Shown: piece by piece, positions 1-64,000 of the stretch
Layout of the letters: every line of letters begins with the position of its first letter
How positions within the stretch are numbered: position 1 is the first letter of the stretch
Assembly (NCBI RefSeq): GCF_022201045.2
Contig: NC_068558.1
Coordinates: 13,979,501-14,043,500 of the forward strand
DNA length: 64,000 nucleotides
From: Citrus sinensis
Lineage: Eukaryota > Streptophyta > Magnoliopsida > Sapindales > Rutaceae
Reading direction: 5' to 3'
Translations under genes and position numbers: made by a program
Notes under the pieces: generated by a model
Told to the model about the DNA's origin: nothing
What the model saw: only the letters and a program-made list of their open reading frames with translations
Databases searched by the model: none

Positions 1-2526
1 ATGCTTTGTCAGTCTCATTTTCGTAGCATAGTTCCTCAATTTAACAATTTAAATATTACCACATCACGCTTTATGCCTCGACCAACCATCTCAATAGAAA
101 GAACATGTACAAAAACTATGGAAGGAAAATTCTAGTAGAATGTCCAAACACAACATGAATATGATCCGAAACTATTAAGATCTAAATCCTCCCGTGTTCA
201 TGGGGAGATGATGATTCTTCCATTTTAAAGTTTCTGCATGCACAGCTTGTTCTTTGTTAAGTTTATTTATGTTGATCTGCAAGAGATGAAAAGCTTACTT
301 ATTATTGTCTAACAAGCCGTGATATTGTATATGTATATCTACCTAACCTAACCATTCCTTTTGGTTTAGGTTTCTCTTTTGGTTTTACTTTATAACTAAC
401 CATTCCTATTGATTAAACAATTAATAAACAAAAAAAAAAAAGAATTCTACTTTAATTATTTGTTCTCATTCGATAATCTATCCTACCAGAAATTCTAGAA
501 TACATTGAGATATTGTGTTAGTCATCTAACGACTAAATAATGTTCTGTCATGTGTGCATTTATATCACTCATACTAATAAATATAATTCTAATAAAACTC
601 TTTACTCCTGATGGAACCCTATAATTCTAATAAAAATTGGACAAAATATATAATAAAAAATCCATTCCATAATCATAAAGCAATTTTTTTTTTTAAAAAA
701 AAAATCTGAATTGTTTAATCCAGAAATACAATGAAATGAAATTGTAACAAGAGAAAGAGCAAAGTATTGCAATTACTAACCATTCGGATTATTTTGGCAA
801 AAATATCACTGAATTTTAGATTCTTTGAAGCAAATTAAAATTAACAAAAACTGGCAGTAAAATACATACCTGTGACAAATTCATATAGAATTAAACCTCA
901 ATAAATGTACAGCGTACTATTCATTACTACAACATAATCACCATCATAATGGATATTTATGTGCATTTAGGATATGTTTGAGGGATTGCGTTGGATCCTC
1001 AAATAATATATAATTAATTTTGAAAATAGTTTTGAGTTATCTAAAAATTAGAGAAATTTTTTCTTTATATATTTGATAAATTACTCGTCAAAGTGTGGTC
1101 AATCTACAATGAAATGATCAAAATATTACTCTCAATTATGTATAAAAATAATTTCACTAGTTTTTTATTTCTATTTATGTTTTCTAAACATAATTAATAC
1201 CAGTGTGCTAATAATATTATTTTAAATTTAATAAAAAAATAAATGAATAAATTATAAAAATATGTGTTCATTTAGAGTTGCAGGGTGTCACTCAGGTTGA
1301 TTCATTTCAGACTTTGTTTTAAGGGTGGTTTTGAAAATACACATTCATGAAGGGCACTTTTGGTATTGTGCCTTCAAAATATTCTCATACAAACAAATTT
1401 AAAAAATACCTTGTCTAAATATTAGAATCAAAACAAAATATAATTATACTTCCGCATCCGAGTATGACTCAAGGTTTCTTTATTAGCTTTAGCATATTTA
1501 TAATTACTTCTCATATTGGGACAAAAAAAATTGACCTCTAATCCATTCCTTCTAATTCTTTGATCTACCTAAAACAATCATGTATGCTAGACTCTAGAAA
1601 TGTACATCAGGCATGTAGAATAAATAAGATTCTACGTTAGTAGAATTATCAGAATTTTATGACTTTGAGTTAATTTCGACAGACAGCATGCTGACATTTC
1701 TTGCACGCATTAATAATAAACACTTGAGGAAATAATGAAACTACTACTTTCAAAAACCCAATAAAAACATGAAGATTACAGACAGTAGCAAATAGGTTAT
1801 GCCTCTATATGACATTGCTGTCTGGCAACTGCAGCTTTTAAGTTACACTTCTAAAGTGTTCCTTATATTTGTTTAATTACTTTTATTATATTTATTAAAT
1901 TATTTTTCAAAATTCATATTTCATCACATCAAATATAGGGCGGAAAGGACCCTAAATATGAGAGAACAAAGAAAAAAAAATGTAATTCCTGACAACTAAT
2001 TTAGATTTTAGCATCAATTATCATTAAAATTAAGTCGCATGAAACAAAATAAAAAATAATAATTGCTGTAAAATACGTACATGAGAGTCAGAAGGCTTGA
2101 GGATTTGTGAGATATAATTAGGGGTTTTTACAAGCGATATACAATGGGGAATAATAGGGAAATTATCGTTTTGACCCCTAATTTTTTTCCTAACTACGGT
2201 ATCCCCTTTTTGCCCGCCCAATATCCCATTACCCTTGACCCGCTTGGTATTGCAAGTTTACCCTAAGGTAAATAGCGGATGAGGGTAGAGTTTTTTAACT
2301 TAAATTTTTTTGTTTGAAGTAATTAAATTCTATTATTTTTTCACTTTTAAATTTGCACTGATAAAATGATTAGATTCGAAAATTTAAATCAACAACTAGA
2401 AGCTTCCAAGAATGAGTGAAATTATAAATGAATGATTGATTATTTCTCCTATAACTTGGGTAAAATGTCTTTCATGTAATCCAATTGTGGTAATATTTAC
2501 CTTTTTGTATCCCTTAACCGTTATCT
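1..2526. other. AT-rich spacer, no gene recognised
   Basis: No open frame here resembles a known protein, and no RNA gene, LTR or clear inverted repeat was recognised. The DNA is strongly AT-rich with short homopolymers. It is treated as intergenic. Confidence 0.5.
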
Positions 2527-2535
2527 TTTTTTCAT

Positions 2536-3318
2536 AGGAAATTATCAGCCATATACCCTTAAATGACACCCATATTAAACGTGTGTGAACATTTTTAAAG
2601 TGTATCACTCGTATACCCTGAGTTGACAAAACACCTCTGCCGTCCACCAATCCGTTAACTTCCGTTTGCAAGCGCTGACATCATAAGGGTAATTTAGTCT
2701 TTTAAGATTGATGAAACTTTGATTAAAAAAAGATATGTCATCCCATTTACTTAGTAAAAAATGACATGTCATATGATATATATTGATAAAAATGACATGT
2801 CATCCTATTTATCGGATAATTATTAATAATTGCTAAAAAAAACTACTTTACAACCGAATCTACTCCTCTAAAATTTAACTTAAATTTTTAGAGATCTACT
2901 CCTCCAAGCTCCAATTGAAAATTTTTATGGTATAATATGTATAATTGTAAATAATATGTTGTTAATAATTTTTTTATGGTATAATATGGATATTTTTTAT
3001 GGATAATTGCTAATAATATGTACCATTAATAATTTATTTTTTAATAAAAAAATGTATTGTTAATAACAAAATAAAAAAATTGTGTATTGAAAATTTACGT
3101 TAATTTTTGGGGTAAATTTATCCTTTTTATCTCATTTTGAGTTTCAAGGGCAAAATAGTTAATTTGCCATAATTCTGTTAACTTTCTAACAGAAGTTAAT
3201 GGATTGGTGGACAGCAGATATGTTTTGTCAACTTAGGGTATACGAGTGATATACTTAAAAAGTGTTTACACACGTTTGATACATGTGTCATTTAAGGGTA
3301 TATGGCTGATAATTTTCC
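2536..3318. mobile_element. Non-autonomous MULE-like MITE with long terminal inverted repeats
   Basis: The left end (about 2536-2670) reappears in reverse complement at the right end (about 3180-3318). The arms are roughly 130-140 bp with scattered mismatches. Both outer tips read GGAAA(A)TTATCAGCC inward. The 9-base string ttttttcat stands immediately outside both ends (2527-2535 and 3319-3327), a clean target-site duplication. Long inverted repeats with a 9-bp duplication are typical of Mutator-like elements. The 783-bp body has no coding capacity, so it would depend on a transposase elsewhere. Confidence 0.75.
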
Positions 3319-3579
3319 TTTTTTCATTTGACATATTCTGATTAGTTAGTCCAAGTAATTTTTCTTTAAAATCATTTTGGTCTCTGAGAATTTGAGCAAA
3401 CTATGTCACGCTCTTCCATTTTCAGGTACAAAAGATTATTTATATAGCGATCTTTATTTCATCATGTGATTAAGTTTTTTCATCTTTTAAATAATAATTT
3501 ACTATCTTTTACATTATTTTTTAACCACATATAATCATTGTCACTTCAAATATGATACATTAGAATGTATCATACATTA

Positions 3580-3887
3580 ACCCAATAATAGTGTCCAACA
3601 ACTTAAAAGTTGAATCAACAAAACTATGTTTAGGTTTACAAAAATAACTTCTGAATTTGATGTATCATACATTATAATTCGAGTTTAGAAAATTTTTTAT
3701 CAATTTTTTTTATTTTCTATAATCTGTCCAGTCTAATACCTAATTGATTTGATCAATCCTAGTATAAATTAATGGTGAAAAAAAACCTAACAATTATTAT
3801 AATATATCAAATCTAAAAGTTATTTTTGTAAATTTAAACATAATTTTGTTGATTCAACTTTTAAGTTGTTAGACACTACTATTGGGT
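3580..3887. repeat. Fold-back element with inverted arms of about 85 bp
   Basis: The arm from 3580 (starting acccaataatagtgt) is repeated inverted at about 3803-3887 (ending cactactattgggt), with only a few mismatches. Each arm includes acttaaaagttgaatcaac or its complement. The spacer is AT-rich and noncoding. I could not define a target-site duplication, so the class is open; a MITE is likely. Confidence 0.6.
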
Positions 3888-3903
3888 GGGCAACACTGAT
3901 GTT

Positions 3904-4705
3904 TGCCCCGGGTCAAACCCCGAAAGAGCTCTAAAACGACGTTGTTTCATCGATTATTTTGTTTTTGTTTTTGTTTTCATTCTCGTTAAAACGACGCCTT
4001 TTTTCAAAAGGCAAAATTCTCACGTTTAACGGTTTAAGGCAAAAGCAATACCAGAAGCCCAGAACCCATCTGTTTTCTCTTCCTCTTCGTTTCACCACAC
4101 TAGAATTTTGAGTACAATTCTTACACAGTTCATTTCTCTCAAAACCTAGTTGCCAACACAAACAAACCGCTTACTTCACTTCAAAAAACTTGTTGTAACC
4201 AACAACTTGCTTCTGTTGCTGCGGCTGTTGTCGTTGCTGCAGTGGTCTTGAGTTCGCAGATTCAGAAGAAGCAAGTCCAATGGATAGCTCTAAGTCGAGA
4301 ATTTCTTGATAATGGGTGCTGCTATGCATCATTTCTTCGTTATTATTAATAGTCTAATTGTTGAAATTATTATGGTTATGAATTTGGTTGGGAGGGCGGT
4401 GAGAGAACGAAAAAAACAAAAACGACTTCATTCACAGTAAATCAGAACAAAAAAAAAAATTCAAGCAGAAACAGTGCCGTTAAGAGAACGAAGAAAAAGA
4501 AGAAGTAAGGGTTCAGCTGGGTTAAAGAAAGAAGAAGAAGAAGGTTGCCATTTGCAAACCAAAACGACTTCGTTGAAAGCGAATAAGAACAAATAAAAAA
4601 ATTAAAGTAGAAACGTCGTCGTTCAATAGCGCTTGAAAACAAAAAAAAAATTAAGAGCCGAAACGGTATGGTTTCGGAATTTGACCCAGGGCAAACATCA
4701 TTTTC
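3904..4705. mobile_element. Probable second non-autonomous MULE-like element
   Basis: The left tip reads gatgtttgccccgggtcaaa and the right tip, reverse-complemented, reads gatgtttgccctgggtcaaa; both continue into ccgaaa. Inside, short aaaacgac / acgacgtt motifs recur in both orientations (near 3934, 3988, 4421, 4560 and 4615), as in subterminal repeats of MULEs. No transposase is visible. Exact ends are uncertain, and it abuts the fold-back at 3580-3887. Confidence 0.5.
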
Positions 4706-4964
4706 CTTGTGTTAATATATGATATGTATCACATGCTTCATTGTAGAGTTGTATCATGAAAAAAAGAAAACCAAAAAAATGACAAAAAACCTAAATAAGA
4801 TAATTAAGAGCAAACAGCCAAAATCAGCACAGGTAAGCATAATCCCATTACTCCTGCGATAAACTGGCGACCATGGAGTCTTTGTTGACAGAGATCACTG
4901 AGCAAGCAGTGTGTGAGTGATAATTACCAGTTAGTAATTACTTCATATTTAAGAGCGCGCAAAA
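4706..4964 (+). promoter_or_regulatory. 5' flank of the BASS1-like gene
   Basis: This 259-bp gap must hold the core promoter and 5' leader of the transporter gene. I see no unambiguous TATA box. Transposon sequence ends directly upstream, so the promoter is either short or reaches into the inserted DNA. Confidence 0.3.
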
Positions 4965-7900
4965 ATGCAGTACTCAATTCCATGCTCTAACACAAGACTC
5001 AATTTTGAGCCATACACAACACACATTTCAAGTCACCGTCTAACACGAACTCAACTGCAACTAAGATCCCAATCCATTTCATCTTCCAAAAGCTCAGATC
5101 AGCTTATACTAAGATCCCAATCCCAATTCCAATCACGTTTACATGTAAAACCCATTTGGAATTCACCCATCACTCATCCTCGAAACCCCGAAAACACCAA
5201 TTTTAGACTCACTAACTTTGGCCCTCTTCATTGCGGCATTTCATCGAACACCGCTGACGCTAATAACAGCCGGAGTTTTCGGGAATGGATTGAGTTAATT
5301 GGTGAATTGATATCAACTGCCTTTCCGATATGGGTATCTTTGGGTTGCTTATTGGGTTTGGTCAAGCCAAGTTCCTTCAACTGGGTCCAGCCAAAATGGA
5401 CAATTATTGGCCTTACTCTCACCATGCTCGGTATGGGAATGACTCTCACTCTTGATGATCTTCGTGGCGCTTTGGCCATGCCCAAGGAAATCATTTCTGG
5501 CTTTGTGCTTCAGTATTCGGTTTGTGTTTTTCTTCATTGCATTAATTATATTCAAAATTTATTCAACTGCAAAATGCTTAGATCTTTTATATGAATAAAC
5601 GTGTGGTAGAATCATGATGAAACGTATATGGTTATCTAAAATACATGTGGTGAGTACTATGCTCAAGTAATTTCACAAAATTTTCTATGCTGAAGAGTTT
5701 TGATCTTACGATACATAATATAAAATCGTTATGTGTAAAAGTAAGAATGTATTATGACACATGAATGAATGAGCAACCGTAAAATTATTAAGACTGATGA
5801 TAAATATTAAAATGTGTTAAGAAAAGACTGTGATGTAGATTGTCAGAGAATATAATGCTTCGTGTTTTGACCCTTAACCAAATCCACGTCATTGGTTTAA
5901 TGGAGGCCCTACAACTACTCAATCCAACACATCCCATTCTCTGTTTGTTACCTTCAATCTCAATTATCAACAATTTACCTCATTTCAGTGAAAACAGCTT
6001 GTATAAATAAATATGTGAAGACTTTGCATATGATACATGAAGACAACAGGAGGGTTTCATTTCTGATAATTGAACAATAAAAGGAAAAGAAGAGAGAGAG
6101 AGAGAGAGAGGAAGAAGAATATGAGCACTTGAAACTTTACTGATATTAGTGTATCTATGTATACACTTGGTGTCCATCTGCCTGGCGAAATGCCACGTGT
6201 TTCCTGCCTCCCATAGATTTTAGGCTTTTGCAAGAGCACCTCTTTCAAACTCGACTTCGCATGGTGGGTCCATGGGCCTTCATGGTTTTCAAAAGAAAAG
6301 CCTATATCTACGCATTCGGAGGTTGTGAATTTAGGAATAGTGATACTGTAAACTTTATATGTATTTTAGAATCACTTTCACTCAACTCCCAATATATATT
6401 TGTTTTCCATAGCTTCAACAGCATTTTGGATATTTGAGGCTTTTCTCTATCTGTTCATTCTAGACTGAAGCTATGAAGAACCGGTTTTGCACTATAAGCA
6501 ACAATTGTCAATTAGTTGACAAATGATGTTCACTTTCAGTCAACGTAACCATGTATTGAAATTTTTATACTAACTTAGATGACAATGGGTGACTGATTGC
6601 AGGTGATGCCAATATCAGGATTTCTTGTTAGTAAGCTCTTGAATCTACCATCTCATTATGCAGCTGGTTTAATATTGGTTGGGTGTTGCCCTGGTGGTAA
6701 GTACATCTGTTATTCTCTGAATATGGACTTGGCTACTTCATCACTATCCACATTTTGATAGTTTTGTTATCTCTTGGATGCAGGTACAGCAAGCAACATT
6801 GTCACTTACATTGCACGGTATGTGAATCTACGTAAACAAAATTATTTCCTCCTCTTCTGTTCTTATGCCTGCCAAAATCAGATGACCTGATGGTCTATTT
6901 GTTTTCCAGTGGAAATGTAGCACTTTCAGTGTTGATGACAGCCGCAAGCACTCTCTCTGCTGTGGTCAGTTAGCTAATTTTTCTTACTTATCCAATGCTG
7001 TCTTCCTTTAGATCATTTTTAGGACGGGACTATGTTAATGTTGATGTCGATCCAATAACAGGAATAAATTTACTGTTCTATAATTTCCTTAACATTAAAG
7101 TTTCAAATACTTTTCTTTTGTGATGCGTACAAGTAGTCATGTTGCTTGCCAACTATTTGGTTCAGTTTTCTGGAAAGAGGGTTGGAGTTGGTATAGTGCA
7201 GTTAAACTTTTGTTCTCTCAAAATTACCACTCACCGATATTATATTAAATCTTCTCTTCCCATTTCATTTTTCAGGTCATGACCCCCTTCCTTACAGCCA
7301 AACTTGCTGGACAATATGTTGCAGTAGATGCTATGGGTTTGTTTATGTCCACATTGCAAGTGAGCTCTCCTGCTGAAATACTGTTTTCTAACTGTTGTTG
7401 TTTGCAGTAAACTACAATTATTAATTGTGCCATGTCCTCAGGTTGTGCTTCTTCCTGTACTGGGCGGTGCATTTCTAAATCAATATTTCCATAGCTTGGT
7501 TAAGTTTGTCTCTCCCTTGATGCCACCCATTGCTGTGGGAACCGTTGCAATTCTTTGTGGCAATGCAATTGCTCAGAGTGCTTCTGCAATCCTTACGTCT
7601 GGTCCGCAAGTGGCGCTAGCAGCATTTCTTCTTCATGCATCTGGTTTTTTCTTTGGATATGTACTTGCAAGGATGCTCGGGATTGATGTGGCATCTTGTC
7701 GAACCATCTCTATTGAGGTTGGGATGCAGGTAATTGTTATTATGTATAGTTCAATTTCTAAGACAGAGAAGCTCCTTGTTTCATCTAGAAGTGATCCTTC
7801 ACAGCGTTCCACATCAATAATTGAATATAGAAGAGCAAATGCATATGGCTGTGTGTTGAAAACAAAATGAACTCTCATATTTTGATCATGGTTCTGGGGC

Positions 7901-8151
7901 CTGCTGGCAATTATTCTGAGTTAAATCAGATAACACTTTCATAGAGGAGCCAGCCCCTTCTATTTTTATTTAATTTTTGTTAAGCTTATTTTAATGATTT
8001 CATGTACCAGAACTCGGTGCTTGGAGTCGTTCTTGCCTCTCAGCACTTTGGAAGCCCAATGGCAGCAGTACCATGTGCAGTTTCTAGCGTCTGTCATTCA
8101 ATCTTTGGAAGCGTCTTAGCAGGAATTTGGAGACGCTCTACACCCAAGTAA
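4965..8151 (+). CDS. BASS1: BASS1-like plastid sodium/metabolite cotransporter (bile acid:Na+ symporter family)
   Basis: Seven exons join in frame: 4965-5519, 6603-6696, 6784-6817, 6910-6964, 7276-7359, 7442-7729 and 8011-8151, all with GT-AG introns, giving 416 residues ending at TAA. About the first 110 residues are Ser/Thr/Arg-rich and poor in acids, like a chloroplast transit peptide. The rest is hydrophobic with about nine membrane segments. Family landmarks are visible: GMGMTLTLDDL, the CPGGTASNIVTYIARG loop spanning exons 2-4, and the SIEVGMQNSVLGVVLA stretch across the last intron. BASS proteins move organic anions or other metabolites with Na+ across the plastid envelope; BASS2 carries pyruvate, while the BASS1 substrate is poorly defined. 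Assignment to BASS1 rather than another paralogue is by recall of similarity. No lesion was seen. Confidence 0.88.
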
Positions 8152-9574
8152 ATGCAGGATTGAAACAATATATCAAAATTGTGTAGTGTAGCTGTAGAAA
8201 TAAGTTTGAACCTTAACCAGTATGTACTTGAGATGTTAAAAATATTACCACTGGATAACTGATTGACAATGTTGGTTCCTAAAGTAGATGTAGTTCAATT
8301 CAAAGCAATCCCGGTTCTGAAGCTGATCTGGTACTGGTAAATGCTTTAATGAAGAGAGATTGGACGTTACGTGCTGTAATTTGTTGTTAAAGAAAGTTAA
8401 GATGCCTTACAAGTCTGAAGGGAGCCACCATTGTGCCATGACGTTATAAGTTATAACATATATTCATCGATGCATTATGGCCCATTTCCCCTTTCTTTAG
8501 AAACAAAATTTAAGGTCTTATGAGACTCGGTCCCTCTTTCAGAAATGCATTTGGTATAGCTAGAAATGTTTTTAAATTTACTAGTAATATAAAGAAATGC
8601 ATTTGGTACAAGTAGATTTTTTTTTTTAAAATTTATTAACTAAAATTTATAGAAACATGAAATTATTATCACTCAACTTTGCCAATGGTATACTTCTTAC
8701 AGTAAAATGGATAATTTCCTCTATATTGATACTCTATATAGAAATAACTTTCATGTAATCATAAAAAATTTTAATGCCAACTTGGGTCAATTACAAATAA
8801 GAATAAATTTTACATTGCAATAAATTATAAATTTTCTAGATCCTTTAAAGAACTTATTTGTCCATAATAATAATTATCCATATATTGCAAAAAATATATA
8901 TTATATTATATTAAAGGTTCAAGATGAAATAAAATATTTTTACAAAGTTATTTTAGACAATGATTTATTCTTTAAACCTTTAAAGTGAATTTCTATATTC
9001 CCAACAGTACACAAATATATGTACTATTTTTTAATACACACACAGTAGTCACACCCAAACACATACTATATTAATTAATTATCAATGTATAGCGTACTTT
9101 ACTTCTATATCACTTAAAGAATAATTTAAGGCATAATAATCATTTTTATAATTACACCTCTATATAATTATAACCTACTCATAGTAATAAAATTATTAGT
9201 TTGATTCTAATATTATAATTACAGAGAGATTTCACTGCAGTAACAACTAACAATGTTATTTAAATATACATATTTTATTTAACTATACATATTTGACTCG
9301 CTAGCATCTGATGAAAAGATCCATCCCCGCGCCCGCCTAAAATAACCCAAAGTCGTCCAATCTTTTGGCGGCTTTTGTTCGTAGAAGTTTCAACTTTTAA
9401 AAGACGAAAAGATCCAAACCCGCCAAATTCAAAAACCCCAAACGATTCCTCAGATCCCGCCACGCTACCGGCCACCCTCACTGTTTCAAAAGAATCAACA
9501 ACCCAAATGAAATCTTTCACAAACAAAAAATCAAAACCTCAAAAACTTTCTTTCACTTTACACAAATCAACAAA
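8152..9574. other. Intergenic spacer
   Basis: The first few hundred bases must carry the 3' UTR of the transporter gene. The remainder is very AT-rich with no recognisable coding or repeat structure. The last ~250 bases (from about 9300) become CA- and AAC-rich, as expected for a 5' UTR of the PHD gene. An open frame at 9375-9578 in this leader shows no family resemblance. Confidence 0.4.
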
Positions 9575-10661
9575 ATGAATACCAAATTCGAAGCCTTGCC
9601 CCCTCTCAAGAGATTCAGGCTCATGCAACAGCAACGAGAAGAACAAGAAGGAGGACAACAGCATCATCAACAGAAAATTCAAGAATCCGATGAATCCATA
9701 GCCAAAAACCTTTGCCTCCCGGCGAAGAAGAGAAAATATTGCTTCTACCCACCACCATTACCTTCATCTGATTCTCCGGCAACCAGGACCGTGGGCGCCG
9801 GCGGCGGTATCGGTTCATTCACTACATATTCCTTGCCGGCCAAGAAAAGGGTATGGGCAATTCAACCCGATTTGTCATTTCTTGATCTCAATGTTGAGTG
9901 GAAGCCGCCGTCGTTCATAGAAACCAAAGACGAGTGCATTCAAGAACAAGAAGAAATCCAACAAGAAGAAGAGGATGATGGGATTCTGTGTACAGTATGT
10001 CAAAGCACGGACGGGGACTCGAAAGACCCCATTGTTTTTTGCGACGGGTGTGATCTAATGGTGCACGCCACTTGCTACGGCAACCCACTTGTTAAAGAAA
10101 TCCCAGATGGGGACTGGTTCTGCGCCCAATGCTTGGCTGCTAACGATGAGAATCGGGCGTTTTCTTGTTGTCTGTGTCCTGTTGGTGGCGGAGCAATGAA
10201 GCCTACTAAAGATGGTCTATGGGCCCACGTGGTGTGTGCAGTGTTGGTGCCAGAGGTGTTCTTTGAGGATCCGGAAGGGAGAGAAGGGATTGATTGCTCA
10301 AAGGTGCCTAAGACGAGGAGGGAGAAGAGGTGTTATATTTGTAAGAGTAAAAGGGGATGTTCTGTTGAATGTTCTGAGCCTAAGTGTTGCCTTTCTTTTC
10401 ATGTCACCTGTGGGTTGAGCGAGGATCTTTGTATTGAGTATAGGGAAGGGAAGAAGGGTGGTGCTGTTGTTGCTGGCTTCTGTAAAGATCATACCGAGAT
10501 ATGGAAGAAGGTAAAGTAAATATTTGCTAAATATGTGGTTTTTTTTTCCCAAGTATGATGATTTGTTAGTGATGGTTCTGTTAATGGATTTTGTTTTCTT
10601 TATGCAGCAACAGCAGACGGGTAAGTACAAGATTGTGGCCAGAGATGATTGCAAGAAATGA
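9575..10661 (+). CDS. PHD finger + extended PHD (ePHD) nuclear protein, Jade/BRPF-like reader module
   Basis: Exon 1 is 9575-10510 and exon 2 is 10608-10661 (GT-AG intron), giving 329 residues; the last exon adds a short QQQTGKYKIVARDDCKK tail. Residues 9-16 (PPLKRFRL) and two LPAKKR motifs look like nuclear-localisation or adaptor signals, followed by a Glu/Gln-rich stretch (residues 122-135). A canonical C4HC3 PHD finger lies at about 139-186. An extended PHD follows at about 198-310, with the CCLCPVGGGAMK start, WAHVVCA, CYICKSK and the closing FHVTCGL...FCKDH. PHD-ePHD pairs read histone H3 tails in Jade, BRPF and AF10 proteins. Here no enzymatic domain accompanies them, so the protein is probably a chromatin adaptor. 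No defect was seen. Confidence 0.88.
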
Positions 10662-11898
10662 GTAGCTTTTTGGGGGCCGATATATTCAACAATGGGTTTG
10701 TCCCTCTATCAAAATTTATGATCTCTGATTGTAACCTTTGTTTTTAGATGATAATTATGCTTATATTGGATTAGTTGAAATAAAGCCTTTGGGTATTAGC
10801 CGTTGGTTTGGCAAGCTTGGTACAGAGGTGCCATTCAAATCCTTTTGGCAACTGATCTCTTATTTATCAGATAAAATGGGTGATCATAACTTGAAAAGTA
10901 GCATTTGTGCTTTAATTCAAACGGACGGGTAAAGTTTTATTGTTGGTTCATCTGAGATGACCTGTGTTTATATACTTCTCTTATTTTTCTAAGATAAGAT
11001 GAAAGGCTTGTGAAATTGAAATTTAAATTTGGGTTCAAATCAATGACTTTGCTGAAATAACTACATTCTTGGTAAAGCAAACTTTGTTTGCATGTTTCTG
11101 ATTAAGGTACTTGATGAAGGATTCTCAGAAGTAGCTGCTTATGAACAGCTTTAATGGTGATTAGGGTAGAATATTGAGTGATTTCACTCATAACTAGATC
11201 GTGTTATTCTGATGGTTGAAGCTAATTTTATCTTTTGCTGAGAGTTTTGCACGAGCAATATTTGCCTTTTGCTAACAGCTCTGTGTACATTGCAATACCA
11301 AACATTCTAGAGAAGATAAAATAACAAAGTTAGGTTACTGTATAATAGCAATGCTACCAAAGTTGGGTTAGCAAATCTCTCTCTCTCTCTCTTTTCTTTT
11401 TCTGAATAAGCCACAAAGTTGGGCACAAATTCATGCAACACTAGACAATTGTCAATTTACTTGAAAATTGAATTGAAATGCTTAAAAAATTACATGTCTC
11501 ATCATGTGAGTCATGTATGATAAGACATGTACTTCAACTTTATTGCAAATCTGAGGGATATATTCTCATTTGTAAAACTTAAATTGTCAACTTTTTCTAG
11601 CGCACTATAAATTCGAATCAATCATAGCAAGACCAGTATCATTAAACATACTCTAACCTGTATTGTTAGCCACTCACATATGAATTATACAGCTGCAAGG
11701 ACGGTTTTCTTAGGTATTTGAAAATTCTCCTTAAACCATCCAATTCAATCATGAGCTTAATTTGTCAGAATCACACAGATATGTATGTTTGCTAGAGTTT
11801 GGTGGAGGATGCTGACCTGCTACTAAAAAGTTAAAATACTGTTACTTTTCTTGTAAGAAAATACCTTATTGCAATCATGTTCTAGAACCAATGCAGCC
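10662..11898. other. Intergenic spacer
   Basis: Holds the 3' UTR of the PHD gene and the 5' flank of dioxygenase copy A. A 65-codon open stretch at 10738-10932 begins with TTG and resembles nothing I know. A (CT)n run lies near 11378-11390. Nothing else was identified. Confidence 0.4.
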
Positions 11899-11906
11899 TA
11901 TAAAAA
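11899..11906 (+). promoter_or_regulatory. TATA box of dioxygenase copy A
   Basis: TATAAAAA lies 48 bp upstream of the ATG at 11954, a normal distance for a short-leader plant promoter. The other array copies have a degenerate CCAATACAAA in the corresponding place, so this copy's promoter differs from theirs. Confidence 0.55.
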
Positions 11907-11953
11907 GGCTGTAGACTTGTAGTATTCTTGAGCCAAAATTTGTGTAAGAAAAT

Positions 11954-13537
11954 ATGGATAGACTTGGAGGTTTTCTGCCTGTGCCTTATGTTCAAGAGTT
12001 GGCCAAGAAGCCTATGGCGGTTGTTCCTCCCATATACATGCGTCCGAAGGGAGATACACCCACCATTTCCAATGATACTTTGAATTCAAAGATCCCAGTT
12101 ATCAACATGCAGAGCTTGTATTCTGAAGAATCAATGGATAGTGAACTAGCCAAGCTCGACTTTGCTTGCAAAGAATCGGGGTTTTTCCAGGTAAATTTCT
12201 TTTTCAAAGTTAGTACTTGTCTTTGATGTTCATAATTGCTTCTTCTATCTACCACACAGTTCAAATCATACTGCATGCATTAGGATTAGAAAGTCACACT
12301 CACTAAGGTCAAGTAACTCACAAGCATGAACAAGAGTCCCTTCTTCAGAGAAACATTTTGATCACTGTGGCGTGTTCCGGACAATGAGGAAGAGATGTCA
12401 TGCCTACACATTGGTTTCAAGAAAATATATCAATATGTAAAATAACAATTATACTCTACACTGTCTGTTCTGCACTTTTTTTAATAACTAACTTGAGACT
12501 ATTTTGCTGTTGTATGGTTTTGCTAATAAACTTAACAGGAAACTCTTATTCATTCTTATGTTCGTGTTTCTGGCATATTTAACCAGTTGCAAGGAACAAG
12601 TTCTTTCATTGCATGATAGCAATACGAATATTGCAACAAATTTTGAGTTTATGGATTCTGCGTCATGCTTGGGTGAAGCATTACTTTATAAGAATTGAGT
12701 GAAGCTGTACTGGCTGGTTTTTGATCTTGTAAAGTTTAAAAAAGCAGGACCAAATTTGACGCCTCCTTATTTTCAAAAATTAATTTGACTAACCCCAAAA
12801 AGAATCCTCAATTGAATGCGAAACATGAGTTTTACAATTATTTAAAATCACTATGTAGTTTAATGTTACAGTGATCTTAGTGTACTGGAAATTAATCTAT
12901 GCTTATATACATTGCTGTAATTGAATTTGGTCCCTAAATGAGTCAAATTTGCTGTTACTCCTTTTTTTTTATCATATCAGCTGGTAAATCATGGAGTGAG
13001 CCCATCATTCTAGAGAAATGAAAGAAAGAGATCAAAGAATTCTTCTATCTCAGCATGGAAGAGAAGAAAAAATATTGGCAGGATCCTGGGGAAGTTGAAG
13101 GATTTGGACAAGCCTCTGTTATATCTGAGGAAGAGAAGCTTGATTGAAGTGACTTTTTCTACCTGATGGGTGATCACCCATCCTGTCTAAGGAAACCCTA
13201 CCTATTTCCCCACCTCCCTCCTTGATTTTCCTCACTAAGGGGAGCAGCCCGGAAACGGCAAAATTGGATTGGCTTGGTGAGTCCAGGTTCTCTCTCAAAA
13301 TGTAGAGAGTTTGTGTTTTCGGTACATTTTAAATGCCGCTGGCTTACTTATCTATCGGCACCTTTCATTTGTTGTGTAGGGATACCATGGAAGTTTACTC
13401 AAAGGAGTTAAAAGCTCTAACCATGAATCTGTTATTGAAAATGGCAAAAGTTTTTAACTATCAAGGATGAAGAAATGACAGGATTCTTTGAAAATGGAAT
13501 GCAATCATTGAGGATGAACTACTACGCACTATGTCCT
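11954..13537 (+). pseudogene. SRG1-like 2-oxoglutarate/Fe(II) dioxygenase, copy A (truncated)
   Basis: Exon 1 (11954-12190, 79 codons) is open and carries the family N-terminus up to CKESGFFQ. Exon 2 starts at 12981 (LVNHGVS) but loses one base near 13010, causing a frameshift, and has TGA where siblings have the Trp codon of LDWAD (near 13144). Exon 3 begins near 13380 with another one-base insertion in its first third. It stops being homologous at about 13537, just after the NYY..CP motif, where unrelated DNA begins. The Fe(II) ligands HxD and H, and the RxS 2-oxoglutarate motif, are therefore absent. It cannot make an enzyme; a short exon-1 peptide is possible. Confidence 0.85.
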
Positions 13538-14486
13538 GTGACACCTCTCCCAAATAACCTTAACTTAGCAATTTTGATTGACAAAGGAGAGTAGAACAAC
13601 ACTTGCTTGCAACTTGTGAGAAAATGTAAAGAAGAGTGTTTGCTAAGTGAGAAAATAACAAAGAAATCGAGAGGAAAGTTTGAAGAAGAATCTAGATTTT
13701 TATTATTGTTATATCTGTAAAATGAATGTTTACAACAGTTTATATGGCAGCTGGAATAACTAATTGAAGCTACTAGATTCTACACAAAATAGCAATGCAA
13801 ATACAATTAACAAATAACAAATTCTGTTATGCACAATAGAGGGAAGCAACGAATTCTGCCGGCTCAGCATGAGGAAGTATCCGCTGTGTGTGCATTTAGT
13901 TGCATCCAGTAAGCTCACGCTATTAGCTCTGTTTCAGCACATATGCTAACACAACTTGATTTGTATCACAGGATACAGATTTAATGCAATTAGTACATGC
14001 AAAACGTTACAGGAAATTCTGTTCAGCCTTAACATTGCCCTGTTTATGCAAAGTTACATCACATGATCTGTACGAAATTACATACTCATTTCATTTGCAT
14101 GTGTGAAAATTTATTATAACAAATGCGATGCACATGACTCGAGCTTGCGGAATTTGGGCTAGATGTGAGTGTGCGCTTGTGCCCAACCCAATCCGAGCGG
14201 ACTTCCTCTACTTTCACCCGGATCGCTTATGGCTTTTCTTGCACGAAGCCACAAAGTTTAAGCAATTCATCATGGAATGCTTGATGAGGGCTTTGTTGGC
14301 TACCGATAGTCAGCATACTCGCCCTTCAGACCTTAGACCCTTTCCTCTAAGCTTTCGAGGGTATCCTGAGCAATATACATAGAAGTTTCAAGCATGGCGA
14401 TGCAAGACTCTAAGGTATTGAGTTTAAACAATAGAGGTGGCCTTGAACTTTCTGCGGGTCTTTGCTTGCAAATGACCCTCCTCATG
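13538..14486. other. Unidentified insertion, possibly a reverse-oriented LTR fragment
   Basis: This DNA replaces the end of dioxygenase copy A. Read on the minus strand it has a TATA-like ccatataaactg near 13738-13749, a pyrimidine-rich leader and an end reading gtgtcaca at the junction, which together look like an LTR. I found no partner LTR, primer site or coding domain. An open frame at 14128-14382 on the plus strand has no recognisable similarity. The gypsy element at 14492 inserted into this DNA. Confidence 0.35.
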
Positions 14487-14491
14487 GCCAC
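14487..14491. repeat. Target-site duplication (GCCAC), left copy
   Basis: GCCAC directly precedes the 5' LTR and is repeated at 26626-26630 directly after the 3' LTR. A perfect 5-bp duplication fixes the element's ends and shows it integrated as a unit. Confidence 0.92.
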
Positions 14492-14775
14492 TGTTGAGTG
14501 TTAGAAAATGCATATTTATAAAGGAGAAAACCGTCATTTTACATTTTAAGTCTTACTAACAACCCTTACTTTTATATATTTAACCTTCTTGTGATTTAAT
14601 TACATGTGTTTTATTTTAATTAAGTATTTTATGTATTTTAGGGGCATTATAGTCATTTCACAATAAAGGAGAGATCAGACGGCAAAACGGACATCACTTT
14701 TGAACTCAGGACGGTCGAAAACCTTAGGAGGAGCATAAAAGGAAAAATGGCACTATTCACATGTACGGTACTATT

Positions 14776-14932
14776 CACGTGTAAGCATATCAGTGGACGA
14801 AAAATCTCGCGTACGGTGCATGCATCACACAGGATTATTTTCAACCAAACCGCGTTACTGTTCAAAGTCGGGTCAAACCGTGTTACTGTTCATCCGCGTG
14901 GTCAAACCGTGGACTGTTGACTGATGACGTGG
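14776..14932 (+). promoter_or_regulatory. LTR upstream cluster: G-box, ABRE-like site and W-boxes
   Basis: CACGTG (G-box) at 14776-14781. GGTCAAACCGTG occurs twice (14871-14882 and 14900-14911), each containing a W-box core (TTGACC on the minus strand). TTGACT lies at 14917-14922 and the ABRE/TGA-like TGACGTGGC at 14924-14932. The two GGTCAAACCGTG copies belong to an imperfect tandem repeat that includes GTTACTGTTCA. WRKY and bZIP factors recognise such sites, so stress- or defence-induced transcription is a reasonable inference. In the 3' LTR the first copy is mutated to GGTCAAACAGTG. Confidence 0.5.
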
Positions 14933-14991
14933 CGCAATCCTGAGCGTCCAAACTGTTTTTAATCCGATGGCCATGATTTACTCCATGTATC

Positions 14992-14999
14992 TATAAAAA
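14992..14999 (+). promoter_or_regulatory. LTR TATA box
   Basis: TATAAAAA followed directly by a G/C cluster. Transcription would start about 25-35 bp downstream, defining the start of R. The same site is present in the 3' LTR near 25909-25916. Confidence 0.75.
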
Positions 15000-15093
15000 G
15001 GGGGCCTCCCCCCCCTAATTTGATATCTCTGAATCCATTTTTGGGATCCATTTTCTGTAATTCCCTCTCCATCTTGTATTTTCTTCGTATTTT

Positions 15094-15099
15094 AATAAA
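15094..15099 (+). terminator. LTR polyadenylation signal
   Basis: AATAAA about 100 bp downstream of the TATA box, in the right place for the R-region poly(A) signal of the retrotransposon transcript. Confidence 0.55.
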
Positions 15100-15714
15100 T
15101 TCCCATTTTGCCCCTAGTTCAACTATGAGTGGCTAATTTTCTTTCAAGCTTGGGTTGAAGGTGAAGTCTCAACATGTGTCATGAGCTTAATTTGGTAAAT
15201 TTATTTTCTCTTCCCCTCTAATTTTTGTGGATGTTTTGACTTCTCGTCGACAAATAATAATAGTCTTGTCTAGATACCGCCTTGGTTACACCGGCTCTCT
15301 AGTATAAGGTTATTATTATTTGGCACGATAAGCCCTTAGCACCATATTGATTAGAGCGTGGTTCATGAGGTGTGGATTCCCCCCTCATGATTTAATTGGC
15401 ATTAATACGGATTATTTAGCCCATGATGCATGTTGATACGGATCCAGATACCCAAGTACGTCATTTCAATAGAATTCTCTTCAATTTCTTCTCGCCATTT
15501 CAATACCAATTTTAGAATTTATTCTCGCCATTTTAATTTAAGTTGTAGCATATTTCAAATCATTTCCACCATAATTCCAACCACCCATTTACAAAATTAA
15601 TTCTATATATAATTAAAATCCACCTCCTCGTGGGATCGACACTCGTCACCATTGATCTACACTACAACAGATTCGTGCGCTTGCGAGTACATTAAAATTT
15701 GCACAACAAGTTTT

Positions 15715-15732
15715 TGGCGCCGTTGCCGGGGA
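15715..15732 (+). other. Primer-binding site for tRNA-Asp
   Basis: TGGCGCCGTTGCCGGGGA starts 6 nt after the 5' LTR. It is complementary to the 3' end of plant tRNA-Asp including CCA. The same primer is used by the antisense element at 47700-54802, consistent with both being Athila-type. Confidence 0.85.
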
Positions 15733-16084
15733 GGTAAGTAATTTTAATTCATAGAATTAATTTTTGTGAATAATTCCATTTAATTGTTGTCTTGTATTTT
15801 TTTTCTTTAAAAAAAAAAAGTAAATCTACATTTAAAGGTTAGTATTTCTTTTCTTTTTCTCTTCTTTAAAATTCTGTAATTTAATTTTCAATTTATTTTT
15901 CTTTGCAATTTTTGTTTATTTTATTAATTTAATTTTTAGTTAATTTATTTCACGTATTTATTTTTGAGTATTTTTTAGAAAGGTTTTAATAGCGCAATAA
16001 GGTTAGTATTGTAATTTCTCTCTCTTCTTTATTTGTATTTGTATTTGTTTTGTTCCATCTTTATTTTTATTTTATTTATTTTGC
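15733..16084 (+). other. Retrotransposon 5' leader
   Basis: T-rich untranslated leader of about 350 nt between primer site and gag. No ORF or strong structure was noticed; packaging signals would be expected here. Confidence 0.5.
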
Positions 16085-17866
16085 ATGCATGGTCGTAGGT
16101 CATTATCACCTAATCTTGAACCTATAGACCTTGAACTTGAGAAAACACTTCGCACACACAAACAAATTAAAAATAAAATGGATTTGCAACCACAGGAGAG
16201 GCCATTTAAGGACTATTTTAGTCCCTTAGCTAATTTGAGCACGTCATGCATAAGATACCCAAATGTAGCTGCTAGGAGTTTTGAATTAAAACCTAGTGTG
16301 CTAAATTGTCTCCCCACATTCTATGGCTTAGAAAATGAGGACCCATATAATCATTTGAATGATTTTCATGCTATTTGTCAAACATTTAAATATGGGAATT
16401 TTTCAGACGATGATGTTAAACTCAGATTATTCCCATTTTCTTTAAAGGATAGAGCTCGTTCATGGCTTAATACATTGCCTGCTAATAGCATTTCATCATG
16501 GGAACAAATGGTAACAAAATTTTTGAATAAATATTTCCCAGTGCATAAAACCAATGCTATTCGCAGGGAAATCTCGGAGTTTACCCAAAGAGAAGACGAG
16601 CAGTTTTTCGAAACATGGGAGCGATTCAATGGGCTACTCTTGAAGTGTCCACATCATGGGTACGAGAAATGGCACCAATGCCAATACTTTTTGGAGGGAT
16701 TATTGCCGAATGTGCAAGAATGGCTAATGGCAACAAGTGGAGGAGAGCTAATGTCAAAAAGTGCATCAGAGATTTGGGAATTCTTCCAGCGACAAGCGAA
16801 TAATTCCCAACAACGGAGTCGATCACTCAGGAATACTAGAAGAATTAAGGGAGTAAATGAGGTTCAAATTGGCGAGTCAACTTCGGGAATCAAAGAAGTT
16901 AAGGAGATGGTTGAGGGTCTTGCTCGACAAATAGCATCGTTATCGACTGCTAAATCAACAGAACCACATGACCATGACTCATACTCAGATCAAGCCAATG
17001 CCATAGGTGTAATGAGAAAGCCATCAAATTACAACCCATACTCCAACACATATAATCCTGGATGGAGAGACCACCCCAATTTTTCATGGTCTCAAGGATT
17101 CCAACAGAATGGACCAGCAGCTCCAGCTCCACCAATGCAACAAATTCCTCAAAATCCTCAAGCCTCTCAGCCACCATTCAGACCATACAATCAGAACCAG
17201 AATTACTCTCAACCCAGACCATGGGAGGATTCATTCCAGAATCTCAAGAATCTTACTCACTCTACGATTGAGCAACAGAATCGCACCATTGATGGACTAC
17301 GAAATGAGTTGAGAGCGGGCTTCAACTTACAAGCCCAATCAGTTTCAAGCCTCGAGAAGATGGTAGGACAACTTGCTTCTTCAGTTCAGACCTTGGCAAT
17401 GACTGTTGAGAAAGGTAAATTTCCAAGTCAACCAGTGCCTAATCCTAAAGGAGTACATGAAGCAAGTACTAGTTCACCACAGCAACATGGAGAGGTCAAA
17501 GCAGTAATGACCTTGCGAAAAGGAAAAGAAGTCGACAATAAAGTGGAGATGCCAGTGATTAAAGAAAATCAAATTGTACTTGTAAATGCTGAGGACTCAC
17601 CACCGGAGGACAGAGAAGAAACCAACCCACGAGAATATGTTCCGAAAGCTCCATTTCCTCAGAGGTTAGCTAAAGGAAAGAAGGGAAAATCCACAGGTGA
17701 GATTCTCGAAATCTTCAAACAGGTAAGTGTTAACATCCCTTTACTTGATGCTATAAAGCAAGTTCCATCTTATGCCAAGTTTCTTAAAGACCTGTGCACT
17801 AAAAAGAGAAACATGCATGTTCAAAAGAAGGCATTTTTAACAGAAAACGTTAGTTCTATTCTCTAA
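16085..17866 (+). CDS. gag: Gag polyprotein region
   Basis: ATG at 16085 opens a 593-residue frame ending at TAA 17864-17866. The capsid-like retrotransposon gag domain occupies about residues 70-245 (LPTFYGLENEDPYNHLNDF, LRLFPFSLKDRARSWL, FFETWERFNGLLLKCPHH). The conserved NPYSNTYNPGWRDHPNFSWS stretch follows at about 318-337. Athila gags normally have a CCHC knuckle just before that stretch; here the region (about 293-315) has no cysteine, so the knuckle is lost. The C-terminal part (about 560-593) is the usual lead-in to protease. Frame and sequence continue into pol without a shift, so the TAA is the only interruption of a gag-pol polyprotein. Gag would form the particle that packages element RNA. 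Confidence 0.88.
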   Translation: MHGRRSLSPNLEPIDLELEKTLRTHKQIKNKMDLQPQERPFKDYFSPLANLSTSCIRYPNVAARSFELKPSVLNCLPTFYGLENEDPYNHLNDFHAICQTFKYGNFSDDDVKLRLFPFSLKDRARSWLNTLPANSISSWEQMVTKFLNKYFPVHKTNAIRREISEFTQREDEQFFETWERFNGLLLKCPHHGYEKWHQCQYFLEGLLPNVQEWLMATSGGELMSKSASEIWEFFQRQANNSQQRSRSLRNTRRIKGVNEVQIGESTSGIKEVKEMVEGLARQIASLSTAKSTEPHDHDSYSDQANAIGVMRKPSNYNPYSNTYNPGWRDHPNFSWSQGFQQNGPAAPAPPMQQIPQNPQASQPPFRPYNQNQNYSQPRPWEDSFQNLKNLTHSTIEQQNRTIDGLRNELRAGFNLQAQSVSSLEKMVGQLASSVQTLAMTVEKGKFPSQPVPNPKGVHEASTSSPQQHGEVKAVMTLRKGKEVDNKVEMPVIKENQIVLVNAEDSPPEDREETNPREYVPKAPFPQRLAKGKKGKSTGEILEIFKQVSVNIPLLDAIKQVPSYAKFLKDLCTKKRNMHVQKKAFLTENVSSIL

Positions 17867-20800
17867 CATAAAATTCCTTTAAAATGCAAAGACCCAGGCT
17901 CCCCCACTATCTCATGTAGTATAGGGAACCACACAATTGAGAATGCTTTGTTGGATTTAGGAGCTAGTGTAAATCTGTTGCCTTACTCTGTATTTGTGAA
18001 ACTTGGACTTGGAGAATTACACCCAACTCCAGTGGTATTACAACTTGCAGATCGGTCCACAAAAATACCTCGTGGTATTGTGAAGGACGTGCTTATCCAG
18101 GTAGACAAGTTCTATTTTCCTGTTGATTTCATTGTAATTGACACTCAACCAATACAAGATTCAAGGAAGCACATCCCCATTATTCTAGGCCGACCTTTCT
18201 TGGCAATTGCGGATGCTCACATTCAATGCAGGACTGGAAATATGCAATTGTCCTTTGGCAACATGACTATGGAGCTGAACATCTTCAACATTGCCAAACA
18301 ACCTCACAATGCAGATGATGGAATTGTTGATGTGGATTTAATTGAAGCATTAGTTGATGACACTTTTGTTTCAAACCTTAGTGATGATCCTTTACAAACA
18401 TGTTTAACTCACTTTGGTTTGGATTTTGATATTGACAGATCGGTCGATGAGGTCAACGCCCTGGTTGACTCAACACCATCCATGGACACTAATAAATGGA
18501 AGTCAAGAGTTGAACAACTAGCACCATCAGAGAAGAAACTCATCCCATCATCAGAATCACCACCGAAACTCGAGCTCAAACCATTACCCAACACATTGGA
18601 ATATGCATTTTTGGGGGAAGAAAGTTCTCTGCCGGTAATCATCTCATCATCCCTCAATGACGAACAAAAAGGTAAGTTGTTGGATGTTTTAAAAGAGCAC
18701 AAAGGAGCATTAGGATGGACCATAGCGGACATAAAAGGTATAAACCCTGCAGATTGCATGCATTACATTCACCTTGATGAAAATGCTAAATCTACTAGGG
18801 AAATGCAACGTCGGTTAAATCCTAATATGAAAGAAGTGGTTAGAACTGAAGTCCTTAAGCTATTAGATGCAGGTATCATTTACCCAATTTCTGATAGTTC
18901 ATGGGTCAGTCCTGTACAAGTTGTCCCCAAAAAGTCAGGAGTCACAGTAGTTACGAATGTTGATAATGAATTGATACCAACTAGAGTGACTACAGGATGG
19001 CGTGTATGCATTGATTATAGAAAGTTGAATTCTGTCACACGTAAAGACCATTTTCCTTTACCATTTATTGATCAAATGCTTAATAGATTAGCAGGCCATG
19101 AATTTTATTGCTTTCTAGATGGCTACTCAGGATACAATCAGATCCCCATAGCACCAAAAGATCAGGAGAAAACTACTTTCACTTGCCCTTTTGGCACTTT
19201 TGCATATAGGAGAATGCCATTTGGATTATGTAATGCACCTGCTACATTCCAACGATGCATGTTGAGCATTTTTTCTGATATGGTTGAACGATTCCTTGAA
19301 GTCTTTATGGATGATTTTTCTGTCTTTGGTGACTCGTTTGATCAATGTTTACATCATCTAACATTAGTTCTGCAGAGATGTATCGAGAAGAATTTAGTCT
19401 TAAATTGGGAGAAATGCCATTTTATGGTAAAACAAGGTATTGTTCTCGGTCACATCATTTCGAGCAAAGGTATTGAGGTTGACAAAGCCAAGGTGGATCT
19501 CATTTCTAATCTTCCTCCACCCAAAACAGTCAGAGAAGTAAGATCTTTCCTTGGGCATGCTGGGTTCTATAGACGTTTCATTAAAGATTTTAGCAAAGCT
19601 TCTAGACCCTTATGCAATTTACTTGCTAAGGATGTACCTTTTGTCTTTGATGATTCATGTCTTGTTGCGTTTGAAAAATTAAAGCATTTGTTGACATCAT
19701 CACCCATCATTCAGCCCCCGAACTGGAAATTACCATTTGAGCTCATGTGTGATGCATCTGATTATGCAGTAGGAGCAGTATTAGGACAAAGAGTTGATCG
19801 AATTCCCCACGTTATTTACTATGCTAGTATGACATTGAATAATGCACAGTTGAACTATTCAACTACTGAAAAAGAAATGCTAGCAGTAGTGTTTGCATTA
19901 GAAAAATTTCGATCGTATCTCATTGGTTGTAAAATAATTATATTCACAGATCATGCTGCTCTTAAATATCTTCTCACAAAGAAAGATGCAAAAGCCAGAC
20001 TAATTCGTTGGGTGTTACTTTTGCAGGAATTTGACTTGGAATTCAAAGATAAAAAAGGGACAGAAAATGTTGTGGCGGACCACCTCTCTCGTCTCCATCT
20101 TGACACAATTACAGAGCCATTAATATTGAATGAGTCATTTCCAGATGAACAATTAATGAGTGTGGAAGTATTACCTTGGTATGCTGATATAGTTAATTAT
20201 CTTGTTACAGGTAAACTTCCAGAGCATTGGACCAAGCAAGACAAGGCTAAATTCTTTGCAGAGATAAAGAATTTCTTTTGGGATGACCCGTATTTGTTCA
20301 AGTATTGTGCAGACCAAATTGTTAGACGATGTGTCCCAGAAAATGAAATTCAGAATATCCTTTCATTCTGCCATGAACAAGCTTGTGGAGGCCATTTCAG
20401 CGCTAAGAAAACAGCGACTAAAGTTTTACAATGTGGTTTCTATTGGCCAACTATATTTCGAGACGCTTACACTTTCTGTTCTTCATGTGATAGGTGTCAA
20501 CGAATGGGGAGCATTACGCGAAGGAATATGATGCCACTAAATCCAATTTTAGTGGTTGAGATTTTTGACGTATGGGGTATCGACTTCATGGGACCCTTTC
20601 CCCCGTCTTTTGGCCATCAATACATATTAGTTGCTGTTGACTACGTATCAAAATGGGTAGAAGCAATTCCATGTAGGACCAATGATCGCAAGGTGGTGAT
20701 AGCATTTTTGAAAAGCAACATTGTTTCACGCTTTGGATTCCCACGAGCAATAATCAGTGATGGTGGTGCCCACTTTTGTAACAAAGCATTCAAAGCACTT

Positions 20801-21472
20801 TTGACAAAGTATTCAATCATACACAAAGTGGCGACCCCGTATCATCCGCAAACCAGTGGCCAAGTTGAGATCTCCAATCGAGAAATAAAGCACATATTAG
20901 AAAAGACGGTGAGGCCAGACAGGAAAGATTGGTCATTAAGACTTGATGATGCATTATGGGCATATAGAACGGCTTTCAAGACCCCGATTGGGATGTCACC
21001 CTACAGGCTAGTGTATGGAAAAGCTTGCCACCTACCTGTGGAACTCGAGCATCGTGCATATTGGGCCATCAAGAAATTCAATTTTGACATTCAGCAAGCC
21101 AGCTCAGAAAGAAGATTACAACTGGCAGAACTTGAAGAAATTCGCAATGACGCATACGAAAATGCCAAGATTTACAAGCAACGAATGAAAGTCTTTCATG
21201 ACAAGCACATTATGAGAAAATCTTTCACTCCAGGTCAGAAAGTGCTTTTATTCAATTCTCGCTTGCACCTATTCCCAGGTAAGTTACGCTCTCGTTGGTC
21301 TGGTCCATTTATTGTTCATACTGTTTTTCCACATGGGGCAATTGAAATTAAGGACCCAAATAACGGTGTCACGTTTAAAGTCAATGGTCAAAGATTAAAG
21401 CCATATTTAGAGTACCAAGCACATGGAGAAGACACCGAAATAAATTTAAGTGACCCACCAGATTTGAATTGA
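17867..21472 (+). CDS. pol: Pol: protease, reverse transcriptase, RNase H, integrase (same frame as gag)
   Basis: Directly after the gag TAA the same frame stays open for 1201 codons with no ATG until well inside protease, so it should be made by readthrough or was once fused to gag. Protease: [15 protein letters not shown] near 17951 and IILGRPFL. Reverse transcriptase: [22 protein letters not shown] and the catalytic FMDDFSVFG near 19304. RNase [13 protein letters not shown] through [11 protein letters not shown]. Integrase: an HHCC zinc region near 20371-20505, then D in GIDFMGPF, D in ISDGGAHF and E in GQVEIS, with 35 residues between the last two as in the DD35E triad. The C-terminal region [21 protein letters not shown] binds DNA or chromatin in relatives. 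All catalytic residues I can check are present. Confidence 0.9.
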
Positions 21473-21587
21473 TTTTTTTCTTTTTGTTGATTTGATTTTT
21501 CTTTCTTCCTTTTTATTTGTTAATTGAAATTATTTTTGCATAAGTGTGTTTGTTTTTCCATTAAGTTTTTTCTTATCATTATTAATC

Positions 21588-21821
21588 ATGAGTACCATGC
21601 TTAAACCGTTCCTCCTGAACATTCTTAAACCACTTCAACGTGTCAAAACTCATCTCAAAAGGCAGATTCAATTTTGTAAAACACATCGCATTTGGGCTCT
21701 ACAACCACCAGAGTTAGTAGCCTATGTTGAGGGTTTAGAAAGCCAACTCAGAGATATTGAGAGAAGTGTTTACGACATCCAGTTGGAGCTTGAGGTAAAT
21801 TCAATACGAGGACGATTTTGA
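21588..21821 (+). CDS. Accessory ORF 1: small basic protein of unknown function
   Basis: ATG at 21588 opens 77 residues to TGA, 115 bp downstream of pol. The N-terminal half is basic with leucine/proline repeats (MLKPFLLNILKPLQRVKTHL). The C-terminal half (VEGLESQLRDIERSVYDIQL) has a heptad-like pattern and could form a short coiled coil. I recognise no family. It is listed because the frame is ATG-led, lies in the accessory region of a young element and precedes two longer frames. It could be a remnant of a larger protein. Confidence 0.45.
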   Translation: MSTMLKPFLLNILKPLQRVKTHLKRQIQFCKTHRIWALQPPELVAYVEGLESQLRDIERSVYDIQLELEVNSIRGRF

Positions 21822-21877
21822 TTTTCTTTGTGTGTTCTAATTTGTTTTTCTGTTTGTGTGCTTTAGTTTGTTACCCC

Positions 21878-21930
21878 GGTGAAGTGGCGGATAACGGTAC
21901 TCCGTGACAGTCAAGTCGGTTACTTCAGTT
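21878..21930 (+). other. Possible structured RNA segment before accessory ORF 2
   Basis: A G/C-rich island in otherwise AT-rich spacer. tgaagt (21880-21885) pairs with acttca (21922-21927), enclosing an acgg/ccgt stem (21894-21897 and 21902-21905) with a tact loop. It lies just upstream of the ATG at 21963. A role in translation of the downstream frame or in RNA packaging is only inference. Confidence 0.3.
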
Positions 21931-21962
21931 TCCCATAATAACTGATATTCTGAGGCGAAGGT

Positions 21963-22520
21963 ATGGATAGAAACGAGATTCTAGCAAAGCTTCACAAGCG
22001 ATTCCCTTCACTTCCTCAGAATACCCTCCTTACGATCTATAAAGCTCGGTCCGAACGCATGCGATTACTCATGAGGCATAACATACCTGCAGACATCCGT
22101 TGGTTAATCGAGGCTAAATTACGATTGGCAGGTGAGTTACCTCCTAAATTTATTGCATACATGCCTGGTTGTGGTAAAGGAAATTATGCAAGAAAACGAC
22201 GAGCTCGAAGAATTTCTGTTGCTTGTCATAAGTGTGCCAGAATGAGTTGCGATAGAAACCCATGTTCTTTAGGAATGGTGTCTGATAACAGAGAAGATAA
22301 GATTCAATTCATTAGGGATGGCTTGAATAAGGAGTCATTGGATGATATCCTTCTGTCTCTTGAAACGCATCCCAGTGGATATGTGCAAGGAGCGATTCTC
22401 CAGTTATGGCCATTATTTCAGAAAGAGCATGCACGATATAGTCTCGGGAATCTGACTATAAACGACCCTGTTTGCCAGTTTATAAGAAAACTGGTTAGGA
22501 AGCCTATCCTCGACCCATAG
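21963..22520 (+). CDS. Accessory ORF 2: cysteine-rich basic protein, carlavirus-CRP-like C4 zinc-finger candidate
   Basis: ATG at 21963, 185 residues, TAG at 22518. Residues 1-68 are mostly helical in composition. Residues 75-83 form an arginine-rich stretch (YARKRRARR). This is followed by a cysteine cluster C88-x2-C91-x4-C96-x4-C101 and then SLGMVSDN..., ..FIRDGL. The order (basic YAR-RRA stretch, CxxC, then C-x4-C, then a G-x-S-x-N segment and FI..G) matches my memory of the nucleic-acid-binding cysteine-rich proteins of carlaviruses (Pfam Carla_C4). The loop between the two cysteine pairs is shorter here. Those proteins bind nucleic acid, suppress RNA silencing and can enter the nucleus. 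Homology is by eye and unproven. Alternatively it is an independent zinc-binding protein replacing the nucleocapsid knuckle missing from this gag. The frame is intact. Confidence 0.6.
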   Translation: MDRNEILAKLHKRFPSLPQNTLLTIYKARSERMRLLMRHNIPADIRWLIEAKLRLAGELPPKFIAYMPGCGKGNYARKRRARRISVACHKCARMSCDRNPCSLGMVSDNREDKIQFIRDGLNKESLDDILLSLETHPSGYVQGAILQLWPLFQKEHARYSLGNLTINDPVCQFIRKLVRKPILDP

Positions 22521-22843
22521 AGGGCGTTCAAGCCGTTTCTGGACGTAAAACCAGAGGAAGATGTGAGCCACAGTCGCAACTACGTGTAAATATGCTTTTA
22601 CTTTACTGTTATTTTATTTCATTTCACTGTTGTTTTATTGTTTGCATTATTGTCTTTAATAATTTTATTACTGTTTGCTTTTTCCTTTTTACTGTTTCCT
22701 TTTTGACTCGCGAGCCATGTGCTTCACACGTTATTTGACACTGACATGTTACCTCATTCACAGCTGTGACCCACTATCACCAAGACTCTTAAATGTGATT
22801 TCTTTTGTCAAACACTCACAAATTGTTTTTGAGAAATATTCCA
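22521..22843 (+). other. Spacer between accessory ORFs 2 and 3
   Basis: T-rich, 323 bp, no convincing ORF. An open frame begins with TTG at 22805 in frame with the LOG ORF, but the first ATG is at 22844. The spacer may hold a promoter or splice acceptor for the downstream frame; none is clear. Confidence 0.4.
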
Positions 22844-23512
22844 ATGGCAGCTACTCCCAATAGACAATTCAAGAACATTTGTGTGCTTTCTGGATTTACC
22901 TATGGCAAACATAAAGAGTTCGTGGAGGCAGCCATAGATCTTGGTCGAAGTATAGCAGCGAGAAAATTACACTTAGTGTATGGAGGAGGTAACCGAGGGT
23001 TATCAAAAATGGTCTCAGAAGCAGCTTTTATCAGAGGAAGTCAAGTGTTAGGCATCATCCCAAGAGTCCTAAAACCATTGGGCAGTTCGTCTGACTCATC
23101 AACTGGAGAAGAGTTAGTCGTCTCAGGTATGCAAGAAAGAATAACTGAAATGCTTAATCATGCTGATGCTTTTATTTTCCTTCCAGGAGATCTTGCAACA
23201 CTAGAGGCACTTATGACACTAGCATCTTGGGCCCATCTGCACATCCACCAGAAACCCATCGGTTTGTTAAATGTCAATAACTTTTATGATGGCTTTATCG
23301 CATTTCTTAACCATGCAATAAAAAACTATTTCATTCCTTCTAATGTGAAAAAACTCTTTATTTGTGCTCACACTGCTAATGAGCTACTTGATATGTTACA
23401 AGCTTATAAACCGGAGCCAGACCCCTGGACCTTTGTGTTGGAGCGACCAAATAATGATGGTAACAGTAGCCGCAGTAAGAAGTACAAATTAGATTTAACT
23501 CTCCGCCTGTAA
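22844..23512 (+). CDS. Accessory ORF 3: LOG-family (LONELY GUY) cytokinin riboside 5'-monophosphate phosphoribohydrolase homologue
   Basis: ATG at 22844, 222 residues, about the length of plant LOG enzymes and intronless, as expected for retro-captured cDNA. Residues 10-215 align by eye over the whole LOG fold: FKNICVLSGFTYG, then LVYGGGNRGL (44-53), VLGIIPRVL (68-76), MQERITEM (96-103, keeping the catalytic Arg99), ADAFIFLPG (107-115), WAHLHIHQKPIGLLNV (129-144). LOG enzymes release active cytokinin base from its ribotide. However, the hallmark PGGxGTxxE is here PGDLATLEA (114-122), changing two glycines and the catalytic Glu (now Ala122). Ribohydrolase activity is therefore doubtful; it could bind nucleotides or act on LOG dimers. 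The frame is open and lies inside a young element, so it moves with it. The family call is firm; function is not. Confidence 0.88.
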   Translation: MAATPNRQFKNICVLSGFTYGKHKEFVEAAIDLGRSIAARKLHLVYGGGNRGLSKMVSEAAFIRGSQVLGIIPRVLKPLGSSSDSSTGEELVVSGMQERITEMLNHADAFIFLPGDLATLEALMTLASWAHLHIHQKPIGLLNVNNFYDGFIAFLNHAIKNYFIPSNVKKLFICAHTANELLDMLQAYKPEPDPWTFVLERPNNDGNSSRSKKYKLDLTLRL

Positions 23513-25396
23513 ATATTTTCTTCTGTGTTTGCACCACCTAGGTGATGTCTTCTAAACTCTACTTCTTTCATTTCAAACATTGAGGACAATGTTTCGTTCT
23601 GGTTGGGGGGAGGGAATAGTCGACAATTGTGGAATTTTGGTTAAGTTTTTACTAATTTTTGTTGTAGAAACTAACTGTTGCTAACTTTTTGTGTTGAAGA
23701 TGGCTGAATATGGAGTGTAGTGACTCTAAAAACGCATCTTCATCGTTTATAAAAAAAAAAAAAATTCAGACATTTTCTTTTTCTTTATTATGTGTTTATG
23801 TTTATTTTTCTTCTTTAATTTCTTCTCTATAAATATACATTTTCCAACTTTTGAGTCAAAGATGGCTGAATATGGAGTGTAGTTCCTCTAGAAACGCATC
23901 TTCTTTTAAAAAAAAAAAATCATTTTCGTTTTCTATCATTTTCATTTTCACATTTCTGCATGCATATTTTCCTTTCATGTTTAGAATAGGTTGGGGGGTA
24001 GAATGATGTTTAAAAAAAAAATGTGTGATTTGTTTTAACATTGGATGACATGATTAATTTCAAATTTTAGTATTTGTATTATCTTTGGTCTTAAGTGATG
24101 TTACGCTATGTTTGCTACTTTACATGTTGATGTCGGAGACAAATGTGAGTTGCTTGAAGGAATGAACATGTCATAATAAGTACCAAGTGAGTTTTTGAGC
24201 CTATTATTTTTTTTGGAGAATAACCCTTTTGCCCACTCTTTATACAGCTTAGCAGTTTATTATTTTATACACGATCTCTAAATTACTTTTGAGTTAACCC
24301 TTAAAAAAAAATTGTAAAATAAAAAAAAAAAAGAAAAAAGAAAAAGAAAAAAGAGTGTGTTGCTACATTTGGAGGCCCATCTAACTAGTAGATATGGAAG
24401 ATTATTTAGAGCCCTAAAAGACGATGGAGAGGCCATCTTTGATCCGTTTGAGCCTTTCAAGCCATCCCTTTTATTTAATATCCATAGTTAACCCTTTTGA
24501 GCCTTTAAAAAAAAAAAAAAACTTTTCTTTGTCAACTTATCATCTTGACCCACTCCGATTTGAAGTATTACCCGATATCTTATAAGTTCCATCACCTATT
24601 TATGTTTGAGAAAATGTAAATAATTATTTTGTTCAGTGAAGTTATGCCAAATAAAAGCAAAAAAAAAAAGCAAAAAAAAAAACAAAAACAAAAACAAAAA
24701 CAAAAGTTGTTGTTTCAAAAGAATAAAAATAGGTGAAATCCACCTTGCAACTTCCAAAAAAAAAAAAAAAAAAAAATTCTCTGCATTTTTCTCAAACATA
24801 CACTTTGTTTTCCTTATTTTCCTTCTTTGTTAGCCATGTCCCTAGCCTACGTTTCGTCCTAATAAAAGTCCTTCTTGATTTTAGGGAACTATAGTTTGAA
24901 GTAGAAGCTAGTTATATGGGCTAAAAAGATGTAGTGATGCATAATTAAAAAAAAAAAAGATAAATAAAGTGGGTTGACTAACATTTTATTTGACTTGAGA
25001 TCGTATTATTTCTAAGCTGAGGGCATATTTATTTCATCTTGGTGAGAGCATGTGATATCACTTCTTTATTATTTTCTCTCTCAATTACCATTCATTGGAG
25101 TGACTATTTTTATTGGGATTAATTTATTTGTGAGAGTGTCACTACTTCCAGTGAGATTTTGGGGTTTGACATGTCATTCTTGAGAGTAGCTAAAACAAAG
25201 TCTACTGGGCTAATTCATGTGGATGGTTGATGTGGGTGTGATGTTGCTTTAGACTGGAGATAATGCTTATACTTTTATTTGATTGCTATCATTAATCTGA
25301 TGGAATAAATACGAGTGTTTCTATTAAAACAAAAAAAAAAATATTTTGAATTTGAATTTTGTTTTCGCTTTATTTGCTAGGGACTAGCAATAAGCT
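23513..25396 (+). other. Noncoding 3' spacer of the element
   Basis: About 1.9 kb rich in A- and T-runs, with many small low-complexity frames and no protein resemblance. It contains two 44-bp copies of a repeat (23698-23741 and 23860-23903, beginning agatggctgaatatggagtg). It also has two internal copies of the 10-mer ggttgggggg (23601-23610 and 23989-23998) that is found at the functional polypurine tract. The acattgaggacaatgttt segment near 23577 resembles what often precedes the polypurine tract in Athila/Tat elements, so this spacer may have grown by duplicating the original 3' end. Confidence 0.6.
23698..23903 (+). repeat. Direct 44-bp repeat, two copies
   Basis: Copies at 23698-23741 and 23860-23903, 162 bp apart, differ at about four positions. 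Each follows T-rich DNA and ends in aacgcatcttc. Function unknown. Confidence 0.75.
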
Positions 25397-25408
25397 GGTT
25401 GGGGGGTG
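25397..25408 (+). other. Polypurine tract (plus-strand primer)
   Basis: GGTTGGGGGGTG lies directly against the TG of the 3' LTR. The G-run interrupted by TT is the usual form in Athila/Tat elements. Confidence 0.8.
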
Positions 25409-26625
25409 TGTTGAGTGTTAGAAAATGCATATTTATAAAGGAGAAAACCGTCATTTTACATTTTAAGTCTTACTAACAACCCTTACTTTTATATATTTAA
25501 CCTTCTTGTGATTTAATTACATGTGTTTTATTTTAATTAAGTATTTTATGTATTTTAGGGGCATTATAGTCATTTCACAATAAAGGAGAGATCAGACGGC
25601 AAAACAGACATCACTTTTGAACTCAGGACGGTCGAAAACCTTAGGAGGAGCATAAAAGGAAAAATGGCACTATTCACATGTACGGTACTATTCACGTGTA
25701 AGCATATCAGTGGACAAAAAATCTCGCGTACGGTGCATGCATCACACAGGATTATTTTCAACCAAACCGCGTTACTGTTCAAAGTCGGGTCAAACAGTGT
25801 TACTGTTCATCCGCGTGGTCAAACCGTGGACTGTTGACTGATGACGTGGCGCAATCCTGAGCGTCCAAACTGTTTTTAATTCGATGGCCATGATTTACTC
25901 CATGTATCTATAAAAAGGGGGCCTCCCCCCCCTAATTTGATATCTCTGAATCCATTTTTGGGATCCATTTTCTGTAATTCCCTCTCCATCTTGTATTTTC
26001 TTCGTATTTTAATAAATTCCCATTTTGCCCCTAGTTCAACTATGAGTGGCTAATTTTCTTTCAAGCTTGGGTTGAAGGTGAAGTCTCAACATGTGTCATG
26101 GGCTTAATTTGGTAAATTTATTTTCTCTTCCCCTCTAATTTTTGTGGATGTTTTGACTTCTCGTCGACAAATAATAATAGTCTTGTCTAGATACCGCCTT
26201 GGTTACACCGACTCTCTAGTATAAGGTTATTATTATTTGGCACGATAAGCCCTTAGCACCATATTGATTAGAGCGTGGTTCATGAGGTGTGGATTCCCCC
26301 CTCATGATTTAATTGGCATTAATACGGATTATTTAGCCCATGATGCATGTTGATACGGATCCAGATACCCAAGTACGTCATTTCAATAGAATTCTCTTCA
26401 ATTTCTTCTCGCCATTTCAATACCAATTTTAGAATTTATTCTCGCCATTTTAATTTAAGTTGTAGCATATTTCAAATCATTTCCACCATAATTCCAACCA
26501 CCCATTTACAAAATTAATTCTATATATAATTAAAATCCACCTACTCGTGGGATCGACACTCGTCACCATTGATCTACACTACAACAGATTCGTGCGCTTG
26601 CGAGTACATTAAAATTTGCACAACA
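25409..26625 (+). repeat. 3' LTR of the LOG-bearing element
   Basis: 1217 bp, same length as the 5' LTR, TGTTG...CAACA, followed by the GCCAC duplication at 26626-26630. Its TATA box could drive transcription into downstream DNA toward the dioxygenase array. Confidence 0.92.
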
Positions 26626-26630
26626 GCCAC
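26626..26630. repeat. Target-site duplication (GCCAC), right copy
   Basis: Matches 14487-14491 exactly. Confidence 0.92.
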
Positions 26631-27039
26631 GAGTTGGTTCTGGGGTGGGCAAAAAAGTTCGGGCTGGCCCAGACCAGACCCGTAGGCTTTGGCCCGGGCC
26701 TCCCACATAAGGGCCTGGACACAGGTTAAAAAAAAGCCCTGGCGAGGTCAAGGCCCACTTTTTTAAAAAATAAATTTATAAATTAGAATAATAAATAAAA
26801 ATTGAAAAAATAATAGAAAAATAAAAAAGAAAACTTAACTTCTTAATTCATATATAAATAATGATTCAAAAAAGTTAAAATTATAATACTAAACTCTCTT
26901 ATGCGTTAATTAATTAAGAGAATATTTAAATTAGAGAATCCAATATTAAAAAGTTAAATATCTAAACTTTTATTTGCTTTATTTATTATTTTCTTTTAAA
27001 ATATTCATTTTCTTTAATTTATTGTTAATTATAACAAAA
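26631..27039. other. GGCCCG-rich left arm of a possible hAT-like non-autonomous element
   Basis: 26640-26760 is rich in gggctggccc / ggcccgggcc motifs, followed by AT-rich DNA. Related cggg-rich words recur in the opposite sense at about 28596-28620 beyond the LTR at 27040-28532, suggesting one small element split by that LTR. Such G/C-rich subterminal regions occur in hAT-type MITEs. Ends and duplication were not resolved. Confidence 0.3.
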
Positions 27040-28532
27040 TGTTGATTTGGTAGTGTCGTTAAGGTGCACCAAATTTAAAACCTTACCACTAATATAAATA
27101 ATTAGTACAGAGCGAGTAAGAATCGATCCCACAAAGACTATGTAGTTATATTTATTATCAACTCTAAAGCAAGATTTAAAATAAAATAATAGTAGTAATA
27201 ATAATATAAATTAATCTAACTAAAGAAAATGCCAATTATAAATAAAAAGGGGGTTTATGAATTTTTTACTAAATAGTAAGAAGTAAAGAAATTAAAACTA
27301 CGAACAAGAATTTAATAAAAACTCTAATTAAAGGAGAAAGAAATAATAATGATGAAAACTTTGGTTAAAAGATCATTCGCCACTACTAAACATGCACATA
27401 ATATATCAATTCTATTATCTATTTATATTGAAACTATCAACCGTAGACAACAATAAGCTCTGTTAGTCTCAATATTTCCTTAGTGTGTCGTTAGACAAAA
27501 TAAGCTCTTCACCTACTCTAACCATTAAATAATTTAAAACAAGCTCTTTAAATTTAAGATAATGGAAGCATCAAACAAAGAAAGATATTAGGTTGATCTA
27601 GGCAATAAACACACAAGCTCGGATTATTTAATCTAAGTTATGTTCTTCAATTGAAATCACTAATTCCAACCTGCTACTAATGATTAAAATATCAAGACAA
27701 TTACGGATCAAGAATTTTAATCTAGCAATAAAATTTATTCAAGTCCTATCTAATTGGCCACCCAAATAAAACAAGAATAAACCATTAACATTAATTATAG
27801 AAGAACATAAACAATCTCAATTAAATAAATTGAATGATATAATTTAAATTTAATTGCATAGCATGTTTAGGGTTTTGAATTCACCCTCAACCAAATAAAA
27901 ATCTAGCCTAACATAATTGAATTAGAAATAAGAGAATTGACAAAATCAATCATGAAAATTAATTCAAGCGGCTGCCTTTTTCTTCAATTAAATTCCGGCT
28001 GCTGATATTTTTCTTCTCCTCTTGCTGCCGAATTGGATCTGCCCTCCTCCTTTTATTCAAAAGCAAAACTCCCTTTTATATTGCTTGGCCACCTAATCCT
28101 ATTGTGATTCTAATAACTAAACTAACTTTTACAAGTTAAAGCCCTAAGCTTGCCACGTAATTGAAAACAATAAAAGCCAAAAGCTATTGATTTCCTTCAT
28201 TTATTCTACTTTGACTTTCCATTCAAAAGCTTAATTAAAAGCTTTGTTTTATGTGCTGCCCATTTTAGCTTTAACCTTCTTCTTTGTTTGCACGAACATG
28301 GAGAATTCAATTTATTGGCTTCGGTTTCTTCAAACAGAATTTCTTGCACATCTCCTTAATTACTTCCACAAATTGATTTGATCTTCAATGTTATCCAATC
28401 GTTATTCTTTACGTACTTTTCATCCATAATCTCTAATTAATTTCCTATGCAATAAAATAATTCAATTAATTAAAAATAACTAATAATTATATAATTATGA
28501 GTAAAATATGTATATATAAATTATGCTCATCA
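27040..28532 (-). repeat. Probable solo LTR, reverse orientation
   Basis: On the minus strand it begins TGATGAGCATAATTT (from 28532) and ends ...CAAATCAACA (27040), with TG...CA ends. Near its 3' end it has the gtgggatcgattcttactcg-type segment also seen before the end of the LTR at 14492-15708. There is no primer site, coding region or second LTR. Flanking 5-mers do not match, so any target duplication has decayed. Confidence 0.5.
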
Positions 28533-28690
28533 TGATTATTAACTCATTTCAAATTTACAAAAATTTTAAAAAAAATTAAAGAATAGATGAAACCCTAGCC
28601 TGAGCCCGACTCAAGCCCGTTCCTTATGTTTATCCTACAGTGGGTTTTGGCCTGGACTTAGAAAATAATTTCTTTACACCTCTATGTTTA
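28533..28690. other. Right arm of the interrupted GGCCCG-rich element
   Basis: Contains agcctgagcccgactcaagc and related motifs resembling the inverse of 26640-26720. It abuts the broken start of dioxygenase copy B. Confidence 0.25.
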
Positions 28691-29761
28691 TCGGAGGAAC
28701 AAAAGCTTGATTGGGCTTACACTTTCATCATGAACACACTTCCAACCCATCTGAGGTAACCACACTTATTTTCTAAGCTCCCTCTTTCCCCTCAGGTCTA
28801 AAACACTCTTCCTCTCCGTCTGATGGTGATCATGCAGTTTTAGTCTGGATTGAGTCCTTGATTTTGATTTGCGAACAATGAGTACATATCTAACCTTCTA
28901 ATGTTGCATCTTCTTTTTCTTGTAGAGACACCTTAATTGGAAGTTTACTCAATGAAGTTAGAACCTTTAGCCATGAATCCGATATCGCAAATGGGAAAAG
29001 TTTAAATATCAAAGATCAAGAATTGACGGATTTCTCTGAAAATGCAATGCAAACAGTAAGAATGAACTATTACCCTCAGTGTCCATAGCCAGAGAAGGTT
29101 ATAGGCCTCACACCTCATTCTGATGGCTCTACTCTTACAATTCTACTACAAGTTTGTGAAGTAGAAGGTCTGTAGATAAAGAAGGATGGAAAGTGGACTC
29201 CCGTTATCCTACTTCGTAATGCTTCCATTGTCAATATCGGAGACATGTTTGAGGTATTAACTATAGTATATTACCTTAGCTTAGGCATTTACATTTATGA
29301 CTTATCATGCATCACAATATCAGAATACAGTTTTTAGGTGATTCGTAATAGGAGAAGCAATATAACTAAATTACCCTTCAAAGGCTTGTTTTGACTGTTC
29401 GTTTTTCAAACTCCCTGAACTGTTGGCAAGAACGGTGCAATTTGAGCCTCAAGTTCAAGAATACTAATTTAGTAATTAACAATTGAAGAACGGATATGTG
29501 ATAACTCATATGCTTTTAGAATTTTACATTGCGGTGTATAAACCAATGGGAAATACCGTAGCATCACAAGAAAGAATTTCCATCAGCACATTTTACAAAG
29601 CGAGATATGAAGAACACCCAGCATCCAGTTTGATCTCTGAAGAAACACCCGCGTTGTTTAGAAGAGTGACAGTTGAAGAATATCTCAGGGGCCGATTTGC
29701 TCGTGTGCTTAGGGAAAAGTCTTGCCTGGATGTCCTGAGAATTCAACATGGTCAAGGCTAG
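28691..29761 (+). pseudogene. SRG1-like dioxygenase, copy B (5'-truncated)
   Basis: Homology starts abruptly inside exon 2 ([11 protein letters not shown]) and continues through exon 3 (from 28926) and exon 4 to TAG at 29759-29761. Exon 1 and most of exon 2 are missing. Exon 3 has an early frameshift and TAG codons where siblings have Gln (in CPQPEK and LQIKKD). Exon 4 joins the NGxYRSI segment directly to the ERLSI segment, removing about 30 bases that encode the second iron-ligand His. It retains the HSD part of the site. It is a dead copy. Confidence 0.85.
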
Positions 29762-29972
29762 TACAAGTTTATCTGGACAGTGGCTAATAAAAGCGTGAGC
29801 AACTGGAAAGAAGAAATAAGTTCTATTATTGTAACCTGCTGCTTAGGTCATAGTGTTTGTGACACATTAATGTAAATTATATTACGTGAAATAATGAACA
29901 GACAATGTATAGAACAGGATGATCTGGAGTCAAAAGGCAAACCAGGTGAGGGCTCGCTGGTTATTACTATTA

Positions 29973-30631
29973 GGTTATGTTTGGGAGTTAGGATTATGTG
30001 TAGGATTGGAATAATTATTGAGATAAAATATTAATACCATGTTTGGCATGCTCACTTGGATTGAACTAATAGAATAAATTTAAAATTTAATCCTAAATTA
30101 ATGGGATTGCTAATCCTAATTTTCATGTGGGTTTAGTTGGGACTAGATAATATCAAGAAAAATATTTGTCCATTTATAATGTCTTCCATAATTTATTAAA
30201 CCATTTTATTTATAACTTAAAAATTATTTATTTATTATTTTTAATTAAGTAATTTATTTTTATTAATGATTTACTTAAAAGTTATTAATTAATTTATTAT
30301 TTGAATAACTTTATTTATTTTATTTAATGAAATGATATATCTCATTTGAAATAACCTATAATTTAAATAATTTATACTTCTTTATTTGTGTACGTATATA
30401 TTTCTTATTAGTTTTATTTTTAATTAATTATATTATTTCTTGTTAAGTATCTATAAATAGTTGATATTTAAATTCAAATATTAATGTAAATATTATTTAA
30501 TTTTATGTAAATTTAATTTAGCATAATCCAATCCAATACCATACCAAACATAAGTCAGCACTATATATAATCTAATATAATTTAATCTATTTTAATTTAG
30601 TTCAATTTAATCCTGCGTGCCAAACATGACC
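29973..30631. mobile_element. Tourist-like (PIF/Harbinger) MITE
   Basis: Left end GGTTATGTTTGG; right end, reverse-complemented, GGTCATGTTTGG; both flanked by TTA (29970-29972 and 30632-30634), the PIF/Harbinger target duplication. Both arms continue into imperfect aggatta / ggattaaa inverted sequence, and a second inverted pair (accatgtttggcatg near 30037 and ataccaaacataag near 30541) lies inside. 659 bp, AT-rich, no coding capacity. It lies between dioxygenase copies B and C. Confidence 0.72.
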
Positions 30632-30938
30632 TTAGGTGTAAGGTAACATGGGAATTACAAATAATTAATTGACTAGCTAATTTGTTGCTTCTGATTATCA
30701 ATAATTGTCTTTCTTTCTCGTGCCCATATTTTACTATCATTTTGAATGGTCCCCTTGAAGTAATCCAGATCAGCCATTTGCATAAAAATATATGATGAAT
30801 GGTTAGGCGGAGGGTGCTGATTTGTTAGAAAATAATTCTTTTTAACTCTTGCGATTGTCTGCAGTCTGCACCCTGCACTCTTCTCCTATAACCAATACAA
30901 AAGCTGTAGCAATCTTGAGAGGATTTTTGGAATAAAAG

Positions 30939-33067
30939 ATGGCCAAGATTGGAGGTTCTCTGCTTGTTCCTTGTGTTCAAGAGTTGGTCAAGAATCCTAT
31001 GTTAGTTGTCCCACCCAGATACATACGTCCGGATCAAGATTCACCAATCAATTCTGATGATACTTTGATTTCACAAATACCAGTTATTGACATGCAGAGC
31101 TTGCTTTCTGAAGAATCAATGGATTCTGAGTTAGCCAAGCTCGACTTCGCTTGCAAAGAATGGGGTTTTTTCCAGGTAAAATGATTTAGCAAAGTTTGAA
31201 AATTTTTTTAACTAGAACATGCTTGTCTGTGATTAAGAATAAAAAAAAAATCCTCGCAAAACTCTCAATCACAGTATTTATTTTAGAAATCCAGTCTCCA
31301 TTGATGTTAGCATATCATGAGTTTTCAGTTTTTCCCATCTTGTTCTTTCGCTGTTTTCAGTACTTTTAGGACTGCAGCAGCTTGTGAGATGTGAAGGAAG
31401 TTGTCTCTGTGTTTGTTTGTACAAATTATGAGGAGATATGAGAAGAAAACACCCATCATTTATTTTTGAAACCCAGATTCCATTGATTTATTTGTTTTTG
31501 ACTTTCTTTATTGCTTTACCTTTCCACCAGAGATGGATTGGGCTAGGATTAATTTGTGATTTTCTCATTCCTAAAAGTAACTGGGCAGTAAGTATGAAAA
31601 GATTCTCTTGACAAATTTCACCTACTCTGTCTCAATAACTTTTGGTAGCTAATGAGAAATATGCTTCTGTCAAAATGTGATAAAAGATATACTAATTTTA
31701 TAAGATTCCTGGAGATTATTTGCTGTTACATGGTTTTGCAAATTCAATTTGTGAACCAAACTAGAAGAACTTCATGCTTATTATTGTTATTCAAGAATAT
31801 TGAACTTTCTGCAAAACAATGAGTGAAAAACACTTGTAGAAACTAATCATTGGGAAGATATATAAGCAAATTAAGATTGGTGGTTCATGCAACAGCAATG
31901 TTCTAGGTTGAAATGCAACAAATGCTTTCAGCCATCTTTGACGGTAAATCTTCTCTAAATCAGTCAAATAAGTTGCAATCTGTCTCAGTAAAACACCTGG
32001 ACCACTGTGAACTTAGTGGCATGAGTATTAAATCTTAGATGCTGTTCATTCCTGCATCATTTCAGCTGGTAAACCATGGAGTGAGCTCGGCATTTCTAGA
32101 GAAATTGAAGAAAGAGGTTCAGGGATTCTTCAATCTAAGCATGGAAGAAAAGAAAAAATATTGGCAGCATCCAGGAGATGTAGAAGGATTTGGACAAGCC
32201 TTTGTTGTATCTGAGGAACAAAAGCTTGATTGGGCTGACATTTTCTCCATGATCACTCTTCCAGTTCATCTGAGGAAGCCACACTTATTTCCTAAGCTTC
32301 CTCCTTTGCTCAGGTTCTCTCTGTTTGTGCTTGATATGGATTTGCAAACAAAAAGAGCAAATTAAACCTTCTATGATTCTATCTAATGCTTTATCTTCTT
32401 TTTTCTTCTAGAGACACCTTGGAAGTTTACTCGATGGAGTTAAAATCTCTGGCCATGAACCTGATATCGAAAATGGGAAAAGTTTTAAATATCAAAGATG
32501 AAGAATTGAGAGAATTCTTTGAAAATGGTTTCCAATCAATGAGGATGAACTATTACCCTCCATGTCCTCAGCCGGAGAAGGTTATGGGCCTCACCCCTCA
32601 TTCTGATGGCTCTGCTCTTACCATTCTGCTACAAATCAATGAAGTAGAAGGTCTCCAGATCAAGAATGATGGAAAATGGATTCCTATCACACCGCTGCCA
32701 AATGCTTTCATTGTCAACATCGGAGACACATTGGAGGTAATAATTATGATTACTTTCCTTGGCATTTTTATGTCCCTTCTCATGTGCTCTAATATTTTTA
32801 ACATTGCAGATTATAACCAATGGGACATACCGTAGCATTGAGCATCGTGCAATTGTAAACTCTTTACAAGAAAGACTTTCCATTGCCACATTTTACACAA
32901 AGAGATTAGATGGTGAAATATATCCAGCATCCAGTTTGATCTCTGAAAAAACTCCTGCATTGTTTCGAAGAGTGACAGTTGAAGAATACTTTAGGAACCG
33001 GTATGCTCGTGAGCTTAGGGGAAAATCTCAACTGGATGACCTGAGAATTCAAAATGGTCAAGGCTAG
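30939..33067 (+). CDS. SRG1-like 2-oxoglutarate/Fe(II)-dependent dioxygenase, copy C (intact)
   Basis: Four exons, 30939-31175, 32066-32313, 32412-32736 and 32810-33067, join in frame with GT-AG introns to 355 residues, the usual length for this family. N-terminal DIOX_N region: [29 protein letters not shown]. Core: [31 protein letters not shown] supplies the first His and the Asp iron ligands. [10 protein letters not shown] supplies the second His, and RLSIATF the Arg/Ser that holds 2-oxoglutarate. The closest remembered families are SRG1 and codeine O-demethylase-like enzymes (DOXC class), soluble cytosolic oxidases of specialised metabolites by hydroxylation or demethylation. The substrate cannot be read from sequence. 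All motifs and splice sites are normal, so this is the best functional copy of the array. Confidence 0.88.
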
Positions 33068-34416
33068 TACGATTATTTTGGATAATTGCAGATTTGTGCC
33101 TGGAATCTTCTGATGATAATTGTGCTTATTTTGGATCAGTATCTTTCATTTTTGAAATAGAATTTTTGCAGGCTAGTCATGTTTTTATGATATTTCAAGA
33201 ACTATTTCACTTGCTTTCCGAGTTAAAGATGATTCAAATATGATAACGCTTGCATGTCCAATTACATCCTTATCAACAATATACTTTGTTACAATGTCAC
33301 TGAAGTTGAATATATAACAACATACTTGGGTTATATGTTGTCATTTGGCTTAACCATCCGTCACATTAAGCAGATTGTTGTGATAATGTGTTTTACAACC
33401 TTCCCCAGTAGCATGCATGTTGTTAAAATAAGTAGTTTTTACCGAAAATATTCAGGGCAATAAATTGTAAAAAATTTTGTATTACTTGTAGCAACATTGT
33501 TCGAACATATCTTAAATGTTCCATAGCACACATTGCATGAGTACATAAGTTGTAACTTGTTACCAATAATAATAATAATAAATAGTAATAATAATTATCA
33601 ATAACTAAAAATGAGACAGATGTTACTTACACAAGTGGAACCTCGATTCACAAGCAAAATATGAGGTTTTAATTGGTTGTTATCAGAGAAAAATATAAAG
33701 ATAATTAATGCCTAAACATAAACAGCTATGAATGTATAAATGACTAATTGGCTACAATTTAAATCCTCTATTTTCTTAATAGTGCACAGTCAATTACAAC
33801 ACAACACCAGATTGCAGCGTGTTAGAAAAAGTTTTAGGTAATCATAGCATACTGTCATTTGTTCATTCATTTCTTATGACATATATGTTTTAATCAATTA
33901 TGATAATTACCCTTGTAACAAGATTTGCATAGATAAAAAGTCAAGAGCAATGGTGGATGATAATCTTTTAACTGCAGACCCGCAATGGTGGATTACTCTC
34001 ACAAGTTAAGAGCAAATGCTGACAAGCTCAAAATAATACATTTTAAACTGTTGCAATGCTCCAAGACCAATACCAAGTTGTGAAAGAAAAATAAAAAGGA
34101 GAAAAGACAACAAAACGCAGTATTGAAAATACCTTCACCTTTTGGGTTGATGACAAGGTGGGAACCACAAATAATTAATTGGCTGATGGTTTGTTATCGT
34201 TATCAATAGAGGATAGTTTTGACCTGCGAATATTTTATTATGCATTCGAAACATGTGCAAAAAATAAAAAAAATACTTCATGAATGGTTAGGTGGAGGAA
34301 GCTGATTAATTTCTTGGAAAAAGATTCCTTTTTACTTTTGTGATTGTCAGCACTCAGTCTTGTTCCAAAACCAATACAAAGCTGCAGCAATCTTGAAAGG
34401 ATTTGAGGAACAAAAG
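33068..34416. other. Spacer between copies C and D, duplicated at 56451-57557
   Basis: Contains the 3' UTR of copy C, an (AAT)n run near 33570, and the promoter of copy D. Most of it, to about 34200, is collinear with 56451-57557 with small indels, so gene and downstream flank were copied together. No other coding signal. Confidence 0.6.
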
Positions 34417-36461
34417 ATGGCCCAGATTGCAAGATCTCTCCTTGTGCCTTGTGTTCAAGAGTTGGTCAAGAATCCTGCGTTAGTTGTCCCCGACAGATAC
34501 ATACGTCCAGATCAAGATTCACCCCTCATTTCTGATGATACTTTGATTTCACAGATACCAGTTATTGACATGCAAAGCTTACTTTCTGGAGAATCAATGG
34601 ATTCTGAGCTAGCCAAGCTCGACTTCGTTTGCAAAGAATGGGGTTTTTTCCAGGTATAATTCTTTAGCAAAATTAGAAAATTGTTTCGCCAGAACATGCT
34701 TGTTTGTGAACAAGAATCGAGAAATATGCAAATTCTCAATCAAATAGGCAAAATTAAAATTCATATTTATTTCTTAAACCCACGTATCATTGATGTTAGC
34801 AGATCATGGTTTCACTTTTCGGTGTTGTCAGTGGCTTAGGACTGCAGCTTGTGAAAAGAAGAACTTGTCTCTGGTTTATTTATTATTGACTTTCTATACT
34901 GCTTTACCTTTCCCCCTCCAGACATGGGTTAATTAGCTATTTCATTCCTAAATGTCAAACACGCAATATGTATTAAAAAGACGGTCTTGAGAAATTTCAC
35001 CTCCTCTGCCTCAATAGCTTTTGGTACCTTATGAGAAATATGCTTCTGTCAAAATTTTAAAAGATATACTATAGTAAATTGTGTAAGACCTCTTAGAAAA
35101 TGTACTCATTTCTGTATTCAATGTTGCAAATTTACTCTAATTTAAAGATAATTCGAAGTAACATTGAGATTATTTGCTGTTGTATGATTTTTCAAATTCT
35201 AGGTGTGAACAAACCACAAGAACTTCATGCTTATTATAGTTATTCTAGAATAACCGAAATTTCTCCGATAGAATGAGTAAAAACACCTGTGGAAACTAAT
35301 TGTTGAGAAGATTTAAATGTACCAAATGCTTTTAGCTATCTTTGATGGTAAATCTTATCTCCAAATCAGTCAGATAAGTTGCAATCTGTCTTAATAAAAC
35401 ATCTGGACTCTTGTGAGCTTAGTGGCGCGATTATTAAATCTTTCCTGTATTTCTTTCAGCTGGTAAATCATGGAATGAGCACAGCATTTCTAGAGAAATT
35501 AAAGAAAGAGGTTGAGGGATTCTTCAATCTCAGCATGGAAGAAAAGAAAAAATATTGGCAGCATCCAGGAGATATAGAAGGATTTGGACAAGCCTTTGTT
35601 GTATCCGAGGAACAAAAGCTTGATTGGGCTGACCTTTTCTCCATGATGACTCTTCCAGTTCATCTGAGGAAGCCACACTTATTTCCTAAGCTCCCTCCTT
35701 CCCTCAGGCTCTCTCTCTCTCTCTCTCTCTCTCTGTTTCTACGTCAATGTCATTTTGATTTGCAAACAAATAAAGGATAGTGCATCTTCTTTTCCTGTAG
35801 AGAGACCTTGGAAGTTTACTCAATGGAATTAAAAACCCTAGCCGAGAACCTAATATCGAAAATGGGAGAAGTGTTAAATATCAAAGATGAAGAAATGAGA
35901 GAATTCTTTGAAAATGGAGTGCAAGCAATGAGGATGAATTATTACCCTCCATGTCCTCAGCCCGAGAAGGTTATGGGCCTGTCGCCGCATTCTGATGCAG
36001 CTGCACTTACCATTCTGCGACAACTTAATGAAGTGGAGGGTCTCCAGATAAAGAAGGATGGAAAGTGGATTCCTGTTACCCCACTCCCGGATGCTTTCAT
36101 TGTCAACATTGGAGACACATTGGAGGTAATAATTATTATAAATTACCTTAACCTGGCATTTTTATGCGCTTGCTTATGTGCTTTAATAATTTTTGCATGG
36201 CAGATTATAACCAATGGGACATACCCTAGCATTGAGCATCGCGCAGTTGTAAACTCTGTACAGGAAAGACTTTCCATTGCCACAGCTTACTCACTGAGAT
36301 ATGATGGTGAAGTATATCCTGCCTCCAGTTTGATCTCTGAAAAAACTCCTCCTTTGTTTAGAAGAGTGAGAATTGAAGAATACTTTAGGAGCCGGTATGC
36401 TCGTGAGCTTAGGGGAAAATCTCAGCTGGATTCCCTGAGAATTCAACATAGTCAAGGCTAG
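34417..36461 (+). CDS. SRG1-like dioxygenase, copy D (open, but with a GC splice donor)
   Basis: Exons 34417-34653, 35460-35707, 35801-36125 and 36204-36461 mirror copy C exactly in length and join to 355 residues. Iron and co-substrate motifs are intact (HSD in [31 protein letters not shown]). Differences from C include Asp for Pro before RYIRPDQD, and Ala-Ala after HSD. The exon 2 donor is CAG|GC instead of CAG|GT and runs into a (CT)n tract (35709-35734). GC donors can work, but the rest of the site lacks the usual AAGT, so splicing may be weak or shifted. If it splices, it is an active paralogue of copy C, possibly with another substrate preference. Confidence 0.8.
35709..35734. repeat. 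(CT)n microsatellite in intron 2 of copy D
   Basis: About 13 CT units starting at the altered splice donor. A similar run occurs in copy E near 37788-37810, so it predates or recurs between the paralogues. Confidence 0.85.
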
Positions 36462-37540
36462 TATAAGTTTATTTCGGATAACTAAAGAGTTTGGTACAAA
36501 AACTCTGAAGGACCTTGCTATTAAGATTGTGTGTGGAACTGAAAATAAGAAATACGTTCTATGAAGACTGTGGTATAACCTGCTATGCTAGGGTCGATGT
36601 GTTTCTAATAGCTCTATCATTTGAGATACTGAATAGACCATGTAATAATCTTATGCCTGGAATCTTCCGATGATATATAGTGGTGCTTATATCAGACCAG
36701 TATCTCTCTTTCTTGAAATAGAATTTTTACTCCTTTGCCAAGTTATTATTATTTTGCTTTTAAAGGATTTGCATGGAATGAGACCTCATCTACTAAATAC
36801 CACCCTTTGTCCCATATTGTTACTCGAGCGCAGATATCTGCAAATTGCGAATTACGTTCACAACCAGCTAAGCTACACCTGCCGTGAGGCACCCAAGTTT
36901 GTACTTTTTCATTTGGACATGCTTGGTTTGTTAATAGTAGTCTGGCGTCAAGAATTAAGAAATCTGTATACTCTCAATCGAAGAGCACAGTCGATCAAAT
37001 TCAGATTAGATTGTGTTTCATTCTTATAGGTCAAGTAGGCCACAAATTTGGCCTACTCTGTATCAATGCTTTCTTGCTCTGTAAGTTAGCAATAAGAAAG
37101 CTGTAACAAAATTTGAGTGTAGGTAGTCTTAACCAAGCCTGTTTAAGCACTCTTTTTTTTTTTTTTTGTCTGAGAATTGAGGGATGTAACTGACCTTGTT
37201 CGATTATGTATCCATCTAACTTGCTTTCTTTTATAGCTGAGACGAAAATCCTGCATTTAAAATTAAATTGTCTTTAATATCTTTCAGATGTGTAGGCTTA
37301 CGGTAGTTTGAGAAGAACTATAAGCAAATTTATGATGGAGTATAATGCAAATGCGATGCTATTAGTTTATTAAAATCTAACAAATACTTTTATTCATCTC
37401 ACTCAGTAAATTTTGCCTGAATTAGTCCAATAAGTTGTACTCTGTCTCAGCAAAATACCTTGACCAAAATAAATTTATCAAGCAAATTTATGATAGATTA
37501 TTAATGTCTTAGCTGTTTTTCTGTTTCTGAATTGTTTCAG
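36462..37540. other. Spacer between copies D and E
   Basis: The segment near 36655-36730 resembles the 3' flank of copy C (near 33085-33170), consistent with tandem duplication. An open frame at 36670-37029 has no family resemblance. No exon 1 for copy E was found here. Confidence 0.4.
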
Positions 37541-38796
37541 CTGGTAAATCATGGAGTGAGCTCTGCATTTCTAGAGAACGTAAAGAAAGAGATTCCAGAA
37601 TTCTTCAATCTAAGCATGGAAAAAAAAAATTGGCAGTCTCCAGGAGATGTGGAAGGATTTGGACAAGCATTTGTTGTATCCGAGGAACAAAAGCTTGATT
37701 GGAATAACATTTTCTTCATGACAACTCTTCCAGTTCATCTGAGGAAACCCCACTTGTTTCATAAGCTCCCTCTTTCCCCCTCAAATTTCTCTCTCTCTCT
37801 CTCTCTCTCTAGTCAGTTATTTGATGATTGCAAATGCATTATGTTCAGAGAAAGATCCCAAGTCAGTTATATCTAGTAAAATTTGACAACCACTTATGAT
37901 TTCGAAAGAATACTGCTAAATAATAACTTATTTAACAATCCACCACAATCATATACTAAACCTTCTAATTGCGTCTTCTTTTTTCTTGTAGGAAATCTTG
38001 GAATTTATTCAGTGGAGTTAAAAATCTCTGGCCATGAACCTGGTATCGAAAATGGGAAAAGTTTTAATTATCAAAGTTGAAGAATTGAGAGAATACTTTG
38101 AAAACGGTTTCCAATCAATAGGGATGAACTATTACCCTCCATGTCCTCAGCCGGAGAAGATTGTGGGCCTCACACCTCATTCTGATGACTCTGCTCTTAC
38201 CATTCTGCTAGAAATCAATGAAGTAGAAGGTCTCCAGATCAAGAAGGATGGAAAGTGGATTCCTGTTACACCTTTCCCAAATGCTTTCGTTGTCAACATT
38301 GGAGTCGTGTTGGAGGTAATTATTATGATAAGTTATTTTAACTTGATATTCATATGAGCTAGCTAATGTGTGCTTTCATTAATTCCTGTTGCTCCACTCC
38401 CTAATGCTTTCATTGTCGACATTGGAGAGACAATGGAGGTAATAATTATAGTAAATTACTTAACTTGGCATTTATATGCGCCTGCTCATGTGATTTAATA
38501 ATTTTTACATGCAGATTGTAACCAATGGGACATACCGTAGCATTGAGCATCGTGTAATTGTAAACTCTGTACAAGGAAGACTTTCCATTGGCACAATTTA
38601 CTTAGTGATATATGATGGTGAAATGTACCCTGCGTCCAATTTGGTCGCTGAAAATAATCCTCCATTGTTTAAAAGAGTGCCAGTTGAAGAATACTTCAGG
38701 AACCTGTGTGCTCGTAAGCTTAGGGGAAAATCTCCTCTGGATGCCTTGAGAATTGAACATGTTCAAGACAAGTATAAGTTTATTTTGGATAACTAA
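37541..38796 (+). pseudogene. SRG1-like dioxygenase, copy E (no exon 1, frameshifted)
   Basis: Exon 2 begins at 37541 with [13 protein letters not shown] but lacks two codons around KKYWQ and has lost the normal donor in a CT-rich stretch. Exon 3 (from about 37992) has an extra A in an A-run (near 38023), shifting the frame; from about 38034 the original frame reopens to GVVLE, where siblings have GDTLE. A second partial copy of the exon 3 end and its intron start lies at about 38382-38500. Exon 4 runs 38515-38796 with the His and RLSI motifs and an extended C-terminus (EHVQDKYKFILDN). No exon 1 was found upstream. It is non-functional as a whole enzyme. Confidence 0.82.
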
Positions 38797-39344
38797 AGAG
38801 TGCAGTACAAAAACCGTGGGGACCTTGCTATTACAATTGTGTGTGGAACTAAAAATAAAAAATGAGTATAAGAATAATAAATCATTTGGTGAAAATCATC
38901 ACCTAAATTTAGGAATATGCATGTTCTATCACCAAGAATTAATAACAGAATATACGGCAGCGTACCTAAGATCATAATGCATAATTTGTCTCTAGAGTCT
39001 AGTAGTTTGTCTTCCAAATTAATAGGTTCTCCTAGACAATCCTTTAAACTTCTCTCTGCACTCTCTCTAATGATGAGATGTCAATAGAGAATAGAACGAT
39101 ATGTGCGACCTAGGGACAATAACTACTTATATAAACAAAATTTCATCTTGTCCTTATGTATTCTTATTCAAACCCATCATGGAAATAGAAATCAGTCTTA
39201 AGTCTCTGTACATTAAAGGCCCACAATCGATTAGATACATTAAAGCCCAAATTATTGAAAACCTTAATAGATCATTTTTAATTTGCCTTAATCTTATATA
39301 ATAGTTCACAACATATAATTTGCCTTAATCTTATATAAACCTCT
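38797..39344. other. Unidentified spacer with a 22-bp direct repeat
   Basis: Possibly remnants of an LTR, but no ends or primer site were recognised. taatttgccttaatcttata occurs twice, at 39279-39300 and 39316-39337, the second next to the truncated LTR that follows. Confidence 0.35.
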
Positions 39345-40153
39345 ATTGTTCATGTTTCTTTTATGGATTATGAACTAAATTTATTTGTGGTTGAGTGATA
39401 AACGATCTTGATGGTCCATTGACTGTATAAATGTGTTGCTGTATGTTTACTGTAGTATTTTATTTTGATAATATTTATTTATATTCATTATTTTGGCTGA
39501 CCACCCATTTAATGATACAAGCTAAGAAAGAGCCACAAAAGGGCTTATCTTAGTGTAACATATCAGAGTAATACTTCGTTTTAGATTGGGTTTATTGAGT
39601 TGAGTTTTACTTGAGTCCAAAAGGGCCATGCCTAATCCAAAATTAGTGATGAATTAGACAAAGAAATTCACATTGTAGGGTAAATAGAACCTAAATGTGT
39701 AATGTTATATCTTATGTTGGCATAACAATTGGTTACTGTTAGGTTGCATAAGGATATAAGACATCTAACATGCGACAGCTGAGGATACAATATAATTTTG
39801 CCCAGTGTTGCAACAAATGTTGTAGCAACTGAGCCAAAGATTAGAAGAAACAGTCAAAACCATTAAGAGAGTTTAATCACTCAACTACTCCATTCTCATT
39901 GGCTTTCTTCTCGTGTTTGACATGAGAATTTTATTTATTGCCTTTTTAGTTATTACATTTTATAGTTTAATTAGTTGTTTAGTCTCATTAATTATTTTGT
40001 CTTAATTTAGAATACAAGCTGCACTGTTAAGGATTGTTGTAGCAATTCTGATAACATCAATCCATGTGGAGACGATCTTCAATATTTATCATTATATTAC
40101 TTGTTGTATACACTTGCAGATTGATACTAATAATACAAGGAAAAGTTGCAACA
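39345..40153 (+). repeat. 5'-truncated LTR, same family as 42570-44036 and 53340-54802
   Basis: From about 39345 it follows the solo LTR at about 43245-44036 closely (gaccacccatttaatgata, cgacagctgaggatacaa, gtggagacgatcttcaat), then ends gttgcaaca at 40153. The first ~670 bp of the LTR are missing. Copia coding sequence resumes at 40154, so this LTR was inserted in the copia element. Confidence 0.65.
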
Positions 40154-40801
40154 GATATCAGTTTTTTAGAAAATGAATTTTCTAGCATTGAAAAAGTGGA
40201 TAATGATTTTCAATTTTATGAATTAGAAGATCTAAATGGGGTTATCACTTCTAATGTCGATATTGGCATTAGTGCGAATCCTCTAGAGATTGTTACTCTG
40301 AGTAGGAGTGAAACACTGGACACTTCGATTCCAATTAGGAAATTGACTCGAAAGAGTAGTCGTAAGCCAATTCCTTGTCGTTATTTTGAGATTGAGGGAG
40401 AAGTTTTATGATTACTTCACACGATAGTGAAGAGCCAAATACTTTTAATGAAGCTCTCACATCGTCTACTAGGGATTTATAGATGAAAGCAATTGAAGAA
40501 GAGATAGAATCTATGAAAGTTAATCAAGTTTGGGACTTACTTGAATTTCTGCCTAATCGTAAAACTATCGGAAACAAATGGGTTCTCCAAATAAAACGTA
40601 AAGTGGATGGGACAATCAAGAGATACAAAGTAAGATTAGTCGCTAAAGGCTATACCTAAGAGAAGGGAATAGACTATAAAGAAACCTTTTCTCCTATGGT
40701 AAGGTTTGCTTCTATACAGTTAATTTTGGTCATCATTGTACATCTAGACCTTGAATTACATCAGATGGATGTACATATTGCATTTCTCTAGATAATGGAA
40801 C
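40154..40801 (+). pseudogene. Ty1/copia polyprotein relic, 5' part (reverse transcriptase start)
   Basis: Plus-strand reading gives the copia inter-domain RxSxRxxP..RYFEIEGE region, then VWDLLEF.., KTIGNKWVLQIKRKVDGTIKRYKVRLVAKGYT and KETFSPMVRFASIQLILVI, the start of reverse transcriptase. There are in-frame stops (for example in GYT-stop-EKG near 40658 and before MKAIEEE near 40482). It ends at AFL near 40788, where the hAT element starts. Gag, protease and integrase are absent. Confidence 0.8.
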
Positions 40802-41273
40802 TGAGAGGTAGGCAAATTTGGTTTGGATCAGTTTGAGACAAATTATCAAACCTATCCAAACTGATATCGACCTAAATTTTTTTTAAACCAAACCATCTGG
40901 ATTGGTTTTTTTCTTGGTTTGAGCTTATTAGCTAAAAGCTCACCTCTTTTATATTGTTGTACCTAAATTATTTGTTATTTTTTTGTGTCATAATCCAAAT
41001 TGATATCTCTTTTATATTATTCGTATTTACATAACAATTCAAAGATACATCCATACAAGTTTATAACAGAATACATCCTAATAAAGAAGTTCTCAACCTG
41101 TTCATTCAAAACAAACTCACAAAATTAAAATAAACTTGAACAACATTTGACAATCAAAATATCGTGCATCTTGTCCGTCAAAACTTATGGCCCAATTAAT
41201 TTTGATTTGTCAAAATCTGCATAAAATGACAAAAAATGATTAGTTAGAATGCTTAACTTAGAAAATAATATAA

Positions 41274-44200
41274 TTATATTATATGTAAAGCATAGGTACC
41301 TTGCTCCACAGACGTACATAATTCCAAATCACTAAAGTATGATGATGATACTTCTACATCAAACTTCCTAATATAATTTTCATCCATACCAGTTGCTTTA
41401 AGCCATTGTTGACTATATATCAAAGCCTCTACCATTGTAGGGGTTAATGAACTTCGAAATGCATAGACTACACGACCTCCAGCACTAAAAGCAAATTCAG
41501 AAGCCACAGTAGATACATGAATTTCTAACACATCCTTTGCAATTTGTGACAGTCCCAAACCTTGCACTATTTGCAATCCACCAACCCAAAACATCAAACC
41601 AATCATCAGTTTCATCCTCGCTATGGTAGAACAAATACCTTTCAACCTCATTTTTCAAATAAATGGAATCTTTCTGCACTTTTAACTGCTTATATTGAGT
41701 CTTTGTATTAATAAATGCATAGACCTTGCCACTTTTCCTTCTTAAACCCACATCAATTGCGAAAACATCATTAGTAGATTGGCTACCATCACCAGAAGTA
41801 GATTCCACAAGACAGTAGGTTTTATATAGCTATGAAAATAAATTTAAGTAAATATGAATACATTTACAGAAAAAAATAAAGTAACTATTGTTATAACTGA
41901 ATCTAATTTGAAAGTTTAAGAATACACCTTTAAAAGTAGCTTCTTAATGTTTGATGTAATTTCTTTCGCTTTCTCAAGATTATGCAATTTTTTAAAGCAA
42001 AATGACACATAATCCAATTTGTACCTTAGACAAGAAATAAATTGGAGTAAATAATTATCACAATTGATTTTATCATAAAAAATAAAAAATTCAAATGAAA
42101 TAACAGATTTTTACCTTGGATCAAGTACCACAACAATGATCAACAACTGATATGTAGTGTCCACAGAACCCCAATACTTCTCACACTTTATTTTCATTTT
42201 TTCTACCCTTTTACTAAGAAGCACCTCCTCTTTTTCAATAAATAAATGCAACTAGGTTTGAATGGTGCAAAGATGATGAAAATACAAGTTAGATGTGACA
42301 GATAATGAAGCACTGAAATCAACTGTAACATTATTAAAAAAATTCAAAAACTCAATAAATATTTTAGCACTTTTCCAATCTTCTATTATGGGTAGCCTGA
42401 TCTGTTCTACTTTCCTCTCATTGAAAAAACTCATATATGGTCCATTATATTCCTCTTCTTCCAAACTTTCAAAAGCTTTTTGAAAGTGTATAGCTCTGGA
42501 CAACATAGTGTAGGTAGAATTCCTTTATATTCAATTTTCTCTCTCTCAACACATGATTTAAATTTATAATGATAACTCTATGAAATGAGAGTTATCATGG
42601 CACTTTGAGACTTAAATCATGATTACTTAGAGAGTAAATGATATGTTTTTATTGCATTTTAGTAATGTTTTGCATAAACATCCATCTTAGTTTACTTTTA
42701 ATAAGTTTTGTTTGATTCAGAATAAATTGTGTGCTTAAATCATATGCATAATTGTAGGTGACCAGAAGTTTAAATTTCAAGTAAGGAATGCGGCTGCAAT
42801 AGACTTGTAAAGATAAGGAAAGAACTTAATTAGAGAAGAATTGAAACAAGTCTGGAATAGTGCAGATACTGAAGCCATTGCTGTAGCACTGTTGTTGTAG
42901 CATCGTTGCTATAGCAATTATAGAGCATTGACAGAGAAGATTTCGCGCGAGATACTTTGAAGTTTGCGGTCTGGAGTTTCCTAAATTAGAAGCTGAATGC
43001 CCTAGGCTTCCAGTTGCCCTAATTTTAAGCTATAAAAAGAGCACACACGCAAAGAAAAGGGAGCTGTCATTGGAGAAGAAAAATAGATAAACAACACAAG
43101 AAAAAACAAAGATCAAGAGAGAGAATTGGGGGCTGTAACTAAGGAATTTGAGAAGAACATCAAGCGGATCGCACTCTTATTTTTTGTTCTCTTGTTTCTA
43201 TCTCGTTATGATGAATTGTTTGATGGCTGAAACTATTTTACTTCTTGTTTTATCACAAATTATTAACTAAATTTACTTGTGGTTGAGTAATGAACAAACT
43301 TGATGGTTAATTGACTAATATTATGTGTTGTTGCATGTTTGCTATAGCACGTTGTTTTGATAATACTTATTTCAATTTACTATTTTGGTTGACCACCCAT
43401 TTAGTGATACTCGTTAAGAAAGAGCCTAAAAAAGGCTTGTCTTAGTGGAACATATCAAAGCAATACTTGGTTTTAGATTGGGTTTCCTGAGTTAGGTTTA
43501 ACTTGATTTGAAATGGGTCATGCTTAATATAAAATTAGTGATGAACTAGACATAGGGATTCACCTTGTAGGGTAATTAAAATCTAAAATGTGTAATGCTA
43601 TATCTGATGTTAGCATAACAATTGGTCACTGTTAAGTTGCATTTAGATATAAGACATTCAACTTGCGACAGCTGAGGATACATAAGGATTCTGCCCAGTG
43701 CTGTAGCAAATGCTATAGCAATCGAGCCAACATTAGAAAAATAGTCATAACTATTAAGTGAGTTTAATCGCTCAAGTACTCTATTCCCCTTGGTAACATT
43801 CTTGTATTTACTATGGTATTTTACTTTATTGCATTTTTCTTATTGCGTTTTTATTTTTATTATTTCATTAGTTTAATAATTTATTTTAATTCTTGTTTAG
43901 AATAAAAATTGCACTGATAAAATTACTGTAGCAATTCCTATAACAACCTATTGAGACAATCTTGAGTACTCATCATTGTATTACTTATTGTGTACACTTG
44001 CACATTGACATCAATAGCATTAGAAAACCTACAACATGCAACCTCAAACCTGAAGACCTCACATACATAATTGCATTGCGAATGCTAGTAATTGAGTCAT
44101 GCATCTCTTTCAGCCCTTCAGTCACAATTATATTAAAAATATGGGCACAACACCACAAATGTAAATAATCTCCATCTAAAATCATTGCATCACCCTTCTA

Positions 44201-45060
44201 ATTTTTCAACTTTGTTTTCAAATAATTGATAGCAACATCATTAGCACTCGCATTATCAACTATAATAGTCATCACTTTTTCTATACCCCAATCAAGCAAG
44301 CATTTTTCAATAAGGTTGCCGATTAAGTCCCCTTTGTGGCTTGTTATTTGGAAAAAAAATTCAAAATTCTCTTATGCAATTTCCAATTATGATCAACCCA
44401 ATGGGTTGTCATAACATATAATTAAAATTTTGTATGGAAGTCCAAATGTCTGCGGTAATAGAAACTCTATACTTATTTGCAATAAAAATATTTTTGAATG
44501 CCGCCTTCTCAACTAAATACAATTGATCTATATCTCTTACAAGTGTTCCCTTAGAAGGAGGGCCAAATCTAGGACAATGTTTGTCGCACAAAAGATGAAA
44601 TCCATAAGACTCTACCTTCCTAAATGAACCCTCATTAAGAATAAAATACATACCCATATTCTTCCTACAATCCTCCTGACCAAACTTTCCAGCAAGCCCC
44701 AACCCAATACCATACACAATATTCCCAATGCCACTACCACTTGCCATATTAGACTTTTTTTTTCTTATCACGGAAGCGAGCTAGTTTAACTTGAGTCACA
44801 TCATCTAAAGTAGCCCAATATTTTTCACATTGTTCTCTTAAGTGAGTCCACAAATTAAAAGTCTCATTAAACTTACTATCACACTTATACTACTTCCCAC
44901 AATATTTGCACTTACATGTCCTATTCACTTAATCTTTGATATAATGAGGCCAAACTTTTGAACCCCTTTCATTGTCATGAAGACGACCACCCCTTGTTTT
45001 AGATTTCTTACTTTTAGGTTCTAGAAAATCATCCATCAATGTTTCTCCATCTTCTATGAT
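41274..45060 (-). pseudogene. hAT transposase (RICESLEEPER/BED type), broken
   Basis: Minus-strand pieces in order. A BED-like zinc finger with CKYCGK and HLREQC near 44945-44830. The DNA-binding/linker segment ending SITADIWTSIQNFNYML at 44409. CCAHIFNIIVTEGLKEM...IMYVRSSGLRL near 44150-44037. After the solo LTR, FKSCVEREKIEY and RNSTYTMLSRAIHFQKAFESLEEEE near 42560-42440. Then the C-terminal dimerisation region KDVLEIHVSTVASEFAFSAGGRVV near 41540-41450. Frameshifts and stops separate the blocks, so no active transposase is encoded. Confidence 0.8.
42570..44036 (+). repeat. Solo LTR (gypsy-2 family) inside the hAT transposase
   Basis: Begins TGATAACTCTATGAAATGAG at 42570 and ends ctacaaca at 44036 (1467 bp), matching the LTR at 53340-54802 in reverse complement. 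The coding sequence of hAT reads across the gap (RLH / KFKSC). tgcaa follows the LTR at 44037-44041, and a decayed t(gc)aa precedes it. There is no internal region, so it formed by recombination between two LTRs. Confidence 0.78.
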
Positions 45061-45605
45061 ATTATTCACATTGGAATTATCTTCCATGTTGAGAACTTCT
45101 ATAATTCATGAAGATTAAAAAAAATTAGTTATGGAATCAATTAATCAAATAAATTATCATCAATTATACCAAAATCCATTTTAACTTTTGACTAAAATAA
45201 AATAAAATTGTAGCAAGAAAAATAAAATCAAAACATACCCTTATGTTTTGATTTTTAAAATTATGAATATGAGACTTGAGAATGAGCGATTGAGATTGAA
45301 AGAGTTGAGAATGATAGGAGGCACTTGAGGTGGAGGCAGCTGTTAGGTTTTTGTGTTTTTGTTTTTATAATAAGAAGTATGCTATTGTGTATGAAAGTGT
45401 ACATTTCTTCTGTTAATAATCCAATAATAAATTGACACATCATATGTCTTAAAGCTTTTAAAATTTTATGGATTGGATAGGTTTGCTGAAATCCAAATTG
45501 AGTGATATCGGTTTGCAATCCAATAAACCGAAACTAGTTTTTTTACTAATGAAACCGATCCAAATGGTCGGTTTGGATATGTTCAGTTAAAATATGCCCA
45601 CCTGT

Positions 45606-46693
45606 AATAGAACCTTAAATTCTATCAAGCTGTAGTTTCTTATAGCTTTAGGATGGTTAAGGAAGACCATTGTGTGTACATTAAGAGATATAAAGACGCT
45701 TTTGCGATATTTACTTTGTATGTGGACGATATATTATTGGTAGCAAATAGTAAAGAGTTTGTCAAAATTATTAAAGATTGGCTACATTCAAATTTTGACA
45801 AGAAAGATATCGGCGAAGCAACATATATCTTAGGGGTCAAAATTTTTAAGGATCGTTCAAGAAAATTTATGGCTCTGTCACAAGAGTCTTACATTAAGAA
45901 GATCATTGAAAGATTCAATGTGGCTGATTGTAAGCACAAGGATACCCCTATAGCTAAAGGACAATCTCTTAGTCTCGATATGTGCCCTAAGACTCCTCAA
46001 GAAAAGGAAAGAATAATTAGAGTTCCTTAGGCAAATGCCATTGGAAGTCTTAAGTGAGTCATAATGTGTACAAGGCTTGATATTAGTTATGTTATAGGAC
46101 TAGTAAGTAGATACCAGTCTAATCCTGGTTAGAAGCATTGGAGTGCTGTTAAAAGGATTTTAACATATCTCAAATGCACTGCAAATTATTGTTTATGCTA
46201 TCAAGGAGGTGGTTTGCGGCTTGTTGGATATTCAGACGCCGACTAGGGTGGTGATTTGGATTAGCACAAATCGGCTTCAAGATATGTATTCTTGCTAAAC
46301 AGAGGAACAATTACATGGAGTAGCAAGAAACAAACATGCATGACTTAATCAACGATGGAAGCCGAATATATTGCATGTTCTGCAGCAGTGCAAGAAGTTA
46401 TGTGACTTAAGAGATTTATAGAGGACTTAGAGATTAATATTAACAATGATAATCTAGTGACTATCTATTGTGACAATCAAGCTACTATCTTTTTCTCTAA
46501 TAATGCTAAATACCATACCAAATCGAAACACATTGAGACTAAATACAATTTTGTAAGAGATATTTTGGCAAAGAAAGAAGTAGCCATACAATATATATCT
46601 ACACATAGCATGATAGCTGATCCACTTACCAAAGCTGTAATAAGGGATGTATTTGCCTCTTATGCTAAATCATTGGGGCTGCGTAGATTATAA
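45606..46693 (+). pseudogene. Ty1/copia polyprotein relic, 3' part (reverse transcriptase end and RNase H)
   Basis: Resumes with NLKFYQAVVSYSF..DHCVYIKR, then LYVDDILLVAN (catalytic YVDD, near 45720) and the reverse transcriptase thumb to 46030. RNase H follows, with LVGYSDAD, TMEAEYIACSAA, YCDNQATIFFSNN and HTKSKHIETKYNF, ending ASYAKSLGLRRL at 46690. Several stops interrupt it (near 46028, 46244, 46342). About 50 residues between the two copia halves are missing, so part was deleted before or after hAT insertion. Confidence 0.82.
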
Positions 46694-47650
46694 ATTACTA
46701 TTATTAAGATGTACTTATTTGTTATAAACATTTTCATTGCATAAGTTGTTTGAAAATGTAATAGTATCTCTTATTTCAATTTATTCCATGAAAGACATAA
46801 TTACACATATATAAGAGTATGTCGTCAAGTCCAGACTAGTTTTCTTACACAAGTAGTCACCTCAATTGCTTTAAGAGCAAGCTGAGATGAGACAAGTAGA
46901 ATAATAAAATAATGTTTTTGTTTGAGAGCCAAATAAAAAGCGTTATTCTACAAGTTTTGTCGCCTTGACTAGAATCAAGAGGTCTCACACGATTTTTTAT
47001 TATAGACTGACTATGATATACCCCACCATCATGGAGACTTGATTGAAGTCAGATGTGAGATCTTACTTTTTACGCTAGAGGAGAGCATTCATTCTAAAAG
47101 AGTGACTGGACTAAGATCCATAGACCTAAAATGGAAGATTTACTGTAACACGTGCACCATACCACGTGTGCTTGGTAACCAAAATGGAAAATAAAAGAAT
47201 CTTTCATCTTTCTCATTGTGTAAAAAGTCAATCCCAGTATCCTTATGACTATCAACTATGTTTTTGAGATCTCATAGTGGTGTCTGCTACTTTAGTATGT
47301 TATCTATGACCTTGACATTATTCGGTCTATGAAACATGACTAGGAAAGCGACTATTCTGAATTGATGAGCATGAGTGTGATAAGAAGATTTAATTTTTTT
47401 TATTTGATTCACTGGTTGACCAATTGTATAATATCTTTGGGATATTACAATTATGAATACATAAAGAGATTGTGCAATTTTAGCATACTAATGAGATTTA
47501 GTATGCTTGAGTATTAAAATAAATTAAATCTAGGATACAATGAACATATTTTTAAATTCTCTTGCATACGATTGCAATTGAGACATCTCTTGCCTGAGTT
47601 AGCAATCGAGATATGTTTTTGACTCACCAAATGAGTTTTTGGATATGTTC
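46694..47650 (+). other. Copia 3' region, possibly with a degraded LTR
   Basis: A purine-rich aaaatggaagat near 47127 could be the copia polypurine tract, with LTR-like DNA following to about 47650. acacgtg (47157-ish) and cacgtgt nearby form a short hairpin. No matching 5' LTR is in the window, so the call is weak. Confidence 0.3.
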
Positions 47651-47654
47651 ATGG

Positions 47655-50600
47655 TCACATGATATATCTACTTGTATGATTAAAGATATATGGATGTATG
47701 TAATGCTTAACCTTGTGCCCATTAACCTTGAATTCGTGGCCTGTTTGTTCATCTAAAAGATCAACAGCTCTATGAGGGTAGGATTTTAACAGCTTAAACG
47801 GGCCAGACCATCGTGACTTGAGCTTTCCCGGAAACAATCTTAGTCTTGTATTGTGGAGCAACACTAATTGACCAGGGGTGAACTTCCTGTGTTGAATATG
47901 CTTGTCACGCCAGTGTTTTGTTCTCTCTTTATAAATTCTTGCATTTTCATATGAAAATAGCCTTAATTCATCAAGCTCACAAAGTTGAAGCTTCATTTGT
48001 TCTGCTGCAGCATGAATGTCCCAATTTAGTTTCTTCAGTACCCAGTGTGCTTTATGCTCTAGCTCTAGGGGCAAATGACAAGCCTTGCCATAAACAATTC
48101 GGTAAGGAGACATGCCGAGTGGGGTTTTGTATGCTGTTCTATAGGCCCATAAAGAGTCATGCAAATGTAAAGACCAATCATTCCTTGTTGGGTTCACCAC
48201 TTTTTCTAAGATCTTTTTAATTTCTCTGTTGGACACTTCAGCCTGACCATTGGCTTGTGGGTGATATGCTGTTGCTATCTTGTGTCGGACTCCATATTTC
48301 ATCATTGCTGCAGCAAAGATTTTGTTGCAAAAATGTGCACCTTCATCACTAATTATTGCTCTAGGAGTGCCAAACCTGGAGAAACCATTTTTTTGAAGAA
48401 AGGTCACCACAGTTTAGCATCATTGGTAGGTAATGCTGTAGATTATGTCTCCAAGTGGGTGGAAGTAATCTACAGCAACAAGGATATATAAGTTCCCAAA
48501 GGATGGGGGAAAAGGTCCTATGAAATCTATTCCTCAAACTTCAAAAACTTCCACTTCCAGTATGTTGGTCAATGGCATCTCATGTTTGCTAGTTATGTTC
48601 CCTGTCCTTTGACACCTGTCACAACATTTAACAAATTCATAAGCATCTTTAAAAATAGTGGGCCAATAATAACTTGATTGCATAACTTTGACAGCTGTTC
48701 TGTGACCACCAAAATGTCTTCCATATGCTGCAGCATGACATGATTCCAGTATATGAGGTATTTCTTCTGCTGCAACACATTTTCTTATTACTTGATCTGA
48801 GCATAGCTTATATAAATGTGGGCCATCCCACTGGTAGCTTCTAACATCATGAAGAAATTTTTTTTTTCTCTTGAAACTTCAGCTCAGGTGGTAGTAACCC
48901 ACTTACTAGATAGTTAACAAAGTCTGCATACCATGGAGATGCTGACTGCTGCAGTATTTGTGCTTGCTGTATTACCAACAGCTGTTCATGAGGAAAAGTT
49001 TTAGTGATGCCCTTCCTTGTCAATGTACTAGTGTCTGCTTCCAACCGTGACAAGTGGTCTGCCACTTGATTCTCAGCCCCTTTTCTATCTTTAATTTCCA
49101 GATCAAATTCTTGAAGCAATAAGATCCATTTGATTAGTCTTGGTTTGGCATCCTTCTTTGAAATTAAATATTTGATGGTTGCATGGTCTGTGTAAACAGT
49201 TACTTTAGTACCTACCAGGTAAGCTCTGAATTTGTCAAAAGTAAAAACTATTGTTAGCAATTCTTTCTCTGTAGTGGTGTAATTGATCTGAGTTGGAGTG
49301 AAAGTTTTGCTTGCATAGTATATGGAATGAAAAACCTTATCATTTCTTTGCCCTAATACTACTCCCACAGAATGATCACTATCATCACACATCAATTCAA
49401 ATGGTAAATTCCAATATGGAGATATAACTACTGGAGCAGTGATAAGGATTTTCTTTAATTCGCCAAATGCTTGAAGGCATTCTTTGTCAAAGTGAAATGG
49501 TTTGTCATGCTCCAGCAATGAACATAGAGGCTTGTCTACTTTGGAAAAATCCTTAATGAATCTTCTGTAGAATCCAGCATGACCCAGAAAACTCCTAATA
49601 CCCTTTACTGAAGTTGGGGGTGGCAGTTTATCTATTACCTCTATCTTGGCTTTATCTACCTCAATACTATTCTTGGATATTCTTGTGACCCAGCACTATT
49701 CCTTGCACCATCAAATGACACTTCTCCCAATTGAGTACTAGGTTGGTCATCTCACATCTTTTAAGAACTTCTTCCAAGTTGTGTAAACAATTACTATATG
49801 TTTCTCCAAAAACTGAGAAATCATCCATGAAAATTTCCAAAGTCTGCTCTACCATATCAGAAAATATAGACATCATGCATCTGTGAAAAGTTACTGGAGC
49901 ATTGCATAGCCCAAATGGCATTTTTCTGAAGGCAAATGTTCCATAAGGACAAGTAAATGTAGTCTTCTCTTGATCCTCTGGTGCTATAACAATCTGGTTG
50001 TAGCCTGAATACCTATCTAAGAAACAGTAGTATTGCTTTCCAGCAAGTCTGTCCAGTATCTGATCTATAAATGGAAGTGGGAAATGGTATTTTATTGTGG
50101 CTTTGTTGAGCTTCCTATAATCCATACACACTCTCCATCCAGTCACTGTCCTTGTAGGAATAAGTTCATTCTTCTCATTAGCCATTACTGTTATCCCTCA
50201 TTTCTTTGGAAAACAATGAACTAGGCTTACCCATGAATTGTCTGATATTGGGTATATGATTCCAACATCTAACCATTTGATGATTTCATTCTTCACCGCT
50301 TCTTTCATAATAGGATTCAGCCTTCTCTGGTGCTCCACCGAATTGCTGGAATAGTCTTCTAACAGGATCTTATGCATACAGATTGATGGGCTGATACCCT
50401 TTATATCTGCCATGGTCTAGCCAATTGCCCTTATGTATTTTCCCAGCAAGTCTACTAGGCTTTGTTCTTGACTTGCATCCAAAGTAGAAGAAATGATTAC
50501 AGGGAGTGTGTTGTTTTGACCAAGATAAGTATACTTTAAATGTGAAGGTAACAGTTTTAATTCAAAACTAGGAGGTGATTCAATAGATGGTAAAGTTGTT

Positions 50601-53124
50601 TTTACTTCCCTGTCTGAAAGATTCAGGTGTTCAATAACCCTGTTGTGCCTATTAGATTGCTGTTTTTCTATGCAATCTGTTTGAATTTCTGCAACATCTT
50701 CCTCTTCAATCTCTTCAAAGGTGGTGACTTTGTTAAGTACATTACTGCAGCATCTGTCCATTCTATCTGCTACAACAAGATCCACTACACTTAGGAAATT
50801 GCACTCTTCTATTTCATCAGGGTTTCTCATAGCCTCTAGTACATTAAATGTGACTTGCTGATCATTCACTCTTATGGCCAGCTCTCATTTCTGCACATCT
50901 ATCAGAGTCTTTCCAATTGCTAGAAAAGGTCTGCCAAGTATAATGGGTACCTCTTTGTCAGCTTCAAAGTCCAGCACAATGAAATCTACTGGAAAAATGA
51001 ATTTATCAACCTTCACCAGTACATCCTCTATCTTTCCTTCAGGATATGCATGAAATCTGTGAGCTAATTGCAGAGTGACAATTGTTGGTCTGCACTCCCC
51101 TACTCCAAGCTGCTTAAATACAGATAATGACATCAAGTTAATACTAGCTCCCAAATCACAGAGTGCTCTGCCAGCATACCTATTCCCTATTGAGTAGGGT
51201 ATTGTAAAACTCACTGGATCTTTCAATTTTGTGAGAATTTTACTCTGAAGCATATGACTGCTTTCTTGTGTTAGAGCAACAGTTTCAAACTCTCCCAGCC
51301 TTCTTTTTCGTGCCAAGATATCTTTTAGAAATTTCACATAATTTGGTATTTGCTCCAAAGTTTCCACAAAAGGTATGTTTATGTGCAATTGCTTCAGCAC
51401 TTCTAGGAATTTGCTGAACTGCTTGTCTTGTTTTTGCTTCTGGAAGCTTTGAGGGAAGGGTGGTGGATGTCTAAACTGCTGGTTAGATTCAGGAGGTACC
51501 AAACTCTGTTTGTTTAAGTTGGTGCAGGTTGTGGCTACTGGTGTTGTAACTTTTTTTTTCAGCAAGATCTGGTTGAATTTCTTTTGCAGTTACTGTAACT
51601 GGGTCCCTTGCATCAGTGTCTTGATGGGGAGTCTGCTGTAACATGCTTCCCTTTTGAATTGGTTTTTGAGCTAAATTGTATTCCATCCCATTTTTGGTCA
51701 CCTCAACTGGGATATCAACATGCTTTCCAGATCTCAGACTAATCACTTTGCAGTGTTCTTTGCTCTTTCTCCTAGGATCTTCTGTGTTGCTTGGTAAGCT
51801 TCCTTGAGTTCTACTGCTCATTGCTGTAGCTAATTGTCCCATTTGGTTCTCAAGATTTCTAAAGGACACAACTTGACTCTGCACAATTGCTTTATTCTTT
51901 GCAATGTACTCCTTGATTAACACTTCCAATGAAGTGATTGGATCCTGACTGATATGTTTTTGCCCTTGACTTTGTTGATGAAAACCAGGTGGTTGTGGTT
52001 GTGTGTTTCTACTTAGTCCATTCAATGCTGGAGCATTTCGATTCTGATTACTCCATGAGAAATTTGGGTGTTGCTTCCAGCCTGGGTTGTAAGTATTTGA
52101 ATATGGGTTGTTCTGAGGTTGTCGATTGAAGTTACCCACATAATTTACTGAGGATGGATTTCCAGGACAATTATCAAAATCATGTTATTTACCACAGTAG
52201 ACACAAGAAAGTTCAGTAACTTGCTTTACTGTTGCTGGAGCAGCTGTCATGGCTTTTACCATGTTAGTCAATGAAGTTACTGAGCTGATAAGGCTGTAAT
52301 TGCATAAATGCTATGTACCCCTGCTGATCCTCTTGCTACTGGTTGCCTAGCTGAAGGCCACTGGTAATTATTATTGGCAATTCTTTCCAAAATTTCATAA
52401 GCTTCAGTGTAGGATTTGGATAACAGAGCTCCATTTGCTGAAGCATCCACCATTAACCTTGTACTTGGATTCAACCTATTATAGAAAGTTTCCAATTGAA
52501 TGCAACAAGGAATACTATAATGAGGACACCTTCTGAGCAAGTCCTTGAACCTTTCCCAAGCCTCATACAAACTCTCATCTTCTAGTTGATGGAAGGAGGT
52601 AATCTCATTTCGTAATTTTGCATTTTTTTCGGTGGAAAATATTTCATTAGGAATTTATCAGCCAGTTCATTTCATGTAGTGATGGAATAAGATGGTAATG
52701 AATTTAACCATGCTCTTGCTCGATCTCTTAAGGAATAAGGAAAGAGCCTCAGCCTTAAGGCATCTTGCGTTGCTCCAGCAATCTTGAAAGCATCACTTAC
52801 TTCCAAGAATAATTTAAGATGGAGATGAGGGTCTTCATTTGGCAATCCATTGAATTGCCCAACTGTTTGCAACATTTGAAACATCATTGGTTTTAACTCA
52901 AAGTTGGCAGCATCTACTTCAGGTCTGATGATGCCAGGATGGACAACTTGAGGAGTTAGTCCAGCATAATCTCTTATAACTTTATCTCTGTCATCAGCCA
53001 TGTAAATAATATTGTTGTTGCCTGGCTGTCTCCCGTTAGCATGTTCATTATGCTCTTGTTGAATGTTGGCTGGTTGTAAAGGCCCGTAAGGGTTCAAATT
53101 TCCCTCATCTTGCAAATTATTCAT
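47655..53124 (-). pseudogene. Gag-pol of gypsy-2, multiply broken
   Basis: Gag: MNNLQDEGN start (53124), ELKPMMFQMLQTVGQFNGLP, LRLFPYSLRDRARAWL, then YEAWERFKDLLRRCPHY. The CCHC knuckle C-x2-C-x4-H-x4-C is near 52205-52165, with an in-frame stop just before the His. NPYSNTYNPGWKQHPNFSW follows. Protease: CDLGASINLMSLSVF (near 51155). Reverse transcriptase 50185-49667 with [10 protein letters not shown]. RNase H 49518-48847. Integrase remnants 48778-48593 and 48410-47655, with ISDEGAHF and [10 protein letters not shown]. The protein is clearly related to, but distinct from, the element at 14492. At least eight frame breaks separate the pieces. Confidence 0.88.
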
Positions 53125-53315
53125 GTCTGAAACAATCTTTGAATTTCTTTGTTCTCTTCACAATCTCCTGATAGTCCTTTCAATCTCAGGATCGAATTAA
53201 AATATCACAGATCTGTCCTTGAGCATACACGTACTGATCTGCCAATCAATAAAATGAATCAAGTTTAGTTTAGTGCTATCACGATTTACTTTACACTTAA
53301 AAAATAAACAATCTA

Positions 53316-53333
53316 TCCTCGGCAACGGCGCCA
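53316..53333 (-). other. Primer-binding site of gypsy-2 (tRNA-Asp)
   Basis: On the minus strand TGGCGCCGTTGCCGAGGA, one mismatch from the site in the young element, 6 nt from the LTR end. Confirms the element's orientation. Confidence 0.8.
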
Positions 53334-53339
53334 AAAACT

Positions 53340-54802
53340 TGTTGGTTGATTTATATAATCAATTATTATCAATGCCAATGTGCAAATATACACAACAAGT
53401 AATAAAGTGATGAGTGTTCAAGATCGTCTCCACAGGGATTGATGTTTACTCAAAATGCTAAAGCAATCGCAATAATGCAAGTCAACTAAAGACCGAAACA
53501 AATAATTGCCAAATAATTCTATCATAACTAATAATTACGAGAGATGGAAATAAAACAATACCGTAATAAAATAAACTAAGTTAAATGTGTCTAAGGTTCA
53601 ATTGAGAATATAGTAGTTGAATGATCAAACTCTCCTAATGGGGTGACTGTTGATTACCGAATTAGCACCAGTTGTTATAATAAGTGCTGTAGCACTGGGC
53701 AGAACCAATCTGCATCCGCAACTATCGCATGTTGAAAATCTCATACCTTTAAATCTACTAACAATGACCAGTTGCTTATAAATTTAATGTATGGCTTTAT
53801 GATCTTTAATCTCTCTACCCTACAAGGTGAACACCTATTTCTATGATATCACAAATCTTAATTCAAGTATTCCCTTTATGGGATTTAAGTTAATCTAATC
53901 CAGGAAACTCGATTTAAGAACAAGTAATACTCTAATAATATCCGCTAAGACATGCCCTTTTGCTGCTCTATCTTAACTGAAACTATTAAATGGGTGGTCA
54001 ACCGAAATAACAGTTATATTCATAAAAACTATTAGAGTATAATGCTACAGCATTATCATAACAACATATAAGAACAGTCAAGACCCCATTGGATTATTTG
54101 TCACTCAACTACAAGTAAATTCAGTTCATATTCTGAATGAGAAAAGTAAACATAAATATTCTGATCACAGAATACATCCAATCAATTAAAGGAAGAAAGA
54201 TAATATGAGTTGAGCACGATGAAAGACTAATGATCCTCCTCGGTTCTTCAATGATGCCGAACAACACTCCTTAATCTTGATCTTCTTATTCTTCTTGCCT
54301 TTGTAATTGTTTTTGGATGATAATTCCTCTCCGCTTTCTATGTGGTGCATGCTTCCTTTATATATTGCAAATTAGGTTAAAACCAAAGTCTATGGGCGTG
54401 CATGTGTTTAAATTAGGAAACATGCAGATCGTGATTTAATTGCTGACCCGCGCTTATATTTTTTCCCGCATTGCTCCCAGATTGCTACAACACTGGTTGC
54501 TCTAACATTTGCAACAGCACTGTATTATTTCCGATTGTGCTTTTCTTCTTTTGTGGCCATCTTCTTTTCTCCTCTTTCTCATCTAATGTCTCCACATCCT
54601 TTCATGAATTTAAAACCTACAAATTAAAATATGTTTTTAGCACAAATTTCTATGATTCAAGCAAAACTTGTTAAAACTCAACTAAAATGAATGTTTATGC
54701 AAAAGGTCACCAAAATGTAATCAAAACACATTATTTGCTTTCTAAATGGCCTTTATTCACATCTAGAATAGATGTAATAACTCTCATTTCCGAGAGTTAT
54801 CA
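53340..54802 (-). repeat. 5' LTR of gypsy-2
   Basis: Minus-strand reading starts TGATAACTCTCGGAAATGAG at 54802 and ends ...ATCAACCAACA at 53340 (1463 bp). The tip itself folds back (gataactct / agagttat). Short gctgtagca-type words are scattered in it and its relatives. It matches the solo LTR at 42570-44036. Confidence 0.82.
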
Positions 54803-54991
54803 GTCCCCTTAAAATAATCCAGATCAGTCATTTGCATAAAAATATATCATGAGCGGTTAGGTGGAGGATGCTGATTTGTTAGAAAATAATTGTTTTTAAC
54901 TCTTGCGATTGTCTGCAGTCTGCACCCTGCACTCTTGTTCCAAAACCAATACAAAGCTGTAGCAATCTTAAGAGGATTTGTGGAACAAAAG

Positions 54992-56450
54992 ATGGCCAAG
55001 ATTGGAGGTTCTCTGCTTGTTCCTTGTGTTCAAGAGTTGGTCAAGAATCCTATGTTAGTTGTCCCTCCTAGATACATACGTCCAGATGAAGATTCACCAC
55101 TCAATTCTGATGATGCTTTGATTTCATAGATACCAGTTATTGACATGCAGAGCTTGCTTTATGAAGAATCAATGGATTCTGAGTTAGCCAAGCTCGACTT
55201 CGCATGCAAAGAATGGGGTTTTTTCCAGGTAAAATGCTTTAGCAGAGTTAGAAAGATTTTTCATGCTTGTCTGTGATTTAAAAATCATGAAATCTGCAAA
55301 AATCTCAGTCACAAAATATCTATTTTTGAAACCCAGTTTCCATTGATTTAGCATGTCATGATTTCAAAATTTCCCATCTAGTCCTTTTGCTGCTTTCAGT
55401 GCTTCTAGGACCGCAGCTTGTGAAATGTCAAGGAAGTTGTCTCTTGTTTTATTGTACAATTTATGAGGCAATATGAAAAGAAAACACTCACCATTTATTT
55501 TTCTGAAACCCAGATTCCATTGATATATTTGTTTTTGACTTTATTTATTACTTTAGCTTTCCATATAGCCATAGATTTGTTAGTATAATTTGTATTAAAA
55601 GATGCCCATGACAAATTTCACCTATTTTGTCTCAATAGCTTTTGGTAGCTTATGAAAAAATATGCTTCTGTCAATATGTGATAAAAGATATAATTAATTG
55701 TATAAGACTCCCACAGATTATTAGCTGTTCTAGAATATTCAAATTTCTCCAAAACTATGAGTAAAAAACACTTGTAAAAACCAATCATTGATTAGATTTA
55801 TAAACAAAATAAAATTGGTGTTTAATGCAACAACAATGTTTGCAGTTGAAATGTAACAAATGCTTTTAGCCATCAGTAACAACAAATCTTGTCTCTAAAT
55901 CAGTCAAATAAGTTGCAATCTGTCTTCATAAAACGCCTGGACGATTGTGAACCTAGTGGCACGATTATCAAATCTTAGCTGCTTTTCATTCCTGCATAAT
56001 TTCAGCTGGTAAACCATGGAGTAATCTCAGCATTTCTAGAGAAAGTAAAGAAAAAGGTTAAGGGCTTCTTCAATCTGAGCATGGAAGAAAAGAAAAAATA
56101 TTGGCAGCATCCAGGAGATGTAGAAGGATTTGGACAAGCCTTTGTTGTATCTGAGGAACAAAAGCTTGATTGGGCTGGCATTTTCTCGATGATCACTCTT
56201 CCAGTTCATCAGAGGAAGCCACACTTATTTCCTAAGCTCCCTCCTTCCCTCAGGTTTTCTCTGTTTGTGCTTGATATGGATTTGCAAGCAAAAAGTGAAA
56301 ATTAAACCTTCTATGATTCTATATAATGTTTTACCTTCTTTTTTCTTGTAGAGACACCTTGGAAGTTTACTCAATGGGAGCCAGTTTGCCAGTGAGCTTA
56401 GGGGAAAATCTCACCTGGATGACCTGAGAATTCAACATGGTCGAGGCTAG
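54992..56450 (+). pseudogene. SRG1-like dioxygenase, copy F (nonsense plus internal deletion)
   Basis: Exon 1 starts at 54992 with an N-terminus nearly identical to copy C, but codon 46 is TAG (55127-55129) where C has CAG. Exon 2, 56006-56253, is open and has a normal GT donor. Exon 3 starts at 56352 and after about 30 bases (EVYSMG) is fused directly to the last part of exon 4 (near 56382), ending TAG 56448-56450. Everything in between, including both iron-binding histidines, the Asp and the RxS motif, is deleted. It is the duplicate of copy C, with gypsy-2 inserted in its upstream flank. Confidence 0.87.
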
Positions 56451-57557
56451 TACAATTATTTTGGATAATTACAGATTTGCGCTAGGAATTTTCTGATGAT
56501 AATTGTGCTTATTTTGGATAAGTGTCTTTCATTTTTGGAATAGAATTTTTGCAGGCTTGTCATGTTTTTATAATATTTCAAGAACTATTTCACTTGCTTT
56601 CGGAGTTAAAGATGATTCAAATATGATATTAAATACTTAAGCATGCTATAACCTTTTATTCACATCCTTATCAACAATATACTTTGTTGCAATGTCACTG
56701 AAGTTGAATATATAACAACATGCTTGGGTTATATGTAGTCATTTGGCTTAACCATCCGTCACATTAAGCAGATTGTTGTGATAATGTGTTTTGCATGTTG
56801 TTAAAATAAGTAGTTTTTACCGAAAATATTCAGAGCAATAAATTGTAAAAAAATTTGTATTACTTGTAGCAACATTGTTCGAACATATCTTAAATGTTCT
56901 ATAGCACACATTGCATGAGTACATAAGTTGTAACTTGTTACCAATAATAATAATAAAAAATAATAATAATAGTAATAATAATTATCAATAACTAAAAATG
57001 AGACAGATGTTACTTTCATAAGTGGAACTTGGATTCACAAGCAAAATATGAGGTTTTAATTGGTTGTTATCAGAAAAAAATATAAAGATAATTAATGCCT
57101 AAATATAAACAGCTATAATTGCATAAATGACTAATCGATTACAATTCGAATCCACTATTTTCTTAATAGTGCACAGTCAATTCCAACACAGCACCAGATT
57201 GCAGCGTGTTAGAAAAAAATTTAGGTAATCATATATATGTTTTAATCAATTATGATAATATGTTCACCCATATATCAAGATTTGAATAGATAAAAAGTAA
57301 TACTCGAGAACCACCAAAGTCCTTTTAACTGCAGACACGCAATGGTGGATTACTCTCACAAGTCAAGAGCAAATGCTGACTAGCTCAAAATAATACATTT
57401 TAAATTGTTGCAATGCTCCGAGACCAATGCCAAGTTGTGAAAGAAAAATAAAAAGGGAAAAAGAAAACAAAACGCAGTATTGAAAATACCTTCACCTTTT
57501 GGGTTGATGACAAGGTGGGCACCACAAATAATTAATTGGCTGATGATTTGTTATCGT
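56451..57557. repeat. Duplicated 3' flank shared with copy C (33068-34200)
   Basis: Collinear with the copy C downstream flank, including the (AAT)n tract (near 56945) and the ttgttatcgttatcaa end at 57549-57563. Small indels and substitutions only. Homology stops there and transposon-like DNA begins. Confidence 0.75.
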
Positions 57558-57580
57558 TATCAAGGCTGATGCTACAATAC

Positions 57581-57649
57581 CTGCATGTATCAGATACATG
57601 CAGGTTTTATGGCCGTTGGATTCAATACAATGAATCCAACGGCCATAAA
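57581..57649. repeat. Two adjacent perfect palindromes/hairpins
   Basis: 57581-57603 is a perfect 11-base inverted repeat around a single base. 57606-57623 and 57632-57649 are perfect 18-base inverted arms with an 8-base loop. They stand at the start of DNA leading to the Ulp1-type pseudogene and could be the terminal structure of that transposon. Confidence 0.85.
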
Positions 57650-57839
57650 TGAATTTAAACAATAAATAATTAAAAAAATATAAAAAACTTGAAACCTATA
57701 GAATCAGTCTCAACACACACCAAACCCCCTCAACACACATCAAACCCAGGCATATATATTTGTTGGGAAAAAAAACAAACAAAAGGCTCTCACCTCACGC
57801 GGGAAATCAATTTCTTCTTCCCTCCCTCCTCACTCACGG

Positions 57840-57909
57840 CTCATGACTCCCTCTCCCTCTCCCTCTTCACTCACCCTCACGGGTCCCTCTCCCTCTCCCT
57901 CTCCCTCGT
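57840..57909 (+). repeat. (CCCTCT)n simple-sequence region
   Basis: Repeated tccctc units interrupted once, in a pyrimidine-rich leader before the gene at 58326. An open frame across it (57689-58144) is low complexity. Confidence 0.7.
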
Positions 57910-58325
57910 CATTCACTCTCTCACCTGTAGTCCCAACGACGGCGCTTTCCGGCGAGGACACGCGGAGGTTGATCTCTATTGGCGGCAAGGATTTGTAGCT
58001 ATAGATTCACAACCCACTCAATTCCCGTCAGCCCATTCTAAGTCGTTGTTAGGCCATCTCTGCAGTCCACCTACGGTAATGAGACATGGGTATCATGGGA
58101 TTTGTTTGGTATCATTATATTTGTTGATCGAGTGTTTTATTTGATGTGGTAAGAAGAATCATTCGCCTCTCATATTTAAAAATTACAGCTTTTATCATGT
58201 AAGTTTATTAGTGCGTATTGTTGGGTAATGTAATAATTTACATGGATTTAGAATTCGTGGAGAGAGTTTGATGAAATTATCAGTGTGTATTGACAGGGGA
58301 CATAATTTTTAGTGTACACAGTATA

Positions 58326-61300
58326 ATGGGTAAGCGTAAGGCCAATGTCGCAGATGACATTAATATTCAGTCTAAGAAGCTGGATCCTCCGAGGCTGGGC
58401 AAGCATTCGTACATATACTACTTGTAAGAAACTAATTCATTGTTGAATTTTATTATTGACATTCTGTAGTCATTTCAGTTTAACACTGCAATAATTTTAA
58501 TTGACATATAAGAAACTGATATTTGATATTATTTTTCTATCTACAGCAAGATAGAATCCCAAAAGTTAAAAGAGGAAGGTGTGAAGGTGGATGAAACGGT
58601 TTGTAGACAACTTTTCTATGTTGCAGCCTACTAACTAATAGTTTGGTTGATGATTGGCCAATGAATTTTTTTTTTGAGTGTAGGTTAAGGGGCGTATACG
58701 TGACAAATGGTTGAAACTTAGCGTGAAAGATAAAGCCGAATTCATCAACAGTTATAATGAAAAGGCTGAAATGAACTCGAGATTGGCCAGTGGATTGTTA
58801 AGTGAACCGATTCCAACAATGGAGAACAATTCTGATAAGGGTAATCACCTATGTCGATGTAGTGTTTTGCGGTTCTCCAACATTGTTTCTTCGTTATCTA
58901 TTGAACAGCAAGATGCTGTGAGAGAAATTGGTTTTGGAAGCTTGTTAGGTTTAAAATGTGGGCGACTTAGGCAAGATTTATGTAGATTGTTAGTTAAGCA
59001 ATGTAACGTAGATAAGCGGTCGATAACAGTCCATGGAAAGGAATACAAGCTTACTCCGGAAACTTTTACAAGCGTGATGGGTGTTGGTGACGGAGGAACA
59101 CCGATTGTGCTTGGTGGTGAAGATAGTGAAATTACTGACTTATGAGCCAAGTATTGCTCAGGAAAGAAAGGCATCCCAATAGGTAGTTTAGATGAAATAT
59201 TAAAGACAAATAGTTGTGCAGATGAAGATTTCTGTATTCTATTTAGTCTATTTGCGATTGGAACTATTTTGTGTCCAACTATAGCTACATACATCAACCC
59301 ATCATACCTTTCTGCTTTAAAAGACGTGAGTAACATTCGCGACATAAATTGGGCCAGCTGGTCTTTCAATTTTTTATGGGAAGAAGTTTCAAAGTTCAAC
59401 GAAAATAAAATTTCCTCGATGAGCGGATGCGTTATATTTTTAATGGTATGATTTATTTACTAATTTGTATTCTCGTTAGTTAAACGATTATGGTATTATC
59501 GATTATTATTTCCGTATTAACTAATTTTTTGTTGTTTGCAGTTGTTCTACATGTCATCAACTAAGTTTCAGCTTTCTTCTGTTGCCGAGAATGGATGTCC
59601 TCTTAGTGCATGGACTGATAGTGAAATAAAAAGATTCCTCAAGTGGCGACAAAAGTATGGTGACTTTGAGAGCAATGCGGTTTGTTCCCTTCTATAATTG
59701 TATAGTGTTTTGTAGTTATGTTATTAAATTGAATAGATTATTTATGGATATTTGTAGTTAATGCAGGTTCTGATGCGAGAAATCAGTTGCAGCTCATCAG
59801 GTGCTCAAAGTGAAGGACAAATTGACGATGGTGACGCCGCAAGGCAGCATCCATTTCATGCTATATTAGCAGTAATGGATAGAATGGAGGAACATATGAG
59901 AAGAAATAATGATTTAGTATAAAAAAATGGGCTTGAAAATGGATTCTCTTACTGAAAAGGTTGAAAAGTTAGAACGAGCATATTTTCGTCAAGAAGGAGC
60001 AAATGTCGCTGATAATAATCAATCACCTCCTACATATACTAGTGCCGAGGCAATTGATGATCCAATCTTTTCCTCTCCGAATATGGAGATGCACCCACCT
60101 ATCCCTGCAGTTGTCACGCTTTCAGATCTAGTACGGAAAAAGCGTACGCCCATCGAAGTTAAAGAACGAAAAGCTTTGTACCTCATTACATCCACTGATG
60201 AAGAGGTTGTCCTAAAAGAAAAGTTGGCAGAAGTATTGCAAGACGCGATGAAGCCTAAATTAGTGCCAGAACTTTAAGATGAGGTATACATAGAGTAATA
60301 ATTTGTTAACTTTTGTCTAAACTATATATGATTTAGTCTAATATTTTTATTCTTTCTTTGTCTTGAATAAATATGTAGTCTTTCGCGCAACAAGAGAAGA
60401 AATGCAACAGCCGCAAGATTTTAATCCGCTGTCTTTAGGCCCTCCTCGGCCATACAGAAATTGAAAACCAGGGCAGTACCAATTGTCCCCGTATGATCAA
60501 GTCTCACGCAGTCCAAAGCCAAAATATTGAGCGGGCCCTTTTTTCTTGAATGAGCCGGTAACCCTCGATCAATTGAAGATGCTCCAATATGGATTTGACA
60601 AAAGTGCTAGCCTAGAGTAACAATACCTTCATGGCCACTCATCAAGCTCTTTTCGTTTAATATATTGCCATAGTTATTTGATTTTGTTAATATATCATGT
60701 GATTAACATACTGTGAAATAATTGTGCGATCAAGTCATGAGGATATCACTTGGCGAGGCTTGTTATCACTTTTGCCCGATGCATCACTTGATGATGAGGT
60801 TTGTTCGTAATTTGACTTTAATGATGAAATTGTAATTAATAAAACCAATTATAATTGTTCTTGTGTTTAGATTTTTGCATGATGAGTGATTACCTTACAC
60901 GACGTGAGTCGTGCAAAAGCCACGGGCAACCAATTAGCTAGTTCCTACCAACAAGATATGCAGTTGCTGATCCGTTCCTGTCTTTGTTTTTCATATCCTT
61001 TTTCTCATCATTAACTACGGTAATTTCAGTTGTGTTTTATATGAATTTGATGTGATGAATATGTAGCAATTTGCTACAATGCCAAATGCACATTTAGATG
61101 GTTTTAAGGTTGCCTCATAATACCGCAAACGTTACATGTATGACCTGCACCGGTGCCATCAGGTAGCGTGTGTGTTTGTTAAAATGATTTTTCGTTATGT
61201 TCGATATTATGTATGGTAAAAGTGACCCAAAGTTGTTCTTGCATAGATCTTTGTTCCCATGCACGATGGTGGCCACCATTGATTTATGTTGTTGGTTAAA

Positions 61301-61984
61301 ATTAAAGACAAACAAGCGGAGATCTGGGATCCACTACCGGATGCACGACGGACACGAGATCGAGAAATCCAAGTGAATAGTATTGTAAGTCCAACTAATG
61401 TTTGATAAAAACGATGAGTTTAGTTTTCTGGCTATTGTGTTATTAATACATGTGATGTATTTTTGCACTTGAAAATAGTTACACTTGGTGGATGCTATAC
61501 TTCATGCCGTTGTGGATGCTACATATTCAGTATCTTGGAGTTTCTTGTCATTTGTAGTGACCCATGGGGAAGGAGTTCCACGGCAATCTAACGGTTTTGA
61601 TTGTGGAGTTTACGTCATCAAATTTATGGATACTCCTGGAATCATCACTAACAAATCGTATATAGTACGCTCCCTTATTCGCCTTATGTGGTTTCTTGGT
61701 TTATTTAACTACTGTTGTTGGGCCACTGACATGATGAAAGTGCATGATTATTTCCGCAGCATGACTCACAGAATGTTCGGGTGCAACTTGCGTTACAACT
61801 TATAGACTCTCCGTTCAACGAACAACGCGATCAATTATTGACGTTGGCTAATGCACACTACAGTAACGCTGCAACATACATAAATGAATCGAAGCTTGCA
61901 TCAACAGTGAAGGCTCGTAATGTGTCCACCAGAAAAGGTCATAAGAACAGTTGCACAAAACGTCGTTTCAGGCAGAAGGTCTGA
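58326..61984 (+). pseudogene. Transposon-associated DUF1985 / Ulp1-protease-like gene, broken
   Basis: A multi-exon reading is visible: 58326-58423, 58547-58598, 58684-59445, 59542-59679 and from 59767. MGKRKANVADD starts it. The DUF1985-like body includes GFGSLLGLKCGRLRQDLC and FCILFSLFAIGTILCPT. A later coiled segment (LTEKVEKLERAYF) lies near 59945. The Ulp1 cysteine-protease end follows: FVPMHDGGHH near 61252-61280, AEIWDPLPDAR near 61316 and QSNGFDCGVYVIKFMD near 61588-61635. Lesions: TGA at 59143-59145, a frameshift in an A-run near 59922, and TGA right after the GGHH motif where Trp is expected. Such genes travel in Mutator-like and related plant transposons. No transposase was found here. 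Confidence 0.7.
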
Positions 61985-62515
61985 GATTGTTGTGAACATA
62001 GATTATGATAATTTTTTTGCTGACTTCATCCACAACTCTAAACTTTTGCTAAATTTACCTTGTAACTGGATTGACATACGAGTCATGTAAATTGTTTTGA
62101 TGATCCAAAGGCGTAGAGGGATTAATGGGGCAATTATGATTTTTTCCTTCGACAACTGGTTGTCTTAATTAATACATGTTGAAAGGAAGATAATTGTTGT
62201 AAATGTTGCTATTATCACTAAGTACGCAAAATATATTATTACATTGTCATTGTTCACTTCTTACATGATAATATAACTCAATGATTTCCAAAAAGTTCGT
62301 TCTGCCCCCTCGGTTCAGATCCAAAAAGTGCATCATTAGCAATCATCCCCCATCCTCCAAGTATGTGTACCGTCCTCAACTAAGCATAATGTAAATTTGA
62401 GTTAGTTAAACAACGTAAGAAAGTTTGCCAAGCAAATTCATATATCATGGGAAATCACTTACAAGTTATTATGAGGCCACCAATTATAGTATGTGCTTGC
62501 ATCGGTTTGTGTATG
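61985..62515. other. Spacer after the Ulp1-like pseudogene
   Basis: AT-rich, about 530 bp, no coding or repeat structure recognised. Confidence 0.4.
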
Positions 62516-62945
62516 GGTGCTCACTGGAAGGGAAACGTGTAGCCTCTAAAATTGTGGAGGCTAGCCGTTACTCTATGAGTGCTCACTAGAGGGGAAATGA
62601 CTAGCCTCTAAAATTTAAGAGGCTAGCCTATTTCGCGTTGGGGCTCACTGGAGGGGAAACGGCTAGCCTAAAAAATTTAAGAGGCTAGCTTTTTTCGCGT
62701 TGGGGCTCACTGGAGGGGAAACGACTAGCCTCTAAATTTGTGGAGGCTAGCCGTTTGTGTATGGATGCTCACCATTAGCGAAAACGGCTAACCTTTAAAC
62801 TTTAGAGGCTAGCCGTTTTCGCTTTTGGTGCTCTTTGGACATTAAACGACTAGCCTCTAAAAATAAAAGGCTAGCCATTTTCTCTTACTAGAGTTTCTGG
62901 AACATGAACGGCCACCCTATTATTTTGTAAAGGTTAGTCAGGTTC
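62516..62945. repeat. Tandem array of about seven ~61-bp hairpin-forming units
   Basis: Units begin near 62518, 62581, 62642, 62704, 62766, 62829 and 62890. Each has gctcactggaggggaaacg-type lead sequence, then ggctagcctctaaa, a short A/T spacer and the inverse tttagaggctagcc, so every unit folds into a stem. Similarity decays toward the right end. This could be a subterminal transposon repeat or a small satellite. Confidence 0.85.
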
Positions 62946-63169
62946 AAAGCAATAAAACTGTTCATCTTCGCCTTCACAAAACCGGTCAGCCACTTCTATC
63001 TCTAAAAGCCGAATCCTCTTTCCCACGTTCTCAACCGAAAGATCCACCGTTTATAATCAGTTCATAGCCCAAATTCAACCTTAGAAATCATATCCCACCA
63101 TTTGCTCTTGCTAAATTTAACCCTCGAAACCGAAAAACCCTAGGTTGTAAACCCCTTTGACTTCGGCAA
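62946..63169 (+). other. 5' flank of the plant-transposon protein gene
   Basis: C/A-rich leader-like DNA with no ORF; probably the 5' UTR of the following relic. Confidence 0.3.
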
Positions 63170-64000
63170 ATGTTTACCGAAATTGAACCCACTTCAAGGC
63201 CATGTAGAGCGAAAGACAAAGGGAAAGAGGCGATTCTAGCGCCCAAACGGACACGGAAGGATGGCGGCCCTATAGAACAACTGATTTTGAATCAAGACAC
63301 TTCCTGGACAAGCGTTTGGCCACCCGTTTTCGCCAAAGATTCATGACCCATAAGGTACTTGATACGTTCTATATTGTGCCTGATTGTCTTCGTAGCCTTA
63401 GTATTAGCAATGGTAATTTATTGCAATTGTTGGAGGAAGTTAGTTGGATTAATGCGCTTACGATTAATGAGAATGTGTATCCTGACTTGGTGAAAGTATT
63501 TTACTCGAATATGGATACTTCCGCGGAGAAAGAGAATCGAGTAATCACCAACGTTAGAGGAGTTTTGATTGAATTTGATGATATTGAATTGAATTCTATC
63601 CTAGGAACCTCCGAAGATGGGTTAGAAATATATTCTGCTAGGAAAGTTCCTAGTATTGATAACTTTGTTCATGTTGATGCCGTTAAAAACATTTGTAGGC
63701 TCATTGATCTTTCTGATGAGGTCTGTACAATTCATTTCTGTGCTCAATGTCTATGCCTTCAATCGCGTATTTTACATCGTATAATTTAGAATATTGTCCT
63801 TCCTAGGTCGGGCCACTTAGATGATGTTACCCACATGGATGTTGCTTTGATTGATTCTATCCTCAGGCATCGGTCGGTTAGCCTCGGATAAACTATTATA
63901 CGCACCATGCTTTCCATACCTAACTTAATCAGTCGTACTCTTCCATATGGAAATTTCATCACGCAAATCCTTAAATACTTTAGGGTGCCCATAAACGAAC
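63170..64000 (+). pseudogene. Putative plant transposon protein (PF20167-like), partial at window edge
   Basis: ATG at 63170 reads MFTEIEPTSRPCRAKDKGKE then KRTRKDGG. A one-base shift near 63260 moves to the frame RTTDFESRHFLDKRLATRFRQRFM, which continues to 63789 (LLEEVSWINALT, VYPDLVKVFYSNM, VITNVRGVLIEF). A stop at 63787 is followed in the same general layout by LPRSGHLDDVTHMDVALIDSIL, another stop, and SRTLPYGNFITQILKYFRV up to the window end. This succession matches what I remember of the 'putative plant transposon protein' domain. Function unknown in the family. At least two lesions are present, and the 3' end lies outside the window. Confidence 0.65.

Follow-up and report, generated by a model that had tools for sequence, protein, structure and literature searches.

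GAG-POL is considered sufficient for the transposition of LTR retrotransposons, and the role of additional open reading frames (ORFs) in such elements is debated (PMC7264820). For Citrus sinensis and C. clementina, a YgdH (LOG) domain has been reported in LTR consensus sequences (PMC9289625), which the same source describes as being in line with Steinbauerova et al. (2011). The presence of a LOG domain in Citrus LTR elements is already known and not new here: the element described below shares with those elements the domain family, the host genus and the Gypsy type, and P. trichocarpa also appears in that source when no filter is applied. In its accessible text, the account is one of detection, and active site, tail, neighboring ORF, selection and fossil copies are absent there. 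In the openly accessible literature, supplements aside, we found no report of the motif loss, the LxLxL tail, the fossil copies or the virus-like neighbor. From the plant LONELY GUY enzymes (AtLOG3, 2a33; AtLOG8, 1ydh) the element-borne protein differs by the replacement of PGGxGTxxE, by an LxLxL tail and by its intronless gene.

The window analyzed here is a stretch of 64,000 nucleotides of C. sinensis (assembly GCF_022201045.2, contig NC_068558.1, positions 13,979,501 to 14,043,500 of the forward strand). An earlier note on this DNA had pointed to a LOG homolog carried by a young Athila-type element; it had overlooked a virus-like ORF at 21963-22520 and the LxLxL tail of the LOG-derived protein.

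Structure and Age of the Element

The Athila-like element occupies positions 14492-26625 (12.1 kb) and is flanked on both sides by GCCAC target-site duplications (14487-14491 and 26626-26630). The two plus-strand LTRs (14492-15708, with TG...CA ends, and 25409-26625) are both 1217 bp long, with 7 differences between them over the 1217 sites. Plant substitution rates lie around 1e-8 to 1e-9 per site per year; given these rates, the divergence of 0.6% corresponds very roughly to an age of 0.2 to a few million years, and the youth claimed for the element is thus borne out. Downstream of the 5′ LTR follow a primer binding site (PBS), TGGCGCCGTTGCCGGGG (15715-15731, +), which we take to be of the tRNA-Asp type, and just 3′ of it a candidate splice donor, GAG|GTAAGT (15731-15739, +). 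The gag ORF (16085-17866, +; Retrotrans_gag, 6.3e-20) and the pol ORF (17948-21472, +) both have open frames. Domain profiles assign protease, RT, RNase H and integrase to pol, the protease with 20.4 bits under the cut-off of 24.3. Pol shows the domain order of Athila, with integrase after RT and RNase H; the second (archaeal-type) RNase H known from Tat is missing, as judged by Pfam only. The Athila ORF-1 domain PF03078 had no match in the four element ORFs scanned, and merely 16% of Athila elements are reported to carry it (PMC6317226).

Three sense ORFs are located between pol and the 3′ LTR: a small ORF of 77 aa (21588-21821, +), a virus-like cysteine-rich ORF of 185 aa (21963-22520, +) and the LOG-derived ORF of 222 aa (22844-23512, +). 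A direct repeat of 71 nt (82%; 23687-23757 and 23849-23919) lies between LOG and the 3′ LTR, which is preceded by a polypurine-tract-like stretch (25397-25408, +). On both sides of the element lie pieces (11938-12224, 13388-13453, 30923-31209, 28938-29003 and 35808-36461) that presumably resemble exons of a 2-oxoglutarate-dependent dioxygenase. A second, decayed Athila-like element is present at 47655-53124 (-), with a pol that is 54-59% identical to that of the first; LOG and the virus-like ORF had no hit in it, and no direct repeats of at least 80 nt were found around it in 42-58 kb.

The LOG-Derived ORF Is Part of the Mobile Unit

The product of the LOG-derived ORF matches Pfam Lysine_decarbox (3.7e-28; 98.8 bits, cut-off 27) and TIGR00730 (4e-37), confirming the full-length, intronless LOG homolog of the earlier note. 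Among PDB entries it matches Arabidopsis LOG3 (2a33, 3e-45) and LOG8 (1ydh, 1.8e-40), and its predicted structure has the LOG fold, residues 193-222 forming a low-confidence part of the model. Identity to plant LOGs is 35-39%. Against the equivalog NF058542 (cytokinin phosphoribohydrolase) it reaches 91.5 bits at a cut-off of 300, which plant LOGs themselves may or may not reach.

In the Citrus genome searched (299.7 Mb, 11 contigs), the 150 scored candidates of 2111 from a first look are 97-100% identical to the LOG of the window, and 149 of them lack an internal stop, in a set biased to intact copies because it was ranked. An exact codon pattern for the element motif (PGD[LF]AT[LF]E with Ala or Thr as the next residue), which counts motifs rather than intact genes, has 862 matches genome-wide and none in the reversed control. 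Twenty copies were fetched, chosen for codon variety among the listed pattern sites and all situated on one contig (C1); in 17 of these, the exceptions being L011, L018 and L022, LOG is preceded on its own strand, at a distance of about 1 kb or less, by the virus-like ORF. Given copies throughout the genome and this recurrent upstream neighbor, the LOG ORF belongs to the mobile unit of an abundant Citrus retrotransposon, as had been claimed. The two outcomes that the earlier note had named as speaking against it, an ORF found in no other copy and a LOG gene that had entered an older element by local insertion, are ruled out by the genome-wide copies.

Four families were sampled. Family B (L012, L015) is 66-67% identical to family A of the window element in pol, 67% in the virus-like ORF and 71-74% in LOG; the LOG of family C is about 78% identical to that of the window, and family D is represented by L048. 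Several sampled LOG copies are broken. Proteins of Citrus x changshan-huyou match the LOG of the window at up to 100%, and for some element copies of that plant the predicted protein joins LOG to the virus-like ORF (P0170, P0194, P0203).

Loss of the LOG Active Site

In the LOG-derived protein of the window, PGGxGTxxE reads PGDLATLEA (residues 114-122, codons at 23183-23209, +; cellular version PGGYGTLEE), a change that removes the catalytic Glu together with two Gly that bind phosphate. This replacement, present in all four families sampled, speaks against the working cytokinin-activating enzyme that had been envisaged. The numbering of the Corynebacterium LOG fits the protein: catalytic Arg99 is kept, catalytic Glu122 has become Ala, and phosphate-binding Gly116 and Gly118 have become Asp and Ala, respectively. 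In the prenyl/adenine site, His97 is replaced by Gln, Lys100 by Ile and Glu125 by Thr; Met96, Thr119, Glu121 and Trp129 are retained. For the Corynebacterium enzyme CgLOG, alanine substitution of AMP-binding and catalytic residues, S19A excepted, is reported to have almost abolished activity (PMC4979012).

The contrast with cellular proteins is sharp. PGGYGTxEE, YGGGS[IV]GLMG and RK[AS]EM each occur in 120 of 120 cellular plant LOGs (the best relatives of one Citrus LOG, as listed), and none of the three occurs in the 120 element-type proteins listed of 737 matches, the named sources of which are all Citrus; 63 of these 120 carry PGDLAT[LF]E and many are truncated or decayed. All seven Citrus LOG genes found, including the LOG8-like one, keep GGYGTxEE, and PGGxGTxxE is kept in 80 of 80 bacterial LOGs, which were partly found by patterns on that region. 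Because the pattern by which the 20 fetched copies were picked requires the motif, their residues 114-121 carry no evidential weight; no such restriction applies to L001-L008, L038, L045-L048 and the database proteins, which were obtained by other routes. A pattern permitting Glu at position 122 has six sites: three belong to modern-type copies, two to old copies and one to a cellular gene.

From the sequences and the predicted model we infer that the element protein is a LOG-fold pseudoenzyme that retains, besides this fold, some of the nucleotide pocket. The hormone reading is weakened by the replacement of PGGxGTxxE at catalytic and phosphate-binding residues; with Arg99 kept, an alternative substrate is conceivable.

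The C-Terminal LxLxL Tail

The protein terminates in LDLTLRL (codons at 23489-23509, +), which agrees with the EAR motif at the sequence level: LxLxL is described as a plant EAR repression motif, and DLELRL as the minimal SUPERMAN motif (PMC6479872). LxLxL is a short motif. It is found within the last 14 residues in 86 of 120 listed element proteins and in none of 120 listed cellular ones, and L048 ends in LDLTLW, where the sequence fetched for it stops. Among seven representatives, residues 191-214 drift (pN 0.215, 7 of 24 invariant) and residues 215-222 drift less (pN 0.053, 5 of 8 invariant), the latter over the few sites of eight codons.

Selection on LOG and Its Neighbors

Selection was estimated as w (dN/dS) from Nei-Gojobori counts, with 12 LOG sequences chosen for open frames and the single stop codon of L014 skipped. 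Within family A, six LOG pairs among four copies have a w of 0.09-0.21, in agreement with the earlier proposal that the gene was retained during amplification; pol has 0.12 in the sole family A pair compared. Between families, LOG frames are open and w is 0.15-0.27 at a dS of 0.48-0.96. Higher LOG values (A against L020, 0.24-0.29; A against L014, 0.34-0.48; L020 against L014, 0.65; family C pairs, 0.28-0.49) are as expected for decaying copies. These counts indicate that purifying selection preserves the LOG-derived gene in the sampled families.

The virus-like ORF has a w of 0.37-0.93 within A, where changes are few, and of 0.24-0.32 between A/A′ and B. The 77-aa ORF is common to family B copies and L023 (51-57% identity); its w against the window copy is 0.25-0.28 for three family B copies and 0.25-0.29 when L023 is included, and it is 0.97 in one pair within A. 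Between A and B, pol is saturated at synonymous sites, whereas LOG and the virus-like ORF fall short of saturation. As judged from this difference, seen for one B copy (L015) against two A copies (the window element and L030), the accessory module may have moved between lineages by recombination.

The Virus-Like Neighbor and Expression Signals

The 185-aa ORF encodes a basic stretch and a C-x2-C-x4-C-x4-C cluster. The window protein itself matches Carla_C4 weakly (E 0.016; 15.6 bits, under the cut-off of 20.9). Its relatives match better: of the 39 family members aligned, Carla_C4 is matched by 34 and Viral_NABP by 33 (E<=0.01), and six of ten scanned relatives pass both curated cut-offs. The Carla_C4 cut-off is passed by one of 150 scored candidates of the own genome (27.6 bits), a copy that also carries LOG, and by none in 14 control genomes. 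The search with this ORF placed 257 of 324 candidates at E<=10, with 120 listed; since relatives named from Xanthoceras, Acer and Populus are among the matches listed, the ORF looks more widely spread than the element LOG. An IMG/VR scan gave one stretch fitting a pattern and no relatives among the matches, PHROGs contained no families for the two proteins, and the predicted structure of the virus-like ORF (pLDDT 59.5) was too poor for a structure search. A link between the viral NABP family names and LTR retrotransposons was not found in the openly accessible literature.

A candidate splice acceptor AG lies upstream of LOG (22762-22763, +); in an alignment of ten copies the position reads CAG in seven and AG in nine, with a pyrimidine-rich stretch ahead. 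Together with the donor behind the PBS, this CAG is consistent with spliced messages. Upstream of the virus-like ORF, a non-coding block at about 21885-21945 is well conserved in five of six aligned copies (A, A′, B, L023) and differs in L026; it may be a splice acceptor or a control element.

Origin of the LOG-Derived Gene

Two old copies, L049 and L050, contain decayed intronless LOGs with PGGLGTLEE, which suggests that the catalytic motif was lost after capture. L050 lies directly behind a remnant of the virus-like ORF; for L049, the fetched sequence contained no such remnant. Since the downstream frames of the two, broken and unmended, end in ...MMDLNLHM and ...MD*NLHL before the stop, an LxLxL-like end may have been present before catalysis was lost.

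A tree of 42 rows was built from nine element LOGs, 20 of 80 bacterial loci, four of 120 database plant proteins, two Arabidopsis LOGs and seven Citrus LOGs; the two family E rows among these are short and decayed. All nine element LOGs group together (99/97) at the end of a long stem, in a clade that stands beside the plant LOGs and inside none of the Citrus LOGs. This clade rules out a Citrus LOG copied in recent times. The split of plants and elements from bacteria (93/80) is not decisive, and in the AU test neither placement with the LOG8 pair (p 0.352) nor placement with other plant LOGs (p 0.493) is rejected. The host capture proposed in the earlier note stands as plausible, for the gene is intronless and sits beside plant LOGs, with the amendment that the capture is old. 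Our reading is one old capture event, from a donor that may lie among plant LOGs or beyond them, given the bacterial split and the unrejected placements. As the element LOG is intronless and the seven Citrus LOG genes are multi-exon, capture probably proceeded through RNA.

Discussion

The LOG-derived protein is kept by selection, has lost the catalytic motif and has an EAR-like end; for these reasons it probably serves the element otherwise than by making hormone. We propose, at a probability of roughly 0.45, that it acts as a small host-directed adaptor. While retaining its fold and some of the nucleotide pocket, the protein would no longer release cytokinin; its LDLTLRL tail would recruit TOPLESS-type co-repressors. 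With the virus-like nucleic-acid-binding protein encoded upstream it would constitute a two-gene accessory module favoring the element, e.g., by damping host responses or silencing in cells in which the element is transcribed. Subgenomic RNAs, spliced from the donor after the PBS, would serve to make both accessory proteins. The more far-reaching proposition, in which a plant LTR lineage has built a host-manipulation module from a nucleic-acid-binding protein shared with plant RNA viruses, as a possible silencing suppressor, and a non-catalytic, TOPLESS-recruiting former hormone enzyme, strikes us as doubtful at present; if true, this would be an endogenous element with effector-like accessory genes.

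Other explanations have to accommodate the same active site. A re-tuned enzyme, acting on another nucleotide substrate or by phosphohydrolase chemistry, would account for the conservation of the replacement residues D116, L117 and A118 along with R99, T119 and E121, and some plant LOGs are reported to yield mainly riboside (PMC11593424); yet the catalytic Glu and the phosphate-loop glycines are lost and nothing speaks positively for such chemistry, which we consider unlikely. A replaced active site within a retained LOG fold would also suit a dominant-negative subunit that dimerizes with host LOGs, whose active site lies at the interface in the dimer pocket described in PMC4979012, and so lowers cytokinin activation. 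Mixed dimers are doubtful, however, at 35-39% identity to plant LOGs, and the conserved LxLxL would be left unexplained; this explanation is slightly less probable again.

A functional LOG, raising free cytokinin in cells that express the element, could draw on the family match, the fold, the selection on the ORF and the retention of Arg99 with parts of the adenine site. It has to contend with the modern families sampled, in which the catalytic Glu and two glycines of the phosphate loop are replaced, with the changes at His97, Lys100 and Glu125 of the prenyl site, and with the near inactivity of the CgLOG mutants cited above, and its probability is low. The least credible is a neutral passenger copied along with the element: the rarity of the domain among the plant elements surveyed (PMC9289625) and the broken copies would agree with it, but the low w within and between families and the frames open at a between-family dS of 0.48-0.96 leave it hardly any room. 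The LOG-derived ORF is an extra element gene with a clear family origin and a candidate mechanism open to assay; in the copies compared, selection on it is similar to that on pol. The suggested order of change is capture, loss of the catalytic motif and then wide amplification. The findings also call for caution in annotation, as more than 40 of 120 listed element-type clusters bear the UniRef name cytokinin riboside 5′-monophosphate phosphoribohydrolase.

Parts of the proposed module resemble known systems. In pathogen effectors with EAR motifs, e.g., HaRxL21 and Jsi1, a short repression-type motif is likewise proposed to recruit TOPLESS, the binding being reported for an oomycete and a smut effector (PMC7446885, PMC8126959); the element LOG, for which such binding is putative, differs in being encoded by a retrotransposon. 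A possible model for the neighboring ORF is provided by the small zinc-finger, cysteine-rich proteins of mandariviruses, one of which, from a citrus virus, is reported to be a silencing suppressor (PMC12172455); the 185-aa protein is retrotransposon-encoded and is likened to them by description. Orchid Gypsy elements with a 2-oxoglutarate dioxygenase domain similarly combine an LTR element with an added enzyme domain; whereas that domain is called functional in the title of the report (PMC9289625), the LOG of the Citrus element is without its catalytic motif.
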